Positions 1 to 64,000 of a stretch of 64,000 nt of DNA are shown in pieces. The position numbers and the translations under genes are program-made. The notes under the pieces were generated by a model that was given only the letters and a program-made list of their open reading frames with translations, had not been told where the DNA came from and did not search any database. Every line of letters starts with the position of its first letter. Within the stretch, counting starts at the first letter, position 1. The DNA is from Rhytidiadelphus loreus (taxonomy: Eukaryota > Streptophyta > Bryopsida > Hypnales > Hylocomiaceae), in assembly GCA_947034895.1 (NCBI GenBank), contig OX344761.1:24564863-24628862 (forward strand). The letters are read 5' to 3'.

Positions 1-134
1 GTGCGCAGAGAGCACTCACCCTTACTAAAAATTGTTTTTTGTATATGAATGAATATTCTATTAATAGTAATGATCCTTCAACAAAAATTAGACTACTCTG
101 AACTAGGATCACTCGGCAAACCATCGTTCTTGGA

Positions 135-1058
135 TTAAGAACTGCTATTTGTTGCCTCCTTGGCTGCCTCCTTGGCTTTCAACTTGGCCAATCCTCTGAA
201 GATATCCTCGCGTCGAGAAGGCTTGGGTGATCCACTGTCTTTACTGAAAGTATTGAACATCCCCATCATCATTAAATCCTTGGCCTCTCTCTTCCGCTTT
301 CGTTCACGTCACGGAATCTCGGTATTGGAAAGAGACCTAGAACCTCGAGGAGGCGGGAGTGGTATCGATCTATTCACAGTGCTTATGTACGGATCGGCAG
401 TTGTTGTCGATTGAGTGTAATTTGTCCGCCGTATGTCTCGAAGAGTCGTTCGGCGGGAAATAGGTACAGCCGAAGGCAAAGATACTTCGCCCACGGATTT
501 TGAGGGGAACGAGATAGGAATCTCTACGAGGCGTGGAACCTGTTGTGCTCTGCATGCACCCAACGGTACCTCATTGATCCGATCCCCAACCTTGGAATCC
601 ACATTGAACTCCACGCTCTGGACAGCCTGATGACAGATTGTCACCGGCAACAATACTCCATCCTCGAGACGAGGATCCATACCCCGCTCTTCGTCATCCG
701 CATACAATTTCCTGTGCGGTGTGTTTGGGGTTCGCAAAGTCGGCGACTGTGAACGCAATCGACTAGGGGTGGAGCTGGCCCTCTTCATTGGCGACGGTGA
801 GCAAATCGGTGTCCTCACGGGACCCCGACTAGGTGGGCTATCTACCACGCCTTCCTCCACATTCCCCTTTGAGAAGTCGATGGCCGCCGAAGCTGCATCG
901 GTGGCCGAGCCCAGGAGGTAAGGCTTAGAATAGGAGGACGGCATGAAGCTCCCTCCAATCGAGCCGGACCTCATTGAAAGTGACACGTCCGATCCAGACA
1001 GTAAGCTCCTCGTCAGTGGTTCCCTCTGTTGGAGAAAGTGTAGAACGGATCCTCCGAC
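135..1058 (-). pseudogene. Last exon of a Ser/Pro-rich, basic-tailed protein, interrupted by one in-frame TGA
   Basis: The frame is open from a plausible acceptor (CTATAG before 1058) down to a TGA at 309-311. It then continues in the same frame through a Lys/Arg-rich stretch (RKRKREAKDL) and a tail containing REDIFRGLAKLKAKEAAKEA to a TAA at 135-137. The upstream part is rich in SP and TP dipeptides (for example SPSPMKR and RSQSPTLRTP), which looks disordered and phosphorylatable. The TGA lies between two basic stretches and is one C to T change from CGA (Arg), so I read it as a nonsense mutation. An alternative is that the protein genuinely ends there. A palindrome copy at 658-678 is translated in frame as DPRLED. 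No family is recognised. It could be the 3' end of the same gene as the phosphatase-like frame just upstream (1347-2381), but no joining splice is certain. Confidence 0.45.
658..678. repeat. Palindrome copy inside the exon (CATCCTCG / CGAGGATCC form)
   Basis: Arms ATCCTCG and CGAGGAT are separated by three bases. The copy is read on the minus strand as Pro-Arg-Leu-Glu-Asp, the same reading phase as the copies in the acidic tail gene at 2909-3313. Confidence 0.6.
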
Positions 1059-1093
1059 CTATAGCAATAGAAGTGAGCATACATCCCCCACAA

Positions 1094-1152
1094 TTATCCT
1101 CGACCCAAAGATAACACACATCCCTCCACAATTATCCTCGATCCAAAGATAA
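1094..1152. repeat. Two decayed palindrome copies downstream of the phosphatase-like gene
   Basis: Copies at 1094-1114 and 1132-1152 keep a good left arm (TTATCCTCG) but have a decayed right arm (CAAAGATAA). They sit in a short direct duplication of about 38 bp. Confidence 0.6.
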
Positions 1153-1346
1153 CTCAACATGGAAGACAAACACATGTTGAACAAAACAATACAACCCAAA
1201 GAGGCCAGAAATCTTGATTAAATTTCAAAATTTTACTAATTCACAAAAATGAAATGTACAAAAAAATCCGTATTCACAAGAATAATGTACAACGAGTTCT
1301 ATGATTGACTGAGACACTGAGAAGTCTATTTCTCCCTTCATCTCTC

Positions 1347-2381
1347 TTATTCAATCACTAAATTCATCCCCCGCAACACGAATCGCGACTCGAATGCCTT
1401 GACGGACATCCTCATCCCATCTAATATATAATTGGCTTGATCGTCTGATGCGACCAAGGGCACCACACCTATGCGGTTCCGATCTACGAACTCACGCAGG
1501 CGTCCGAGTGGACACTCTTCGTGTAGTTTCTTCAGCCACGGAATGAGAGTGCCGACGAGCACATTGTCTCCACGCATGTACGGGTTCCAGCTCTCAAGGT
1601 ATATGCAATTCCCGTTCTCATTGAGGATGCCCTTTTGCGGAGAATCATCGATGAGAATGGTATTGTCCTTGTTGAAGGAGTTGGGATCCTGAGGGTCCAG
1701 GAACAATTCTTCATCAAGCACTTTGAAGAGCAGAGTCTTCCATGGACTCCTAGCCTGATGAAGAAATTTCCCTTCCGAGGTTTCTACCCTCCTGCAGTTG
1801 TCCTGACCTAGGATGTGGTAGGGAGCCTTGCAGTTCTGGAAGAGGAAACTGGCAACGGGCTCCACCATCTTCTTGAACATGGAGCTCCAAACTACGACGC
1901 GGCTCGAAATCTTTGAAACCTTGTCTAAGAACTCGCGCACATTGGGACGAACGAAGACGGCCTTCGTCCCAATGAGGGTTGGGGTTCGATGGGAGAATAC
2001 ATTATCTCGGACTGTGTAATGTTTTTTCTTCTTATGGGGCCCCTGACCCTGGCTCTCACACAGCACTCCGTTCAAATCGAACACGATATTCAACCACTTC
2101 TGTCGCGGTTGGACCACTAACGAGGACACACTCCGCGGCACTCTGTTTTTTCGACCTGCCGTTACTACCTGATCAAACACAACACGAAAGAGATGTAGAT
2201 ACCTGTTGAAAGGCAGAATCAGGCGACCCATAAAACGGAGAAAAGCATGGAACCCCACTAAGCGACTGCAGAACCCCTCCGTTAAGTGATTGTTTGAGTG
2301 CCAACGGGCGGTGCACACTTCTAAGTTGTCCGCGCTGGGCACAAACATGGGCAATATCAATTCATTAGACACTACACGCAT
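1347..2381 (-). CDS. FCP1/NLI-interacting-factor-type HAD phosphatase-like protein, catalytic Asp replaced
   Basis: The 344-residue frame carries the ordered motifs of an FCP1 homology (CTD small phosphatase-like) domain. Motif I is VFDLNGVLCE (residues 100-109). It is followed by FVRPNVREFL (143-152), VVVWSSMF (162-169; motif II Ser at about 166) and ILIDDSPQK (242-250; motif III acids at 245-246). The family dephosphorylates phospho-Ser/Thr using a DxDx(T/V) motif. Here the second Asp (residue 104) is Asn, so catalysis is expected to be weak or lost; this is inference. The first 90 residues match nothing I recognise, and the true start may lie in another exon. The gene starts about 290 bp after the stop of the ParB/methyltransferase-like gene on the same strand. 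The frame is uninterrupted, unlike its neighbours. Confidence 0.72.
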   Translation of the reverse strand: MRVVSNELILPMFVPSADNLEVCTARWHSNNHLTEGFCSRLVGFHAFLRFMGRLILPFNRYLHLFRVVFDQVVTAGRKNRVPRSVSSLVVQPRQKWLNIVFDLNGVLCESQGQGPHKKKKHYTVRDNVFSHRTPTLIGTKAVFVRPNVREFLDKVSKISSRVVVWSSMFKKMVEPVASFLFQNCKAPYHILGQDNCRRVETSEGKFLHQARSPWKTLLFKVLDEELFLDPQDPNSFNKDNTILIDDSPQKGILNENGNCIYLESWNPYMRGDNVLVGTLIPWLKKLHEECPLGRLREFVDRNRIGVVPLVASDDQANYILDGMRMSVKAFESRFVLRGMNLVIE

Positions 2382-2667
2382 TGAAGAGAAGTTTGAGATA
2401 TATTTATTTCAAAATAATTATTGATACACCCGGTCTAACGGTTTTGTTGATCTCTAGTCGATTGTATACAAATACCAACTACAGCCCGTTGCGGTATCTA
2501 CACTATGCTACAACGCAATCACAAAGTGGCAGTTCTTCCACGCTTCACAATCAGAGACTGTACACTCCCTCCTGTCAGACAGAAGGAATGGATATGAGAG
2601 TCTCTCACTAGAAACATGAACATGATGGAAGACAAAACAAACATCCATCATATCACATTAGACAGAC

Positions 2668-4197
2668 TCATGAAATATCGTAGGGGTCTGAGGATGGACG
2701 AGAGTGTACCTGGCCGAACTCATCATCCAAATAATCCCCATAGTCGACAGTCTCTTCGTCGTCGTTTGGGGGATTTTCGAATTCTATCTGCGTCTCCGGT
2801 GCACGCGGCTCAGTCGGAGGGGGGACAAGATCCGGTACAACATCACCCTCCTCTTGGGTCTCCGGGACCGACTCCGCTTGCGCCTCCACAGTAGGGGACT
2901 GCCTCAAATTATCCTCGCCTCGAGGATAATCCACTGCCCTATCAGTTACTTCATTCCCTGCTCCAAGAACCGACTCCGTTGGAGTCTCCAATGTAGGGAG
3001 CTGGCTTGGATTATCCTCGCTTCGAGGATAATCCACTGCACTATGAGTTCCCTCTATCCCGGTTCCAAGGACCGACTCCGCTTGCACCTCCAATGCTGGG
3101 GGCTGGCTTGGATTATCCTCGCCTCGAGGATAATCCACTGCAGTATTAGCTCCGTCTGTCCCAGTTCCAAGGGGAGCAATCTCTTCTTGAATCTGTTGAT
3201 TTGCTCTATCAACTGGAAGAGAGGATCCCTGCTCTTGTTCCATTGGAGGAGGAGAAGGGGGAGCAATATCCTCTTGGGCGGCAGGTAGAGGATCATCTTC
3301 GCCTCGAAGATAACCCTCAGAGCTCAGATCAGTGGACTGGTGAGCAGTGACTTCTGAAGCACCACCAACGTCATGCGCATCAAGTTGGCTAGGTTGAGAA
3401 GTAGAGGGATCTTGTGATCGTGTTCTGAGAGAAACATTCTCTTCACGCAATTTCTCAAGTTCCTTCTTCAACGCTTCCTTCTCCGCCAGCTCGTCAGCCC
3501 TTCTTCTTGCCTCCTCAGCCCTCTTGAAGGCCTTCCTCTCCTCTCTTTGCCTCCAAAAATCCTTAAGTTCCTGCTTCACAAGACGAAGAGGAACTTGAAT
3601 TGGATCTGTAGCATCCCCGGACATGGAATAACGAGGAGGTTGAGGCTCTACAAGTGAGGGTTCTCCTTGGCTTCCCTTAGAGGTTCCCGCACCATCATCA
3701 GTCGGACCATCGTAGTTGAAGTCTTCCAAATCCGAATACGTGTCCTCCACGTCGCTGATGATGATGTCTGGTATAAAGCCCTCCACGGGCTTCCTTGCCG
3801 TCTTCTTCTTCTTGCGTGCGACTGCATCTAACTCTTCCTTGTCCTTCGACGCTGATTCTGGCCCGCGTCTCCCTACGTGGAAGTCCTCTGCGTTGATTTC
3901 CACATTTCCTCCTTGGACAACGTTCGTGTTTGTCCCAAATTCATTGATTCCAAAGTTGGCAGCCCCCTCGTCAGTAGAAAATTGTCGTGGGACTTCCACG
4001 TTGCGATCGACGGAGGGTGTGGAATCCGAGTCCAGATCTGGAGTTTCAAGGTTACGCGGACGCACGTAACCAGGAAGATATGGCAAGTTCTCATGGCAGA
4101 AATCGTTCATGTTTAATTTACTTCCATAAGTCGCCATATCTCGAAGCTTTTGTGAAGCATGCCTCTCAGTAAGGCCATAGTAATAGAGGCCATACAT
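2668..4197 (-). CDS. Exon D of the ParB/methyltransferase-like gene: end of the methylase-like fold plus long acidic tail with palindrome-encoded repeats
   Basis: The exon begins right after an acceptor (TTGTAG) and joins in phase to the exon ending at 4390. Its first 25 residues (YGLYYYGLTERHA...KLRD) continue the C-terminal strand and helix of an N4/N6 methylase-like fold. The remaining 480 residues are low-complexity and acidic. A charged coiled coil (KRAEEARRRADELAEKEALK) maps near plus positions 3410-3590. Three repeats of 32-35 residues each contain YPR-G/S-EDN, spelled by palindromes at 2909, 3011 and 3113; a fourth palindrome (3293) spells LRGEDD. The frame ends with TGA at 2668-2670. 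No enzymatic role is suggested for the tail. Because two upstream exons of this model carry disruptions, the gene as a whole may be a pseudogene. Confidence 0.6.
   Translation of the reverse strand: MYGLYYYGLTERHASQKLRDMATYGSKLNMNDFCHENLPYLPGYVRPRNLETPDLDSDSTPSVDRNVEVPRQFSTDEGAANFGINEFGTNTNVVQGGNVEINAEDFHVGRRGPESASKDKEELDAVARKKKKTARKPVEGFIPDIIISDVEDTYSDLEDFNYDGPTDDGAGTSKGSQGEPSLVEPQPPRYSMSGDATDPIQVPLRLVKQELKDFWRQREERKAFKRAEEARRRADELAEKEALKKELEKLREENVSLRTRSQDPSTSQPSQLDAHDVGGASEVTAHQSTDLSSEGYLRGEDDPLPAAQEDIAPPSPPPMEQEQGSSLPVDRANQQIQEEIAPLGTGTDGANTAVDYPRGEDNPSQPPALEVQAESVLGTGIEGTHSAVDYPRSEDNPSQLPTLETPTESVLGAGNEVTDRAVDYPRGEDNLRQSPTVEAQAESVPETQEEGDVVPDLVPPPTEPRAPETQIEFENPPNDDEETVDYGDYLDDEFGQVHSRPSSDPYDIS
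2909..3313. repeat. Four in-frame palindrome copies in an exon
   Basis: 21-bp copies at 2909-2929, 3011-3031, 3113-3133 and 3293-3313. The first three have the CCTCG/CGAGG arms and the fourth the CTTCG/CGAAG arms, so arm changes are paired. Spacing is 102, 102 and 180 bp, all multiples of three, and the reading frame stays open. Confidence 0.9.
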
Positions 4198-4259
4198 CTA
4201 CAATACAACAAGCAGTTGTCAATACTTTTTTTCACACTATAATGATCCATCCTAGGAAA

Positions 4260-4374
4260 CTATCTTCGACCCGAAGATAACACAACAACAGATAAAGATG
4301 CATGCAACAGAACAATCGAACATAATAATACACCAGAAAGAGATCCTAAGCAATTATCTTCGAGTCGAAGATAA
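4260..4374. repeat. Two palindrome copies in an intron
   Basis: Copies at 4260-4280 and 4354-4374 have CTTCG/CGAAG arms. They lie in the intron (4198-4389) between exons C and D of the ParB/methyltransferase-like gene. Confidence 0.85.
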
Positions 4375-4389
4375 ATCATAGAGCCGCAC

Positions 4390-6830
4390 CTTTGTAGCGA
4401 TCACGAACTTGGAGCCTGTGTAAACGCCGATGACGTTCTCTCCTGTCACGGCGAAACTCTGAAGAATGTTGATATAGAACTCCATCCTCAGCTCACTCGG
4501 ATGGACCCTATATTTTGCCTCCGTGTTCTTATGGAAATCAGTGTAGTAAGGTATGTCATCGGTGCAATATACCTTCTTCACTGCCTCCTTGTATTTTGGC
4601 TCCCCGTCATTGCGTTTCTTCATGACGAAAAGGAGCTTCACGGGGGGTGGCACTGCTCGGTTGGTCAAGTTGTCCAACCTCTCAGCCTTACTTGGCAGGT
4701 AGGTGGACACCCTGACTTCGTACCCTGACATCTTCGATGCAGCAAATTTCTTGGCCGCGTCCATGTCATATGAACTCCCCACAATCCATAACCATACGTC
4801 TGGAGTAGACAACACCGGCCTCAGGTGATCATCCAAAAAATTTAGTAATGGCAAGCAAGGTGGACTGTCACCGGATCCCGGATTTGGCCTCGGGAGGATT
4901 CGGAAATCAATCACAGCGAGGCCAAGTTCTCTGTTGACGTAGGGCCATATGTGGGTCGTCACTAGACCTTGGGGGTAGCATTGGTGGCCTCGGATAAACA
5001 CATCTCCTCCCGATGGCTCCACTCGCTTCTTCATCTTCAAGAAGGTCTTGAACATGGGATAGACCATTGACAATTTTTGATTGTCCTTGTAGTCTATGGC
5101 CGTCTTCTTCTTCGCCTCGTTGGTAAGGCGTTTTACGAAGAATTGGTTGGGTATTGCGGTGAGGAGGAAATCCCACGATGCCGACGAAAAGAAGTTGTCC
5201 AGCTTCCATTGCCTCCACTTCACATCGATGACATCCCCATTTCTGTCCTTGAATTTCAAGGACTTATCGAGGGCCATGAACTCCTCCACAATGACTTTCT
5301 TACGCTTCCTGCGCTCTACCCAATGCTCGGCTTTATAGTTGTCCTCGCACAGGATCTTTGCCGCCCCCACAGAGACCTTTGGATAGTCTCGTGTGCGTCC
5401 CTCTGTTCTCCCAAGCAGATAGAGGACATAATCCTTGAGATCTTTGTCCGTGAAGTGTCCCATGTGCTTGAAGAACTCCCTTTTGAGCGAGAAGTTCTTT
5501 GCGTTGAAGGTCTTCGCGCTGTTGTAGGATTTCCGTGACACGGGATCAATCAGCGATCCATCAGTGTGCTTTGTGAGGAACTCCTCCCACATCTGATAGG
5601 TCTCATCGGCCAAGGTTATTATTCGAATTTCATTTTTGACATCGGACGCCAACTTGACTTGAGCGCCCTCCTTGTCCGGGTTGATGCTTCCGTATCGAAT
5701 CATGACACCGTCCACAAATTCCTGCTCAAACAGATATTCACGGAATCAGTATGCATACTAGTTCACTTAGAAGATTTTCAAACAATTATCCTCGGCCCGA
5801 GGATAACTACTTTCGAGACCACATAATCAATAGTCAGAAATTGCAGCACTCTATAAGAATACGTGAGGACAACTAGAGCATGCACGTAAATTTTATCTTC
5901 GCCTCGAAGATAAAAGAGGAGTACCTTATACACTGCGACGTTGTAAACTGCTTTATTTCCTCTCACCAGCCCCTCGCTGTCTGTGTTGGTAGGCCGCTTA
6001 AGTGCTTTCCAAACCTGCCTACATGCGGATATTTGATTCCCCCATGTTGGCTGACTATGAACGAGGTGGTTGGAGGCATTGTACCACTTCGAAATATCTG
6101 TGAGCTGTGTCGGGTCTCTAGTCCAGACGATCACAGCCTCCCATGTCTGCAACTCGTCCTTGCGTGTCTCGCAGCATCCGCCTTGTTGAAGCATTTTGGC
6201 TGCGGTGACACTATGTTGGCCGTCAATTATGTAGAAGCCACCGTTTTTGATGGAATCCCAATCCTTAGGACACTCCTTCAAAAGCTTCTTATTGGCGTCC
6301 ATAGGGGTCAAGCAAATTTTCTACCTTTGCTGCTTTGAACCAAGATGAATGAGAGTCTCCTTTTGCTCATCCACCAATTTCATTTCAAGCTTCCGGATTA
6401 TGTATCTTTCTGGGGCGAGGAAGCATTGCTTGATATTAACAGAGAATACATGTGGATGAAAAATGAAGCACTTGCCATTTTTCTTCCAAAATTCCGACTG
6501 ATATGCAGCTACAACTTCGTGTTTCTCGATTGGCTGCGTACCGGCTAGCTTCCGGGTATTCACGTTCGTGAGTATCGAACCTGAACTGCCGGCGGTAGTA
6601 GGACGACTGTCCGTCACGGGTTTCTTGCGTTTCTCACCAAGCTCACATGTACTCGTGTTCGGGTTCTTTTTCTTCTGGGCCTGCGCGCGGGCCGTTCCTC
6701 TCCCACTTCCTCTACTCCCTGTGCGGCCGCGCATACCAGACGCTGATCTCGTCTCATCGGCATTATCCGGCCTTTGCTAACCACGACCTTGACTCGCTCG
6801 AGCAGGCCCTTTCTGTACATGTTTATTAGC
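4390..6830 (-). pseudogene. Exons B and C: ParB-like (DGQH) domain fused to a degenerate N4/N6 DNA-methyltransferase-like domain
   Basis: Exon B (5925 to about 6830) and exon C (4390-5721) join in phase (TATAAG | GAATTT) across GT-AG. Exon B contains FYIIDGQHSVTAAK (plus about 6195-6240), the ParB/DGQHR-type box. Exon C contains VIDFRILP (about 4900) where a DPPY motif would be, WLWIVGSS (about 4790), then RVHPSELRMEF (about 4490) and ENVIGVYTGSKFVIATK (4390-4445), which aligns by eye with the HP...DPFxGSGTT...GIE end of permuted DNA methylases. Exon D continues this with YYYGLTER. ParB-methylase fusions are familiar in phages and bacterial mobile DNA. Here DPPY and FxGxG are not preserved, so catalysis is doubtful. 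TAG stops interrupt the frame at 6321-6323 and 6777-6779; both fit CAG to TAG. The methylase call is my pattern match and unverified. Confidence 0.5.
5786..5913. repeat. Two palindrome copies in an intron
   Basis: Copies at 5786-5806 (CCTCG/CGAGG arms) and 5893-5913 (CTTCG/CGAAG arms) lie in the 203-bp intron between exons B and C. Confidence 0.85.
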
Positions 6831-6878
6831 TTCCTCTGTCAGCTTATGAAACATGTATCCGACTTTTCTCGACGTCAC

Positions 6879-7360
6879 CCTGGCGTTCTTTTTATGCCAT
6901 GGGTGGTATCTTGTATGAAGTCTGTTGCTAAGGCGTCAAGGTTTCCCGAGTGCAAGTCGACGATGAGGTTGTTGAAGTCAAAAACACCCATAGGGTCGTC
7001 TTCATGGCAGACGATTGAATGAGTATGTTTCGTTTCAATTCCTGCGTTGTCGATTCCTTGCAGAGTGATGACAAGGTACTTGTCCTGATGGTTCTCAATG
7101 AGGGCGACCTTCTCATTTAAGTTCCAATTCACGTACATCCCTGTATCCTTCTCTCGGTGACGAAGGTACACGTAATCCTTGGACTGGTTCACACCGAATG
7201 TCCAGGACTCGACGACGGCTTTGAATTGCCAGAGCTTGCCGTATAGCTCTGGCATCTCCGATATGAAGGGCTCCTCTTCCACCCATTTTGTGAAAGGCTC
7301 AATGAATGGGAGAGTAGCCGAGTAGTCGTATTCAGACTCAGCCACCATGTTGATATGTAT
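6879..7360 (-). pseudogene. Exon A: N-terminal part of the ParB-like gene, followed by a frameshift
   Basis: The exon begins after an acceptor (ATGCTCAG); the best ATG is at 7348 (MVAESEYDY). About 157 residues follow without a recognised family (for example ESWTFGVNQSKDYVYLRHREKDTGMYVNW). The frame ends KRTPG-stop at 6875. Another frame over the same bases (KKNARVTSRKVGYMFHKLTEEANKH) runs on into the RG-rich start of exon B, so a small indel near 6890-6900 is the simplest reading. A splice at CCAGG|GTGACG was tested but gives the wrong phase for exon B. The assignment to the same gene rests on adjacency and strand. Confidence 0.4.
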
Positions 7361-7403
7361 CTGAGCATAGTAAACCACTATGATCAGAATTATAATTTGA
7401 TAT

Positions 7404-7424
7404 TTATCTTCGAGGCGAAGATAA
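7404..7424. repeat. Palindrome copy just upstream of exon A
   Basis: CTTCG/CGAAG arms with central AGG, 44 bp beyond the acceptor of exon A, probably in a leader intron. Confidence 0.85.
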
Positions 7425-7598
7425 TAGATTAGAGAATTCCGGATTAATGCATTTTGAGTGGACCATTATCAATGCAGGCTGCACATGATATCCAGAGCAG
7501 TGTAGAATGAGCAGACTATATTCATAATTGATAAGTACGATCCTGGATATATAGTATCACATTAACTAAGATTGGTAACTACGATCTTGGATCTCTAT

Positions 7599-7983
7599 TT
7601 ATCCTCGGACCGAGGATAATTGATTTTTAATTTGGTTTGGTTTATTTTTATTGTGTTGTCTTCGTTGCCGTTTATCCTCGGTCCGAGGATAAATGGTTCT
7701 TCTTGAGTTTTAGTGTATTTTATTTGACTTGTTTTTTTTGTCATTTATCCTCGGACCGAGGATAAATGGTTCTTAATTAGTGTTGGTGTATTCTATTTGG
7801 GTTGTCTTCGTTGCCGTTTATCCTCGGTCCGAGGATAAATGGTTCTTCTTGAGTTCTAGTGTATTTTATTTTACTTGTTTTCGTTGTCATTTATCCTCGG
7901 ACCGAGGATAAATGGTTCGTAATTAGTGTTGGTGTATTCTGTTTGTACTTTTTTGGTACTATTTATCCTCGGTCCGAGGATAA
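7599..7983. repeat. 73-bp-period palindrome array 5' of the ParB-like gene
   Basis: Six 21-bp palindromes start at 7599, 7672, 7745, 7818, 7891 and 7963 (steps 73, 73, 73, 73, 72). All have CCTCG/CGAGG arms, and the central triplet alternates GAC, GTC, GAC, GTC, GAC, GTC. The intervening 52 bp are similar T-rich text (GGTTCTTCTTGAGTTTTAGTG), so these are tandem repeats. The array lies 250-640 bp upstream of the likely ATG at 7348. Confidence 0.92.
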
Positions 7984-8114
7984 TTGGTTCTTATTTAGCT
8001 CATGTGTTCTTTATTTGTGTTAGTTTTGTGGTTATTTACCCAGGGGCCGACCGTCAATTTCTGTATTTTATTAGTTTTGTGGTTTTTGTATTTCATTAGT
8101 TGTGTTCATGTAGG

Positions 8115-8156
8115 TTATCTTCGGGTCGAAGATGATTATCTTCGACCCGAAGATGA
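8115..8156. repeat. Two abutting palindrome copies
   Basis: 8115-8135 and 8136-8156, both with CTTCG/CGAAG arms; central triplets GGT and ACC are reverse complements. Each has GATGA instead of GATAA at the right edge. Confidence 0.85.
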
Positions 8157-8639
8157 TTTCTATTGTTCAAAGAAGAATAACTGAAGAAAATGAAGTCAGA
8201 AACCCTATTTCTAATACTAATCATCTGTGCTCATGTAGAATGCAAACATAGATTACAATCTTGATTGAATTATAACGTGCATAGAAACAAAAATGATATC
8301 ACGCATTCAAACCAAGAGCAGTGGTAGACACAGAAATTGAAAAGTTCCTCACCTCCTGCACACTTCCTGCAGCAAATTATCGAATGCTTCAAAAAAATTT
8401 CAACACTTCCAGATGTAGTCAACTCTGCCTAAACCCTAATGCAATGACAAATGAACAAAAATCACAAACCCGAATTCTAAAACCTAAGCAACTAACACTG
8501 GCATGGAAATTGGAACAAGATAAACAATTTGAAAACACAACAATGATTTGAAACAAGAATATGAATAATTGCAAACTACATGCCCAAAGAACAAAAAAAA
8601 TAACTACATACACAAAGAATAAATCAGAAAACTTGGTGC

Positions 8640-9225
8640 AAAATATTGGGAAGATAGAAAGTCACGTTGAAACTGGAGCTGGAAAGTCACGCTGAAACTG
8701 GAGTTGGAAACTCGTGCTGCAGCTGGAGCTGGAAACTCACACTGCTGCGTGCAACTCCCGTGCACGAATCGAGAAACCCCCGCGCTTGAAGATCGAAAAC
8801 CCCGCGTCTGAAGTTGAAAACCCCGCGTCTGAAGTTGAAAACTCCACGCCTCAAGTTGAAAACTTGCGCGCATGAATGTCGAAAACTCCGCGCCTGAAGC
8901 TGAAAACACCGCGCCTCAAACTGCAAAGAAACCGCACCCTCAACTCGAAAGACACCGCGCCTGAAGCTGAAAACACCGCGCCTCAAACTGCAAAGAAACC
9001 GCACCCTCAACTCGAAAGACACTGCGCCTGAAGCTGAAAACACCGTGCCTCAAACTGCAAAGAAACCGCACCCTCAACTCGAAAGACACCGCGCCTGAAG
9101 CTGAAAACACCGCGCCTCAAACTGGAAGTAAACCGCGCCTCAAGTTGGATTGAAGCTGGAAGACACCGCGCCTGAAGAAGATTGAACTAAACCGCGCCTG
9201 AAACCCCGCGCGCCCCAAACCAAAG
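8640..9225. repeat. CG-rich minisatellite, 67-bp higher-order period
   Basis: The word CCTGAAGCTG starts at 8893, 8960, 9027 and 9094, an exact 67-bp step. A shorter unit of about 18-24 bp (CGCGCCTGAAGTTGAAAACC type) fills the rest from about 8640 to 9225. Minus-strand frames through it give repetitive FQLQTRGF-like peptides that I do not take as a gene. Confidence 0.85.
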
Positions 9226-9339
9226 CTACAAAAACAAAACGCGATTGAAGACGGAGAATCACCCACGCCGGAAGTTGGAAAAATGTTCGTGAAAAAAAAT
9301 TGGAAAACTTTCGGAGGAAAGGGACGACGGACCAACCCT

Positions 9340-9400
9340 AGTTCCAACCCTCCTTCCCCGAACCTCCTTCCCCGAACCTCCTTCCCCGAACCTCCTTTCC
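9340..9400. repeat. Short tandem repeat, CCTTCCCCGAACCTC units
   Basis: About four copies of a 16-bp unit (CCTCCTTCCCCGAA) in a row. No gene is seen in this stretch. Confidence 0.75.
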
Positions 9401-9565
9401 CAGCTTCAGTCCTTCCCAATCCTACTCCTTTTACCCTACAGGAGTGTATGTCGCCAAACTTGCGGAATGTATGTCGCCAAACTTGCCTCCCCAGAACCTA
9501 TTTCTTCTAAGCTTCAAGTCCTATACACGTAGGTGTCTTGAACCCTTGAACAGCATGTGGGTCAT

Positions 9566-10110
9566 AATGAAAATCATCTATTTTTTCACCATGCGAATTG
9601 TTTGTTTAAAAAAATGATAAAGTTCTCATATGAAGAGAAAGTACTGTAGATGATCTTTCCTTTGCACTCAAATTTTGGAGGATGAATAGTTGCATTTTTG
9701 TCCGACACAAAGAGATTTCTGTCATCCATCAACCAAAAAATGGTCTGGCATTATGCATGGTCTACAAAATGTAAGAGAACTTCATCCAATTCAATTTTTG
9801 TAGGTCCCTATTTTCCAAAGTAGCATTTGATTTTGAAGAATTGAAAATTCAACCACAAATTCAACCCCATGACATTTGGGCTCTCTAAATGTTCCAATTT
9901 AAAAATAAAAAATTAACCTTTGAATGTCTGGACGGTCATCATGGAAATCATTTGTTTTGTCACCGTACAAATTGTTGGCTTAAAAAAATGAAACATCAAC
10001 AGATTGTAGTTGAAACTCTAATTGGAAGACAAACTATTGTAGTTGATCTTTATTTTTCACCATAAATTTTGGAAGATGAATAGTTACATTTGTGTCCGGT
10101 ACGGCAAGAT
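9566..10110. repeat. Diverged direct repeat, about 370 bp apart
   Basis: Segments at about 9566-9725 and 9938-10110 align: AAATCAT, CACCATGCGAATTGTT / CACCGTACAAATTGTT, GTAGATGATCTT / GTAGTTGATCTT, TTTTGGAGGATGAATAGTT / TTTTGGAAGATGAATAGTT, then GTCCG. Confidence 0.75.
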
Positions 10111-12261
10111 TGTTTCTCATTCATTTATCAAGAAATGGCTTAGCAGTTGTTTAGGGATTAAAGAAAGTAAAGAGTCCACGTAATGGGACTAAGAGATGTT
10201 GAAGACATGTATGAAGCAATTGTGCAAAGTGTGTTTCATTTCTTCTCATCCCATAATTTATCTCTTTTAGACTTTTTCACGTAATGTAGACATTTCCTTA
10301 TTTCAAGAATTTCGGAAAAAATTCCATATCCATTGGGGGGGGGTATATTTTCTAATTTAAACAAATTTGAATAAAATTTAATCAATAGTATTTCTAATTT
10401 GTAATGTACCTAACACTCTAAATAACCAAGGTTTTTTTTTTAGCTTCTTGGAATTCATTGTAAGTTTCAAATGAATCTAAGCATCTTTAGAACTTATACA
10501 CCAAAACACAATTTCCAAATTTCAAACCCTATTCAAGGCTTACGTAAGATTTTGAGCATTCCATATACTAAAATTTTACCCTAAATACAAAGTTTAGTAA
10601 ATGTAACCAAACTTCTAAAGTATTGTCATGAATAAAAAAATAATTAAATAATAAATAATTTAGTTTTTTCTATGCTATTTTTTTAAAATTATAAAGAACT
10701 TTTACTTTTTAGATGATCGTAATCTATAAAGGTCTAAACACCATTTTTTTTTAAGATTAAACATTTAAAAAGGTATGGAATAACTATTAAATGGCACAAG
10801 AAAGAAAATGTAGAAGTTCAAAATATTTTGAACTAGAATTTAGGATTCTTAAGTGAATAAATTTGGTGCCATTTGTTTGGTAAATCAACAAAACATTAAA
10901 ATTAAGTATTCATGTTTTGTAGTTTAAAGAACTATTATTTCATACATAACTTGCACTTTTTGAATAATTATGTGTTTGAAGTACAGAAGATGTAATAAAA
11001 GAATTTCTAAAACTTGTAGAGTACTAATTTTTTATACAATTTAGCGAGTCATTGTATGGGATACATTATAATACATTCATTTCTAGGAGGTGAACCTCTC
11101 ATGAAGATTATTTATGTGACATTGAAGTCGTTCAAGGCTCTAAACCATGATGGAGTTAAAAATAATGATTGGTAGCAAATGAATGGAAAGTCCATCATTC
11201 ATTTCAATGTACTAACAAAGTAGTCTAATTTGAAGCCAATTATGCTCCAAATCATGGTTTGGGATGCCATGTAGGTGGACATGACGACTTCTTAGAACAT
11301 GGGTCTCTACATTTTGTACACTTCACATAATTATTAAGCTTTTAAAAATGAGTATGGATCCTACTTTGTATAGTTCTAGTTCTCATACTTTCTTTTTGAA
11401 ATATTCTAAGCGTGTGCTTTTTATTTCTTTTATCTTCATAAAAGTTTAGTTTTTTTTCATTGTAGTTCTTCATAGTGTTCTGCAAACTTTATGTTTTTTC
11501 ATCCAAATCATTCTAATTTAAAAAACAATTGAACAAAATTATATATTACACTGAAGAATCATAATTCTTTCAAATTTATACAAAAATTTAACTAGTACAA
11601 TATGTTGTTGATCTCCAATACTTATCCTCTTTAAAATTTCATAGCTCTTATGATTTTAGTTACATAATAAAAACAACATAATTACCTTCATTTTTCATTA
11701 GTTGCTAATGTATTGTACAAGACAAATAGCAAGAATTTGATGTGCTCATACGTAAATGCAAATTTCTTAGAATGAGTTTCAACATTTATGGAAAATAAAA
11801 CATAACAAGTACCGCATTTTATAGAATTAAATGTTAAAAAATTCAGAATTGTACATTGTTCTTTGTTTTCAAAACAGAAGCTCAAAGTTCTATATTTTTT
11901 TTATAAAATTAAATTACAGATTCAAAAGTACCATGTAAGATTTTGGGTAATTTTGAACATGTACGGTCATTTAGATGTCCACAACATTGGAGATCCTTTA
12001 TTAATTGAAACTAGTAATATTCAAAATAAAAAGGCATTATGTTTTATTGCCTGCTATTATTTCAAAAATTTCAAGAATCCTAATAAAATTTATATAAGAA
12101 GCATCTTTCAATTTCAGGATATTGGAATTTCAGAAATAAATGTGAATTTTGAATATCATTTGCAAAATCAAGATGAATTCATGAACATATTCGTGAATGA
12201 ATTCAATGAACATTGAATTCATGAGCATGTAATTTACATTTGTTGAAGACTTTGCTATTGC
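10111..12261. other. AT-rich gene-free stretch
   Basis: No coding signal that I can support. Frames such as 11863-12216 are compositionally AT-driven and lack recognisable domains. A G run occurs near 10337. Confidence 0.6.
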
Positions 12262-12357
12262 TCCTAAACCTTAAACCCTGAACCCTACACCCAAAACCCT
12301 ACATTATAAACCCTAAACCCTGAACTCTAAATCCTAAACCCTAAACCCTAAACCCCA
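12262..12357. repeat. Degenerate interstitial telomere-like tract (CCCTAAA)n
   Basis: Repeated CCCTAAA, CCCTGAA and CCCTACA words, ending with three near-perfect CCTAAAC units. This is the Arabidopsis-type plant telomere repeat. It is too short and degenerate for a chromosome end. Confidence 0.85.
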
Positions 12358-12829
12358 AAATCCGAAAGTCCAAACTTCATTCCCTATTGAAAGCTTTCAT
12401 TACGTACAATTCTGTTTATAGCCAATACACATTGGACCCAACATGTGCCAAATTACTGTGGTTACCTACCGTAAACATTCATCTAAATCAGACATAAGAA
12501 TAAACTATTTAAAAAAAAGGTTGGTTGGTGGGTGGTGTATGAATTGCCAAATTTGCCAAATCCGAAATTCCGCTGTGACTACAAAGAATATTTCCACATT
12601 TTTGGAAAAAAGGTCACTGCCAAAAATTCCACAAAGTACAAATCCCCCTATTAAAATCTAAAAAAGATCGGCTACGTCAGATCCCATTTCTATTCATAAA
12701 AATTTCCATCACATTCCACATCATTGTCATTATTTGGGGGATGATAATGTCAATGGCCCCATAATCCGAGGAGGTACTTCTTCCCTACGCCCTCAAAATT
12801 ATGAAGATTTCAAATACTATTAAATTTCC

Positions 12830-12877
12830 CGCTCACATTCTCCCGCTCACATTCTCCCACTCACATTCTTCCGCTAG
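12830..12877. repeat. Short tandem repeat in the DUF7869 gene upstream region
   Basis: Three to four copies of a 14-15-bp unit, (C)CCGCTCACATTCT. The pyrimidine-rich DNA that follows could be a 5' leader of the gene at 13952, but no start site can be fixed. Confidence 0.65.
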
Positions 12878-13289
12878 TGTGTGCATCGACTCTCTTCCTC
12901 GAGCACCTCATTTCCTCTCTCGTGTTTTCCAGTATTCCCTCCTCCGTGGCCTCTTGCAGACATTGCTACCGCACGGCCTTTGAACATATGTTTTTGCAGT
13001 GCATTTACAAGTTTATGTGACTAATTTGCTTAGTTTTGCACGGGTTATCGTAAGTTTCTCTATTTCCCTTCTCCCCTTCTCACTGAATGCTAGATTTCTG
13101 CTCTTGGTCGTCAGTGTTAAGCAAAGTTACATGTAGTATTACGTAGTCCTCCGATTCTTGGAGTTTAGGGAATTCAGGTGTCAAATCTCAAATGTTGTCC
13201 TGTCTATGTTATGTTCAAGAATGAACAACCGATTCTTGCGCCGTAAATGTCGGAACTATAAATTTGTCTATCACATATATGCATGGAGG

Positions 13290-13610
13290 TTATCCTCGGG
13301 TCGAGGATAACCACAAACATGAATAGATATTCAGAAACATGCATGCAGGTTATCCTCGTCTCGAGGATAATTTCAAACATGCAAGGAGATTAACCTTGAG
13401 CCTAGCATAATCACAAACATACATGGAGATTATCCTCGGGTCGAGGATAATCTGAAACATGCATGAAGATTATCTTTCATCCGAGAATAATTTCCAACAC
13501 GCACCGAGATTATCCTCGACCCGAGGATAATTTCCAACACGCACCGAGATTATCTTCGACCCGAGGATAATCTCCAACACGCACCGAGATTATCCTCGAC
13601 CCGAGGATAA
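13290..13610. repeat. 40-bp-period palindrome array 5' of the DUF7869 gene
   Basis: Copies start at 13290, 13350, 13390, 13430, 13470, 13510, 13550 and 13590, in 40-bp steps after the first. Those at 13390 and 13470 are decayed. Most have CCTCG/CGAGG arms; the copy at 13550 is mixed (CTTCG with CGAGG). Spacers are AACATGCATGNAGA or AACACGCACCGAGA. The array sits 340-660 bp upstream of the ATG, mirroring the array 5' of the ParB-like gene. Confidence 0.92.
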
Positions 13611-13763
13611 TCACATACATACATAGAATATGAATGATAACCATAGACAAACATAGTCATTCATTGACATTTGAATTGATATACAGAGTTCATGTACATA
13701 ATAAGTGTGACACTCCAATGTCGACTGTGAGAATACATATTATCTCTCAATCTTGTCCGCCAG

Positions 13764-13910
13764 GTATCTTCGAATCGAAGATACATTTTGTTTTCTTACT
13801 CCTACTACCTACTCCAAAATGGTATACAATTTTACCCTCCAACTGAGGTTGCTTTGCTCCCTGTTTTGTCAGTGTGTTCTACTTATTTATTATCCTCGAC
13901 TCGAGGATAC
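13764..13910. repeat. Two further palindromes in the DUF7869 leader
   Basis: 13764-13784 (GTATCTTCG/CGAAGATAC) is a symmetric variant with the outer base pair also changed on both sides. 13890-13910 has CCTCG/CGAGG arms. Both lie in the probable leader intron, whose acceptor (TTTCACGCGTAG) abuts the start codon. Confidence 0.85.
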
Positions 13911-13951
13911 TCATAATAGTATGAATTAATTTTTTTTCTTTCACGCGTAGA

Positions 13952-16801
13952 ATGGATACTCCAGATGCCAACGAGTTTACAATTCCAATGCCAACTTTGC
14001 CGCCGGGTGTCGCAACCTGCGAGGGATTTCCTCGAGCTTCTTGGTATACAAAATGCGTCACACTCAGAAATGAGGAGGGGGTAGAGGTGGCAAAAGGGAT
14101 TTGTCATAATGTTGATGCAGATCTCGTCATTGACATGGACGGGCAGCCACTCGGTGATGACCGGGTTGCAATTCAAATTGCAGAGTCTTTGTGTGAGGCA
14201 GATGTTCCGTCGGAGTGGATGTGGTCCATGCACTCCTGGCACATTTCCAGGGTCTACCTTAATGGTGCCAGCTTATATGACCACGAACAAACGCATCTCT
14301 TCAATACTGCAGTCTCTTCAAACGGTTCGAGGCGGCGTGTTCGGACTGGAGTTCGTTCCTATGAAAGCTCACGTGAGAGGACTGAGCCTACCAATCTCCC
14401 GAAGAAAGAAGCCCTCCTCACAGAGCAAGCAATTGCTGATGTTTCTAGTATGAAATGTTGCCAGAAGAATTGCTTGCAACCATTTCCACGTGGTCAGATT
14501 CAAGCTGTTCGGTCTCTACTTCATATTGATGGTGGAGTGTTCTGGCGCAAGTCACATCTGCTTGACGTGCAAAAGCAAACCCACACTGATTCCAATGGAA
14601 GGGACATGATTACCTTGGCAAACCATGAAATTTGTTCGGTTGCTTGGTGCGCCATCCATGGAGTATCGAAGGCTACCTTTTATAGATACAAGAAGATGGC
14701 AAAAGATGACCAGAAACCGGAGCATCATGGCAACCTTGGAATGAAAAAACCTCGGACACACACTTTGCAAGCAACAGCAACTCTTCGATTGTTAGTGGAG
14801 AATGAAGCGGACACGATGCCTCACAAATCGAGGACCCTTGAGTCTGGAGAGAAAGTCCCCTCCATGGTCCTACCGTCTGCATTTCGTTGGAAGGACAAAT
14901 TGCCACAGATTAACAATGTCAATTCCTCACTTCAATTGCAAAATATTTCGGCTAGTGGATTGAGCAACATACGTCGTCAATTTTTTCCAGAGTATGCTCC
15001 AAAGGCTAGAGGAGATAGTTTTTCTCGTTGTGGAACCTGCGATAGATATAGGCAACTTAAGAGTGCTTGCACTCCACGTTCACGAGCGCAAGACGTGTGG
15101 TCTAACAAATTGAGAGTGCACCTATCGGGGCAAAAGGCGCATAGGGACTTGTACTATAGAAACCGTTCAATGTCTGAGATGTATCCTGACAAGGTTTTGA
15201 CTATAATCCATGACAAGATGGATCACTCAAAGACTGCTTCCCCTCATTACTCGCACAAGAGTAAGGGAAATGATTCTTTCATGAAGATGCCTGTCGCTGT
15301 TACAGGCATGATTGCTCATGGTCATGGAGATGTGCGATATGCACACTATGGCTTGGACATCTTCCCAACAGACTCCAACCATACTATTGGGTCCATTGCA
15401 AAATTATTGCGAGATCTAGAGTCCCAACCAAAGCATTCATCTCGTCAATTGTTTGTAGGAGGAGAGCGTTCTGAACTGACAGAGGCTTTGTTAATAGGTT
15501 CAGAGATTTGTACGGACTCTCTCGGGTCCCCCCCTGAAGTATTGGTGGAAGCTCAACCTCTTTCTCCAACATTGACTCTTCAGCTTGACAATGCTTCTGG
15601 CGACAACAAGAATCGGTGGGTTTTTGCATTCTGTTCTCTTCTTGTCTATAGAGCTATTTTTCGAGAGATATACATTAATTTCCTCATTGTTGGACACACT
15701 CATGAGGACATTGATGCTCTATTTGGTCGTTGGAGCACTAAATTGAAGACGAATGACTACCCCACACTTCCAAGGTTGATGAAGTCTTTCATGGATTGTG
15801 AAACACAACCCGTAATTCCTCATCTCATTGAGGAGGTTCCTGATTTTAAGCGATTTGTGGACGGATACTTGCATACAGGCGATGATTCTCTACAGGGTCA
15901 TTCTCAAGCGCAACAGTTTAAATTTTATAAGGATTCCAATGGGTGGCCATTGATGTAGTACAAGATCCTTTGTACCGATGTTGATTGGTTGCCGAAAGAG
16001 GGTGGGGGGATTCGCTTGTGGAAGGAGACAATAGATGGGCACCCTAAAGTACCGAGGGGTAGTCCTCTACCTTTGCCACCGCAACAAATGCGTTGCTTTG
16101 ATGAGATTTGCAAGGGTTTAGATGGGTACATTGCATTGTGGGGGGCAATGGGAAATCAAGACTTATCTGGCGAGTTTAGGAGGAAGAATGAGCCGGTGCG
16201 GAAATATTGGGAAGGTGTGAGAAGTGCTCTCAATGCTCCGCTTGTGGTACATGAGACATTGCAGCATGGATTTTGGCCAAATTCTCGTGTTGCTGATGAG
16301 GTGGAAGACCAATACCTAGATGATGGTACGATGTGTGAGGAGTTTGCAGAAGATGCACCTTTTGTTGGTCGTAGGCGTGATCGTCCACCTCCTTCATTTC
16401 GTATTGGCCGTGATGTATATGCAGGTTACTTAGTTGTTGTGCGCCCCGCTCACGGTGACCTCCGTCCATTTTGGCTTGCTCGGGCTTTAACAAATCCTAA
16501 TCCAGATCCAGGTCATGTCAATTCGATTCAACTTCAATATTGGACACCTACGTCTTTTCATCACACCAATGAAGAAACATATGCTGGGTGGGACACAAAA
16601 CAAGGGAATTCTTGGTGCGAGGATAAGGCTATCTCTCCGAGTTGGACGCATACAAACTGCATTATGACTGCTTGGAAGCCACGTTTCAAAGAAGGCACTT
16701 CTGATCCAAAAGTTAGAATTCCCAAAACACAAATTGCTATCATCCAGACATCAGTGGATGCATATGTATCTGGTGAAAGCAATAATGTATCTTCGGAGTG
16801 A
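13952..16801 (+). pseudogene. DUF7869-type RNase H-like (transposase-like) protein, broken by one TAG
   Basis: The ATG follows a pyrimidine tract and AG. The frame runs 668 codons to TAG at 15956-15958 and then, in the same frame, to TGA at 16799-16801 (950 codons in total). A Cys-rich segment (CCQKNC; later CGTCDRYRQLKSAC) precedes the core. The core shows IIHDKMDHSK (acids at 421 and 424), LQLDNASGDNKN (Asp 546) and VGHTHEDIDALFGRW (His 582 and 584, Asp 586 and 588). This spaced acid/His set is what I know as the DUF7869 region, which resembles DDE/RNase H-fold transposases; that activity is inference. The stop at PLM-stop-YKIL is one C to T change from CAG, and the text after it reads naturally (DVDWLPKEGGGIRLW), so I read it as a nonsense mutation. 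The C-terminal 280 codons carry no recognised domain. Confidence 0.72.
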
Positions 16802-16807
16802 AGATGA
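16787..16807. repeat. Palindrome relic containing the terminal stop codon
   Basis: GTATCTTCGGAGTGAAGATGA is a decayed copy of the family. The TGA that ends the DUF7869 frame (16799-16801) lies inside it. Confidence 0.5.
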
Positions 16808-17590
16808 ATAGTTTGTAGGCATAGGAAATCATGAGGAGTTTTGGGAGTTTGTACGTTATTTTCTTAACTTTAGGGAGGATGACAAAAAAGTATGGAAAAA
16901 AATAAATTATAAAGAGTTGTAGAAGTTGATAGTTTCTTTGATTAGGGCAAAAAAAAATATAATAAAAAGTTGTTAGAAAAAAACATGTGGAGAAGATGAA
17001 ATAGATTTAGTTTTTTTATTCTTTTAGTTCATTGTTTTGATCTTTTTTTATATTATTTTAGAATTTGATGTTATAGATGTTGTATAATATAATATATTTT
17101 TATTTTTATTTCTTGTATGGTATTGTGTATTTTGTAAGTTCTTCATTAGAATTCTATTGTCTATGACATTTGTTATGGAACACGATGAGTACTAATGTTT
17201 TCTATACAAAGTAATTATGAACTTCTCTATCTAAGCATATGTCAAATTCTTTACTTTGACATTGTAGTTTTTGATCAGGCTAGGTGTACAAATGTATTCT
17301 ATCATGGATGATTTCAAAAATCTCTACCTCACTATATGTCAAACTATTTACTTAGATATTTTAGTTAAGCACTTATTATAAATGGTTCTAGTTTCCCATC
17401 CAAAATCCCTCCTTTCAACGTCCTTCACTACTATTTTTGTCCTCCAATTTCTTATACTTGTACAAATTCTTTATTCTTCAAGCAGTTTATGGTCTCAATT
17501 TTTTGAATTGTCTCAATTTAATGGACTCTTCTACATACTAAATTTAGGAAGATGATTAAAATGAGAATCCACATTGTCTCAATTTAATGA
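16808..17590. other. AT-rich gene-free stretch
   Basis: Probable 3' flank of the DUF7869 gene. No coding signal or clear repeat is seen. Confidence 0.55.
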
Positions 17591-18530
17591 ATATGGCCTT
17601 GAGAGCGGAAAGCGGATTGGGCGCCGCTCATCAGTGACTTGGTTTCCAATCTGGTGCTCCGGGTAGGGAAGAGTAAGCCCACGCCTCTGTCACCCTACTT
17701 GTTCCACTTGTACCATCACGACCAAGTTCTCACTAACACGGACTCACGGAGGAGAAGACTTGGCGATCCCAGAAGTCTATTTTGAAGTATGGGGAGTCGG
17801 AGACGGATTCGAACCGGAAGAAGAAGGATCTGGATTCGAACCGGAAGATGATGAGACGGATGACGAGGAAGAGTCATTGAAGAGGACGAAACGATAGAAG
17901 ACAACGCCTCCGCACGGAAGAGGAGCGCCACCGGGTGAGGCTTCAGAACCGGAATGCCGACTGGATAAGAAGCCGGTCACAGAGGAAAGTGATCCAATTG
18001 ACCCTTTTAACGGTCTGGTGGAGACCCTCTCCAACATCCGGGCAAATTGGAAGTATAAAAAGATCACACTAGAGAATATTGGGAAACTGGTGGGAGCCCA
18101 ATCGGATAGTCTGCTACTCGGAAAGGTAGCTAACTACATCAGTAATCCGGAGGAGAACCGGAAATTGAGAGCTGAGAACCGTCGACTTCAGGAGGAAGTT
18201 GACATGTTGAAGGGGGAGATCACCACCTTCAAGGAAGATATGGCCGCCACTAGGGAGATGGCGGATGCGACCCAGAAGACAACGAAGATGATGAAGGAGA
18301 CATTTGGAGAATCCAGAATGTTGGTTGCCAAAGCGAAGCTGTTTGATGAAGGGTTTCTGGTGGACAAGAAATTATCCGATTCCCGGATGGTCCGTATTCT
18401 GACAAACTTCGCCGAGAAGGTGGAAGCAGTTATGAGGGAAGCTCGGGAAGCTGCGGACTGGATGGAGATGAGCAACGTGAAGCTGATTGGAACTGTACTC
18501 TCAAGGAGTATCTGTCTTTCGGATATCTCC
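17591..18530 (+). pseudogene. Broken coiled-coil protein gene (frameshift plus TAG)
   Basis: Three collinear pieces fit one protein. The first reads WAPLISDLVSNLVLRVGK, then SPYLFHLYHHDQVLT (17611-17738). After a frameshift near 17740, an acidic piece (VWGVGDGFEPEEEGSGFEPEDDETDDEEE) continues to TAG at 17895-17897. In the same frame, KTTPPHGRGAPPG leads to a 170-residue helical region with a coiled coil (ENRKLRAENRRLQEEVDMLKGE) that is open to about 18500. The TAG is one C to T change from CAG. GC content is higher than in the flanks. The family is not recognised; it may be a mobile-element accessory protein. The copy ends where a GAC-rich repeat terminus begins (about 18548), suggesting the element inserted into or beside it. 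Confidence 0.5.
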
Positions 18531-18544
18531 TTGCCAGACAGGGT

Positions 18545-19900
18545 TGCCAGGACGCCGAGACGTCCGGACGTCCAGCGTCCGCGTCCGAAACCCCCCGGAC
18601 GTCCGGGTTTTTTTTTTTTACCTAGGATAAATTAAAAGTTACCTTGCCCGACGTCAGACGGTTTGTCCGGGGCTTCCGACGGCCTGGCCGATCGGATGGC
18701 CACTTCCGATCGGACGTCCAGGTTCGATCCGACGGCCTAATCGGACGGTCCGATCGGGTATGCTCTTCCGACAATCTGATCGGATGGCCACATCCGATCC
18801 GACGGTCTGGTTTAACCAAGCCCTTTTCCTGACAAAAGTATAATGTATGAGTGAAAAAAATTTAGAAATAAAAAATTTAAATTCTGAAAAATCTTTGTGT
18901 TGCCCGGTCTCCCAAGTTTTGAGTTACATGGGCATAACTTTTGTAGAGGGGTACCGATTGAGAAAAAAATTATATTTCCACAAAGGTAATCCATTTTTCT
19001 ATCTTCAAAAACAATTTAAGAAAATCAGGAGACAAATTCAGCCCATAGGTACCAACCTGAAATCCATTTGTCAGCGGAAGGGACGCTTTATCCTTTAGGG
19101 GTTCAAATGAGCTATGAAAAGAAATAGAACCCATTGTTGAACTTCGGTATACAATAAGTTTTGTTTAGGGTCCCTATTGACGGTCATGAAAAATTTTCTA
19201 ACAAAAAGAAAAAGAAAAACGTACAAGGTCTAAATACTAAATAGCGTCGAAATGCACGATGGTACTATTTTTTAGGGTTTTATAGAAATGCCATTTTTTT
19301 AATTAACAAGGACTTAGGCCCAAAAATTAACCCATTCTTGTACTTTAGGGAAAGAATCCCCATTTGAACTCATGAAAGTAATTTGACTTCGAAAAAAATT
19401 AAAATTCTTAAAAATTCTGTATCGTTCCCAACTGTAGAATTCAACACATTTTTATTCTAACCATTTCTTTCTTAAGCCCTAAAGGACCGAGCCATTTTCT
19501 GGGTCCAAAATCACTAAAAACTACCATTTCTGCTGCGATCATTCACGATGTTGTGAAAATGTTTTCTTTGAAAATGTAACCGTAAGATCTTGAAGTGAAC
19601 TTGTATGAGAGGGTGTGGTAAACTTTTTGTGAGTTTTCACCGTACGGATAAAGAGATATTTGCATTCAAAGTCCTTTTTTTTTTTTCACTATGCCCCAAA
19701 ATTTCAAATGCCTTTGACTACCTCATGCTCAATTTTTTTGCACTACACTGCCTACACACCATAAAATTAAAAAAAATTCCTGTAGGTATTGAAGTTGGGC
19801 ATATGTGTACCAATTTTCAAAGCAATCCACCACACGTAACACCTCCAAAAAAAATTTGCAATGCCACAATGTCCCAGATATTGACGATGCACTAAGTCAT
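18545..19900 (+). mobile_element. GAC-terminus repeat family, copy 1 (no coding capacity)
   Basis: Begins with the family terminus (CAGGGTTGCCAGGACG), then a GC-rich zone of GACGTC/TCGGACGG words (to about 18815). Next comes a module reading TGCCCGGTCTCCCAAGTTTTGAG (18900) and a TTTAGGGGTT word (19093). A core module (19520-19720) carries CTACCATTTCTGCTG, AACCGTAAGATCTTG, GTGTGGTAAACTTTTTGTGAG and TTGCATTCAAAG. The same modules recur at 22.1-24.3, 28.6-29.6, 44.1-45.0, 46.7 and 62.4-64.0 kb. The right end is not identified. Confidence 0.6.
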
Positions 19901-20376
19901 CTTTGAATCAGTTTTCCCACCACATACTTTGAGATTTTGAAAATCCGAACGATGGATACAAAGGCATACTTATATTTGACAAGCAAGAAATTTTTGTTTG
20001 GGAAAATTTCAAAATCTGAGATTCCTATGACCTTCTGAAGTTTGAAGTTGCTTGGACGATGGGGTTTATAAAGCTTAAAATGAAAACAATCTCCACACAC
20101 CCTTGCTAATTGCCACCTCAGCATTCAACAACAACAAGTAGTGTCCTTTTCATTCAAGTCATTTGTATCTTTCATAGTTTCATGTGACAAAAAATCATAA
20201 GCAGTACTTACTCAAATACACCGAACTTTCAAAATGTATAATTATCATATTTCACATATATGGTCATACATCTACATTGCATAATTAGGCCCTATATAGT
20301 GTGCACGCGTACATTCTCATTCTATATTTACTACATACCTCTATAGTTCTATGCTACTATAAAGTACGTTGAACTA

Positions 20377-21873
20377 CTAATATGAATGGCGGAAGTGTTC
20401 ATCCAGCATAGGCCAATTGCACCGACCGGAAAAGAAATTGATGATGTGAGACAAACCGCCACGGTAATTCGAACCTTCTCTGCAAGGCCGCTCCATGTAT
20501 GAGTGAAACATAAGGGCCAAAACGTGGTGACTCAACTTCGTCAGTTCAGCTGATTCCCGATGCAACTTGTAGTATTCTTCAAACATGCAATCCTTGTTGA
20601 TGCGTTGAGCAAGTTTAAAAATTGCATATTCTTCTGATGCACGTGATAGATTTGGAATGATTGACCCATCTGCATCTCTTTTGTGCACATACGCAATCTT
20701 CGGGTCCACCCACCACCTCTTTCTCAAAGCCTCCTCCATGTCACTCGCACATGTAAACGTGTATAAAGACTTCATTGGTTCAGAAGCTATGGTAGTCATG
20801 CCCCAATCGCAGACTCCAATGTACACGCGTGACTCGTCTTCAGGAAAGCGAAACATTATGTTGTCTAGAGAGATGTCATTGTGAAGATGTCCTGAAATGT
20901 GCACCGCATTCATGATGTGCAATAATGCCCATGCGAGTTGCGTGCGCTTCTTCCTAAATCGTCCGAGACGGTAAGCTTCAATCGACTCTACCTCTGTTGG
21001 CCTCGAATAGTGCAACCGAATGGCAATGTTGTCTGGATAATCATTATCCAAGTGCATCATGTGCCGTAGTATTCCGCCATTCCACCAATACAAATACCCT
21101 TCATTTGTTGTTCCATGAACTGCAGCAAACCGTATAACTCCAGAATGTGGAATCCGCACTGCTATTGACTCGTTCTGGTGTTCCAATCTCGCAAGATGAG
21201 GCTGTGTGCGGTGTTGATTGGATAGCTTTGCTGCAAACTCCCAAAATGTAGCTATCCCTGGACACCCTTCAATTCGAACCCTACGAATTGTTGCATATCC
21301 ACCCTTCATGGTTTTTTGGTCTTGAGCGATCACTCGTGCCATGTCGGGAAGTGCTATGAGGTGTTGTCTGCCTCGATCCAGTTCAGCCACTCCATCAGTG
21401 CTATTCCACCAACCCAAAGATCCTCGTCTGTTACGGCTCTTTGTAAACGGCTTGCATCGTGCAACAAACAAGTCAACTTTCAGAATGACTTCACGAAAAT
21501 CCTCATCATTTTCCCGATATTGAGAGCCATACCTTGCAAGCACCATTGATGCATTCCACAATGCATCGTGGACCCTATTCTCCAAGAATTTTGGAAAGCC
21601 TTTCTTCTCCATCTCGTGGTGCCATTCCGGAACGCTAAGCGCATTCATCATCAGTTGCCACATGTCCGCCTTGAATTTCTGCGAGCACTCCTCGTTGTAC
21701 CTAACGTATTTGTTGTGTAGTGACATCGTGGTTTCCGACTCATAGAAATTGACGATCAACTTGATCAAAAATCTCTTGCATGCATCAGAGGGAATGTCCC
21801 TACTTGCCTCATTGTATGAACCTCCTTCGTGCTCCATTTGTTTCCTCTTTGCAGCCTTCTTTGTTCGTGGCAT
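20377..21873 (-). CDS. Divergent protein-kinase-like protein (HxD present, DWG instead of DFG)
   Basis: The 498-residue frame is intact. I chose the ATG at 21873 (MPRTKKAAKRKQ, a likely nuclear localisation signal) because the 54 upstream codons look non-coding. The catalytic-loop motif is LHNDISLDNIMF (Asp 333) and the metal-binding motif is GVCDWGM (Asp 356), at near-normal spacing. A Gly-rich loop and VAIK Lys are not obvious in the first half, so ATP binding may be unusual. The C-terminal part (ELTKLSHHVLALMFHSYMERPC) has no clear activation-segment APE. It could be a lineage-specific or element-associated kinase or pseudokinase. A GC-rich GAC zone of the repeat family lies only 200-380 bp upstream, so the promoter overlaps mobile DNA. 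Confidence 0.68.
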   Translation of the reverse strand: MPRTKKAAKRKQMEHEGGSYNEASRDIPSDACKRFLIKLIVNFYESETTMSLHNKYVRYNEECSQKFKADMWQLMMNALSVPEWHHEMEKKGFPKFLENRVHDALWNASMVLARYGSQYRENDEDFREVILKVDLFVARCKPFTKSRNRRGSLGWWNSTDGVAELDRGRQHLIALPDMARVIAQDQKTMKGGYATIRRVRIEGCPGIATFWEFAAKLSNQHRTQPHLARLEHQNESIAVRIPHSGVIRFAAVHGTTNEGYLYWWNGGILRHMMHLDNDYPDNIAIRLHYSRPTEVESIEAYRLGRFRKKRTQLAWALLHIMNAVHISGHLHNDISLDNIMFRFPEDESRVYIGVCDWGMTTIASEPMKSLYTFTCASDMEEALRKRWWVDPKIAYVHKRDADGSIIPNLSRASEEYAIFKLAQRINKDCMFEEYYKLHRESAELTKLSHHVLALMFHSYMERPCREGSNYRGGLSHIINFFSGRCNWPMLDEHFRHSY

Positions 21874-22081
21874 CGTGATGAACTTCTTGTATGAATGAAT
21901 ATTCGCAAAATGAAATGATAATTTCAAGTTCAAGTGAAACTCAAACCAAAACTGAAAAAAATGGCAATAAGGGGCCCCCAAAATCGCACTCTTGCTTTCC
22001 CAAGAAGAGGAACCAATGGGGGCATGAACCACCAAGCTCTCCGCTTCACTCTTGCAATATGCAAGGGGGAAAACAAAAGTG

Positions 22082-23000
22082 AGGATCGGACGGGCCCGTC
22101 CGACTCTCTTATACCTTTCCGACGCCCTTTTTCCGACGCACGGTCTGCGTCGGAAATCCGACGCCCACGACGCGGCCGACAGATCGGACGGCCCCCGTGA
22201 GGCGGACGGCGCGGCAGTTCGACAGATTGGACAGCGCGGCAGACTTTAGAGAACGGACGACTCCGATAAATTCAATTTTCACCCCTTAATCCTTTACTTC
22301 CTAAGAAGCCCATTTTCGGCCTCACATTTTTGCAACAATTTCGAAGAGTTTATATGGAAATTTTTATTTATTTTAATAAAAATATTTCTTTTAAACCAAT
22401 GCATCCAATATTCTTTTATTATTTTCTTGAAACAAATGGACAATTTGCATGCAATTTTCTTCACTCAAACTAATGATATAATGAAATTTTCCATTTAGAT
22501 TATACTTGCCACGATATGAACAATCAAAGTTTGTAACTTAAAATCATAAATTAGCATTCCAAGTGTAAGAAAAGAATTTCTTTCAAGGTAATCCTATGAT
22601 TGCCCACAAAACAAGAAAATCCATAACTTTCGCATCATGAATCCAATTGGAATGAATCAAAGCTTCCCATTTAGAGGAAAATATAATATACAAGAAAAAA
22701 AAAATTCAATTTTGATTCAAATTTCTAGTGGATTTTTTGGGTTGCTCGGTCTCACCCATTTTGAAGTTAATAGGTTATGGTGCAAAAACTTTTGCGCACG
22801 GACACCAACAAAAACATAAATTATATTCCCTAAAAACTCATCAATTTATCTATCTTATGAAAAAATTCCTGAAAATTTCAACAAAAAATGAGACCACCCG
22901 AAATTCATTTTGTCCCCCTTTACTTGACAAAATCACGAAATTCGTTAAAGTAGGAGGTCCACAAAACAAAATTAGACCATGTAAGGGACGCAACTAAATT
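22082..23000 (+). mobile_element. GAC-terminus repeat family, copy 2 (partial)
   Basis: A TCGGACGG/TCCGACGC-rich zone (22085-22255) is followed at 22600-22870 by the module AATGAATCAAAGCTTCCCAT, then GGGTTGCTCGGTCTCACCCA and GACACCAACAAAAACATAAA, shared with 18.9 and 24.1-24.3 kb. The clear GGGTTGTC terminus is missing. Confidence 0.5.
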
Positions 23001-23267
23001 TCAAAGAATTGAAACAACTTGAAGTATTTTTCAATGGAATTTCATTGATAGACAAAGAAAATTGACTTGTAAATCAAGTCCTTTCCTATTATGTACATGA
23101 AGCTTCATGGAATTAGTTATGAAATTTTGAATGCAATTTTGGAAATAGAAAAAATAGGAATGCATTAACATTAGTTAAATTTAAGCACTCTTTCTTTATG
23201 TTTTTCATAGGAAGAATAGGAAGATTACCAAATATAGAAACCGTGACTCCAAACATTTTTGTCCATC

Positions 23268-24320
23268 ACAATTAGGGTTGTTCGCTGCGACAGCGCGACA
23301 CCGCGACAGATAGACGTCGCGCGACGTCTAGTAGAGCTCGCGCGACGTCACAAAAAGTCAAATTTACCTTTGACTTTATATAAAATTACCCCCCTCCAGC
23401 TACATGCCATGTGGCATCTACATGGCAAACTCAAGGGGCGCATACAGGTACTAGGCGACTGCATGTAGGGGCGACTGGAGGTAGGGGCGACCTCTTGTAG
23501 GAGTGATTTGTAGTGCAATTCAAAACTGCCACTTCTACTGCAGTCATCCAAGAAAATAGAAAAAATATTTTTTGGAGAATCTAACCGTAAGATCTTGTAC
23601 TTAAGTTGTCTAAGATCATGTGGTAAAAAATTCATAAAGTTTGGCCATATAGATTGGAAGATATTAGCATTCAAAGTTGGAAAAAAAAATTGAACTTTGG
23701 CTTGCAATTTCAGATGACTTTGACCACCATTTGTGGAAAAAAATTGCACTATAAACTCTAAATTTTAAAAAATTATGTTGAAAAATTGAATTAAAAGTTT
23801 AAGCAAAAAATTTCAATAGAAACACACTTGATTTTCATTCTTTAAGAAATTGTTGAATAGAAGTTGGTCTATGATTGAATGAAAAACTAAATTGTTAATA
23901 GCTCTAAGTTGGAATTGAAACACAATAAGCACAATGGTGAGATTGTTCTAGTAGACAAACTTAACTATATTAAACAATTTTCAAAAAAGTTGTATAAATT
24001 GCATTCAAAAATATATCATATAAGATGTTTTTTCAAAAAATTGTTTAGATTGTCTAAAAGACAAGATTGTCCATAATTTTTTCATTGCTAGTCCAAATGG
24101 AATGAATCAAAGCTTTACATGTAGACAAAAATATAATATTTGAGGGAAAAAAATTTAATATTAATTGACTTATTGTAATTTTTTTGTTGCTTGCTGATCT
24201 CTATTTTCAGCTTAGGGTGGCATAAATTTTGCTTTTGGACACCAATTGAAGAAAAATTTATATTCTTACAAAGATGATGTACTCTTCTATCCTCCAAAAA
24301 AGTTCAAAAAATGAAAATGA
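23268..24320 (+). mobile_element. Left arm of a long inverted-repeat element (GAC family)
   Basis: Order of modules: terminus TTAGGGTTGTTCGC (about 23272); GACGTCGCGCGACGTC zone; an AATTACCCCC segment; CTACATGGCAAAC; phased GGGGCGAC words (23438-23490); core with AAAACTGCCA, AAGATCTTG, TAGATTGGAAGATATTAGCA and TTCAAAG (23521-23670); then the AATGAATCAAAGC module (24100) and GGACACCAATTGAAG (24236). The first seven steps recur in the same order, inverted, at 29615 down to 29050. Confidence 0.68.
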
Positions 24321-25076
24321 AAATTGACACTATATGCACCTACTTGAACTCTTTAAAGTCCTTCAAAAGGACTCAAGTTGGTCCTTTAGGGGTTAAAACT
24401 CAACTTTATTTTTGTACACTTTTACACACATTAGTTTAGAAGCAAATAAATTAAAGTACATTGTTTGGAAAAAATTACAAAATATTTGCACAAAAGAATT
24501 CAAATTCAAGATTCAATACATAGACCTTGGCACCTAGCGTTTTGAATATTTAATATTTTTTCTAAATGCCACATCATATAAAAAGTGGTTAATATATTTA
24601 CTTTCCTTTTCAAAATTTAGAAGCATGAAATGTGACCTCTGTTTTTATTTGTACTAACATAATAACAACATACCCTATTACAAAACATCAATGCGATAAA
24701 CAACTTCAGGGGCTTTATCAACCATGAGTAGCTTTACCACCTATCTACATATTAGTTGCTTCTTTGAATCAGATTCAATGACTATACCCAACTTCCTCAC
24801 AAAGTACCTCATTACTAATGTGTTTTCAAATATTCCATTGTCATATTTGAGTAGTTGCGTGGATTAGTGTCTCTATAGTAGCACCTGCGGCCTTACTATA
24901 GGTAACTAAAATCAAAAGAGTCCTTTTATTAATGACCACATCGTCAAATATTTGTTTCTACTAAAGATCTCTCATTAAAAAGCGTATAATCTCTGTCCTC
25001 ACTTGTTGGTGACCAACTTTGAATTAGAAGCACATGTCATTATGTCACCATATGCTAAATGATGTCAATTTTAGTT
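24321..25076. other. AT-rich gene-free spacer between left arm and satellite
   Basis: Contains a TTTAGGGGTTAAAA word at 24387 and no supported gene. Confidence 0.5.
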
Positions 25077-26371
25077 GCCCCTAAAAAAACCCAAACGGCC
25101 CAAATTTGCCAATTTTTGGACAAAAAGAAGGCCATTCTTTCCACCTCCACCCGCACTCGCCCCTTACCCGAGGTCGCCCTTAAGCACTCGCCGTGACCCG
25201 CGTTCTCCTCCATGAGAGGTCGCCCAAGACCCGAAGTCGCCCCTAAACCCCCCAAACGGCCCAAATTTGCCAATTTCTGGACAGAAAGAAGGCCATTCTT
25301 TCCACCTCCACCCGCGGTCGCCCCTTACCCGAGGTCGCCCTTAAGCACTCGCCCTGACCCGCGTTCTCCTCCATGAGAGGTCGCCCAAGACCCGAAGTCG
25401 CCCCTAAACCCCCCAAACGGCCCAAATTTGCCAATTTCTGGACAGAAAGAAGGCCATTCTTTCCACCTCCACCCGCGGTCGCCCCTTACCCGAGGTCGCC
25501 CTTAAGCACTCGCCCTGACCCGCGTTCTCCTCCATGAGAGGTCGCCCAAGACCCGAAGTCGCCCCTAAACCCCCCAAACGGCCCAAATTTGCCAATTTTT
25601 GGACAAAAGGAGGGCCATTCTTTCCACCTCCACCCGCACTCGCCCCTTACCCGAGGTCGCCCTTAAGCACTCGCCCTGACCCGCATTCTCCTCCATGAGA
25701 GGTCGCCCAAGACCCGAAGTCGCCCCTAAATTCCCCAAACGGCCCAAATTTGCCAATTTTTGGACAAAAGGAGGGCCATTCTTTCCACCTCCACCCGCAC
25801 TCGCCCCTTACCTGAGGTCGCCCTTAAGCACTCGCCCTGACCCGCATTCTCCTCCATGAGAGGTCGCCCAAGACCCGAAGTCGCCCCTAAATTCCCCAAA
25901 CGGCCCAAATTTGCCAATTTTTGGACAAAAGGAGGGCCATTCTTTCCACCTCCACCCGCACTCGCCCCTTACCCGAGGTCGCCCTTAAGCACTCGCCCTG
26001 ACCCGCGTTCTCTTCCATGAGAGGTCGCCCAAGACCCGAAGTCGCCCCTAGAAACCCTCAAACGGCCCAAATTTGTCAATTTTTGGACAAAAGGAGGGCC
26101 ATTCTTTCCACCTCCACCCGCACTCGCCCCTTATCCGAGGTCGCCCTTAAGCACTCGCCTTGACCCGCGTTCTCCTCCATGAGAGGTCGCCGAAGACCCG
26201 AAGTCGCCCCTAAACCCCCCCCCAAACGGCCCAAATTTGCCAATTTTTGGACAAAAGGAGGGCCATTCTTTCCACCTCCACCCGCACTCGCCCCTTACCC
26301 GAGGTCGCCATTAAGCACTCGCCCTAACCCGCGTTCTCCTTCATGAGAGGTCGCCCAAGACTCAAAGTTAC
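25077..26371. repeat. 161-bp GC-rich satellite, eight copies
   Basis: The landmark GGCCCAAATTTG starts at 25097, 25258, 25419, 25580, 25741, 25902, 26064 and 26228, a 161-bp step with two small insertions. Two subfamilies are visible: copies 2-3 have CTGGACAGAAAGAAGG and CGCGGTCG, while the others mostly have TTGGACAAAAGGAGGG and GCACTCG. Each unit contains CTCGCCCC/GTCGCCC words at roughly 16-20-bp spacing. Short minus-strand frames recur once per unit and are a by-product of the repeat. Confidence 0.95.
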
Positions 26372-26759
26372 TTGAAAAATTCATTGGATTGCATTTTTGG
26401 GGTGATGAAAGTAGAAATTAACAACTTCATTATAGTCAATTACTTTTGTTTTAGTTTGCTAGGTACATTAGTGGACATACCTTGTTAGGTGAGCTAAGTA
26501 AATGGACCTTGATGAGATCAGATTTCATAGCTTTGATACCTAATCTCATTTATTAGAAATGAAAGCTTTTCTAAAAATCTAGTTGCTTTGGATTCTCTAT
26601 AGTACTACTTGTATTTGATAATATCTTGTTTGATCTATTAATTAGCTCTAGTATATAAATTTTATGGCAAGATGTCATCTTCTATTGAACACTCAAGTTT
26701 TGCAAATATGCAATTTTGTTAAATATATATCAATGGTTCATTTTCATTTATTCGGTTGG

Positions 26760-28375
26760 GATTATATGATATGAAATAAATCAAATAAGAAAGATCATAC
26801 ATATCTCTCCATCTATTTTTTTGTATTTTAGAAATCATTTGATAAATTTTATACTTTTAGAATGACTATTTGAGATTTGTTTAAATCCGTAGGGGAAATT
26901 TTCATTTAAATCTTTTCCCCATTAATTTAGAAGTGAATATGGTAAATAATTCATAAGTACAAAGATGTTTGGAGAATCAAGAAAATTAAATGGGGAAGGT
27001 ATTGCAAATATCTTCATGCATTATTTTGTATCTTGAAAAACAATTTATAAATAATACACCCATAGGATAAGTCTTTGAGATTTGCATAAATCAAAAGGAG
27101 AAGTTTTCATTTAAATTCCTTCCCCACTGATTTTTTAAATTAAGATGAAGGTGGTAAATAATTCATAAGTACAAAGGATGCTTGGAGAATCAAGAAAATT
27201 AAATGGGGAAGGTATTGCAAATATCTCCATTCATTCTTTTGTATCTTGAAAAACAATTTATAAATAATACACCTATAGGATAAGTCTTTGAGATTTGCAT
27301 AAATCAAAAGGGGAAGTTTTAATTCAAATCTCTTCTTTCTAATTTTTAAGTTAGAGATAAATGTGGTAAATAATTCATAAGTAGTTGAGTACAAGGATGC
27401 TTGGAGAATCAAGAAAATTAAATGGGGAAGGTATTGCAAATATCTTCATGCATTATTTGTATCTTGAAAAACAATTTATAAATAATACACCTATAGGATA
27501 AGTCTTTGAGATTTGCATAAATCAAAAGGGGAAGTTTTAATTCAAATCTCTTCCTTCTAATTTTTAAGTTAGAGATAAATGTGGTAAATAATTCATAAGT
27601 AGTTGAGTACAAGGATGCTTGGAGAATCAAGAAAATTAAATGGGGAAGGTATTGCAAATATCTTCATGCATTATTTTGTATCTTGAAAAACAATTTATAA
27701 ATAATACACCTATAGGATAAGTCTTTGAGATTTGCATAAATCAAAAGGGGAAGTTTTAATTCAAATCTCTTCCTTCTAATTTTTAAGTTAGAGATAAATG
27801 TGGTAAATAATTTATAAGTAGTTGAGTACAAGGATGCTTGGAGAATCAAGAAAATTAAATGGGGAAGGTATTGCAAATATCTTCATTCATTATTTTGTAT
27901 TTTGAAATACATTTGATAAATAATACTCCCATAGGATGATTATTTGAGATTGCATATATTAAATCAAATGGAATAATTCTTATTTAAATCTCTTTCTTCT
28001 AATTTTTAAGCTTGAAATTAAAGTGGTAAATAATACATGAGTATGATGAATTGATGATACTTGGAAGATAGTGAAATTCAAAATGGAAAGCTCTTTCTAA
28101 AATCTACATTTTATTATTTTGTATTTTAAAATCTACTTCATAAATAATACCCTGGTAGGATGACTTTTAGAGATTTGCGTAATTCAAGAGGAGAAGCTCT
28201 AATTTAAATCTCTTTCCTCTATTTTTAAATTTTAGATGAAGGTGGTAAATTATACATAAGTATGATGATGCATAGAGAATAGAGAAAATCAAATAGGAAT
28301 GTTTTTATACAAATCTTCAGAGGGTGTTCAAATTTAAAATCCACTTGTTAAATAATACACTGATAGGATGTTAAT
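26760..28375. repeat. About 219-bp AT-rich tandem repeat, five good copies with decayed flanks
   Basis: The landmark GGAGAATCAAG starts at 26971, 27184, 27403, 27621 and 27840 (steps 213, 219, 218, 219). Units share GGGGAAGGTATTGCAAATAT, AACAATTTATAAATAATACA and GATAAGTCTTTGAGATTTGC. Degenerate units flank it on both sides (for example near 28060 and 28270). Confidence 0.93.
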
Positions 28376-28619
28376 CTCTAAATTCTCATTGTCTTCACAA
28401 GGGGCAAATGGATTTTGGCCAAGTACTTATATGGTCAAATTTTTATGAAAAGATAGGAAAAAAAAATTAGCTTTCTAGGAATGTAATTTTAATTTTAATT
28501 GGTGCCTAGGAGCAAGAGTTATACAACAATTAGCTTTGATCTAAATTAAATCATTTGGATGAGCAAAAACAAATCTTGAAAAATTTGAATTAAAAATTAA
28601 TTTTTTTTCTCATATATTT

Positions 28620-29615
28620 TATTTTATTTTCATATGGAAAGCTTTTATTCATTTCATTTGGATTTATGATATGAAGAGGTTGCCAAGAAGTTGTAGAGCA
28701 TCTTGTTTTGCAAGCAATTATAATATTGATTTGTAAAATATAGGTATAGGATTTGTTTTTGAGTTCAATTTTCAGAAAAATTCAAAACAAATAGGTCCAC
28801 CAAATCAACATTGATTGTTAGAACAATCTCACTATTGGAATTCGTGAGTTTTAATTCCATCTTAGAGCTATTAATGATTTAGTTTTTTCCTCTATGATAC
28901 CTTCTTCTACTAAATAAATTTTTAAATAATGAAAATTACATTATATTTTAAACTTTTATTTTTTCTATATTTTCAACTCAATTTTGAATGATGAAAAAAA
29001 ACTAAATTCAAGATCTACAATTCAAACTATTTAAGTTAAGAAGATTTGAAGTCTTAAACTAGTTTGCCATTGTGCCAAAAAAACACAATCTCTTCACTTT
29101 GAATGCATTTATCTTGCAATCTATGTGGTCAAAATGTCTGAAATTTTTTCCATGCATTCTCAAACTATTCTATTGCAAGATCCTATGGTAACATATGGAA
29201 AAAAAATACCATTCTAAATTTTTTTTCTCTTTGCAATTTGCACAAAAATGGCAGTTTTGAGTGTTTTTTGACAATTGCAACAAGGAGGTCGCCCCCCTGG
29301 ACCAGCAGTCGCCCCTTTGGACCAGAGGTCACCCTAATTTTAGAACCCGTACTCGCCCCATTTGTACTTGTACGCGCCCCCATCCGCGGTCGCCCAAGGC
29401 TGAAGTACATGCGCCCCTACCCGCAGTCGCCCAAGTTGGCTTTCCACGTCATTTTGTAAACCTTGCCACGTAGGCAAAATCTATTTACCGTGGGGTAAAT
29501 TTTTTTACCCCTCCGCGACGCGATGTCAAGTAAACTCGACACTTGGTGACACGCGACACGTGACGTCAGACGTCATACACGACGCCTAAACCCAAAAATA
29601 TGTCAGACAAGACAA
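28620..29615 (-). mobile_element. Right arm of the long inverted-repeat element
   Basis: Read on the minus strand: terminus CCAGGGTTGTCTTGTCTGAC (from about 29618); GACGTCTGACGTCACGTGTCG zone; AAATTTACCCC; CCTACGTGGCAAGG; phased GGGCGAC words (29287-29440); core CAAAACTGCC, AGGATCTTGCAATAG, GACCACATAGATTGCAAGAT and GCATTCAAAGTG (29094-29270). This is collinear with the left arm at 23268. A weaker AATGAATAAAAGC module lies at 28640. Confidence 0.7.
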
Positions 29616-30950
29616 CCCTGGTTTGGCTAGATGGCAACAAGAAGAAAGTACCAGCACCTCATGGAAGAGTGAAGTTGATAATACATACACACGAGGACTT
29701 GGGGCACTTTGGAGTGTGGAGAACTCATAGTTTGGTGCAGATTCACTATTGGTGGCGAGGTATGCAAATGCAAGTTCAACAATTGGTAGCTAGATGCACA
29801 ATGTGCAATAGAGTGCGGGCATCTTTTAATGCCCCGATGCCTTAGTTACAACCGTTGTCAATCATGGGATTGGGCTATCGATGGAGTTTGGACTTTGCAA
29901 GACCATTGCCGGTGACTTCATGATATATCAAGTATGTATTGGTGATGATTGAACATTTTTCAAAACAAATTGAGTTGGTGGCATTGCCTGGCAAATTCAG
30001 TGAAGGGGCTACTTATTCATTTTTGGATCATGTTTTGAGTCGCTTTGGAGTTCCAGCAAAGGTATTGACTGACCAAGGACGTGAATTTCTCGGAGAATTT
30101 CAAGCCTTATGTGGACAAGCAATGATTGATCACCGCATTACTTCAAGAAATCATCCCGAAGCAGATGGATTGGTAGAGCGCATGGTGCAAACTGTCAAGA
30201 AGGGACTTCAAAAATATAGCTTGAAGAAAGGGCATCATGGAGATTGGGACTTACAACTTCCGTGGATAGCAATGGACTCTTTCGCTTCTTTTTCACCAGG
30301 CTATTACTTATTGTTTGGGCATCATTTGGTTTTACCAATGGCAATCAAACAAGATGTAGACAAGATATTGGATCACATGGATGATAAAAACACGTGGACT
30401 CACGTATGCAAACAATGTGCGGAATTATACAAGAGAGTGATGCCAATGGCTTTGGAGAACCTCTCTATTGTGCATCATAGAGACACTTTGTGTTGTGCAA
30501 CAATATGAGAAGGGGGCTATAGGCCTCAAGTGCAACATTTTCTGTCTAATGACTATGTCTACTTGCAACAAATGGCGTCTACCACCCTCGACGTGACAAC
30601 AAGGCATATTATTCTACAAGTGTGTGAGGTGCTCAAATTGGGAGTGTTACTCTTGGAGGGTCGTGATGGCAAGATCTGGAAGGATCATACGCACAATTGT
30701 GCGCCGTGTCACTTGCTACCCATTGATGGACGTATTGATTCCAGCATGTCATGAATTTCGGTTGGGTTGAAATGCGTGTTGTGTGGAATAGTGGAAGCCC
30801 CAAAAGCACTGTCACTATGGAATTGTGTGATGTTTGTTCCATAGGGTGGAATATGGATTGTTTGAATCCTCCTTTGGAAGAAATCCCAGCATGCTGTTGG
30901 ATTTGTCCCAAATGTGTATCGGGGCGAAATAAACCATCAACATCTTAGTA
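29600..30950 (+). pseudogene. Ty3/gypsy integrase fragment with a PHD-finger-like tail
   Basis: An HHCC zinc-binding domain is visible (THEDLGHFGV, then ARCTMCNRVRA). The rve core follows with WSLDFARP (first Asp), AKVLTDQGREFLGEF (second Asp) and NHPEADGLVERMVQ (Glu), plus HRITSRNH typical of gypsy integrase. Downstream come LLLEGRDGKIWKDH, NCAPCHLLPID and, in another frame, CDVCSIGWNMDCLNPPLEEIP...WICPKC. The last resembles the second half of a PHD finger, with Asn where the His is expected. Stops at 29843 (TAG), 29921 (TGA) and 30506 (TGA) plus a frameshift near 30751 make it non-functional. Protease, RT and gag are absent upstream, where the GAC-family terminus abuts. A purine run (GCAAAGGGGGCGAG, 31030) may be the polypurine tract; an LTR is not confirmed. 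Confidence 0.82.
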
Positions 30951-31079
30951 TGGGTTTTCCATTGGATTCTCGTTAGTACTTTGAAGAAGACCATTGAGTT
31001 CGCCAGTGCCGAAGGGGCTTCAGCACTAGCAAAGGGGGCGAGTAAAGAAGTGGTTGTGAAACCACTTTCTACACTTGTG

Positions 31080-33068
31080 TACTGAGTATTATGGGATTTT
31101 ATTTTTTTACAATGCTATGGATGTCGCTAGTGTTAGTATTTATGGTGATAGGATGTTTTTCGCATTGCTATCATTGTTTGTAGGATTTTATCGTGGTTGT
31201 GACTCACATCACAAGTCACAAGGTGTTTCTCCTATAACCACGGTGTCCACCGTTGTTCAAGAGCTATTGGACCTTGGTGTGGTTAGGTTGCTAGCCAATG
31301 ACGAGGTTCATTGTTAACTTATTGCATGCTTTCTTTCATGTTGGCTCGATATGATCTTGGCACGATGTGTTTGTGCACGACAACTTCTATCGTAATCAAC
31401 CCTACCATAGAATGAAACAACTTTAAAGGAAGTAGAAGGAAATAATATCTTCAGCGAGGGACAAAGTAAGACAAAGGCAACAATGACAAAGTAAGAATTC
31501 TAAAATGGTAAATACCATAAACTAAGAACGACGCCTCTTCTAGTGGTATGATAAGTTTAATTTTGACTCCAATTTTTTTTTCAATCTTTGCTCCTATGGT
31601 CAGTTATGGATTAGTTGAATGTAAAATTTTATTGTAGCAAGCCAAAACATCATAGGCATCAACAAACAATCAATTCACAAACTATGGATAGCGACAACTA
31701 AAAACAACATTCTTCTCAACGCAAGCACACGTTTGTTTCTACACTTTATTTTTTTGTCGTTTGCAATCATTTTGTCAGTGGTATTGTCCTTAAACCAAGA
31801 TCTTTGTTTCAACAAAAGAAGACAATAGCAACAACAACAACAAAATATGGCAATTGTAGGGAGTGACTTGCAACGAAGACATCAATAATGACGGAGCAAC
31901 AAAGAGCAACAACGAAGCAACAATGACCTAAGGGAGCGCCAAGCAACAACTTTCCAATGGTAGTTTAGACTTGTTTTTTACTTCATTTAAAAAAAATTGA
32001 TTTAATTTCCATAGTATTTAGTGGGATTTATCTAAAGTTTATTTGCACCAATCTTAGAATTAGATGCAAGCATCAAACATTGGTTCAAACAAGTCAACAA
32101 CAAGCAAAGTTCTTCTATAGTTGATGTAGGACAAAACCCTCCAAATCACGCAATAAAACCATGAGCTCATTGACTAGGTGTCATTGTTGTCACTCAATCT
32201 ACCTCACAACAAGGACCCATTGCCACCATCTGCCACTGAACAACCATAGGAGACACTTGGCAATTTGCAAGAAATTATAGCATCAAAGTTTCTGACGCTA
32301 GTGAGGGTACCAAATTCCTACCTATGCGACAAAAACAAATGCAACAAAGAAGATGAAGATTAGTGCAACTTTATTCTAGGAGTGACCACATTCTTTTACC
32401 TTCATGAGGTGATAAATGAAGAGATGTACTTTGTTATTTTAAAAAATAAAACTAGTTGCGTTGAGAAAATATAATGTCCACCACATATTACGCAACGAAG
32501 AACTTAGTTCTGATTGTAATGAACAAAACATAGACTGTGAAGGTTGTAAAGAATCCTCCTACGACAATGAAGAAGGTAGCGAGGACTCCGACGAACCTCT
32601 GAGTGAACCTCACAAAGATGAAAGCAAATGCACCCCCGACTTTGAAGACTAGCAAGAAGAAGAGTATCATGAAGAAAATGGCAATTATCCAATAGCCTTC
32701 CCGTCCCTACACTCTAAGTCTAGCCTTCCATAATCCACGAACTTAAAGAAAGACTTTATCAACAACTCCCTCCTAACGCAATCACGCTTGTGACTACATA
32801 TGAGAGTAGTAATAAAGGAAGTCGAAAGACCGGAGTATATTGACAAAGATAAATGGGTAGCACCAAAGGTTGAAACACAAAGGTTGCTTGATGTAGTGAT
32901 GGACAAAGCCAACATCAAGACAAAATCAACAAAATTTGTGTTGATTTTCTTGTAGGTTAGGAACACTTGATTTAGACCTGCTATCGATACACTTATGTTT
33001 GTTTTTTGTTGGTCAAATTTGAAATCTAAATTAATTTTTTTTAATTTTTAAATAAATTTTTTTTCATT
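31080..33068. other. Gene-free stretch, possibly decayed element remains
   Basis: CAA-rich text occurs near 31820-31930. A 63-codon frame at 32461-32652 is acidic (DNEEGSEDSDEP) but unrecognised. Nothing else is supported. Confidence 0.4.
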
Positions 33069-33071
33069 ACC

Positions 33072-33182
33072 CGCTTGCCCGCCACATGGATTGTCCACCA
33101 TGGCAAAATTTGAACCCAAGACCTCTAGCTTGGAACCCATAGGCTCCAACCATTAAATCATGGTTAGAGTCTTTTGATATAT
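33072..33182 (-). repeat. tRNA-derived SINE-like segment
   Basis: Read on the minus strand, TTTAATGGTTGGAGCC resembles a tRNA D-arm/A box. It is followed 40 bp later by AGAGGTCTTGGGTTCAAATT, close to a B box (GGTTCRANNC). The acceptor stem does not pair, so it is not a working tRNA gene. Confidence 0.4.
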
Positions 33183-33239
33183 AAAAGTTTGCGAGTTTAA
33201 TTTATAGGTTTTCTAATCATTTTTTATCAATTTAGCAAA

Positions 33240-33540
33240 ACTTTGAAGGCCCATATCTCCTTCATTATAGGTATGTCTTACATGAAACTTGTTGGAAACA
33301 ATTCATATTGAAGTCTAATTTTAGTGGTAAGATTTTTAATTTTTTCTAAATTTTTTTTGAAAATTTGACAAGCATTTTTTTAGAGGTAGTCTTACTTAAT
33401 CCTTTTCCTTTTCCCTTTGCAAAATTAGTAGACTTTGGAGGCCCATATCTCCTTCATAGAAAGTCTGTTTTACATGAAAATTGTTGGAAATGATTGATAT
33501 TGAAGTCTTATTTTAGTGGTAAAATTCAATCTAACTTGTT
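33240..33540. repeat. Direct repeat, about 190-bp period
   Basis: GGCCCATATCTCCTTCAT, then TACATGAAA, TTGTTGGAAA and ATTTTAGTGGTAA, occurs at about 33248-33335 and again at 33439-33530. Confidence 0.75.
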
Positions 33541-34110
33541 TTGAAAATTTGACAAACATTTTTCTAAAGGTGGTTTAGCCAAATCTTAGAATTAAGTAGT
33601 TCAATTGTTCAATAGTTCAAATTTAAGATTTTGAATAGTTTAGAATTTAAATTTTGAATAGTTCAACATTCAAAACTCAATTTTTATCATTAATTTAGTA
33701 TTGTCATCTTGAGGGACAAAATGGATTCCAAATATGTTCCTATCACTTCTATTTCTAGTGAAACTTTGTTATAAAATAGAATATCTTATGATCTTTCAAT
33801 GAGTTTAATTGAGTTTTGAATGTTGAGTTTCTTAAAGATTCTAAATGATTTTGAAAGATTTTGAAAGATTCAAATTTCTTTTATAAGATTTCAAGAGATT
33901 TTAAGAATATTTTCAAAAGTGTTTAATAGATTTAAATAGATTTTTAAAGATTCCAACAAATTCTAATGGATTTTTGATAGTTTTTCAAAGATTCTATCAA
34001 ATTCTAAAAGGTTTTTAAAAAGATTTTAATAACTCTTCAAAAGACTCCAAAAGATTCCAAAAAAAAATTCAAATTCCTAAAATTTAACAAAATCATGTTG
34101 ATTTACATTG
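33541..34110. repeat. Low-complexity AAGATTTT-rich stretch
   Basis: Many irregular copies of (A)AGATT(T/C) occur, best from 33835 to 34070. No gene is seen. Confidence 0.5.
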
Positions 34111-35383
34111 AACCAATAGAAAATGTATTGATGCAGTTTAAAAAATCAAGTTTGATGAGGAAAAGTCATTTTTATGTCAATTTAGTCAAAATCTAGTTGA
34201 TTTTGTCTTAGTTTTGACTACTTCTCTAGTAGTGGAAGTCAAGTGATGCTAGGTGGATATTTCTAACGGCAAGGAGCGGCCTTGTTCAGCTACTGGTAGT
34301 AGCAATAGGGCTAGGGTGTAGCAACAAAGGGATTGAGGTCACGGTGGTTGTCGTAATAGGGACAAGGGCAGTGAATTATGTGTAGTGCAGGGAGAAGATC
34401 AAATAAAAGAAGACTACGCTTCAACTAGATGGAACTAAAGGTATATGAATTTCAACTACCTAGTGGAAAAAAATTGTGGCCCATCTCTAGCTTGACTAAA
34501 GAGTGGGATTAAGCCCGGAAATGAGGTTGAAAATAGTCAAGATTGTTGGAGAAAAAGGAGCTCAAATGAATTACGTGCAAAGTATTTTCTTTAAGAAGTG
34601 AAATTCAATATACTACAAGCACATTACAAGATTGTAGTACCATTGATGTAGATAAAGATATCTATACATTGGTTGTAGAGGATTGTGTTTGGACAAATAC
34701 ATGGATTGTGAGATGAAGCGTAGAGATTCATATAGTAGAGTTAGAAGTAGAGAGGAGGAATGTACTACATCTATAATCACCGCAACTCCTCCAATAGAGG
34801 GAGACCTCAAAAGGGCCTTTTAATATTTGTAAATACTATTATGACATCTACCTCTAACACACACATGAGATACTCTATAAGGTTAATAAAATAGGTGTTT
34901 CAATTCTTTATATATATTGTAAATTTTTTTTAATAAATAAGCATCAAACATTTTCAACATCTATTTTATTTAATTTGGTCTTCATCCAACTAATTGGTCA
35001 TTTTGATTTCATACAATTTTTACAAAAGACATCATCTAAGTTGTTTTAATGCCAATGATCCCTACATATTATACAAGAGTTTTGTACCAAAGGTTGAGAC
35101 CCTTAATTTAGATACGATATTCATTTTAATAGAGTTGTGGTCATCATCTTGTAGTTTGAGTGTAATCATCATTAATGGAGCAGTTATTGGTGGTAGGTGT
35201 GGCAATCAATGTTTGCATTAGATGGGATTCAGCTGCAACAGAGAGCTGCGAGTTCTCCAGTGTTGTCATGCTGCAAATGCAGACACTATGTAGAATTTAC
35301 TTAAAAGCTTCATCTCATTTGATATTCTTCTTTGTGTTTTATTTAGATTATTTTATGTTGAACTGGAGGGTTTTTTCTGAGTC
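34111..35383. other. Gene-free stretch
   Basis: No supported frame or repeat was noticed. Confidence 0.45.
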
Positions 35384-35386
35384 TCA

Positions 35387-35558
35387 CACTACTAGAAAGC
35401 GCACAAATTTCAACACAACTCTGTTGATTTGGTCGCGTTGTTCCGGTCACTGTACAACCAAACTCTGTTGAAATCAACAGAGTTTGGTTGTACAGTGACC
35501 GGAACAACGCGACCAAATCAACAGAGTTGTGTTGAAATTTGTGCGCTTTCTAGTAGTG
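35387..35558. mobile_element. CACTA-type MITE, perfect 85-bp inverted repeat with TCA target duplication
   Basis: The element starts CACTACTAGAAAGC and ends with its reverse complement. The arms (35387-35471 and 35474-35558) are identical by eye and are separated by only AA. Both flanks carry TCA (35384-35386 and 35559-35561). A CACTA start and a 3-bp duplication are hallmarks of the CACTA (En/Spm) superfamily. There is no coding capacity, so movement would need a transposase in trans. A transcript would fold into an 85-bp perfect hairpin. Confidence 0.93.
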
Positions 35559-35858
35559 TCAAGATGAAGAATCTCAATCGGAGCATGAATTTGAATTTTC
35601 TTTATCACAACTGTCAGATCAGTCACAACTGCCACTAGGTCTTTCATTGCTACATGGGCGACTAGAAGATGAAGTTGAGCCATCTCGACCACCGAAACAA
35701 CCTCACGTAGAGGAATGATGGAATGATGGTATGGTAACCTTCAGTGTAACGCTTGGACATTGGTGATTTTATTGCAAGTTGGATGAGTTGAACCTAGTAG
35801 CTGTGAAGTGACATTTGAAGAATGTTTTGAAGGCTTAAACGGCGAGTAATATTATTGC

Positions 35859-35996
35859 ATGGTGAGGCCTATCGAAAGAAGTCATGGTCATCAACGATGG
35901 TTGGAAAGGGCAGTTAATCCTTTAACCAAAACAGATCATGCTGATTACGTTGTTGCTACCGTCAAACGCATTCTCAAATTTTTGCAGATGGAGTGA
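35859..35996 (+). other. Short open frame of unknown status (45 codons)
   Basis: MVRPIERSHGHQRWLERAV... ending VKRILKFLQME has a more protein-like composition than its surroundings. It could be an exon remnant. No family is recognised. Confidence 0.2.
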
Positions 35997-35999
35997 CAT

Positions 36000-36419
36000 T
36001 TTGATGAGAACTTTAGTTTTTTACCTTGATTAGATATATGTTGAGTTTTAATTTTTCATTCCATAGTTGAAGTGATTTATTACAATAAATTTGTATTTAT
36101 AAAGTAGTATGAGGGAAATAGTCAAATAGTTTTATCTTCTAGGTGAACTTGAAGTGAAATTTCTTTAAAGTTAAAGATAAAGAAATAGTTGTGGAGCCAA
36201 ATAAGTGATTAATTATTCATGTTGTAGTTTTGGGAGTGAGTTAAGGTCTAATCCCACTTGTTTTTGTGGTTAGAGTGAAGATAAGGTGGAGAAAAGGTGA
36301 ACACTATTCATCTTCTCTCCCTTTGGGAGTTTAGGGAGGACACGAATGTTTGGAGTCCCATTGTGTTGTGAATTTGAAGAAGTTTGAAATGAAATTTGAA
36401 GGAGTTGTGTATCATAGTG
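36000..36419. other. Gene-free stretch
   Basis: No supported gene or repeat was noticed. Confidence 0.4.
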
Positions 36420-36830
36420 TGTAATTTCTAAATTGTTCTTACTTACTTGATTTGGAGTTGTAAATCAAAAGTTGTGCTAGTTTGAGTGAAGGGAGGTTTG
36501 TTGCGTTTGAAATAAAAAAGCAGAGACTTCGACCAGCCATAAAAGACGGATAAATTCTTGATTTGCAATGAGATTTTGAGGAAGTGTAGAAAATTGTGTT
36601 AGATTTTTATAAAAATATCATTCATTCTATTTGGAATTTGTGTAAATGAGTTGTGAGTGTGGAGGTAAAGGAGGGTCTGTTGTCCTTCTTTTCTCAAGGC
36701 CGAAACTTTGAATGGCCATAGAAGTTAGACAAAAATTTTGAATTTTTGAAATTTAGAGGAAAAGTAGAAGTTTGTGTTAGCTTTCCGAAAAGCTATCACT
36801 CACCTTATTTAGAGCTGTGAAAAAATGGTG
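36420..36830. repeat. Degenerate tandem repeat, about 180-bp period
   Basis: GATTTGGAGTTGTAAAT (36458), GAGGAAGTGTAGAAAATTGTGTTAG and ATATCATTCA return as ATTTGGAATTTGTGTAAAT (about 36639), GAGGAAAAGTAGAAGTTTGTGTTAG and CTATCACTCA, then ATTTAGAGCTGTG. Confidence 0.6.
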
Positions 36831-37440
36831 GCACTCAACCACTGGTATGAGAATTGAAGGTTGAAATTGGAGATTGGAGGAAGTGTTGAAGACTTGTGTG
36901 TGTGTGTGTGTGGCTTGTGACTTTATAAATTTTATTGTTGCAGGCGATTTGGTTTACACCAACATGAATCTCATTTTGTGTTGTGGATGCGATGAAGTGG
37001 GGTTAATTGCCCACATGGTTGAGACTTTTATGTTGTTCCCATAATTGAGGCAAGTTTGTTGATCACCGTAGGTTTGAAATTTAGGATCCAATCCCTCAAA
37101 TGGTTCAGCTCGTAGTCTAGCCATCCCGTTTTACACGTTGAAAGCCCATGGTTTCTTATCACCCTATCTTAACCTTGGCCTATTTAGAAACACTACAAGA
37201 TAGGACAACGAGTAGTAATTTGAAGATTTGAAGATTCAAAAATTTAAAGATTTAAAGATTAAAAGATTTGAAGATTCTACAAGTAACGAATTCACTTGTT
37301 TATATCATTTTGCGACTTCTTTCATTCCCGAGTCATTTCTGGTCGCAGCCAAAATCCTCGTGATTTTCCGAGGCAAATGCTCTCAACACGACAACGTTCC
37401 CAAACGTTGGGAATTCTACCACGCAGAATGTTGATGTGGT
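36831..37440. other. Gene-free stretch with a TG microsatellite
   Basis: A (TG)n run lies at 36896-36912 and AAGATTTGAAGATT repeats near 37220-37275. A 68-codon frame at 37228-37434 is not recognised. Confidence 0.4.
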
Positions 37441-37465
37441 CAAGAGTCGACCACATTAGCAAATG

Positions 37466-37540
37466 TTAAAAAAAATTAATATTTTTAAAAATATTAATTT
37501 TTTAAAAATATATTAATATTTAATATATATATATATATAT

Positions 37541-37581
<41 letters not shown>

Positions 37582-37612
37582 AATTATATTTTAAATTTTT
37601 TTTTTTCTTATA
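37466..37612. repeat. AT-only microsatellite tract
   Basis: Long (TA)n runs at about 37520-37575 are flanked by AAAATATTAATTTTT inverted text. Confidence 0.85.
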
Positions 37613-39525
37613 GACAATTCAAGTTGGTTCCCAATAGCCATGTTCCCATGTAATGGCTCGAAATGAAACATTGTGGTGTTAGAGGGAGATATGGGGATAT
37701 TCAACACATTTTTGAAGACAATGACAAAGACAATTAATTCAATGGTGGCACCTAAACTCGTAAAGTAGTAGTGGTAACAACTTTACAAGATTTGAATGTT
37801 GTGCCAATGATTGCTTGGAAGATTGTAAAGAAGTCTCGATTGACTAAGTAAATTTAATTTAATTTGTATTAATTGTTTATTTTTTGAATTACAAGATGTA
37901 GCTTCTAATTCATCATGTGGAACTTATAATTCTCGTTTTTTCATTTACAAGATTAATTCAAGTTTTATATACAAAAAGATCAAAAAAGAGTGTAAAATCA
38001 AAATAGGCATGTCACATGCTAATATAGTATTTAGTCCTAAACAAAGTATTTTTCCTAAACTAAACCAAAATCCCGCATGTGAATCAGGTAGAAACCTAGA
38101 AATTTTATAAATTGTAGATAATAAGTGGAAATTGTCTATATTGCCTTAACATGTTGTGCATGTGATAGATCATGGCTAATTTAGTTTGAGGGAATCCATG
38201 TCAAAATCCTAAATCAATTTCCAAAGAGAAGTTTCAATTTTCCATCTAATTTCGTGAAATAGTAGAAATTCCAATTATTAACCTATAGGTAACATGAACT
38301 TAAGACAAATTAGTGGAAGGTATCTATGCCCAAGTATGATGTTCCAAGGTTGAAATCACATAGGAGTCCAACGGTGAAAGTAGTTGCCAAGAATCCCCTT
38401 CAATTTCTTGTTCACTAATAATTAAAGGAAATAATGAAATTTCATTCTCCTTCTCTAAGTGTGCAAAGTAAAAATATGAGATTTTATGTCTTTTTTGAAA
38501 TTTCATGAGAAGTTCCTTAAAAAGTTCTAAAATTTTCTAACTTGCAAAAGATGCTCTTGTGGCCAGTCAATTGTCAAAAATTATAATGGAATATTCCTAG
38601 AAATTATCCAAGATGCGGTAAAATCTCATTTAGAATTAGTATAGCTTTTATATGCTAATATTATGCTCCAATAAGTTTTATGATTGAAATTTTGACAACC
38701 AAAAGTATTCAAAATAAAAAATATTCTTCAAAACTAACAAAATTGAAGGAAGTTTATAGAATTGACTATCATTCAAGGGCATACAAAATTAGAATGAGGT
38801 TAAGAGAGTTTTTTTTTCACTCCCTCATATCCAATAAAGAGCCCAAGCTAGTTACTTTTCTCATAAAAGATGAACTCCAAAATTTGGATTTTACCCCTTT
38901 TCAATTTTAAGTTGGTGCTAGGTTTCATTTAGTTTTTCTCAAAAAAAAAGTAAATTAAGGGGTTTTACACTGTAGAAATGGTCTTTTGATGCCAATAGCC
39001 CAATTCATTTGTGATTTGAAGTTTTTCTCCAAAAATTAAAGTTTACGACGAATAGAGAAAGTAGAATATTACAGAATTAGGATGAAAATCCTAATTGATA
39101 AGTTTACTTGTAGGAAAATGAAAGAGGGGTGCCCATTGAGAAAGTATTTAAGGGCGTCTATTCCCCTTTCAAAACACACCTTATTGTTAATTACTTTGAC
39201 TCTCTGTTGGGTCCATTTATTTGGATTTTAGCCATTTTTGAGCCAATTCACCAATTGGTTGTTTTGTGTTCATTGTTGTTGTTTTCTAAGTTTTCTTTAA
39301 AGGAAATAGTGTAAGCCCTTCAAAAGTTGCTATTGTATGTGCTTGTTGCAAGATGTTCTTCACTAATTTGTTGAGTTTTTTTAGTTTATTTGACACATTG
39401 TACTAATTCTAGAGATCTCCCCCTTTGTACTTCGGCAATGCCACTTAAAGGGTCCTCTAGTGTTTTTTAGTTGAGTTGGAACTAATTTAGTTGTATTAAC
39501 CTTATTTGTGTTAGTCAGTGGTGTT
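37613..39525. other. AT-rich gene-free stretch
   Basis: Frames at 38680 and 39129 are short, AT-driven and without domains. Confidence 0.45.
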
Positions 39526-39690
39526 GCATTAGAATTTGCATAAACTTCATAGATAGCAAAGTTTTGATTTTAGGAGTCACAAAAGTGTTGGTAAAATTTG
39601 CATTAACTCCATAGATGGTGGAGTTTTGACTTTAGAAGTCACAAAAGCATTGGTAGAATTTCCAAAATACTCCAAGGTGGTGAAGCTTTG
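39526..39690. repeat. 64-bp direct repeat, two copies and a partial third
   Basis: ATTTGCATAAACTTCATAGATAG followed by AGTTTTGATTTTAGGAGTCA and CAAAAGTGTTGGT repeats at 39597 with small changes; a partial copy begins near 39658. Confidence 0.75.
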
Positions 39691-41587
39691 AACATTTAAG
39701 TCCTAAAAAAATGTACAAACTCTCAAAAAATAGTCACAAGTTGTGTCATATTTAAGTCTTATATATAGTATTTGGCAAGTTTAGTTTCCAAAACTTAATT
39801 CTGGAACACCAAGTTTAGTCTCCAAAAATTAGTGACAAAAAATTCAAGTTAGCCATTAATTAGTGTTAGAATTAGCCTCCAAAAACTAATTCTTTGTGTT
39901 TAAATTTCCAAGAAAAAGGCTAAAAATCAAGATAGGAAAATTCCAATAGAGAAAGAGGGCCTTCAAGAGGCCTCCAAAGCCCGGGGAGATCACTTAGAAT
40001 GTCCATTTAGAAACTATGTGTGTTAAGATTTTAGACCCCCTATCTTATATTCTAAAATTTAAATAAAAAAAAACAAAAAACAATATATATTCCTAATTTA
40101 AAAGTTTATGTTTTGAATTATTTGATAATTTTATTCGTTGATTATAATTAGTTACAAATTTTTGAAGTAAAAAAATACATTGTAGAGCTGAAAATAACTT
40201 TCACATCCATATTTTATATAAGAAAAAATTGTCTAAAAAATGAACAAGAAATTTCTTGAAAATAACTATCTATTCAAAGTTCATTTTTCTTAAATATTGA
40301 TGCAATGGTCATCTAAATGTGTTCTCTATAAATATTTGAGTTGAAAAACATGCTATTTTAGTTCATTTTTCAACCTATTCTACAAATCATTTCACATGTT
40401 ATTTGAATTGGGAATTTTTGGCAATAGATACCTACAATCATTATTAAACAAAGCTCAAAATTATAGGTTGAAATTACAGTTTATTAAAAAGTAAATAAGG
40501 GGTCAAAAAATCACTTTAACACACATGGTTACTTATAGATACACTAATTGATCTACTCGGGCCAAAAAGCCCTTCAACCCCACAAAAATCAAATCAATGA
40601 AGGACGTAAACAAATTGAATTTTCAATCTTTAGGAGTCAGATCAATCACAAGCTGTCATGTGTAGGCCACATCACCAAAATTTGAGGTCTAGCCAACTGG
40701 ATGCCGCCACATCATCATGTCACACAAGTAGTCCTAATTAGTGCATAGGGGTCCTAGCAAACCAAAGAGTGATACGTGGCAACTTGGGAAGGGGATCATA
40801 CTTGTACTCATTTCAACTAGCATTGGTTGTTGGTTTTGATTGTAGGTTTTGATTGTTGTTTTGGCTATTGGTTTTTACCTACTATACTAGATTATCAAAA
40901 GTAGTTCTAATTGCAAGCCAAAAGAAAGAAAAAACATATGCATACAATCATAAGAGAAAATTAGAGTAGAAGCTTAATATAGGAGTAATATAAAAATAGG
41001 GGAAATTAGGAGTATAATTACAACTTACAAAAAATTAAGCAAAGATAGTAGGAACTCAAGTAGAGAGGGGGAAGCTTAGATTTTTGTTTGCAAACAAAAT
41101 AGTTGGAAATTCAAGCAAAAGACATACTAACTAGTTGTGAAAAGGAAGGAGAGAGAAGAAAGGTGCATATTTGCTAATCAAAGAGACTTTCAATTGGAAG
41201 AATGAGGTGAAGAATTAGATGTTGAAAGTTTAGCAATAGATAGGATTAGGACTAAATCCCAAAGAATTGCTTTGAACCATTACACAATTGACAATAATTG
41301 ACAATAATAATAAAATAATTTATTGTTTATTGTTTATTGTTGGATTATACAATATTTGACTTAGATATGGAGAAAAAGCTTGCAATTGTCAATCATTTTC
41401 TTAGAGTTTGTAGCTAGTATTCTATTCTATTACAAAGTCAATTATTAGAACAATAATAATAGAATAGAATAGAATAGTAGTAGAAGGAGAAAAAAAAAGT
41501 GAAAAAAAGAGACTAGGAAGTAATTGGAAATTCAACTTCTCAACTTGTATTTAATTTCTTAACTTCAATCGGTGAGAAAAATTCAAA
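39691..41587. other. AT-rich gene-free stretch
   Basis: No supported gene. TATTGTTTATTG and AATAGAATAG short repeats occur near 41310-41480. Confidence 0.4.
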
Positions 41588-41662
41588 ATGAAACAAAAAA
41601 TGGTGAATGAAGATAAATTCGAAGGCGTTTTCAACCACCTCATAGATGAGGTTCTGCCCGAG
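41588..41662 (+). other. Candidate orphan first exon (25 codons, strong splice donor)
   Basis: ATG opens MKQKMVNEDKFEGVFNHLID and ends EVLPE exactly at GAG|GTAAGT. The composition and the consensus donor look like a real exon 1. The start faintly recalls the N-terminus of farnesyl-diphosphate-synthase-like proteins, but I cannot support that. No second exon was found downstream. Confidence 0.25.
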
Positions 41663-44099
41663 GTAAGTTACTAATTCCTTCGTCTTTCCTTTAATTTTTT
41701 TAATTAACCACTTTGATTCTTAGTCGAACTTCAAGTTAGATTTGAACAGACCTTTAAGATTAGATTTATTTTCAAATTTAGCGTTAAAAGATTATAAAAT
41801 AGGTCTTGAGGTTTTTAAAAACATAAAACACTTAGGAATTAGGTCTAAAATGAATAAGATATAAGTGAATGAAGTTTAGGATATAAATTGGATGAAATTA
41901 TAAGTTAGGGTATAAATTGGGTGAAAATTAGTTAATCTCATCCAAAAAAACAAAATTAGAACCTTAAGAAGTAAAAAGAACTCAGACCCTTAAAGTGAAA
42001 TTTAAAGTTAGTTTTGAATTGTAGATCAATAGTAAATAGTGAATGAAGTTTGAAGTACCAATTAGCGGTCAAACTTCATCCATGCATAACTTCAACTAGG
42101 AAAGTTCAATCCTTAAGTGAGTTAGCAATATAGATAGGCAAAATCAACATTTTTAAGGAAAAAATAGTTATAGAATAGAAGTAATTTATTGCCTTAAGAA
42201 AAAATAGATGGTAAACTAAAAACTTAGAAGATAATTAAAGAAAGAATTTAGAATCTTAAGTTCATAAAAGAAAATTAAAGGAGTCCAAAACCAAATTCAA
42301 CTTTGAAAAATACTTAAAACCCTAGAAGATATTAAAGGATAAAGTTTAGAAGGATGAATGGATGAAATTAAGTAGAATTTTTTCATTCAAGACTAAATTT
42401 AGGATTTAAATATCAAGTCTCAATCTAAGATCTTAGAAAAATTCTAGGTCAATTTGAATTGAGGAGTCAATAAAAAATGATGGATGAAGTCTGAATTGTT
42501 GTTTAAGGTTAAAATTTCATCTGGCCATAACTTTTGCTAAAAGTGTTGAATTTGCATGAATTTTATATTTTTGGAAATGGCATAAACTAATCTTTCATTA
42601 AAAATTAATAAACTCAGGTTGTGAGCTGTTATCCTAAAAAACACAGTGCCCTTAGTTAATTCGGTCATTTGATTTAAATTTGTGTTTGAAGTTAGGTTTT
42701 GCTGGCCATTTGATAGTTTAGGGCACATAAAAAAGATAGAAAAGATTCATTTTTTGAAAGACACAATAGACAACGCTTAGGCACTCAAGTAGAATAAATT
42801 TCCACCTAAAACCTAAAATCTAGTTGTGTTTTGTTTAAATGCCAACGATGGGCATTGAAATACTTACACAAGGCTGTATGATTGAGGTTGCCAATGCTAG
42901 AGTGATTCTTTGTATCTAAACAAGTTTTGTTTTTTGAATTGTTTGAGCTATTGGTTTGTGCAAAGCAAGCACCTAAAGCTTTGTAGATTACAATTCAGTG
43001 AAATGTGAACTATACAAACTCATGTACACTTTCAATGTACTAGAATTTGTAGACATTTCAACATTTGAGGATAGGAAATCTCTAGACACAAACAATAGTA
43101 AAGCATCAAAGTTTGAAATCCTATCTTCTGAATAACAAAAGTCAGTAGATGCTTGAAAACCCATGTACTTTCAAATTAAATTCCCAACACAAGATAGTGT
43201 GTATATTGATACTAAATGGGCTATTTGAGTAAATAGTCATCTTGAGGTTCTGATTTACATTAAGTTAATGATTCATAATTTTTAATTAAAGTATCCCGTT
43301 TCTATTCTTATATTTTCCAAAGTCACTCACGTGAGCAAACTATATGGGATAATGGATATGTATTTTGTATGTATTATTGTTGGTATCCATGTTTCATATT
43401 TGTCTTATGTATACATACACATACCATATCCGGCCAGTTAGCGGGGGGGGAGTTTTTTGTTTTTTTAAAATTGATGAGTGAGACAACAAATAGGTGCATG
43501 ACAAGAGTATATAATAGATATTAAACTGGAAAAAATTGATTCAACGACTGCGGTGGGTACCTATGAGTCCCATCAATGGTTCACAGTTTTTCTTAGGGGG
43601 TGGAGGAGACCAAACACCCAATTTTATAAACATAGAAGATAGTAGAGCATCATCTAGCTCAATGCACTCAAATTTAGACTTGTTAAAGTGATTTTCTATT
43701 TGTATGTGAAGATTTATTGTGGTTTTATTTTATAGCTTGATTTGTGTGCTTCATTACAAATACTATTTGCAAGTAGTGAGGTTTATACTTGAAGGAATTT
43801 CAGCGATGTTAAAAAAATAATTGAATGGGAATTGAACCAATTTTTGCCTAAACCACTTAAGACACATTTCTAACACTGAACTTGGCCCTAAACTTTACAA
43901 AATTATATCCATAGTCATACATCATACATACACACCCAAAAAAGAAATGTAGACTTATATGCTCACGTACTACCAACCTTGACCCAAAAATATTGTAGTG
44001 TTTTAATGTTGGCCCAAAATTACTCTAAAATACTTGTACTTCTAAACACTTGTATCCAAAGCAAAGCTAAATCTTCTTTTCTTTTTATTCTTTACCCCC
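41663..44099. other. AT-rich gene-free stretch
   Basis: No coding signal. A G run lies at 43442-43450. Confidence 0.45.
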
Positions 44100-45010
44100 T
44101 AAAGTTCCTTGATTATGTTATTTCAAAGTTGCCACTTCAAATATAAGTACCAAATTTTTGAAAAATATCATTTTTGGACACATATATTGTAGTATGCTAG
44201 ATTGAAAAGATGTAAAAAAAAATTCAAAAATTTTCATTGTGTAGATTGCAAGATATTAGCATTTGAAGTGACATAAGTCTTTTTTTAGGCCTTGCAAAAA
44301 ATTGGGTAGTTGCACTTTATAAGGTCATATTTGTATGAAAAAATGTCCAAAATTGTGGTTCTTCTTTGGATTCAATATTCAAGGCAAGTTTGCTACATGT
44401 ATGAAAAATTTTCAGATCATTTGAAATTGTACAACATATCGGAAAAAATTAGTAAGTAGAAAGATGTAGACAATGATTCAAAATACAAAATTGTTAACAA
44501 TTTAATTATGGAATTGAGAAATGCCAATCCCAATGGATGTAATGTTGTAATAAACAATCTAAATCTAGTGTCTTTATTTTTTCCAAAAATATTGAAAATT
44601 GAGTTAAATAAAGGACTTCAAAGTTTTTCTTAGAGTAGAGATTTCATAACTACCTACAAACTAAAACTCCTCATAACTTTCATCTCATTGTTCAAAATGG
44701 AATGATTCGCAACTATTCACATATATGTAAATTTAGAAAACCAATTTCAATTTTTTATTTCTTGAAAAAGTGATTTTTAAAGAATTTTTTTAGCTACTTG
44801 GGTTGCCTGTTGAGCAATGAAAACTACATATCATACAATAACTTTTAAACCATGAAGTCAAAAGTTATGAAAATTGTTGAGCCTTACACAGCTACTCTTT
44901 GGGCACATGTTGTGTAAAAAATTGAAAAAAAAAATTCCATTTATAGTTAGCTGCCCTAAATCACTATGTTGCCAAAAAACACAATTTAGTGCCTTAGGGG
45001 TTAACTTATT
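44100..45010 (+). mobile_element. GAC family, internal modules (copy without visible terminus)
   Basis: Core module at 44130-44265 (GTTGCCACTTC, TGTGTAGATTGCAAGATATTAGCATTTGAAG). Second module at 44660-44760 (CTCCTCATAACTTTCATCTCAT, AATGGAATGATTC). Third at 44955-45000 (TATGTTGCCAAAAAACACAA, GCCTTAGGGGTTAAC). The last two recur inverted at 63600-64000. Confidence 0.6.
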
Positions 45011-46650
45011 CAAGTACGCCCTTCCAAATATGAGAATAAAAATCCCCATCAATTGCATGAATAAATTTCAAAAAGGATTTTTTCTATCCCTTTCTAAAGG
45101 TGAAGTATTGCCTTTCAACATTTTTAGAAAAAAAACTTGTATGTTTTATAAGTTGTGCATTTCAGGCAATATGTTGGAAAATGGGTTCAAAGTACATGTA
45201 AGAAAATTTAAACAAAGAAAAATGATATTCATCTTTTGAAAAATTATAAGGTAGAAGGTGGTACTAGATGAAAGAAAAAATAAAATACCAATATCCTTCA
45301 TTAGAAATTGAGAATTATAAATCCCAATGCTAAAATGCTTCAGAAAACAATAAATTTTATTTGGATTTTTTTGAAATTGACTCCAAAAAACAACTAACTT
45401 TACATGCTTTGTCTACCTTCATTGCCAAGAAAATAAATTTCTTTGTAATTTTCATTTCATTATTCACAATTGAATGAATCAAATGTATTTGAATAGGTAT
45501 CAATCCATATATCAATAAAAAAAAATTATCAATATTTTTTTAGAATATCTTCTTACAATATTCATTGGAATGAAGTGAAACAAAGCTTTATACATAGATT
45601 AGAATGATTATCACCCATCCTATATATTGCATGCAAAAATTCCAAATTATAAACTCAATGGAGGTTGCCTAAATTCTAAAAAACAACAAAGTGGGTCTCT
45701 TCAATCATTTAGGGGTTAAAAGTTGATGTTTCTTTATGACAAGGTTGATTGATGAAATTGAGGCAAACAATGTGTTCTTACAAAAATATAAGCAAAAATG
45801 TGCAAAAATTCAAAAAAAAATTTAGTCATTAAAGAGTCAACTCTAAGGTCTATATAGAACTAATTATATTGTACTATATTTGATTCTTAGAACCTGAATT
45901 ATGTACTTAAATATGACAATATATACACCATTGAATTGATAATTCAACAATAATTGAGCATCATAAGGTTAATCCCTTAGCACTATGACATCCAAACTTT
46001 GGAAGATGAATAGAGAGGTTCCAAGGTTTTTTTTACTACAAGACTTTTCATTCATTTAAACAAATGCTTGACTTTTTTTTTAAACTTTATGTATGATGAA
46101 TTTGAGGTAAATAATTTATATTTATAAAGATATAAGCAAAAACATGCAAATATTCAAGAATATATTCATGTGCTAAAGAATTAAAATGACACCCACCCAC
46201 AAGATGCTAATAATTTTGCATCTTGTGAGTCATGAAAGGTATACACACCAATAATCAATATTACTCAAAATGTGACACATACACTTGAATCCAAAAGTGT
46301 CACTTTTTCCTAGATATTAATTACAAAAGATGTACACAATCAAAAAATATAGTTTATGAGAGCTTAGTGTTGTTTTTTGGTACATTTGGAAGCAATATAT
46401 TGAGAATTCACAATCTATTTATATGGTGTCTAAATAAAGAGCATTGGGATCTTTCTTTCAATTGCCAATAAAATCCAATAAAATTATTTTTGCTTAATTA
46501 TAGTAATTATGCCTAGTTGTAATTAGTGACATTGACTATAGGTGTGCATACCTTTGGAGGTGCAATAATTAATGACCATGTGTCATCAAATCTCATGCAA
46601 CATGATTACAAGCTTTTGCCACCACCATATAATCCAATTAATGACCATGG
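45011..46650. other. AT-rich repeat-derived stretch without genes
   Basis: Further AATGAATCAAA and TTTAGGGGTTAAA words (45475, 45709) suggest more decayed copies of the GAC family. No gene is supported. Confidence 0.4.
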
Positions 46651-46654
46651 TTGT

Positions 46655-46995
46655 CTTGTCTGACACAATTTTGGGTTTCGGTGACGTGTTGGGATGTCTG
46701 ACGTCACGTGTCTAATGGACAAAGTGTCGAATAAGCCTGTCTATAAGCGTCTAATAAGGTCATTAACCATCCACTTAGATAATTTTAAATCTCATTATAA
46801 TTATGAACTTAAATTTTAAATGTAATGTGTTTATCAAATTGAGACATTTTACTAAAGTGAGATTTGAATGTGTCAAGTTAGCGGGCCTATAGAGTCATTT
46901 ATTTGAAAGTTGACCTTAAAGTTGACCTATTGGACGTCACAACGGTTCTACTAGACATTGTCTAAAGTCTGTTTGTCTCGTTGTTGCGATGTCTA
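46655..46995 (+). mobile_element. GAC family terminus, isolated copy
   Basis: CATGGTTGTCTTGTCTGACA, AATTTTGGGTTT and GATGTCTGACGTCACGTGTC match, base for base over long stretches, the reverse complement of 29540-29618. The GAC/GTC word zone continues to about 46995. Internal modules are missing, so the copy is truncated next to the SAC3A-like gene. Confidence 0.65.
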
Positions 46996-47317
46996 CCAGA
47001 ACAACCATTAATTGATCCACCTTCTATAGACATCAAATACAAAACAAAACAAAACATATTGCATCCAAAATTGGATTTTCTAGACCTACAAGGCAAATGA
47101 GCCCATTTTAGATACCAATGGGAGCAAGCCCATGGTGGACAAAATTACAATACTGGTGTACATCCAAGTTCTAAAATGTACACCACTAATACAATTTTTG
47201 CCCACAACGAGCTTGCTCCCATTTGGCCCACAATGGAGTTCCTTCTCTCTAACTTATTTCTCCCTTAGCCAGCCTGGAGTCTGCTTTCGAAGGAACTTGA
47301 CTCTCATGTTGGAATTC

Positions 47318-47336
47318 TGCGAGTTAGGGTTGCAGC
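47318..47336. promoter_or_regulatory. Telo-box-like motif (TTAGGGTT) in the SAC3A-like 5' region
   Basis: GAGTTAGGGTTGCAG contains the reverse complement of AACCCTAA, a known element in promoters and leaders of plant growth and ribosome-linked genes. The position relative to the transcription start is unknown. Confidence 0.35.
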
Positions 47337-47406
47337 TCCGTCTGCCTGCTCCTGCTGCAGCAGCATCCGCGGTCCCGCTTCTCCTCGCGTCGCTCTTTCA
47401 CTTGCG

Positions 47407-48307
47407 GTGAGTGCTTCCATTCTTCTGCTCATTCTCTTTTCGCTAATTTTCCTGCTTTTCCTTTTGTCGACCACTGTTTTTCAACCTGCACTCTAGCGGT
47501 GATAGCGAATTCTTGGAGCGAGGGACGGGGTTTTAGAGGCTCAGCATTTCCAGAAGTCCTTTCGTCGTGGAGGTGGTGAAGCTGTTGTAGCGACGCAGAG
47601 ATTCCGGTTGTATGCCATGTTTCTGTTTGATTAGGTTAAACGAGTCCTTCGGTATTGGCGATCCTGTTTCGAAGGGATCACACGAATTAGTACGAGGAAG
47701 GATTCGTCCCCTTGAGTTTGAAGCAGAGGCTGTTATGACGAAGATGCTAGGCCATGGCTCCGAAATTATTCAAGGCAGTGATTATCTGGGGTTTATGGTG
47801 ATGGGTATGATTTTTAAAAGCATTGTTGAGGAAGGGTGTGGGTTGGTGTCCACTCATTCCAATGGATCATGTGTAGGCGGGCAAGCATTTTTTAGCAGAC
47901 AAATTTTTGAGTCGGTGCACGCGCTGATATGATTCAGAGATTTGAAAGAAATCGTGTTAAGCTGCCTTTTTGCCCAGCCGTTCTTGGAGGCAGTGAAAAG
48001 AAGAGGTTTCTGTGGCAGGGTTGTGGAGGTGATCAGTGAGTGCTCATGCAGCGAGGAAACGGATTGGATGGCCCGCGCGAGTAGTGATTAGGTATTGCGT
48101 CTCTTGATGATTTTGTAACCTAATTCAGAGGAGGCATATTTTTAGGCATTCATGGTGTTGAGACCAGCAGCGAGTATTGCTTTAGGTGCTGAGGCTTCTC
48201 TTTCTTCGGTGCGGGTCTGCAAGTTTGCTAGACTCGGGCGTGGCCGAGGATGGGCAAAAGCAGGTCACCTCGAGTTGAAGCAGTATTGAGTTGAACCCTA
48301 TTCATTA
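47407..48307 (+). other. Probable 5' leader of the SAC3A-like gene, with a possible leader intron
   Basis: A consensus donor (CTTGCG|GTGAGTGC) lies at 47407 and the DNA is less AT-rich than the flanks. Several acceptors are possible (for example GTTTGATTAG near 47635, TTGCTTTAG near 48185), so the splice cannot be fixed. The frame at 47612-47932 would be an upstream ORF if retained. Confidence 0.35.
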
Positions 48308-51300
48308 ATGGCAGGGGTTGGCGACGAGTATGACAACCGGAGGATCAATGTGTATGGCGTTCCGTCCTCGCGGGACAACAATGTTGTGGCGTATTCCGAT
48401 CCCGGAAGTGCTTGGGGTGGCCAACTGTACGATCCAGCGTCCCAGCAACAGCAACAGCAGCAACAACAACAATGGTACGGGTATTATCCGGAGCAGCAGA
48501 CGGAGGACAGAGGTCAGGGTGGGCAAGACGGCATGCCAGCCCCTCCTTTGCCCGCAATGCCACCCCCGCAGGCCCCCTTGCCACCGGGTTTGGCGACGAC
48601 CACCGGGCCGTGGGCGGGGAGTGATCCAGGGGCAGCAGCGAACGGCGGCAGCGATCCCTACGCCGCGTACAATTACGCTGTGCAGCAGGTGCAAGAGTAT
48701 GGTGGTTACGGAGCCGGGGAACAGCAGTCCGGCAACAGCTATGGCAACCCTAACCCGGTGGCTGCAAACGGCTCGCAAGGGTCATATGCGCAGGGTTACG
48801 CGGGGTACAATTACGCGGGCGACCAGAATGCATACAATTATCAGGGATATCCGGGATATCAGAAGCAGGGGGAGAACTCGTACGGTCAGAATGCGGCAAT
48901 GTACAGCAACGCCGTTGCTCCATATGTAGCCCCTGCTCAGTATCCACACCCCGGCAGCCACCCGGATGCAGGTTCTTACGGAACCAGCGGCAACTACTAC
49001 GATCCCAATGGCTACCAGTCCGCTGGCTACCGACATCCAGGTGATGGTGAACAGGCTCAGATCTCTTGGAGCGATCCCAACCAGGTTAAGTACAACTACG
49101 GAGGTTACGTGAACGCCGGCTATGGTGCTGTGCCTGCAAAGGCGGACGATAACACACAGTATGCAGCTCCAGATTACTCGCAGCAGTGGGCCGAATACTA
49201 TGCCAGTTTGGAAGCTGCTGCACAAGCTGGTCCACAAGCTGCTAATGGGGTGAGCAATGGCGTTGCCCAGGCAGCAGCAACGGCAGCAGCTCAGGCATCG
49301 GCAGCACCAACATATGCGAGTGTTGTGTCTGCTCCCACTGCCCAGCAACCACCTCCTCCTGGCACTGCAGCACCTGTCGTTTCTTGGGCAGCCTCTGCAG
49401 CGTCGCAACAAGGATACGTTGAGTCTCACGGTTCCGAGCTTTCTTCAATCACAGAAGCTCCGAATGCAGGCTCGGTTTGGATTGGCGGTGTCGTTCAGGC
49501 GTCCCAAAGCGATCATTTGAACCAGGGATACTTTCCCCCGCTGCCTTCTCAGACGAGACCAGCTGCGGTTCAGCCTCAGGATCAACCGCTGGAGTTTCAG
49601 AAGGTTGAAGGCGGACACAGTATGCAGCAGCAGCAGCAGCAGCAGCAGCAACATCAACAGCCCCAGCATTTGCCGATGAAAGCCGCGAAATTGCACATCG
49701 TGACGAATCCACGGATCACTGGGAATGCTGGCGGTGTGGGTGCGGGCAAGGAGACGGCGAAACCGGCTTACTTGAGCGTTTCTGCCAAGAAGGCGAGTGC
49801 TTCCAGCGCATCTACGGATGCTGTGGCGGACGCGACGCTTCAGCCCGGCATGTTTCCCTCGTCGTTGCGTGCTTATGTGGAGCGAGCTTTGTCTCGATGC
49901 AAGGATGAGTCTCAGAAAGCGGGTTGCCAGGAAATCATGAAGGACATGATCACGAGCGCTTCGATGGATGGTACGTTGTTCACGAAGGATTGGGACACGG
50001 AGCCTCTGTTTGCCATACCTCCGGCCTCATCTTTGGGTTCGTCGACGAAGAAGCCGCCGCAGGTGCAGAGCAGTTTGGACAAGCCCGAATGGAGCCTGGG
50101 CCGGCGTCCGAAAACTCGTTGGGAGGCTCCGGCGCCGGAGGTTTCCGATGACAAAGCCGCTCGGGGTCATAGTTTTTACGGCACTGCGAGGGAAAGCATT
50201 TCGGATGCTTCGAAAGAGAAGAGCATTGTGCATTCTCAGAGCAAATGGGAGAAGCGGGAGAATACGTGGAACAAGTCGTCGAGTGCGACGACGAGCATGC
50301 CAGACACTGTGGATATGAAGAGCATATCCAAGAGGGGTTTGAAGAGGCTTCGGAAGGTGGGTCTGAATCTGAAGTGGGGAGATACGAATCCTTCGAGCGA
50401 GAGCGAAGAGGAGCCTGGGATGCATCTCGGATCTGTGTCAACGGCCGACACCCCCGAAGAGAAGGAGAGACGTCAGAACCGTTTCAAGCGTTTCGATCGG
50501 GGGAAGGAGCATTCGGGGAGAGGCGGGAAGGGTTCGGGCCGTGGGAGGGGAGCATCAGCGGGGAGTGCGAGTGCTCGTCGGGCGACGGCGCTGCAGCTGG
50601 CTTTGAGTTCCGGTGAGGGTCAGAACGGTCGTGCCGTGGAGGACATCGACTGGGATTCTCTGACGATCCGCGGCACCTGCCAAGAGGTGGAGAAGCGTTA
50701 CCTGCGTCTGACTTCGGCTCCGGATCCTGGTACGGTGAGACCTGAGGACGTGCTGAGGCGAGCGTTGGAGATGGTGAAGAGCACTTCGAAGAGCTATTTG
50801 TTCAAGTGCGAGCAGTTGAAGTCGATCCGTCAGGACCTGACGGTGCAGCGAATCCGGGACGAGTTCACTGTGGAGGTGTACGAGACGCACGGTCGCATGG
50901 CTTTGGAGGCCGGGGATCTTCCTGAGTACAACCAGTGTCAGACCCAACTGAAGGCTTTGTACGGTGAAGGCATCCGTGGCTGCAGCAACGAGTTCGCGGC
51001 GTACAGCTTGCTGTACATTCTGTTCAACCGCGGCAACAGCCGCGACCTTGTGTCTGCGATGTCTAGGTTGACAGCCGACGGGAGGCGAGACTCTGTGGTG
51101 CAGCACGCGCTGGCCGTGCGCCATGCTTTGGCGATGGGCAACTACACTTCTTTTTTCCGTCTGTACCGTCGAGCTCCCGTGCTGAGTCCTTGCTTGATGG
51201 ACATGCACGTGGAGAAGATGCGTTTCGAAGCCGTGAAGTGCATGACTCGTTCGTACCGTCCTACGATTCCCGTGTCTTCCGTGGCGCGTGCTCTCGGTTT

Positions 51301-51532
51301 CATCGTTGAGCCTGTTTCGGAAGGGGAATCGGAGGTTGTGGGTGAAGGTTTGGAGGAGTGCGAGGAGTGGTTGAGGGTCCACGGCGCCCAAGTGCAGTTG
51401 GACGTGAGCTCGAGCGAGTTGGTGGTGGAAGCGAAGTTGAGCTCGACGAGCCTGTTCATGCCTGAGCCTGAGGACGTGGTTCCCCACGGCGACGCGAATC
51501 TGGCTCTGAATGATTTTTTTTCGCGTTCTTAG
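48308..51532 (+). CDS. SAC3A: SAC3/GANP-domain protein, plant SAC3A / LENG8 / THP3-type
   Basis: The intact 1074-residue frame starts MAGVGDEYDN, with poly-Gln near residues 47-56 and 439-446. The first two thirds are Gly/Tyr/Gln/Ala-rich and disordered (repeated NYxG and AQYP-like text). A basic segment follows (KSISKRGLKRLRKVGLNLKW, about residue 670). The C-terminal 300 residues hold the SAC3/GANP fold: DIDWDSLTIRGTCQEVEKRYLRL (about 780), then LKSIRQDLTVQRIRDEFTVEVYETHGRMALE (about 837-867) and YNQCQTQLKALYGEG. This C-terminal SAC3 arrangement is that of Arabidopsis SAC3A and human LENG8, tied to mRNA maturation and export rather than the GANP scaffold. No intron interrupts the coding region and its GC content is far above the flanks. 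It ends with TAG at 51530-51532. Confidence 0.9.
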   Translation: MAGVGDEYDNRRINVYGVPSSRDNNVVAYSDPGSAWGGQLYDPASQQQQQQQQQQWYGYYPEQQTEDRGQGGQDGMPAPPLPAMPPPQAPLPPGLATTTGPWAGSDPGAAANGGSDPYAAYNYAVQQVQEYGGYGAGEQQSGNSYGNPNPVAANGSQGSYAQGYAGYNYAGDQNAYNYQGYPGYQKQGENSYGQNAAMYSNAVAPYVAPAQYPHPGSHPDAGSYGTSGNYYDPNGYQSAGYRHPGDGEQAQISWSDPNQVKYNYGGYVNAGYGAVPAKADDNTQYAAPDYSQQWAEYYASLEAAAQAGPQAANGVSNGVAQAAATAAAQASAAPTYASVVSAPTAQQPPPPGTAAPVVSWAASAASQQGYVESHGSELSSITEAPNAGSVWIGGVVQASQSDHLNQGYFPPLPSQTRPAAVQPQDQPLEFQKVEGGHSMQQQQQQQQQHQQPQHLPMKAAKLHIVTNPRITGNAGGVGAGKETAKPAYLSVSAKKASASSASTDAVADATLQPGMFPSSLRAYVERALSRCKDESQKAGCQEIMKDMITSASMDGTLFTKDWDTEPLFAIPPASSLGSSTKKPPQVQSSLDKPEWSLGRRPKTRWEAPAPEVSDDKAARGHSFYGTARESISDASKEKSIVHSQSKWEKRENTWNKSSSATTSMPDTVDMKSISKRGLKRLRKVGLNLKWGDTNPSSESEEEPGMHLGSVSTADTPEEKERRQNRFKRFDRGKEHSGRGGKGSGRGRGASAGSASARRATALQLALSSGEGQNGRAVEDIDWDSLTIRGTCQEVEKRYLRLTSAPDPGTVRPEDVLRRALEMVKSTSKSYLFKCEQLKSIRQDLTVQRIRDEFTVEVYETHGRMALEAGDLPEYNQCQTQLKALYGEGIRGCSNEFAAYSLLYILFNRGNSRDLVSAMSRLTADGRRDSVVQHALAVRHALAMGNYTSFFRLYRRAPVLSPCLMDMHVEKMRFEAVKCMTRSYRPTIPVSSVARALGFIVEPVSEGESEVVGEGLEECEEWLRVHGAQVQLDVSSSELVVEAKLSSTSLFMPEPEDVVPHGDANLALNDFFSRS

Positions 51533-53430
51533 TATTGAGTAGGTTGTACCGTGGATGGTCGTGGAACGGGTTGAGGTTCTTTGTAGACCAATTGACCCTT
51601 GAGTCGTTTTAGTGTGTGTTTAGGAATGCTATTGATCCTGTAACAAGTATGAAAGAGCTCGCCGTGTTGAGCATGAGCATGAGCATGAGCGAGCATGCTT
51701 GAACGGGTTGAGGAACACCATTTTATTGTGCAGAAATCTGCATCGCGCTTACCCTATAAAGTTTTTCGTTGAGACCCCTGAGGCAGGGTCACGAGAAGGA
51801 TACTTGGAGTTTCTTCGACTGCCGTTGGAATTTGAAAGCTGGTCTCAACACTTGAAAGTTTTATAAAAAATTTGCCCTTGATGTTGGTGGGTTGTCATAT
51901 TAAGAGCCCTACAATTTTTCTCAAGTCCATGTGGCAAAGCCTCGTGGATTGTCCAAATTCAAGTAATAAAGTTCACTCACTGTGAAAATTGTCATAACAA
52001 AACTGAATTCAATAAATCAATTATGTTTCTAACTCCCAATTACATTGATTTGTCGTAATTAGTGCACGTGAGACTAGTTTACGAAGTCCCATTATTTGAA
52101 TTAGTGAGAGTTTATGTATTACTATATTCTATGGATTTTTGGAAAAATAAAGTTTTGTGGTGGCACTATGTGGTGGCACTAATTTTATATGTGTTGTGAA
52201 TTTCTCCCCTTCACTAATATGACAATTTAGTGTAGTTTGCAGTGTTTCATCTTATTTCAAATATTAATGATTCTAAACCAATTCATGTCTTCAATTTCCT
52301 TTCTACACAAATTTACCTTCATTAGTGCTTCCAAAATTGGTTATAGTGCGTTGTATGTTGCATTTAACTTCTAGGCTTTTGAAGGGTTTATAATTAATAA
52401 TAGAAAGAAAAAAAAAAATGGTCATTTGGAGATAATGCAAAACATTAGGAGATCTATGCAAAACATCAAGAGATCAATCAAAGATTTATTAATACAAACT
52501 TATGGAGATCTCTATATGTTATCTGGAGGTCTTTGATCATTTTGTCCATAATTCGCTTAAAAGTCTAGAAGTAGTTAAGTTTGGCATTTCTTCACTTTTC
52601 ACTGAATTTTTGTTTTGACAAGCTATGCTCATGAGCTATACTTGGTAGGCTAGTTGGCCTAAATAACACCCCCTGAGGTGGAATTCTATGTACAAAAATG
52701 AACCAAGCTTTTTAGAAAAAATAAAAGACTTTTAAGAATTCTACGAGGCAGAGTGCAATATTCACAATCTTATAGAGAGACCAATGAAAAGTAGGAAGCA
52801 ACCTTTCCAACTTCCAAAAATAAATTTATCAATGAACTTGAACTTTTGGGTTGCTTTTAGTTTGGCAATAAGACAAAATTGCTCCTAAAATGTAGTTTCT
52901 TTTGGTTCATATAGAAGTGTCAACATCATGGAAGTTGGTGAAAGCAATTTCAATTCTGAAAATTGTTTTTGTCTTTTGGAAGTTTGCCCTCAAGCCTACC
53001 CTAAGCCTTTGACCTTGATACCACCGCCTCAAATTGGTTGTTGAAATATTCTAATAGCCAATTCTCAATACCCACTCCAATACTTGCTTAGATACCTTTC
53101 GTAATACCCCTCAAAATATCTACCCTTAATTTTCCACCCTACCCTTCATTTGCAAGTTTTAATTTTTGCTAGCCACTTCTTTGAAGAGCTTTAATTTTTC
53201 CTCCCTTCATATAGAGCCATTTTGCAAGGTAAAGGGCACTGCCTGACCTTCAGAAACCGGCACTGAAAATGAGTTTGAAAATGACTGACATTGAGATTGA
53301 CTGCCTATATCTGAACTATAATTGCAATTTGGTTCAAAAACTTTACAATAACTATCATAGTCTACTACAAGTTTTGTGCTTGCATCTTTAAATTCTACTC
53401 AGGCATGCAGATGGTATCACTCTTTGCCGC
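51533..53430. other. Gene-free stretch downstream of the SAC3A-like gene
   Basis: Contains a GAGCAT(GAGCAT)n short repeat near 51670-51695 and otherwise AT-rich DNA. The 85-codon minus frame at 53436-53693, 240 bp beyond the MRD1 stop, is unrecognised and may be 3' untranslated sequence. Confidence 0.45.
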
Positions 53431-53934
53431 AAACTTTACAAACTCAGACTTGGATATGGCAGTCGATTAAAATCTTTGCGTGTAATAAGTACACAGTCTA
53501 CGGTGGCCCCCAATATTCGACGTCCTCGGAATAAATAAAAATGAGTTTTAAAACCCAGGTCTTTGCCTGCAGGAACTTTAGCAGGAATTTCCAATAATGG
53601 AATTGCTTCAAGGACACTCTGCATCTGTGTGGCGAAAATGCGGTATTCTGAGCCCTGGCCACATGAGCTCTCATTGTCAACAGGCAGGTTCAAGTTATGA
53701 GCCTCTTACAAACTGGGCAACACTCAAACCTCTTGAATCTCAGCACCTGCAGTTCCCGACTTCTTCACTATGACATAGTATTAAAATGTGAAAGTGTGCT
53801 ACAGTCAATGATAGAATGGCAAGTGCGCAAGATATTCTATAAATGTTATCTTACAGGAGGTCGAAAATAAGGAGGTTTGTGTGAGCTTACTGCCCACACG
53901 CATGTTTCTAAAGTTCTAGTACGAGCACGGCAAA

Positions 53935-56900
53935 CTATTCTGCGAAGTGACCAAAAGACATTCGAGAATCGTCCATGTCTGCCTGTTTTCTCCTCTTCGA
54001 TGGTGGTCCTTCATTGGCCTCAGAAAACTGTGAAGCTGTTCGAGCTCGAAGTTCTTCAAGACTTTCACCTTCTTTTGCCCTCTCCAGTACCTGAGTAGAA
54101 AACAAAAGATTGAAATGCATGGTTTGGTATGAATAGCCCATGTTTGAACTCCACTACTATTCGAAGCGCAAGGCAGTGATCTAGGATCCAGTATGCCTTG
54201 GCCATGTTTGAAGGCAAAAGAATCAGACCCAGACATACACGATTTTATTGCCACTGAGTTCTGTTATTAGAAAATTTGTCTTCAATCTAAATATAAATTA
54301 GCACTCACTCACCCACCAAAATCGAAAAGGTAATTCGCTCATATGATCAATATACGTAGGTATGACTTTTTGAAAAATAGAAATATGTTCGGAAAGTTGC
54401 TATATTTGACTATTAGCTTCCGAAGTGAAGGTACTATTCTTAGTTGGGGCACATAGAGGTAAATATAAACTTTAGATAAAGGATGAAGATGGAATACCAT
54501 GTGCCGCCCATACAAATGGGTGCTTTGAAGAGCTTCAAAAGCATTTTGGGCTTCCTTTTTGGTCAAGAACTCCACAAATGCGAAACCTCGATGATGGCCA
54601 TCGAACTTCTTTGGCAACCTAATGCTCTTGATCTGCTCCAAATATACACAGAGGTCTCAGGAAAACTTATGTTCAGCAACAGAGACACTAGGCTTGTCCT
54701 GCTTTGCAGAACCTCCACAAAAATTGTCATTTGGTTCTTCAGAACAAACCTACCTATCTAGATTGCACATATGATTTTCTTAACCTGATTCTTGACCACA
54801 AACCTGTTAAACTTAGGGACTAGAAGCAAAAAAAAAATTCACGAGAATGTCAAGCGAACACATGAAAACCCGACCAAGTCTTTCAATCCTGAATGGTTAG
54901 GACTTCGTGCACGATGCAAAAAAACTGAACACAAGATGCACACCACCAAGCTAAACCCCACCAACCTGGCCAAAAGGATTAAATATTTGTTGCAGGTCTT
55001 TCCTCGTTGCTTCAAAAGCCACATTTCTGACAATAATCTTAGTCGAGCTTTCCTTGCTTTCATTTTTTCCTTTTGTAGCAGACACCCTAGAATCGCTTCC
55101 ACCAGCCTTTTTAGCATTATGGCTTAGCTGAAGAACCAAGGCATGTCCATCGAGTACGGTACCCTACAAAGATAACGAGATTCGGAGTGTTAAAATTCGC
55201 GTTTTAGGTACTTGACTTCGTAAAAACGAAACCTGGATTCTTCCTAAAGTATTTTTAGTAAGAAATTAGGAGGCATATTGGAAGCAGGCTCATGATGATT
55301 TCAACGTCACCACCTTTCTTTGATGAGGAATTTGCAACAAACTTTGAGGAATAACCAACTAAAATCAATAATCACAAAATAAAATATCAATAGCCGGGAA
55401 TTTATGCTTCAAAGAGGCGCCCGATTCTGCTATACACTAATCAGACCATGAAAAATCACTCAATCCCTAAACCGATATAAGGTCATGACAAAATGAACGA
55501 GCAAAAATACATATAAAATCAAACCAAAAAATTAGAGACTAATACTAGTAGGAGTAGCACCTGTAAATTCTGGCAGACCATTTTCGCAGTGTCCACACTA
55601 TCAAATTCAACAAAACCAAAACCCATCGACAACGGCTTCCCTGATTTTGATTGTTTCTTCTTGATCTGCATGCACAAACCCTCGGCCATAGTCAATAATG
55701 ATACTCATCTCCCACGGTTGGGAACCACTGCTTATGACGGCATCTAGAAAACCATCTCTTCAGAATATAATCCAAAAGAAATTCTGTCGTTTATTATTTT
55801 AAAATAAAAGTACACCGCAACTAAGCCACGCATAATCAATATCAGAAGACTAACCGTCATGCTCCGAACAGCTCCCTGGCTGATTTTCTGCTGAAAATGC
55901 TGCTTCAAAGAGACTTCAGAGGTAGAAAAATTTAAATTCTTAACGAAAACAGATCGAGCCTGCTCAACATCATCATCTTCAGTAAGTGCTGCTACTTGAG
56001 TCTCTACAACAGCTCGCTGCAGTTGTTTATCCCCGACGGACCCACTTGTCTTCTCTGCGACTCTTGATTTTTTAACTCCAGTCAGCAAATTCACAGGTGC
56101 CCACTCCAGGTACAACGGCACATGCCTGCCCATCCCAGCTGTTAGATTATCGTCTTTGCTCTCAAGGTTTCAAAAATTTATCACCAATTCTCGTAACCCA
56201 TAGACGCGAATAGAACTTATAAGTCAAAAGCAGACTTCGAAATACCAAAGAAATGGTAGCACGCATCAGTATCTTACTTAAATCGCTTGTAAGCCAAACC
56301 CTTGAATGCACGACGTGCCTCAGAAGCTTCCAAATATTCTACCTGTTCCAAAAGTAACACAGACATGCTTAGCGATATCCCAACCAAATTCAGGTGCATA
56401 AATGGGCTAAAAGACATCAAAGAGACAAACCGCCGAGGAAAATCTACAAGAAGGTTCCAAAAAGGTAAGGATGATAAATTAAAAAGCATGGTTTACCAGA
56501 GCAAGTGTTTTTGTTGGGGGGAGGATCACTCTCGCAATACTACCAAATACACCAAACATGGAAACCAACTCCGCTTCAGTTGTAGAAAATGGGAGATTCT
56601 TCACTAGTATTACACCTGAACTCCGGTTCACTTTCATCTCTTTTCCAGATGCAACCTGTTCTAGAACCTCAATGTTTACACCCTCATCACTGAGTGCCCG
56701 CTTTGTCTCGGCTATAATGTGAGTTTCTCCTAACGCCATTCGAACTGCTAAATCGTCGGCGTTAGGATCTAGAAATTCGCTTTTAGTCATATTGTATTGC
56801 CGCGCAACATTCTCGGCCACCTGCAACAAAAAAGATAGCTCATGAGTCACAAGCTAGTGGCATCTACAGCTCAATGAATCGATCTAGACACAGCAATCAA

Positions 56901-59900
56901 AGAAAGTTATGGAACAGGATCATGCCGAATGAACATGATACAATCTAAGATGCTATTTTAAGATCACTAAGTGTGACCTACACAAAACTTACTGTGTCCG
57001 GGCGCATGAAAAGAGGATTCCAAGCTTTTGTGTTTCCACTGGCCTCTGCAGCTTTTCTCTGCGATTCTCTCTCTTGCTTGAACTTTGTAGACCCAGGTCC
57101 CATGCTAGGGGTCCTATTTCCACACGAACAACATCAAACATTTAAGCACTTGCTAATCCCTCGGGGTACTGTAAATAATGGCCTTGGAGAGAAAATCAAG
57201 TTACGAGAGTAATTAACCGTCTCCACAAAATCCAACGAAAGTAGACCTGTAGAAATCTTTAAAACACAAGATGAAGTTCGAAATAGACAACAATATGCAA
57301 CTAACACCTAATGACCAGCGCAACAATTTTGAGAGCGCAACCTGTTTTCCGGCAGCACTTTCTGGGGCTGCAATTTTTTATTTTTTTCCATTTATTTTAT
57401 TTCATTCATAGGAAAATGGAATATCTTGCAAAGGTGTATTACAAATTGAAATTGGTATAGCCTAAGTTCCTTTATTAAGAAATGAACAAAAAGTGTACAA
57501 TGCTATTGGAAGTGTTGAAAATTTACATTTAGGGGAAATTACTTTGTGCTTTTTCATGATCAAATCTTTGGCCATTTTGCTAATCAATGGATAATGAAAG
57601 TTTACAAATCATAAAAAATTCTTACCCTAAAAAGCTAAAATGTATTTTTGTTACTATCAGTGAAATGCTTTGATATCGATTTGACAATTACGTATATATA
57701 TAATTTCAAATTTGACCGTATAGATCGTTTCTATTCATGATGCATAACATACTCTCTTTGGACGAAAACATCAAAAAATTCTTAAAAAAATACTTCATAG
57801 AACATCTAGGTTTCGACCAAGACCTTGGGCCATTAGGGGTTAATGAGATTTTTTTTCTAGTAACAATGCAGAAAGCTCTCAGATATACTTGCGCATCCAC
57901 ATAGAGCCTAAACTTAATAATCAAAACTTAATCCTTAGTAAATCATTCCTTACAAACAAGTGCGCTCCCCAAAAAAGGAGGAATGAAAATACTTACATTT
58001 CAGTCTCTGGAGGAGGAGGTGGTCGCCTAGCGGGCAGGATATGAATTAGCCGTCCTTGAAAGATAGATTTATCCAGCTGCTCCATTGCTCTGAAATCCAT
58101 ACGAAAAAGTATTATTAATTCGTGGTTCTATTTCCAGATTACCAAAGACATTAAGACCGTCATCTGAAGGTAACTCCAAAGAGGTAAACTCCTCACGTCA
58201 AACTCCACTCTGCAATTGAAATATAAATCTTATGAGCTTGAAAAATCATTAACACAAAGGCTAAGAAGGGAATATACATCAATAATGAATCACAAAGGAA
58301 GTAACACATGTGATTCGTACCTTACAGCACATTCTGGAATCATATAAAGAATGAAAGCCATTGCTTTTGAACGCTTGGTTGCTTTATCCACTACTAAGTG
58401 CACTTCCGAAAGCTCCCCAAACTTGCCAAAAAGCTCAGCTAATTCTTCTTCACTAAAAGGAAACAATGAAGGTAATAATAATCAGAACAAAAAAACAGAT
58501 TCTACAGTCCATGATGGAATCCTAACCTCTTTCAAAATAAAGCCAGAATAAGAACAAACCAAGCAAATGATCCAAAAGAAACACCCAAACCGGCAATGCA
58601 ACAGACAACCTGATAGATGCCTTCATTAGAACTTCCGTAACATCGGTAAAGAAGTGCACAAGCCCTTCCACCATGAGGAATAGAAAAACGAAGCAGTAAA
58701 ATATGCTTCGTATATAATCCCCACAGGACCATGGATTCATGCTTTGGAAATGACCAATTCGATTGACCATGTCGTGAAAAAATATTAGTCAGACGAGACC
58801 AAATTTTGTATCACCGAAAATTCTAGTGAAGAACGTTATATATGTTTGGTCAGAAAATAAACCAAATTAGACAAAAGAAAGTCCCATATGACCTATACTC
58901 AAAATTGTTACAAAACATATGAGACCAAATTTGAGACTCTTGGTCCTTTAGGGATTAAATGACTCACGTTGCTGTGTAAGGAAGATTACGAACGAAAAGT
59001 CGACCAGTTTCAGAAACACTTTCTTGCTCTTCCGCCAGTACCGGCACCGCAGTTTCCTGGTCCTCATCAGCTTTAACGCTTAGGTCAGAGTCATTTCTTC
59101 CATCGTCCTGACCAATCTCAGCAATTACAACGTTGTCGGCCGCGTCCTTCATCACCGCGTCCTCCACATTACCATCATCTTTCTCGTCCTCCTCTTCACC
59201 ATCGTCTGACTCTTCCTCATCACCACTCTCGTCTTCGTCTTCGTCTTCGTCTGCAGCCTCCACTTTTGCAGGATCCAACTTCACATCTCGGTGCTCAACT
59301 TCATCGTCGTCGCCATCGTCATCACTCCATACCCCGCTTTTTGTACGGCTTTTGAAGTAATCCAAGTCTGTCACGCTATCATTTTTTAAGACTGGATCGT
59401 CCGTGACAAGATCTTCATCAACGTCGTCTGATTCTCCTGGAATTTCTAAATTTTCAGTCGCTTTTAACACAGGGGCCTCTTCGTACAACTCATCATCGCT
59501 TTCACCATCGGAGTCACTCCCCTCAAACCGAACATGCATTTGCGTCAATTTCTCTCCACCTTTACCCTTATTAATTGGCACCCGTCTTGAAAAGGTTTCC
59601 ACCGTCTTCACCTCTACACTAGCTTTTTTCTTAGCATTGTCACCCTTTATATGCTTTCTCTGTTTTGACACTGCATCGGATCCAATCGTGGTATCATTCG
59701 CCCACAATTTTGATTTGCTCCGAGGCTGCATTACTTCTAAGAATTCTTGCAGTTGAGAATCCTTTTCAAGTAAACTATCGATTTTATTGCTTTGGGGATC
59801 CTGTGTCTTATTGAACATTCCCGTTTCTTTCTCGGAAGTCGTCGGATCCTCTTCATCGTTTTTCGGCTTGAATTTCGAGCTGCCCTCAGAATGTCTACTC

Positions 59901-60925
59901 CAGGGTCTTGGGAGGTTCGGGTCCCCAATCGATTGTGCCAACTGCCAAAATCATATGGAAAACGAAGAGCTCAATCAAGAACAAGTTGGTAAAACAGCAC
60001 AAGAGTTTAAGACAAAGTTTTTGAAACCTACATCCAATCCTCCCTAAATAATACACTATCTAGTGGCATTATTCTATAATAACATCATCAGCTTGGAAAA
60101 ATAAGTTTCAGTTCAAACTCCTCCCCTTGGATTTACACAATCATCCCTTTAATCACGAGGTTGCACTACACACGTGATAATATGCAGGGCATGGGCATGG
60201 GCATTAAGTGAAAAAATGGCTGAAATTTTAGAGGTTAGGTTTTGAAAGGGAACGTTTTTAATTTTCCCTCTACAATGTAACACAATAATCTCACACTCAC
60301 ATTATCACGGAAATTGATCTGAGAAGTTAGAGAGGTTTGCGTGAAACCCTAAACCCCAGGAGCAAGCAATTACAATTCGAAGAGCGGTTCACAAACCTCG
60401 CAGGTCAATCTGCTGGTGTCGAAAAAGGAGCGGTGGAAATACTTTGCAGCATCTTTAGCTTCTTCCTCCGTACGAAATCCAACAAAACCGAATTGCCGAG
60501 TTCTCCCATCCCTAAAATTGACCAGTCCAGATTGTAAACTCACTTCATCTAGACCAAATAATGTACAAGATCAATGGAGCAAAAAGAGTAGGCGAATGAT
60601 GAATACACTAAGCTGCTCCATAACTCACCTGGTTCTAATAATTTTGGCATCCGTGACCTCTCCTTTCGCTGCAAAATGCTCCCGAAGCCGCTCCTCCGTC
60701 ACGTACCGTGGCAAATTTTTCACACAGATTCGAGAAGACCTGCAAGGTGGCCAATTTCTTAGCAGCCGCAAGAAGACGCACATCGAAATACGGAGAACGT
60801 TCTCACAACGTTAATACAAGAAAAAACTCAAGAACGGCAATTTCCTCTCTGGAAATTGCCGTTCAGAAAATTTCCAACGATTCATTCACACTCTTTGAAA
60901 ACTCCACCCCGTAACCCACTCACAT
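53935..60925 (-). CDS. MRD1: MRD1/RBM19-type multiple RNA-recognition-motif protein, 14-exon gene
   Basis: Splicing with GT-AG introns gives 933 residues in one frame. Exons: 60924-60925 (start AT plus leader), 60629-60739, 60397-60511, 58968-59941, 58321-58452, 57997-58089, 56993-57113, 56497-56820, 56278-56342, 55855-56125, 55561-55665, 54966-55163, 54498-54632, 53935-54090 (TAG at 53935). Five RRMs are visible by their RNP motifs: [32 protein letters not shown] and KIIVRNVAF (RNP1 of the last, RGFAFVEF). RRM1 is followed by a long acidic linker in exon 4 ([14 protein letters not shown]). The C-terminus ([21 protein letters not shown]) is the family signature. The homologues bind pre-rRNA and U3 snoRNA in the small-subunit processome in the nucleolus. 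Five RRMs match yeast MRD1; animal RBM19 has six. Confidence 0.93.
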
Positions 60926-60997
60926 TTTTTGTTACGTTCCGACACAACGCGATTTCCAGACGACACAGCAACAATTCATAAAAAAACTCCTAGTCCT

Positions 60998-61021
60998 TAA
61001 ACCCTGAACCCTAACCCTAAA
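60998..61021 (-). promoter_or_regulatory. Telo-box cluster upstream of MRD1
   Basis: TTAAACCCTGAACCCTAACCCTAAAT lies about 75-95 bp upstream of the inferred start codon. AACCCTAA telo-boxes are enriched near the start of plant ribosome-biogenesis genes, fitting this gene's role. A second (AAACCCTAAACCCC) lies in an intron at 60343. Confidence 0.5.
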
Positions 61022-61215
61022 TAACTGTGAGAATGAATACATTGCTACTCGCAGAAGAAGAAAAAGGTGGGCGACCGGATCATCCGGTCATGAAAAAAAC
61101 TCTGATCTTCTATTGGCTCTGGACCAAGGCTTTGCAAGTTTGTGCCATTAAAAGTTTTAGAAGCTTTTTAGTGAATTTCAACTTTAGAGTCTATCTTAGA
61201 GTAGTTGCTTGTTGA

Positions 61216-62390
61216 GATTACATTGGTTTATCTTATTAGTGCATGTGACATTAATTTATCAAAGTCTCGCAAATTTAATTTAGTGTAAGTTGATAAGTTT
61301 TTATTTTGTATTGATTTCTACAAATGGGAATTTCATAGTGATGTCAATTTTTTGACAATATTTTTGAGCCCTTGGTAATAAGAGAAATTAATATAGTGTA
61401 GATTTGTCTTAATTAACCAAAGGTTAAAACTTAGATGTGCAATAAAATATGTGTTTTATATAAAATTTGAGGTTTTCATCAAAGAGATTATAATAGAGTT
61501 CATTTAAGAAAAAATTTGATTTATTCCATTTGGATTAGTTATGGAAAAGTTATGGAGACTCATGTTTTGTTGATAATTAGATCTTCCTAAACAAAGAATG
61601 TACTATAATCATTTCTTAACTCAATTTTCACAAATTTTTAAACCAATATAGTCCACATGGTGTAAATTACATGTTTTAACTCCTAAAGTTCCATTATCCT
61701 ACTAGGAGCAGATGGATTTGGGGTAGGTTATTATAAGATCAATTTTGGGCATAATTTTATTAAACTTTTTCATAAGATAGAAAAATTTACTAGCTTTTGG
61801 GGAATATAATTTTATTTCAATTAGAGCATGGAAGCAAATGGTATACTACAACAAGCCTAGATTTCAACTAAGTGTGTAGCAAAAGAAATCCACAAAAACT
61901 TGAAATAAAAAATTTAAGATTTTTTTTTCTCACAAATTAAATTTTTGTTTACACAACCCAAAGTTGTGATTCATTGTAATTTGATTTGTAATGTGAAAAT
62001 TATGAAGCATCTTGTTTTGTAGTGGGCAATCCAAGAGCTTCTTCTTTTAAAAAAAATAACATATAGGGTTCATTTATGAATTCGATTTTCACATTTTTTT
62101 CAAAACAAAAAGTTCCACATGGTTAATTTTGATTGTTAGAATGATCAAAAACATTGGGATTAGTGTGTTTTAATTCCATCTTAGAGCTATTAACAATTTA
62201 GTTTCTACCTCTATCTCGTACTCACTTTTACTAAACAAATTTTTAAAGAATGAAAATCACATTTTTTTTTTCTTAAATTCTCAACTCAATTCTTTATAAG
62301 TTCAAAAACATTTTAATTCAAAATTTGTAGTGCATAAATTTTAAGTTAAGAGGATTCAAAGTCTCATAGACTAGTTTGCATGAGTGCCCA
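61216..62390. other. AT-rich gene-free stretch
   Basis: Contains words of the GAC family internal modules in inverted orientation (for example TTATTCCATTTGGATTAGTTATG at 61523). No gene is supported. Confidence 0.4.
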
Positions 62391-63020
62391 AAAAATATGT
62401 TTCTTCACTTTGAATGCATTTATCTTGCAATCTACAAGGTCAAAGGTTTCTAAAATTTCTTCCACACATTTTTATACTACTATACTATAAGATCCTACAA
62501 TTAGATATGCAAAAAAAATACCATTTTTCAAATTTTTGTTCTTTGTACTAGAAATGGCAGTTTTGAGTGTTATTTGAAAGAAAAGAAAAAAGGCCTTTGG
62601 GATTTTAGGGGTTAAATAATAATCTCACAGTTATGATTAATATGTTTTGATTTCATTTTAGAATTATTAAGGATTCAAATTTTCCTTACATTTGTCTATT
62701 TTATCTTTTAAGAATGAAAATCAATTTGTTTTCTTTTGAAAAAATTCTTGATTTTCAATTCAATTTTTCAACCATAAAGAATTCAACCTCAAAACAATGT
62801 AGTTCAAAAATCATAAATTAAGAAGATTCAAAGATTGTGAACTTAGTGTGGTAAGGTACAATTAAACTTTACTTTTCACTTTGAATACTAGTATCTTATA
62901 ATTTGTTTGGTTAAAGTTTCTAAAAAAAATTCACGCATTCTTCTACAAGTCTTCTACAAGATCCTACAATTGAATATGCAAAACAATAGTTTATTTCACC
63001 TTCACTCACGTTGGAAATAA
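62391..63020 (-). mobile_element. GAC family core modules, two inverted copies
   Basis: CTTTGAATGCATTTATCTTGCAATCTA, AAGATCCTACAATTAGATATG and AATGGCAGTTTTGAGTGTT (62407-62572) match 29094-29270 closely. A second, more diverged copy (ACTTTGAATACTAGTATCTTATAAT, AAGATCCTACAATTGAATATG) lies at 62878-62990. Confidence 0.7.
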
Positions 63021-63599
63021 TACTTTTGGAATTGTTTTTTATGAAACCTTAACGCCTTAGCACTTCAACGTCCCAAATTTGAATGATGAACAAAGAGGTT
63101 TCAAAGGCTTTGAGGACTACTAAACTTTTCATTCATCTAAACCAATACTTCAATGACTTCATCTATTTTTAACTTTATGTATGATAAATTTAATGAAATT
63201 GAGATAAATAAATAAATATTTATAAAGATATAAATACAAATATGCATAAATTCAAGAAAAAATTTAGGCACTAAAAGCATCCCCATAGCAACACACTAAG
63301 GGGCACACACGTGGTGAGTGGGTATGCTAGGGCTATAACAATGGCCTACAACATATGCACCAAGGCAAAAAGTATGGTCAACAATTTTCAGAATTTGGAA
63401 AATGCATTGGCAAATGTTGAAGCTCACACATGGCTAAGTATAGGCTACAAATGTTTTTTTGACACAAGTTTCAAGGTACCCCACTTGGCCCTCACAATGG
63501 TAGCAACTTTAATGAAGTGGCGGCCTTCAATCTTGGGCCATGTGCATCTCCTTGTTATTGTGTCTCAATTTTGTGGCACTTTGAGGCACAAGAAGAGCA

Positions 63600-64000
63600 C
63601 AAAAGTTGTGATCTTAACACCTAAAGGTCCACCATGCATTTTTTGGCAACATAGAAAATTTAGGTAGGTACTTGTTACTGGAGATTTGCATATTTTAGGC
63701 TGAAATTTTAATAGAAGGTGGGGACAAGGAATACATATCATGTACACTAAACTTCATGATATTTGAAAATACAAGCCAAAAGCTATGGCCTAATATGTTA
63801 CTTTTTTCCCCAGCCACACAATTTGGGTAGATAAAAAAAATAACTTTTTTCATAAACAAAAAGTTGAAATTAGTTTTCTAGAGTTATATATACATAGAAA
63901 GCTTTGAATCATTCCACTTTGATCAATGAGTCAAAAGTTATGAGGAGTTATAGATTGCAAGAAATTATGGAATTTCTACTCTAAAATAAACTTTGAAGTC
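63600..64000 (-). mobile_element. GAC family internal modules, inverted relative to 44.6-45.0 kb
   Basis: Read on the minus strand: TTTTAGAGTAGAAATTCCATAA, CTCCTCATAACTTTTGACTCAT, GTGGAATGATTCAAAGC and TATGTTGCCAAAAAATGCA, in the same order as 44630-44980. The window edge cuts this copy. Confidence 0.68.

Follow-up and report, generated by a model that had tools for sequence, protein, structure and literature searches.

What does a short palindrome do when it is repeated across one moss gene cluster and its two arms change together? The window, which is the whole 64-kb stretch of DNA that was analysed, contains such a family. The palindrome probably serves an element as a recognition signal within the element's RNA or, if not there, within its DNA. 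The pattern TTATCYTCGNNNCGARGATAA, with at most three mismatches, was found 29 times in the window as compared with 0.08 expected, and none of 100 shuffles reached 29. The original observation of about 30 dispersed copies of a 21-bp palindrome is thus borne out. Two weaker palindromes were added, one with its seven inner pairs intact (658-678) and one that is a decayed tandem unit (13390-13410), which gives 31 copies in the window. Two 17-mers with two mismatches inside the region (204 and 16608) were left out of the count. All 31 copies fall within 0.66-16.8 kb. The absence noted from 17-64 kb also held, as only two 17-mers with two mismatches are present there (49399 and 56752) and 1.46 are expected by chance over the whole window. 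The spacer at 8.2-13.2 kb has no copy at three or fewer mismatches. The conserved bases are TATC, TCG, CGA, and GATA. In each arm six to seven core bases never or hardly ever vary, and a variable pair is added to them. No Rfam 15 family matched window positions 1-17000 at its gathering score.

The moss gene cluster that holds the palindromes resembles a mobile element. It includes a spliced main gene, a gene for DUF7869 (a domain of unknown function), and a NIF-phosphatase gene.

309..986, minus strand: open reading frame that includes the 658 copy, without a Pfam match at E 0.1
1347..2381, minus strand: NIF (NLI-interacting factor-like) phosphatase frame, Pfam E 5.4e-16, lying between palindromes
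5925..7348, minus strand: main gene exon 1, ParB-like, bounds approximate
5722..5924, minus strand: main gene intron 1 (203 nt) with two palindromes, bounds from homology and GT-AG
4390..5721, minus strand: main gene exon 2, predicted amino-methyltransferase fold without a DPPY-type motif
4198..4389, minus strand: main gene intron 2 (192 nt) with two palindromes, 5' end by homology and 3' end by consensus
2668..4197, minus strand: last open frame, taken as main-gene exon 3, no Pfam match, four coding palindromes
13764..13950, plus strand: candidate leader intron of the DUF7869 gene (187 nt) with two palindromes, splice sites by consensus only
13952..16801, plus strand: DUF7869 gene, here in two frames (13952-15958 and 15989-16801)

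The confinement to one mobile-element-like gene cluster was not foreseen. Copies had been noted in exons, introns, and leaders, and this is where they occur, but within the window their spread is limited to the one cluster. As to whether they are fixed parts of a larger known transposon, their positions are partly fixed, but no named transposon was found for the cluster, the search for its ends having covered a repeat scan of positions 1-20000. The main gene itself carries palindromes in its introns, its upstream region, and its last frame. The individual copies are listed here.

658..678, minus strand: coding (DPRLED), C/G version, two outer pairs broken
1094..1114, minus strand: both odd pairs U.G on the minus strand, in tandem with the 1132 copy (38 bp)
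1132..1152, minus strand: tandem duplicate of 1094..1114
2909..2929, minus strand: coding (YPRGED), 102-bp tandem repeat, C/G
3011..3031, minus strand: coding (YPRSED), 102-bp tandem repeat, C/G
3113..3133, minus strand: coding (YPRGED), 102-bp tandem repeat, C/G
3293..3313, minus strand: coding (YLRGED), T/A, one U.G on the gene strand
4260..4280, minus strand: T/A with one gene-strand U.G, the second of the two copies in intron 2 (62 nt upstream of its 3' splice site)
4354..4374, minus strand: first copy of intron 2, starting at intron +16, T/A
5786..5806, minus strand: C/G, the second of the two copies in intron 1 (64 nt upstream of its 3' splice site)
5893..5913, minus strand: first copy of intron 1, starting at intron +12, T/A
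7404..7424, minus strand: T/A, lying upstream of the minus-strand gene's first ATG
7599..7983, minus strand: six upstream copies in a 73-bp tandem array (starts 7599, 7672, 7745, 7818, 7891, and 7963), all C/G, centres alternating GAC/GTC
8115..8156, minus strand: two 21-bp copies directly adjoining each other, T/A, with GGT and ACC as centres and C.A at pair 2:20 (minus strand)
13290..13610, plus strand: array upstream of the plus-strand gene, mostly of 40-bp period (13290, 13350, 13390 decayed, 13430, 13470 decayed, 13510, 13550 with T.G, and 13590)
13764..13784, plus strand: compensated G-C outer pair, first bases forming the candidate 5' splice site CCAG/GTATCTTC
13890..13910, plus strand: outer pair broken, lying 40 nt upstream of the leader intron's candidate 3' splice site
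16787..16807, plus strand: weak copy with three mismatches at the end of the DUF7869 frame, which may be a chance match

The main gene could encode a protein able to read such a signal. Exon 1 is predicted to adopt a ParB-N fold. No ParB Pfam model is among the matches at E 0.5 in 23 of 45 relatives scanned, and the exon 1 piece of the window has no ParB Pfam match, only DUF6551 at E 0.02, below its cut-off. Exon 2 is predicted to have a class I amino-methyltransferase fold. The catalytic motif [DNS]PP[YFW] is absent from all 28 aligned rows and from 57 relatives, which include partial sequences; D-x-R stands at the expected place of the motif in 26 of the 28 rows (P0175 and P0190 deviate). 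The Pfam scans, which were not aimed at VANC, named no VANC.

A second occurrence of the family was found on a contig from elsewhere, L014, which has the same main gene and five palindrome copies, with one copy in intron 1 instead of two. Thirteen genome-contig stretches contain the pattern, and L014 is the only one with more than one copy; the other 12, with a single copy each, were set aside as chance. A viral origin was considered and rejected. When viral contigs were scanned for the pattern, 1 and 61 stretches were tabulated, every one with a single matching place. The viral contigs also yielded no relative of the main gene or of DUF7869.

The arms of the palindrome were compared across the 36 copies of the window and L014. 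These copies are not independent because many are tandem duplicates. The variable pair, 6:16, is C-G in 23 copies, T-A in nine, C.A in two, and T.G in two. When every copy is written on the strand of the gene closest to it, presumed to be the transcribed one (minus strand for L014 and for the window below 8.2 kb, plus strand above 13.2 kb), the 28 distinct sequences have CG 15 times, UA nine times, UG four times, and no other combination. Both arms had been said to carry nearly always the same version, and they match at 6:16 in 27 of the 31 window copies. Both sides of the outer pair are altered at 13764 (G-C), as was originally noticed, and likewise in the copy L014:2572 (C-G). In the copies at 658, 13890, 16787, and L014:2310 the outer pair is broken, and 4260 has a one-sided wobble.

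Over the whole stem, with kinship ignored in each comparison, 95.2% of cells are paired as compared with 92.5% after shuffling (0/500 as high), 11 cells are altered on both sides as compared with 4.0 (0/500), and the score of the test is 0.182 as compared with 0.135 (1/500). When the register is slid, only 37.5-52.8% of cells pair. The number of pairs having a double change and the number of pair types show no excess over shuffles (194/500 and 51/500). Compensatory base changes are present beyond chance, as for a structured RNA element.

Intron sequence of other relatives, mostly 35-49% identical to the L014 protein, can be seen where their frames read through. Frames that read at least 12 codons into intron 1 or intron 2 were counted. 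A palindrome with at most one change fits 24 of 27 relatives in intron 1 and 14 of 16 in intron 2, and 31 of these 38 stretches fit with no change. P0005, P0013, P0020, P0218, and P0219 have stretches without a fit. Both intron sites have the C, T, and G versions and probably the A version. The variable pair was seen as C-G, T-A, G-C, and probably A-T, and some cases are mixed. Where the reading frame reveals both sides as classes, all 15 strict matches are paired (10 with P/L and E, five with R and D). In the other readable frame only 12 of the 19 matches are paired. The seven unpaired are three U.G cases of one lineage, P0009, and the true mismatches of P0026, P0173, and P0211. The P0009 match, at residue 27, lies outside the intron and was left out of the intron evidence. 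The second copy of P0182, NPRVDD, has mixed arms. DUF7869 relatives served as a control (120 of 191 listed) and gave no signature match where shuffling leads to 1.74, and one match with looser patterns. The relatives are not phylogenetically independent.

The arms covary, and many relatives preserve the pairing at two separate intron sites; there has therefore been selection on, or copying of, a folded or symmetric form, as was first proposed. Such covariation is demanded by a fold or by copying from arm to arm, not by a homodimer DNA site. A protein dimer site, one of the forms originally offered, is the least natural of them because a base that tolerates several letters is free to differ between the half-sites of a homodimer.

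The position of the copies in introns also recurs. The first palindrome lies at a median of +22 in intron 1 (25 introns, 24 of them within +12 to +32) and of +25 in intron 2 (15 introns, 13 within +12 to +32). These offsets were compiled by hand, with P0036 (+23) and P0183 (+43) left out. Read-through covers only the stretch before the first stop and so favours copies near the 5' splice site. In the window, three introns, the third by consensus only, share a layout of two copies, the first at +1 to +16 and the second 40-64 nt from the 3' end; the placement null of 1e-05 is no test, since it was set after the positions were seen. Copies recurring 12-32 nt past 5' splice sites had not been anticipated. 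The array and coding copies have no tie to known splice sites.

The chance is about even that the palindrome is a cis-acting RNA stem-loop, with a 9-bp stem and a 3-nt loop, in the pre-mRNAs of the cluster. This reading is favoured because of the covariation, the intron sites of the relatives, the distance from the 5' splice site, the empty spacer at 8.2-13.2 kb, and the RNA folds. All eight stretches that were folded as RNA form the stem. Points against the reading are the z-scores of four of the eight folds, which are between -0.7 and -1.6, the 12 of 19 paired matches in the other readable frame, the lack of excess in doubly changed pairs and in pair types, the single copy in L014 intron 1, and the arrays and coding copies without a tie to known splice sites. 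A protein would read the stem-loop as RNA, seeing TATC, TCG, CGA, and GATA and requiring the variable pair to be paired. The likely reader would be the element's own ParB-fold/catalytically dead methyltransferase-like protein, whose gene carries copies. The effect could be control of the splicing or retention of the element's own introns, and hence of expression, and the array copies would add binding sites. More tentatively, the element may tag its own transcripts with hairpins, set in introns, in upstream regions, and in some exons, that this protein reads; this would be an element-wide RNA self-recognition by which splicing or an escape from silencing is controlled. Should the hairpins work in RNA, this would be a selfish element that knows its transcripts by a repeated, covarying stem-loop linked to splice sites.

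Wobble pairs were considered as proof of RNA and dropped. The window and L014 have nine U.G and two A.C events (one-sided p 0.033, duplicates collapsed by hand), and the relatives bring the ratio to 10:4 (about 0.09), the A.C cases including P0183 and P0211. A mutation bias linked to transcription could also yield an excess of U.G.

The main rival to an RNA stem-loop is a DNA site kept symmetric by template switching. The palindrome would be a duplex-DNA site for an element-encoded protein, much as VANC anti-silencing proteins of Arabidopsis VANDAL transposons bind short motifs in those transposons' introns and upstream regions, or as ParB binds parS; template switching in replication would repair one arm from the other. 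This is possible, although well short of an even chance. The centre triplets, which had been taken to be almost random, are not so. ACC/GGT accounts for 10 of the 36 copies, and reverse-complement centre pairs number 46 as compared with 26.9 after column shuffles (0/5000 as high). Inverted centres within arrays (13430 and 13510, 8115 and 8136) point to DNA-level hairpin copying, against the RNA reading. However, a homodimer site needs no arm match at the variable base, so that template switching must be added, and this reading leaves unexplained why copies in two different introns recur at a set distance from the 5' splice site. Pairing beyond the 21-mer is slight (22 as compared with 13.4 positions, P 0.03, 24 of the 36 copies used), which is below the expectation for free copying from arm to arm. 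No helix-turn-helix was identified, though none was searched for by itself. Were the hairpins to work at the DNA level, the element might combine a ParB-fold protein and palindromic sites inside a plant nucleus.

It is unlikely that the hairpins have no function and are a passive, self-correcting by-product spread by tandem duplication and template switching. Many copies do lie in tandem arrays (periods 21, 38, 40, 73, and 102 bp), centres are inverted, and decayed copies exist (13390 and 13470). Against this, the same core is found at the same two intron sites in relatives at mostly 35-49% identity, and outside the read-through tails there are only eight intact matches in 39,247 residues, five of which are themselves intron stretches before exon 2. 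An ordinary protein-coding repeat of the YPRGED type, palindromic by accident, is very improbable; the five clear coding copies do share one frame (658, 2909, 3011, 3113, and 3293), but the reading is contradicted by the intron copies, as most copies are in introns or upstream regions and intron read-through displays palindromes in all three frames.

No description of such a palindrome system was found in the part of the open-licence literature that was covered. Whether in RNA or in DNA, the system is a testable case of a mobile element telling self from host and a candidate role for eukaryotic ParB and dead-methyltransferase proteins. ParB-parS is similar in that the gene holding the palindromic sites also encodes a predicted ParB-N fold. 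The moss element is eukaryotic, and its core of six to seven (nearly) invariant bases per arm with one variable pair probably differs from parS. The Rev response element is a protein-binding RNA hairpin carried in an element's own transcripts. The 3' stem-loop of L1/Alu is described as a protein-binding RNA hairpin of a mobile element (PMC5135761). The moss element is proposed to carry a recognition stem-loop in its own transcripts in the same way, but those two, as far as the accounts go, are single structures at one place, whereas the moss has many short, near-identical copies in introns, upstream regions, and some exons.

Bacterial REP palindromes are likewise dispersed and short (20-40 bp; PMC3733652). 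As far as that account extends, REPs are extragenic and prokaryotic, whereas the moss copies are intragenic, in one plant gene cluster and at set intron places. VANC motifs are concentrated in one family of Arabidopsis VANDAL transposons, occur in its introns and upstream non-coding regions, form tandem repeats that expand and contract, and have C-type and T-type variants (PMC5735166). The words "palindrom" and "inverted" are absent from the main text of that paper. The moss motif, repeated in the introns and upstream regions of one mobile-element-like cluster and its relatives and also in coding sequence, resembles the VANDAL/VANC case, to the extent that the paper describes it, in being a short motif concentrated in the introns and upstream regions of what looks like one element family, with tandem repeats and C/T variants. 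It differs in its candidate reader, a ParB/methyltransferase-like protein, and in form, as the VANC21 motif has nine bases (YAGTATTAY; PMC5735166) and the moss motif is a 21-nt palindrome with covarying arms and some coding copies.

There are 31 copies of the 21-bp palindrome (two 9-base arms around a 3-base centre) in the window, close to the roughly 30 of the original prediction. Of these, 29 match the degenerate 21-mer at three or fewer mismatches, against 0.08 expected, and those at 658 and 13390 were added after scanning with the inner 17-mer and searching for repeats. The predicted lack of copies in 17-64 kb also stands, as the two weak 17-mer matches beyond 17 kb are at chance level. 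Many palindromes are tandemly arrayed, repeating every 21, 38, 40, 73, or 102 bp. The variable pair (6:16) was tallied on the plus strand in 36 palindromes, the 31 of the window and five from L014, a contig from elsewhere with the same spliced gene. It was C-G in 23, T-A in nine, C.A in two, and T.G in two; the arms do mostly carry the same version, as had been noticed. Both sides of the outer pair are altered at 13764, also as noticed, and at L014:2572.

The palindromes are held by a gene cluster:
309-986, minus strand, open frame
1347-2381, minus strand, NIF-phosphatase frame (Pfam E 5.4e-16)
~7348 down to 2668, minus strand, spliced gene
13952-16801, plus strand, DUF7869 gene, split into two frames

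Exon 1 of the spliced gene is predicted to be ParB-like. For exon 2 (4390-5721), an amino-methyltransferase fold is predicted, with D-x-R replacing the catalytic motif in 26 of 28 aligned rows. The DUF7869 frames have 668 and 270 aa; the longest relatives form a single unbroken stretch of about 935-990 aa. Among 120 matches listed, the organism-named DUF7869 relatives are mosses, Ceratodon purpureus (two) and Physcomitrium patens (five), which makes moss the likeliest origin of the window. The DUF7869 gene and the spliced gene are probably neighbours in other genomes too, because four large contigs (46150, 80586, 406742, and 606289 bases) have an identical exact size in the matches to one gene and to the other (chance expectation 0.0045 with jittered lengths). 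This linkage and the many divergent relatives are why the cluster is called mobile-element-like, a putative element for which a repeat scan of 1-20000 found no ends. DUF7869 is not mentioned in the open-licence literature searched.

L014 (CADCWO010000074.1, 4,235 bases) belongs to a Synechococcales (cyanobacterial) metagenome bin, and its protein, P0001, carries a cyanobacterial name in public databases. Moss contamination of the bin is likely. The contig covers exon 1 and a portion of exon 2 of the same spliced, moss-type gene, and its protein is 34% identical to the window's exon 1 (C-terminal part). Four of its palindromes are 5' of the ATG and one, the only one in intron 1, is at +21.

In the window, intron 1 has palindromes at +12 and 64 nt short of its 3' end; in intron 2 they are at +16 and 62 nt short of the 3' end. 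A candidate DUF7869 leader intron (187 nt, by consensus only) has one at +1, lying across the 5' splice site, and one 40 nt upstream of the 3' end. Relatives in the protein databases were explored through read-through, where the frame continues past the exon end. Of 45 exon-1 relatives, 39 extend to the exon end and 27 run at least 12 codons beyond; among the 27, the palindrome is perfect in 20, has a single change in four, and neither in three. For exon 2, 16 of 57 run at least 12 codons past the end (11 perfect, three with a single change, two neither). Outside these read-through tails, the same patterns gave eight intact and 22 one-change matches among 39,247 residues; of the eight, five fall in intron sequence preceding exon 2. 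The fits span all three frames, so conservation is not at the level of the peptide. The median start of the first palindrome is +22 for intron 1 (quartiles 21-24; 25 introns) and +25 for intron 2 (23.5-27.5; 15 introns), leaving out P0036 (+23) and P0183 (+43). It falls within +12 to +32 in 24/25 and 13/15, respectively.

At both intron sites the variable pair has C, T, and G versions and probably an A version, the last judged from P0018 and P0175, in which the frame ends after SSSR. One reading frame displays both sides as classes, and there the arms match in all 15 strict hits; with a looser pattern, P0181 (matched) and a second copy in P0182 (mixed) join them. Another frame displays both bases, and there the arms match in 12 of 19 hits. 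The seven unmatched are U.G in P0038, P0039, and P0042, of one lineage, with P0026, P0173, P0211, and P0009, the last sited outside the intron.

Folding was assessed on 28 distinct gene-strand sequences. Stem cells are paired in 240/252 (95.2%), against 232/252 on the opposite strand, and sliding the partner to other registers gives 37.5-52.8%. Cells altered on both sides number 11 against 4.0 shuffled (0/500 as high), and the covariation score is 0.182 against 0.135 (1/500). Pairs with a double change (two; 194/500) and further pair types (eight; 51/500) are within the shuffles. The stem formed in 8/8 folded RNA stretches (z -0.74 to -7.05).

The palindrome could well be an RNA stem-loop (moderate confidence), a reading favoured by its position shortly behind the 5' splice sites of two separate introns. 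Its reader would be the putative ParB-fold/methyltransferase-like product of the spliced gene, as the company it keeps suggests. A duplex DNA site combined with template switching is possible but less likely; by itself, a homodimer site accounts for the symmetry, yet leaves the partner match at a tolerant position unexplained. The original interpretation is supported in part: matching is explicable by a folded strand or arm-to-arm template switching and a dimer site explains symmetry only. Some DNA-level hairpin copying is favoured, because the centres of 13430-13450 and 13510-13530, and of 8115-8135 and 8136-8156, are reverse complements while the tandem-unit flanks keep one direction. That the palindromes are passive hairpins is improbable.

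A search of open-licence literature gave no match for an intronic stem-loop counterpart, and its accessible portions no description of ParB proteins in moss elements. The nearest described case found, from excerpts of the reports, concerns VANDAL transposons and their VANC motifs (PMC5735166, PMC10398659). VANC motifs are concentrated in one transposon family, as the palindromes are in one mobile-element-like gene cluster, and both occur in introns and upstream regions, with tandem repeats and C/T types (PMC5735166). As far as those excerpts go, palindrome form and arm covariation are features of the present family and not of VANC motifs.

The remainder of the window has other repeats. GC-rich tandem repeats of 21-23 bp and 67 bp (8773-9143), without palindromes, lie in the spacer separating the divergent genes, as does a CCTAAAC-type array (12263-12359), which resembles plant telomere repeats. 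Further arrays have units of 161 bp (25090-26368, 7.9 copies) and 219 bp (26956-28262, 6.0 copies). A 552-aa open frame at 20377-22035 has a weak protein-kinase match (E 7.5e-4, under the curated cut-off). The single 1074-aa open frame at 48308-51532, with a SAC3/GANP domain, is likely a host gene.
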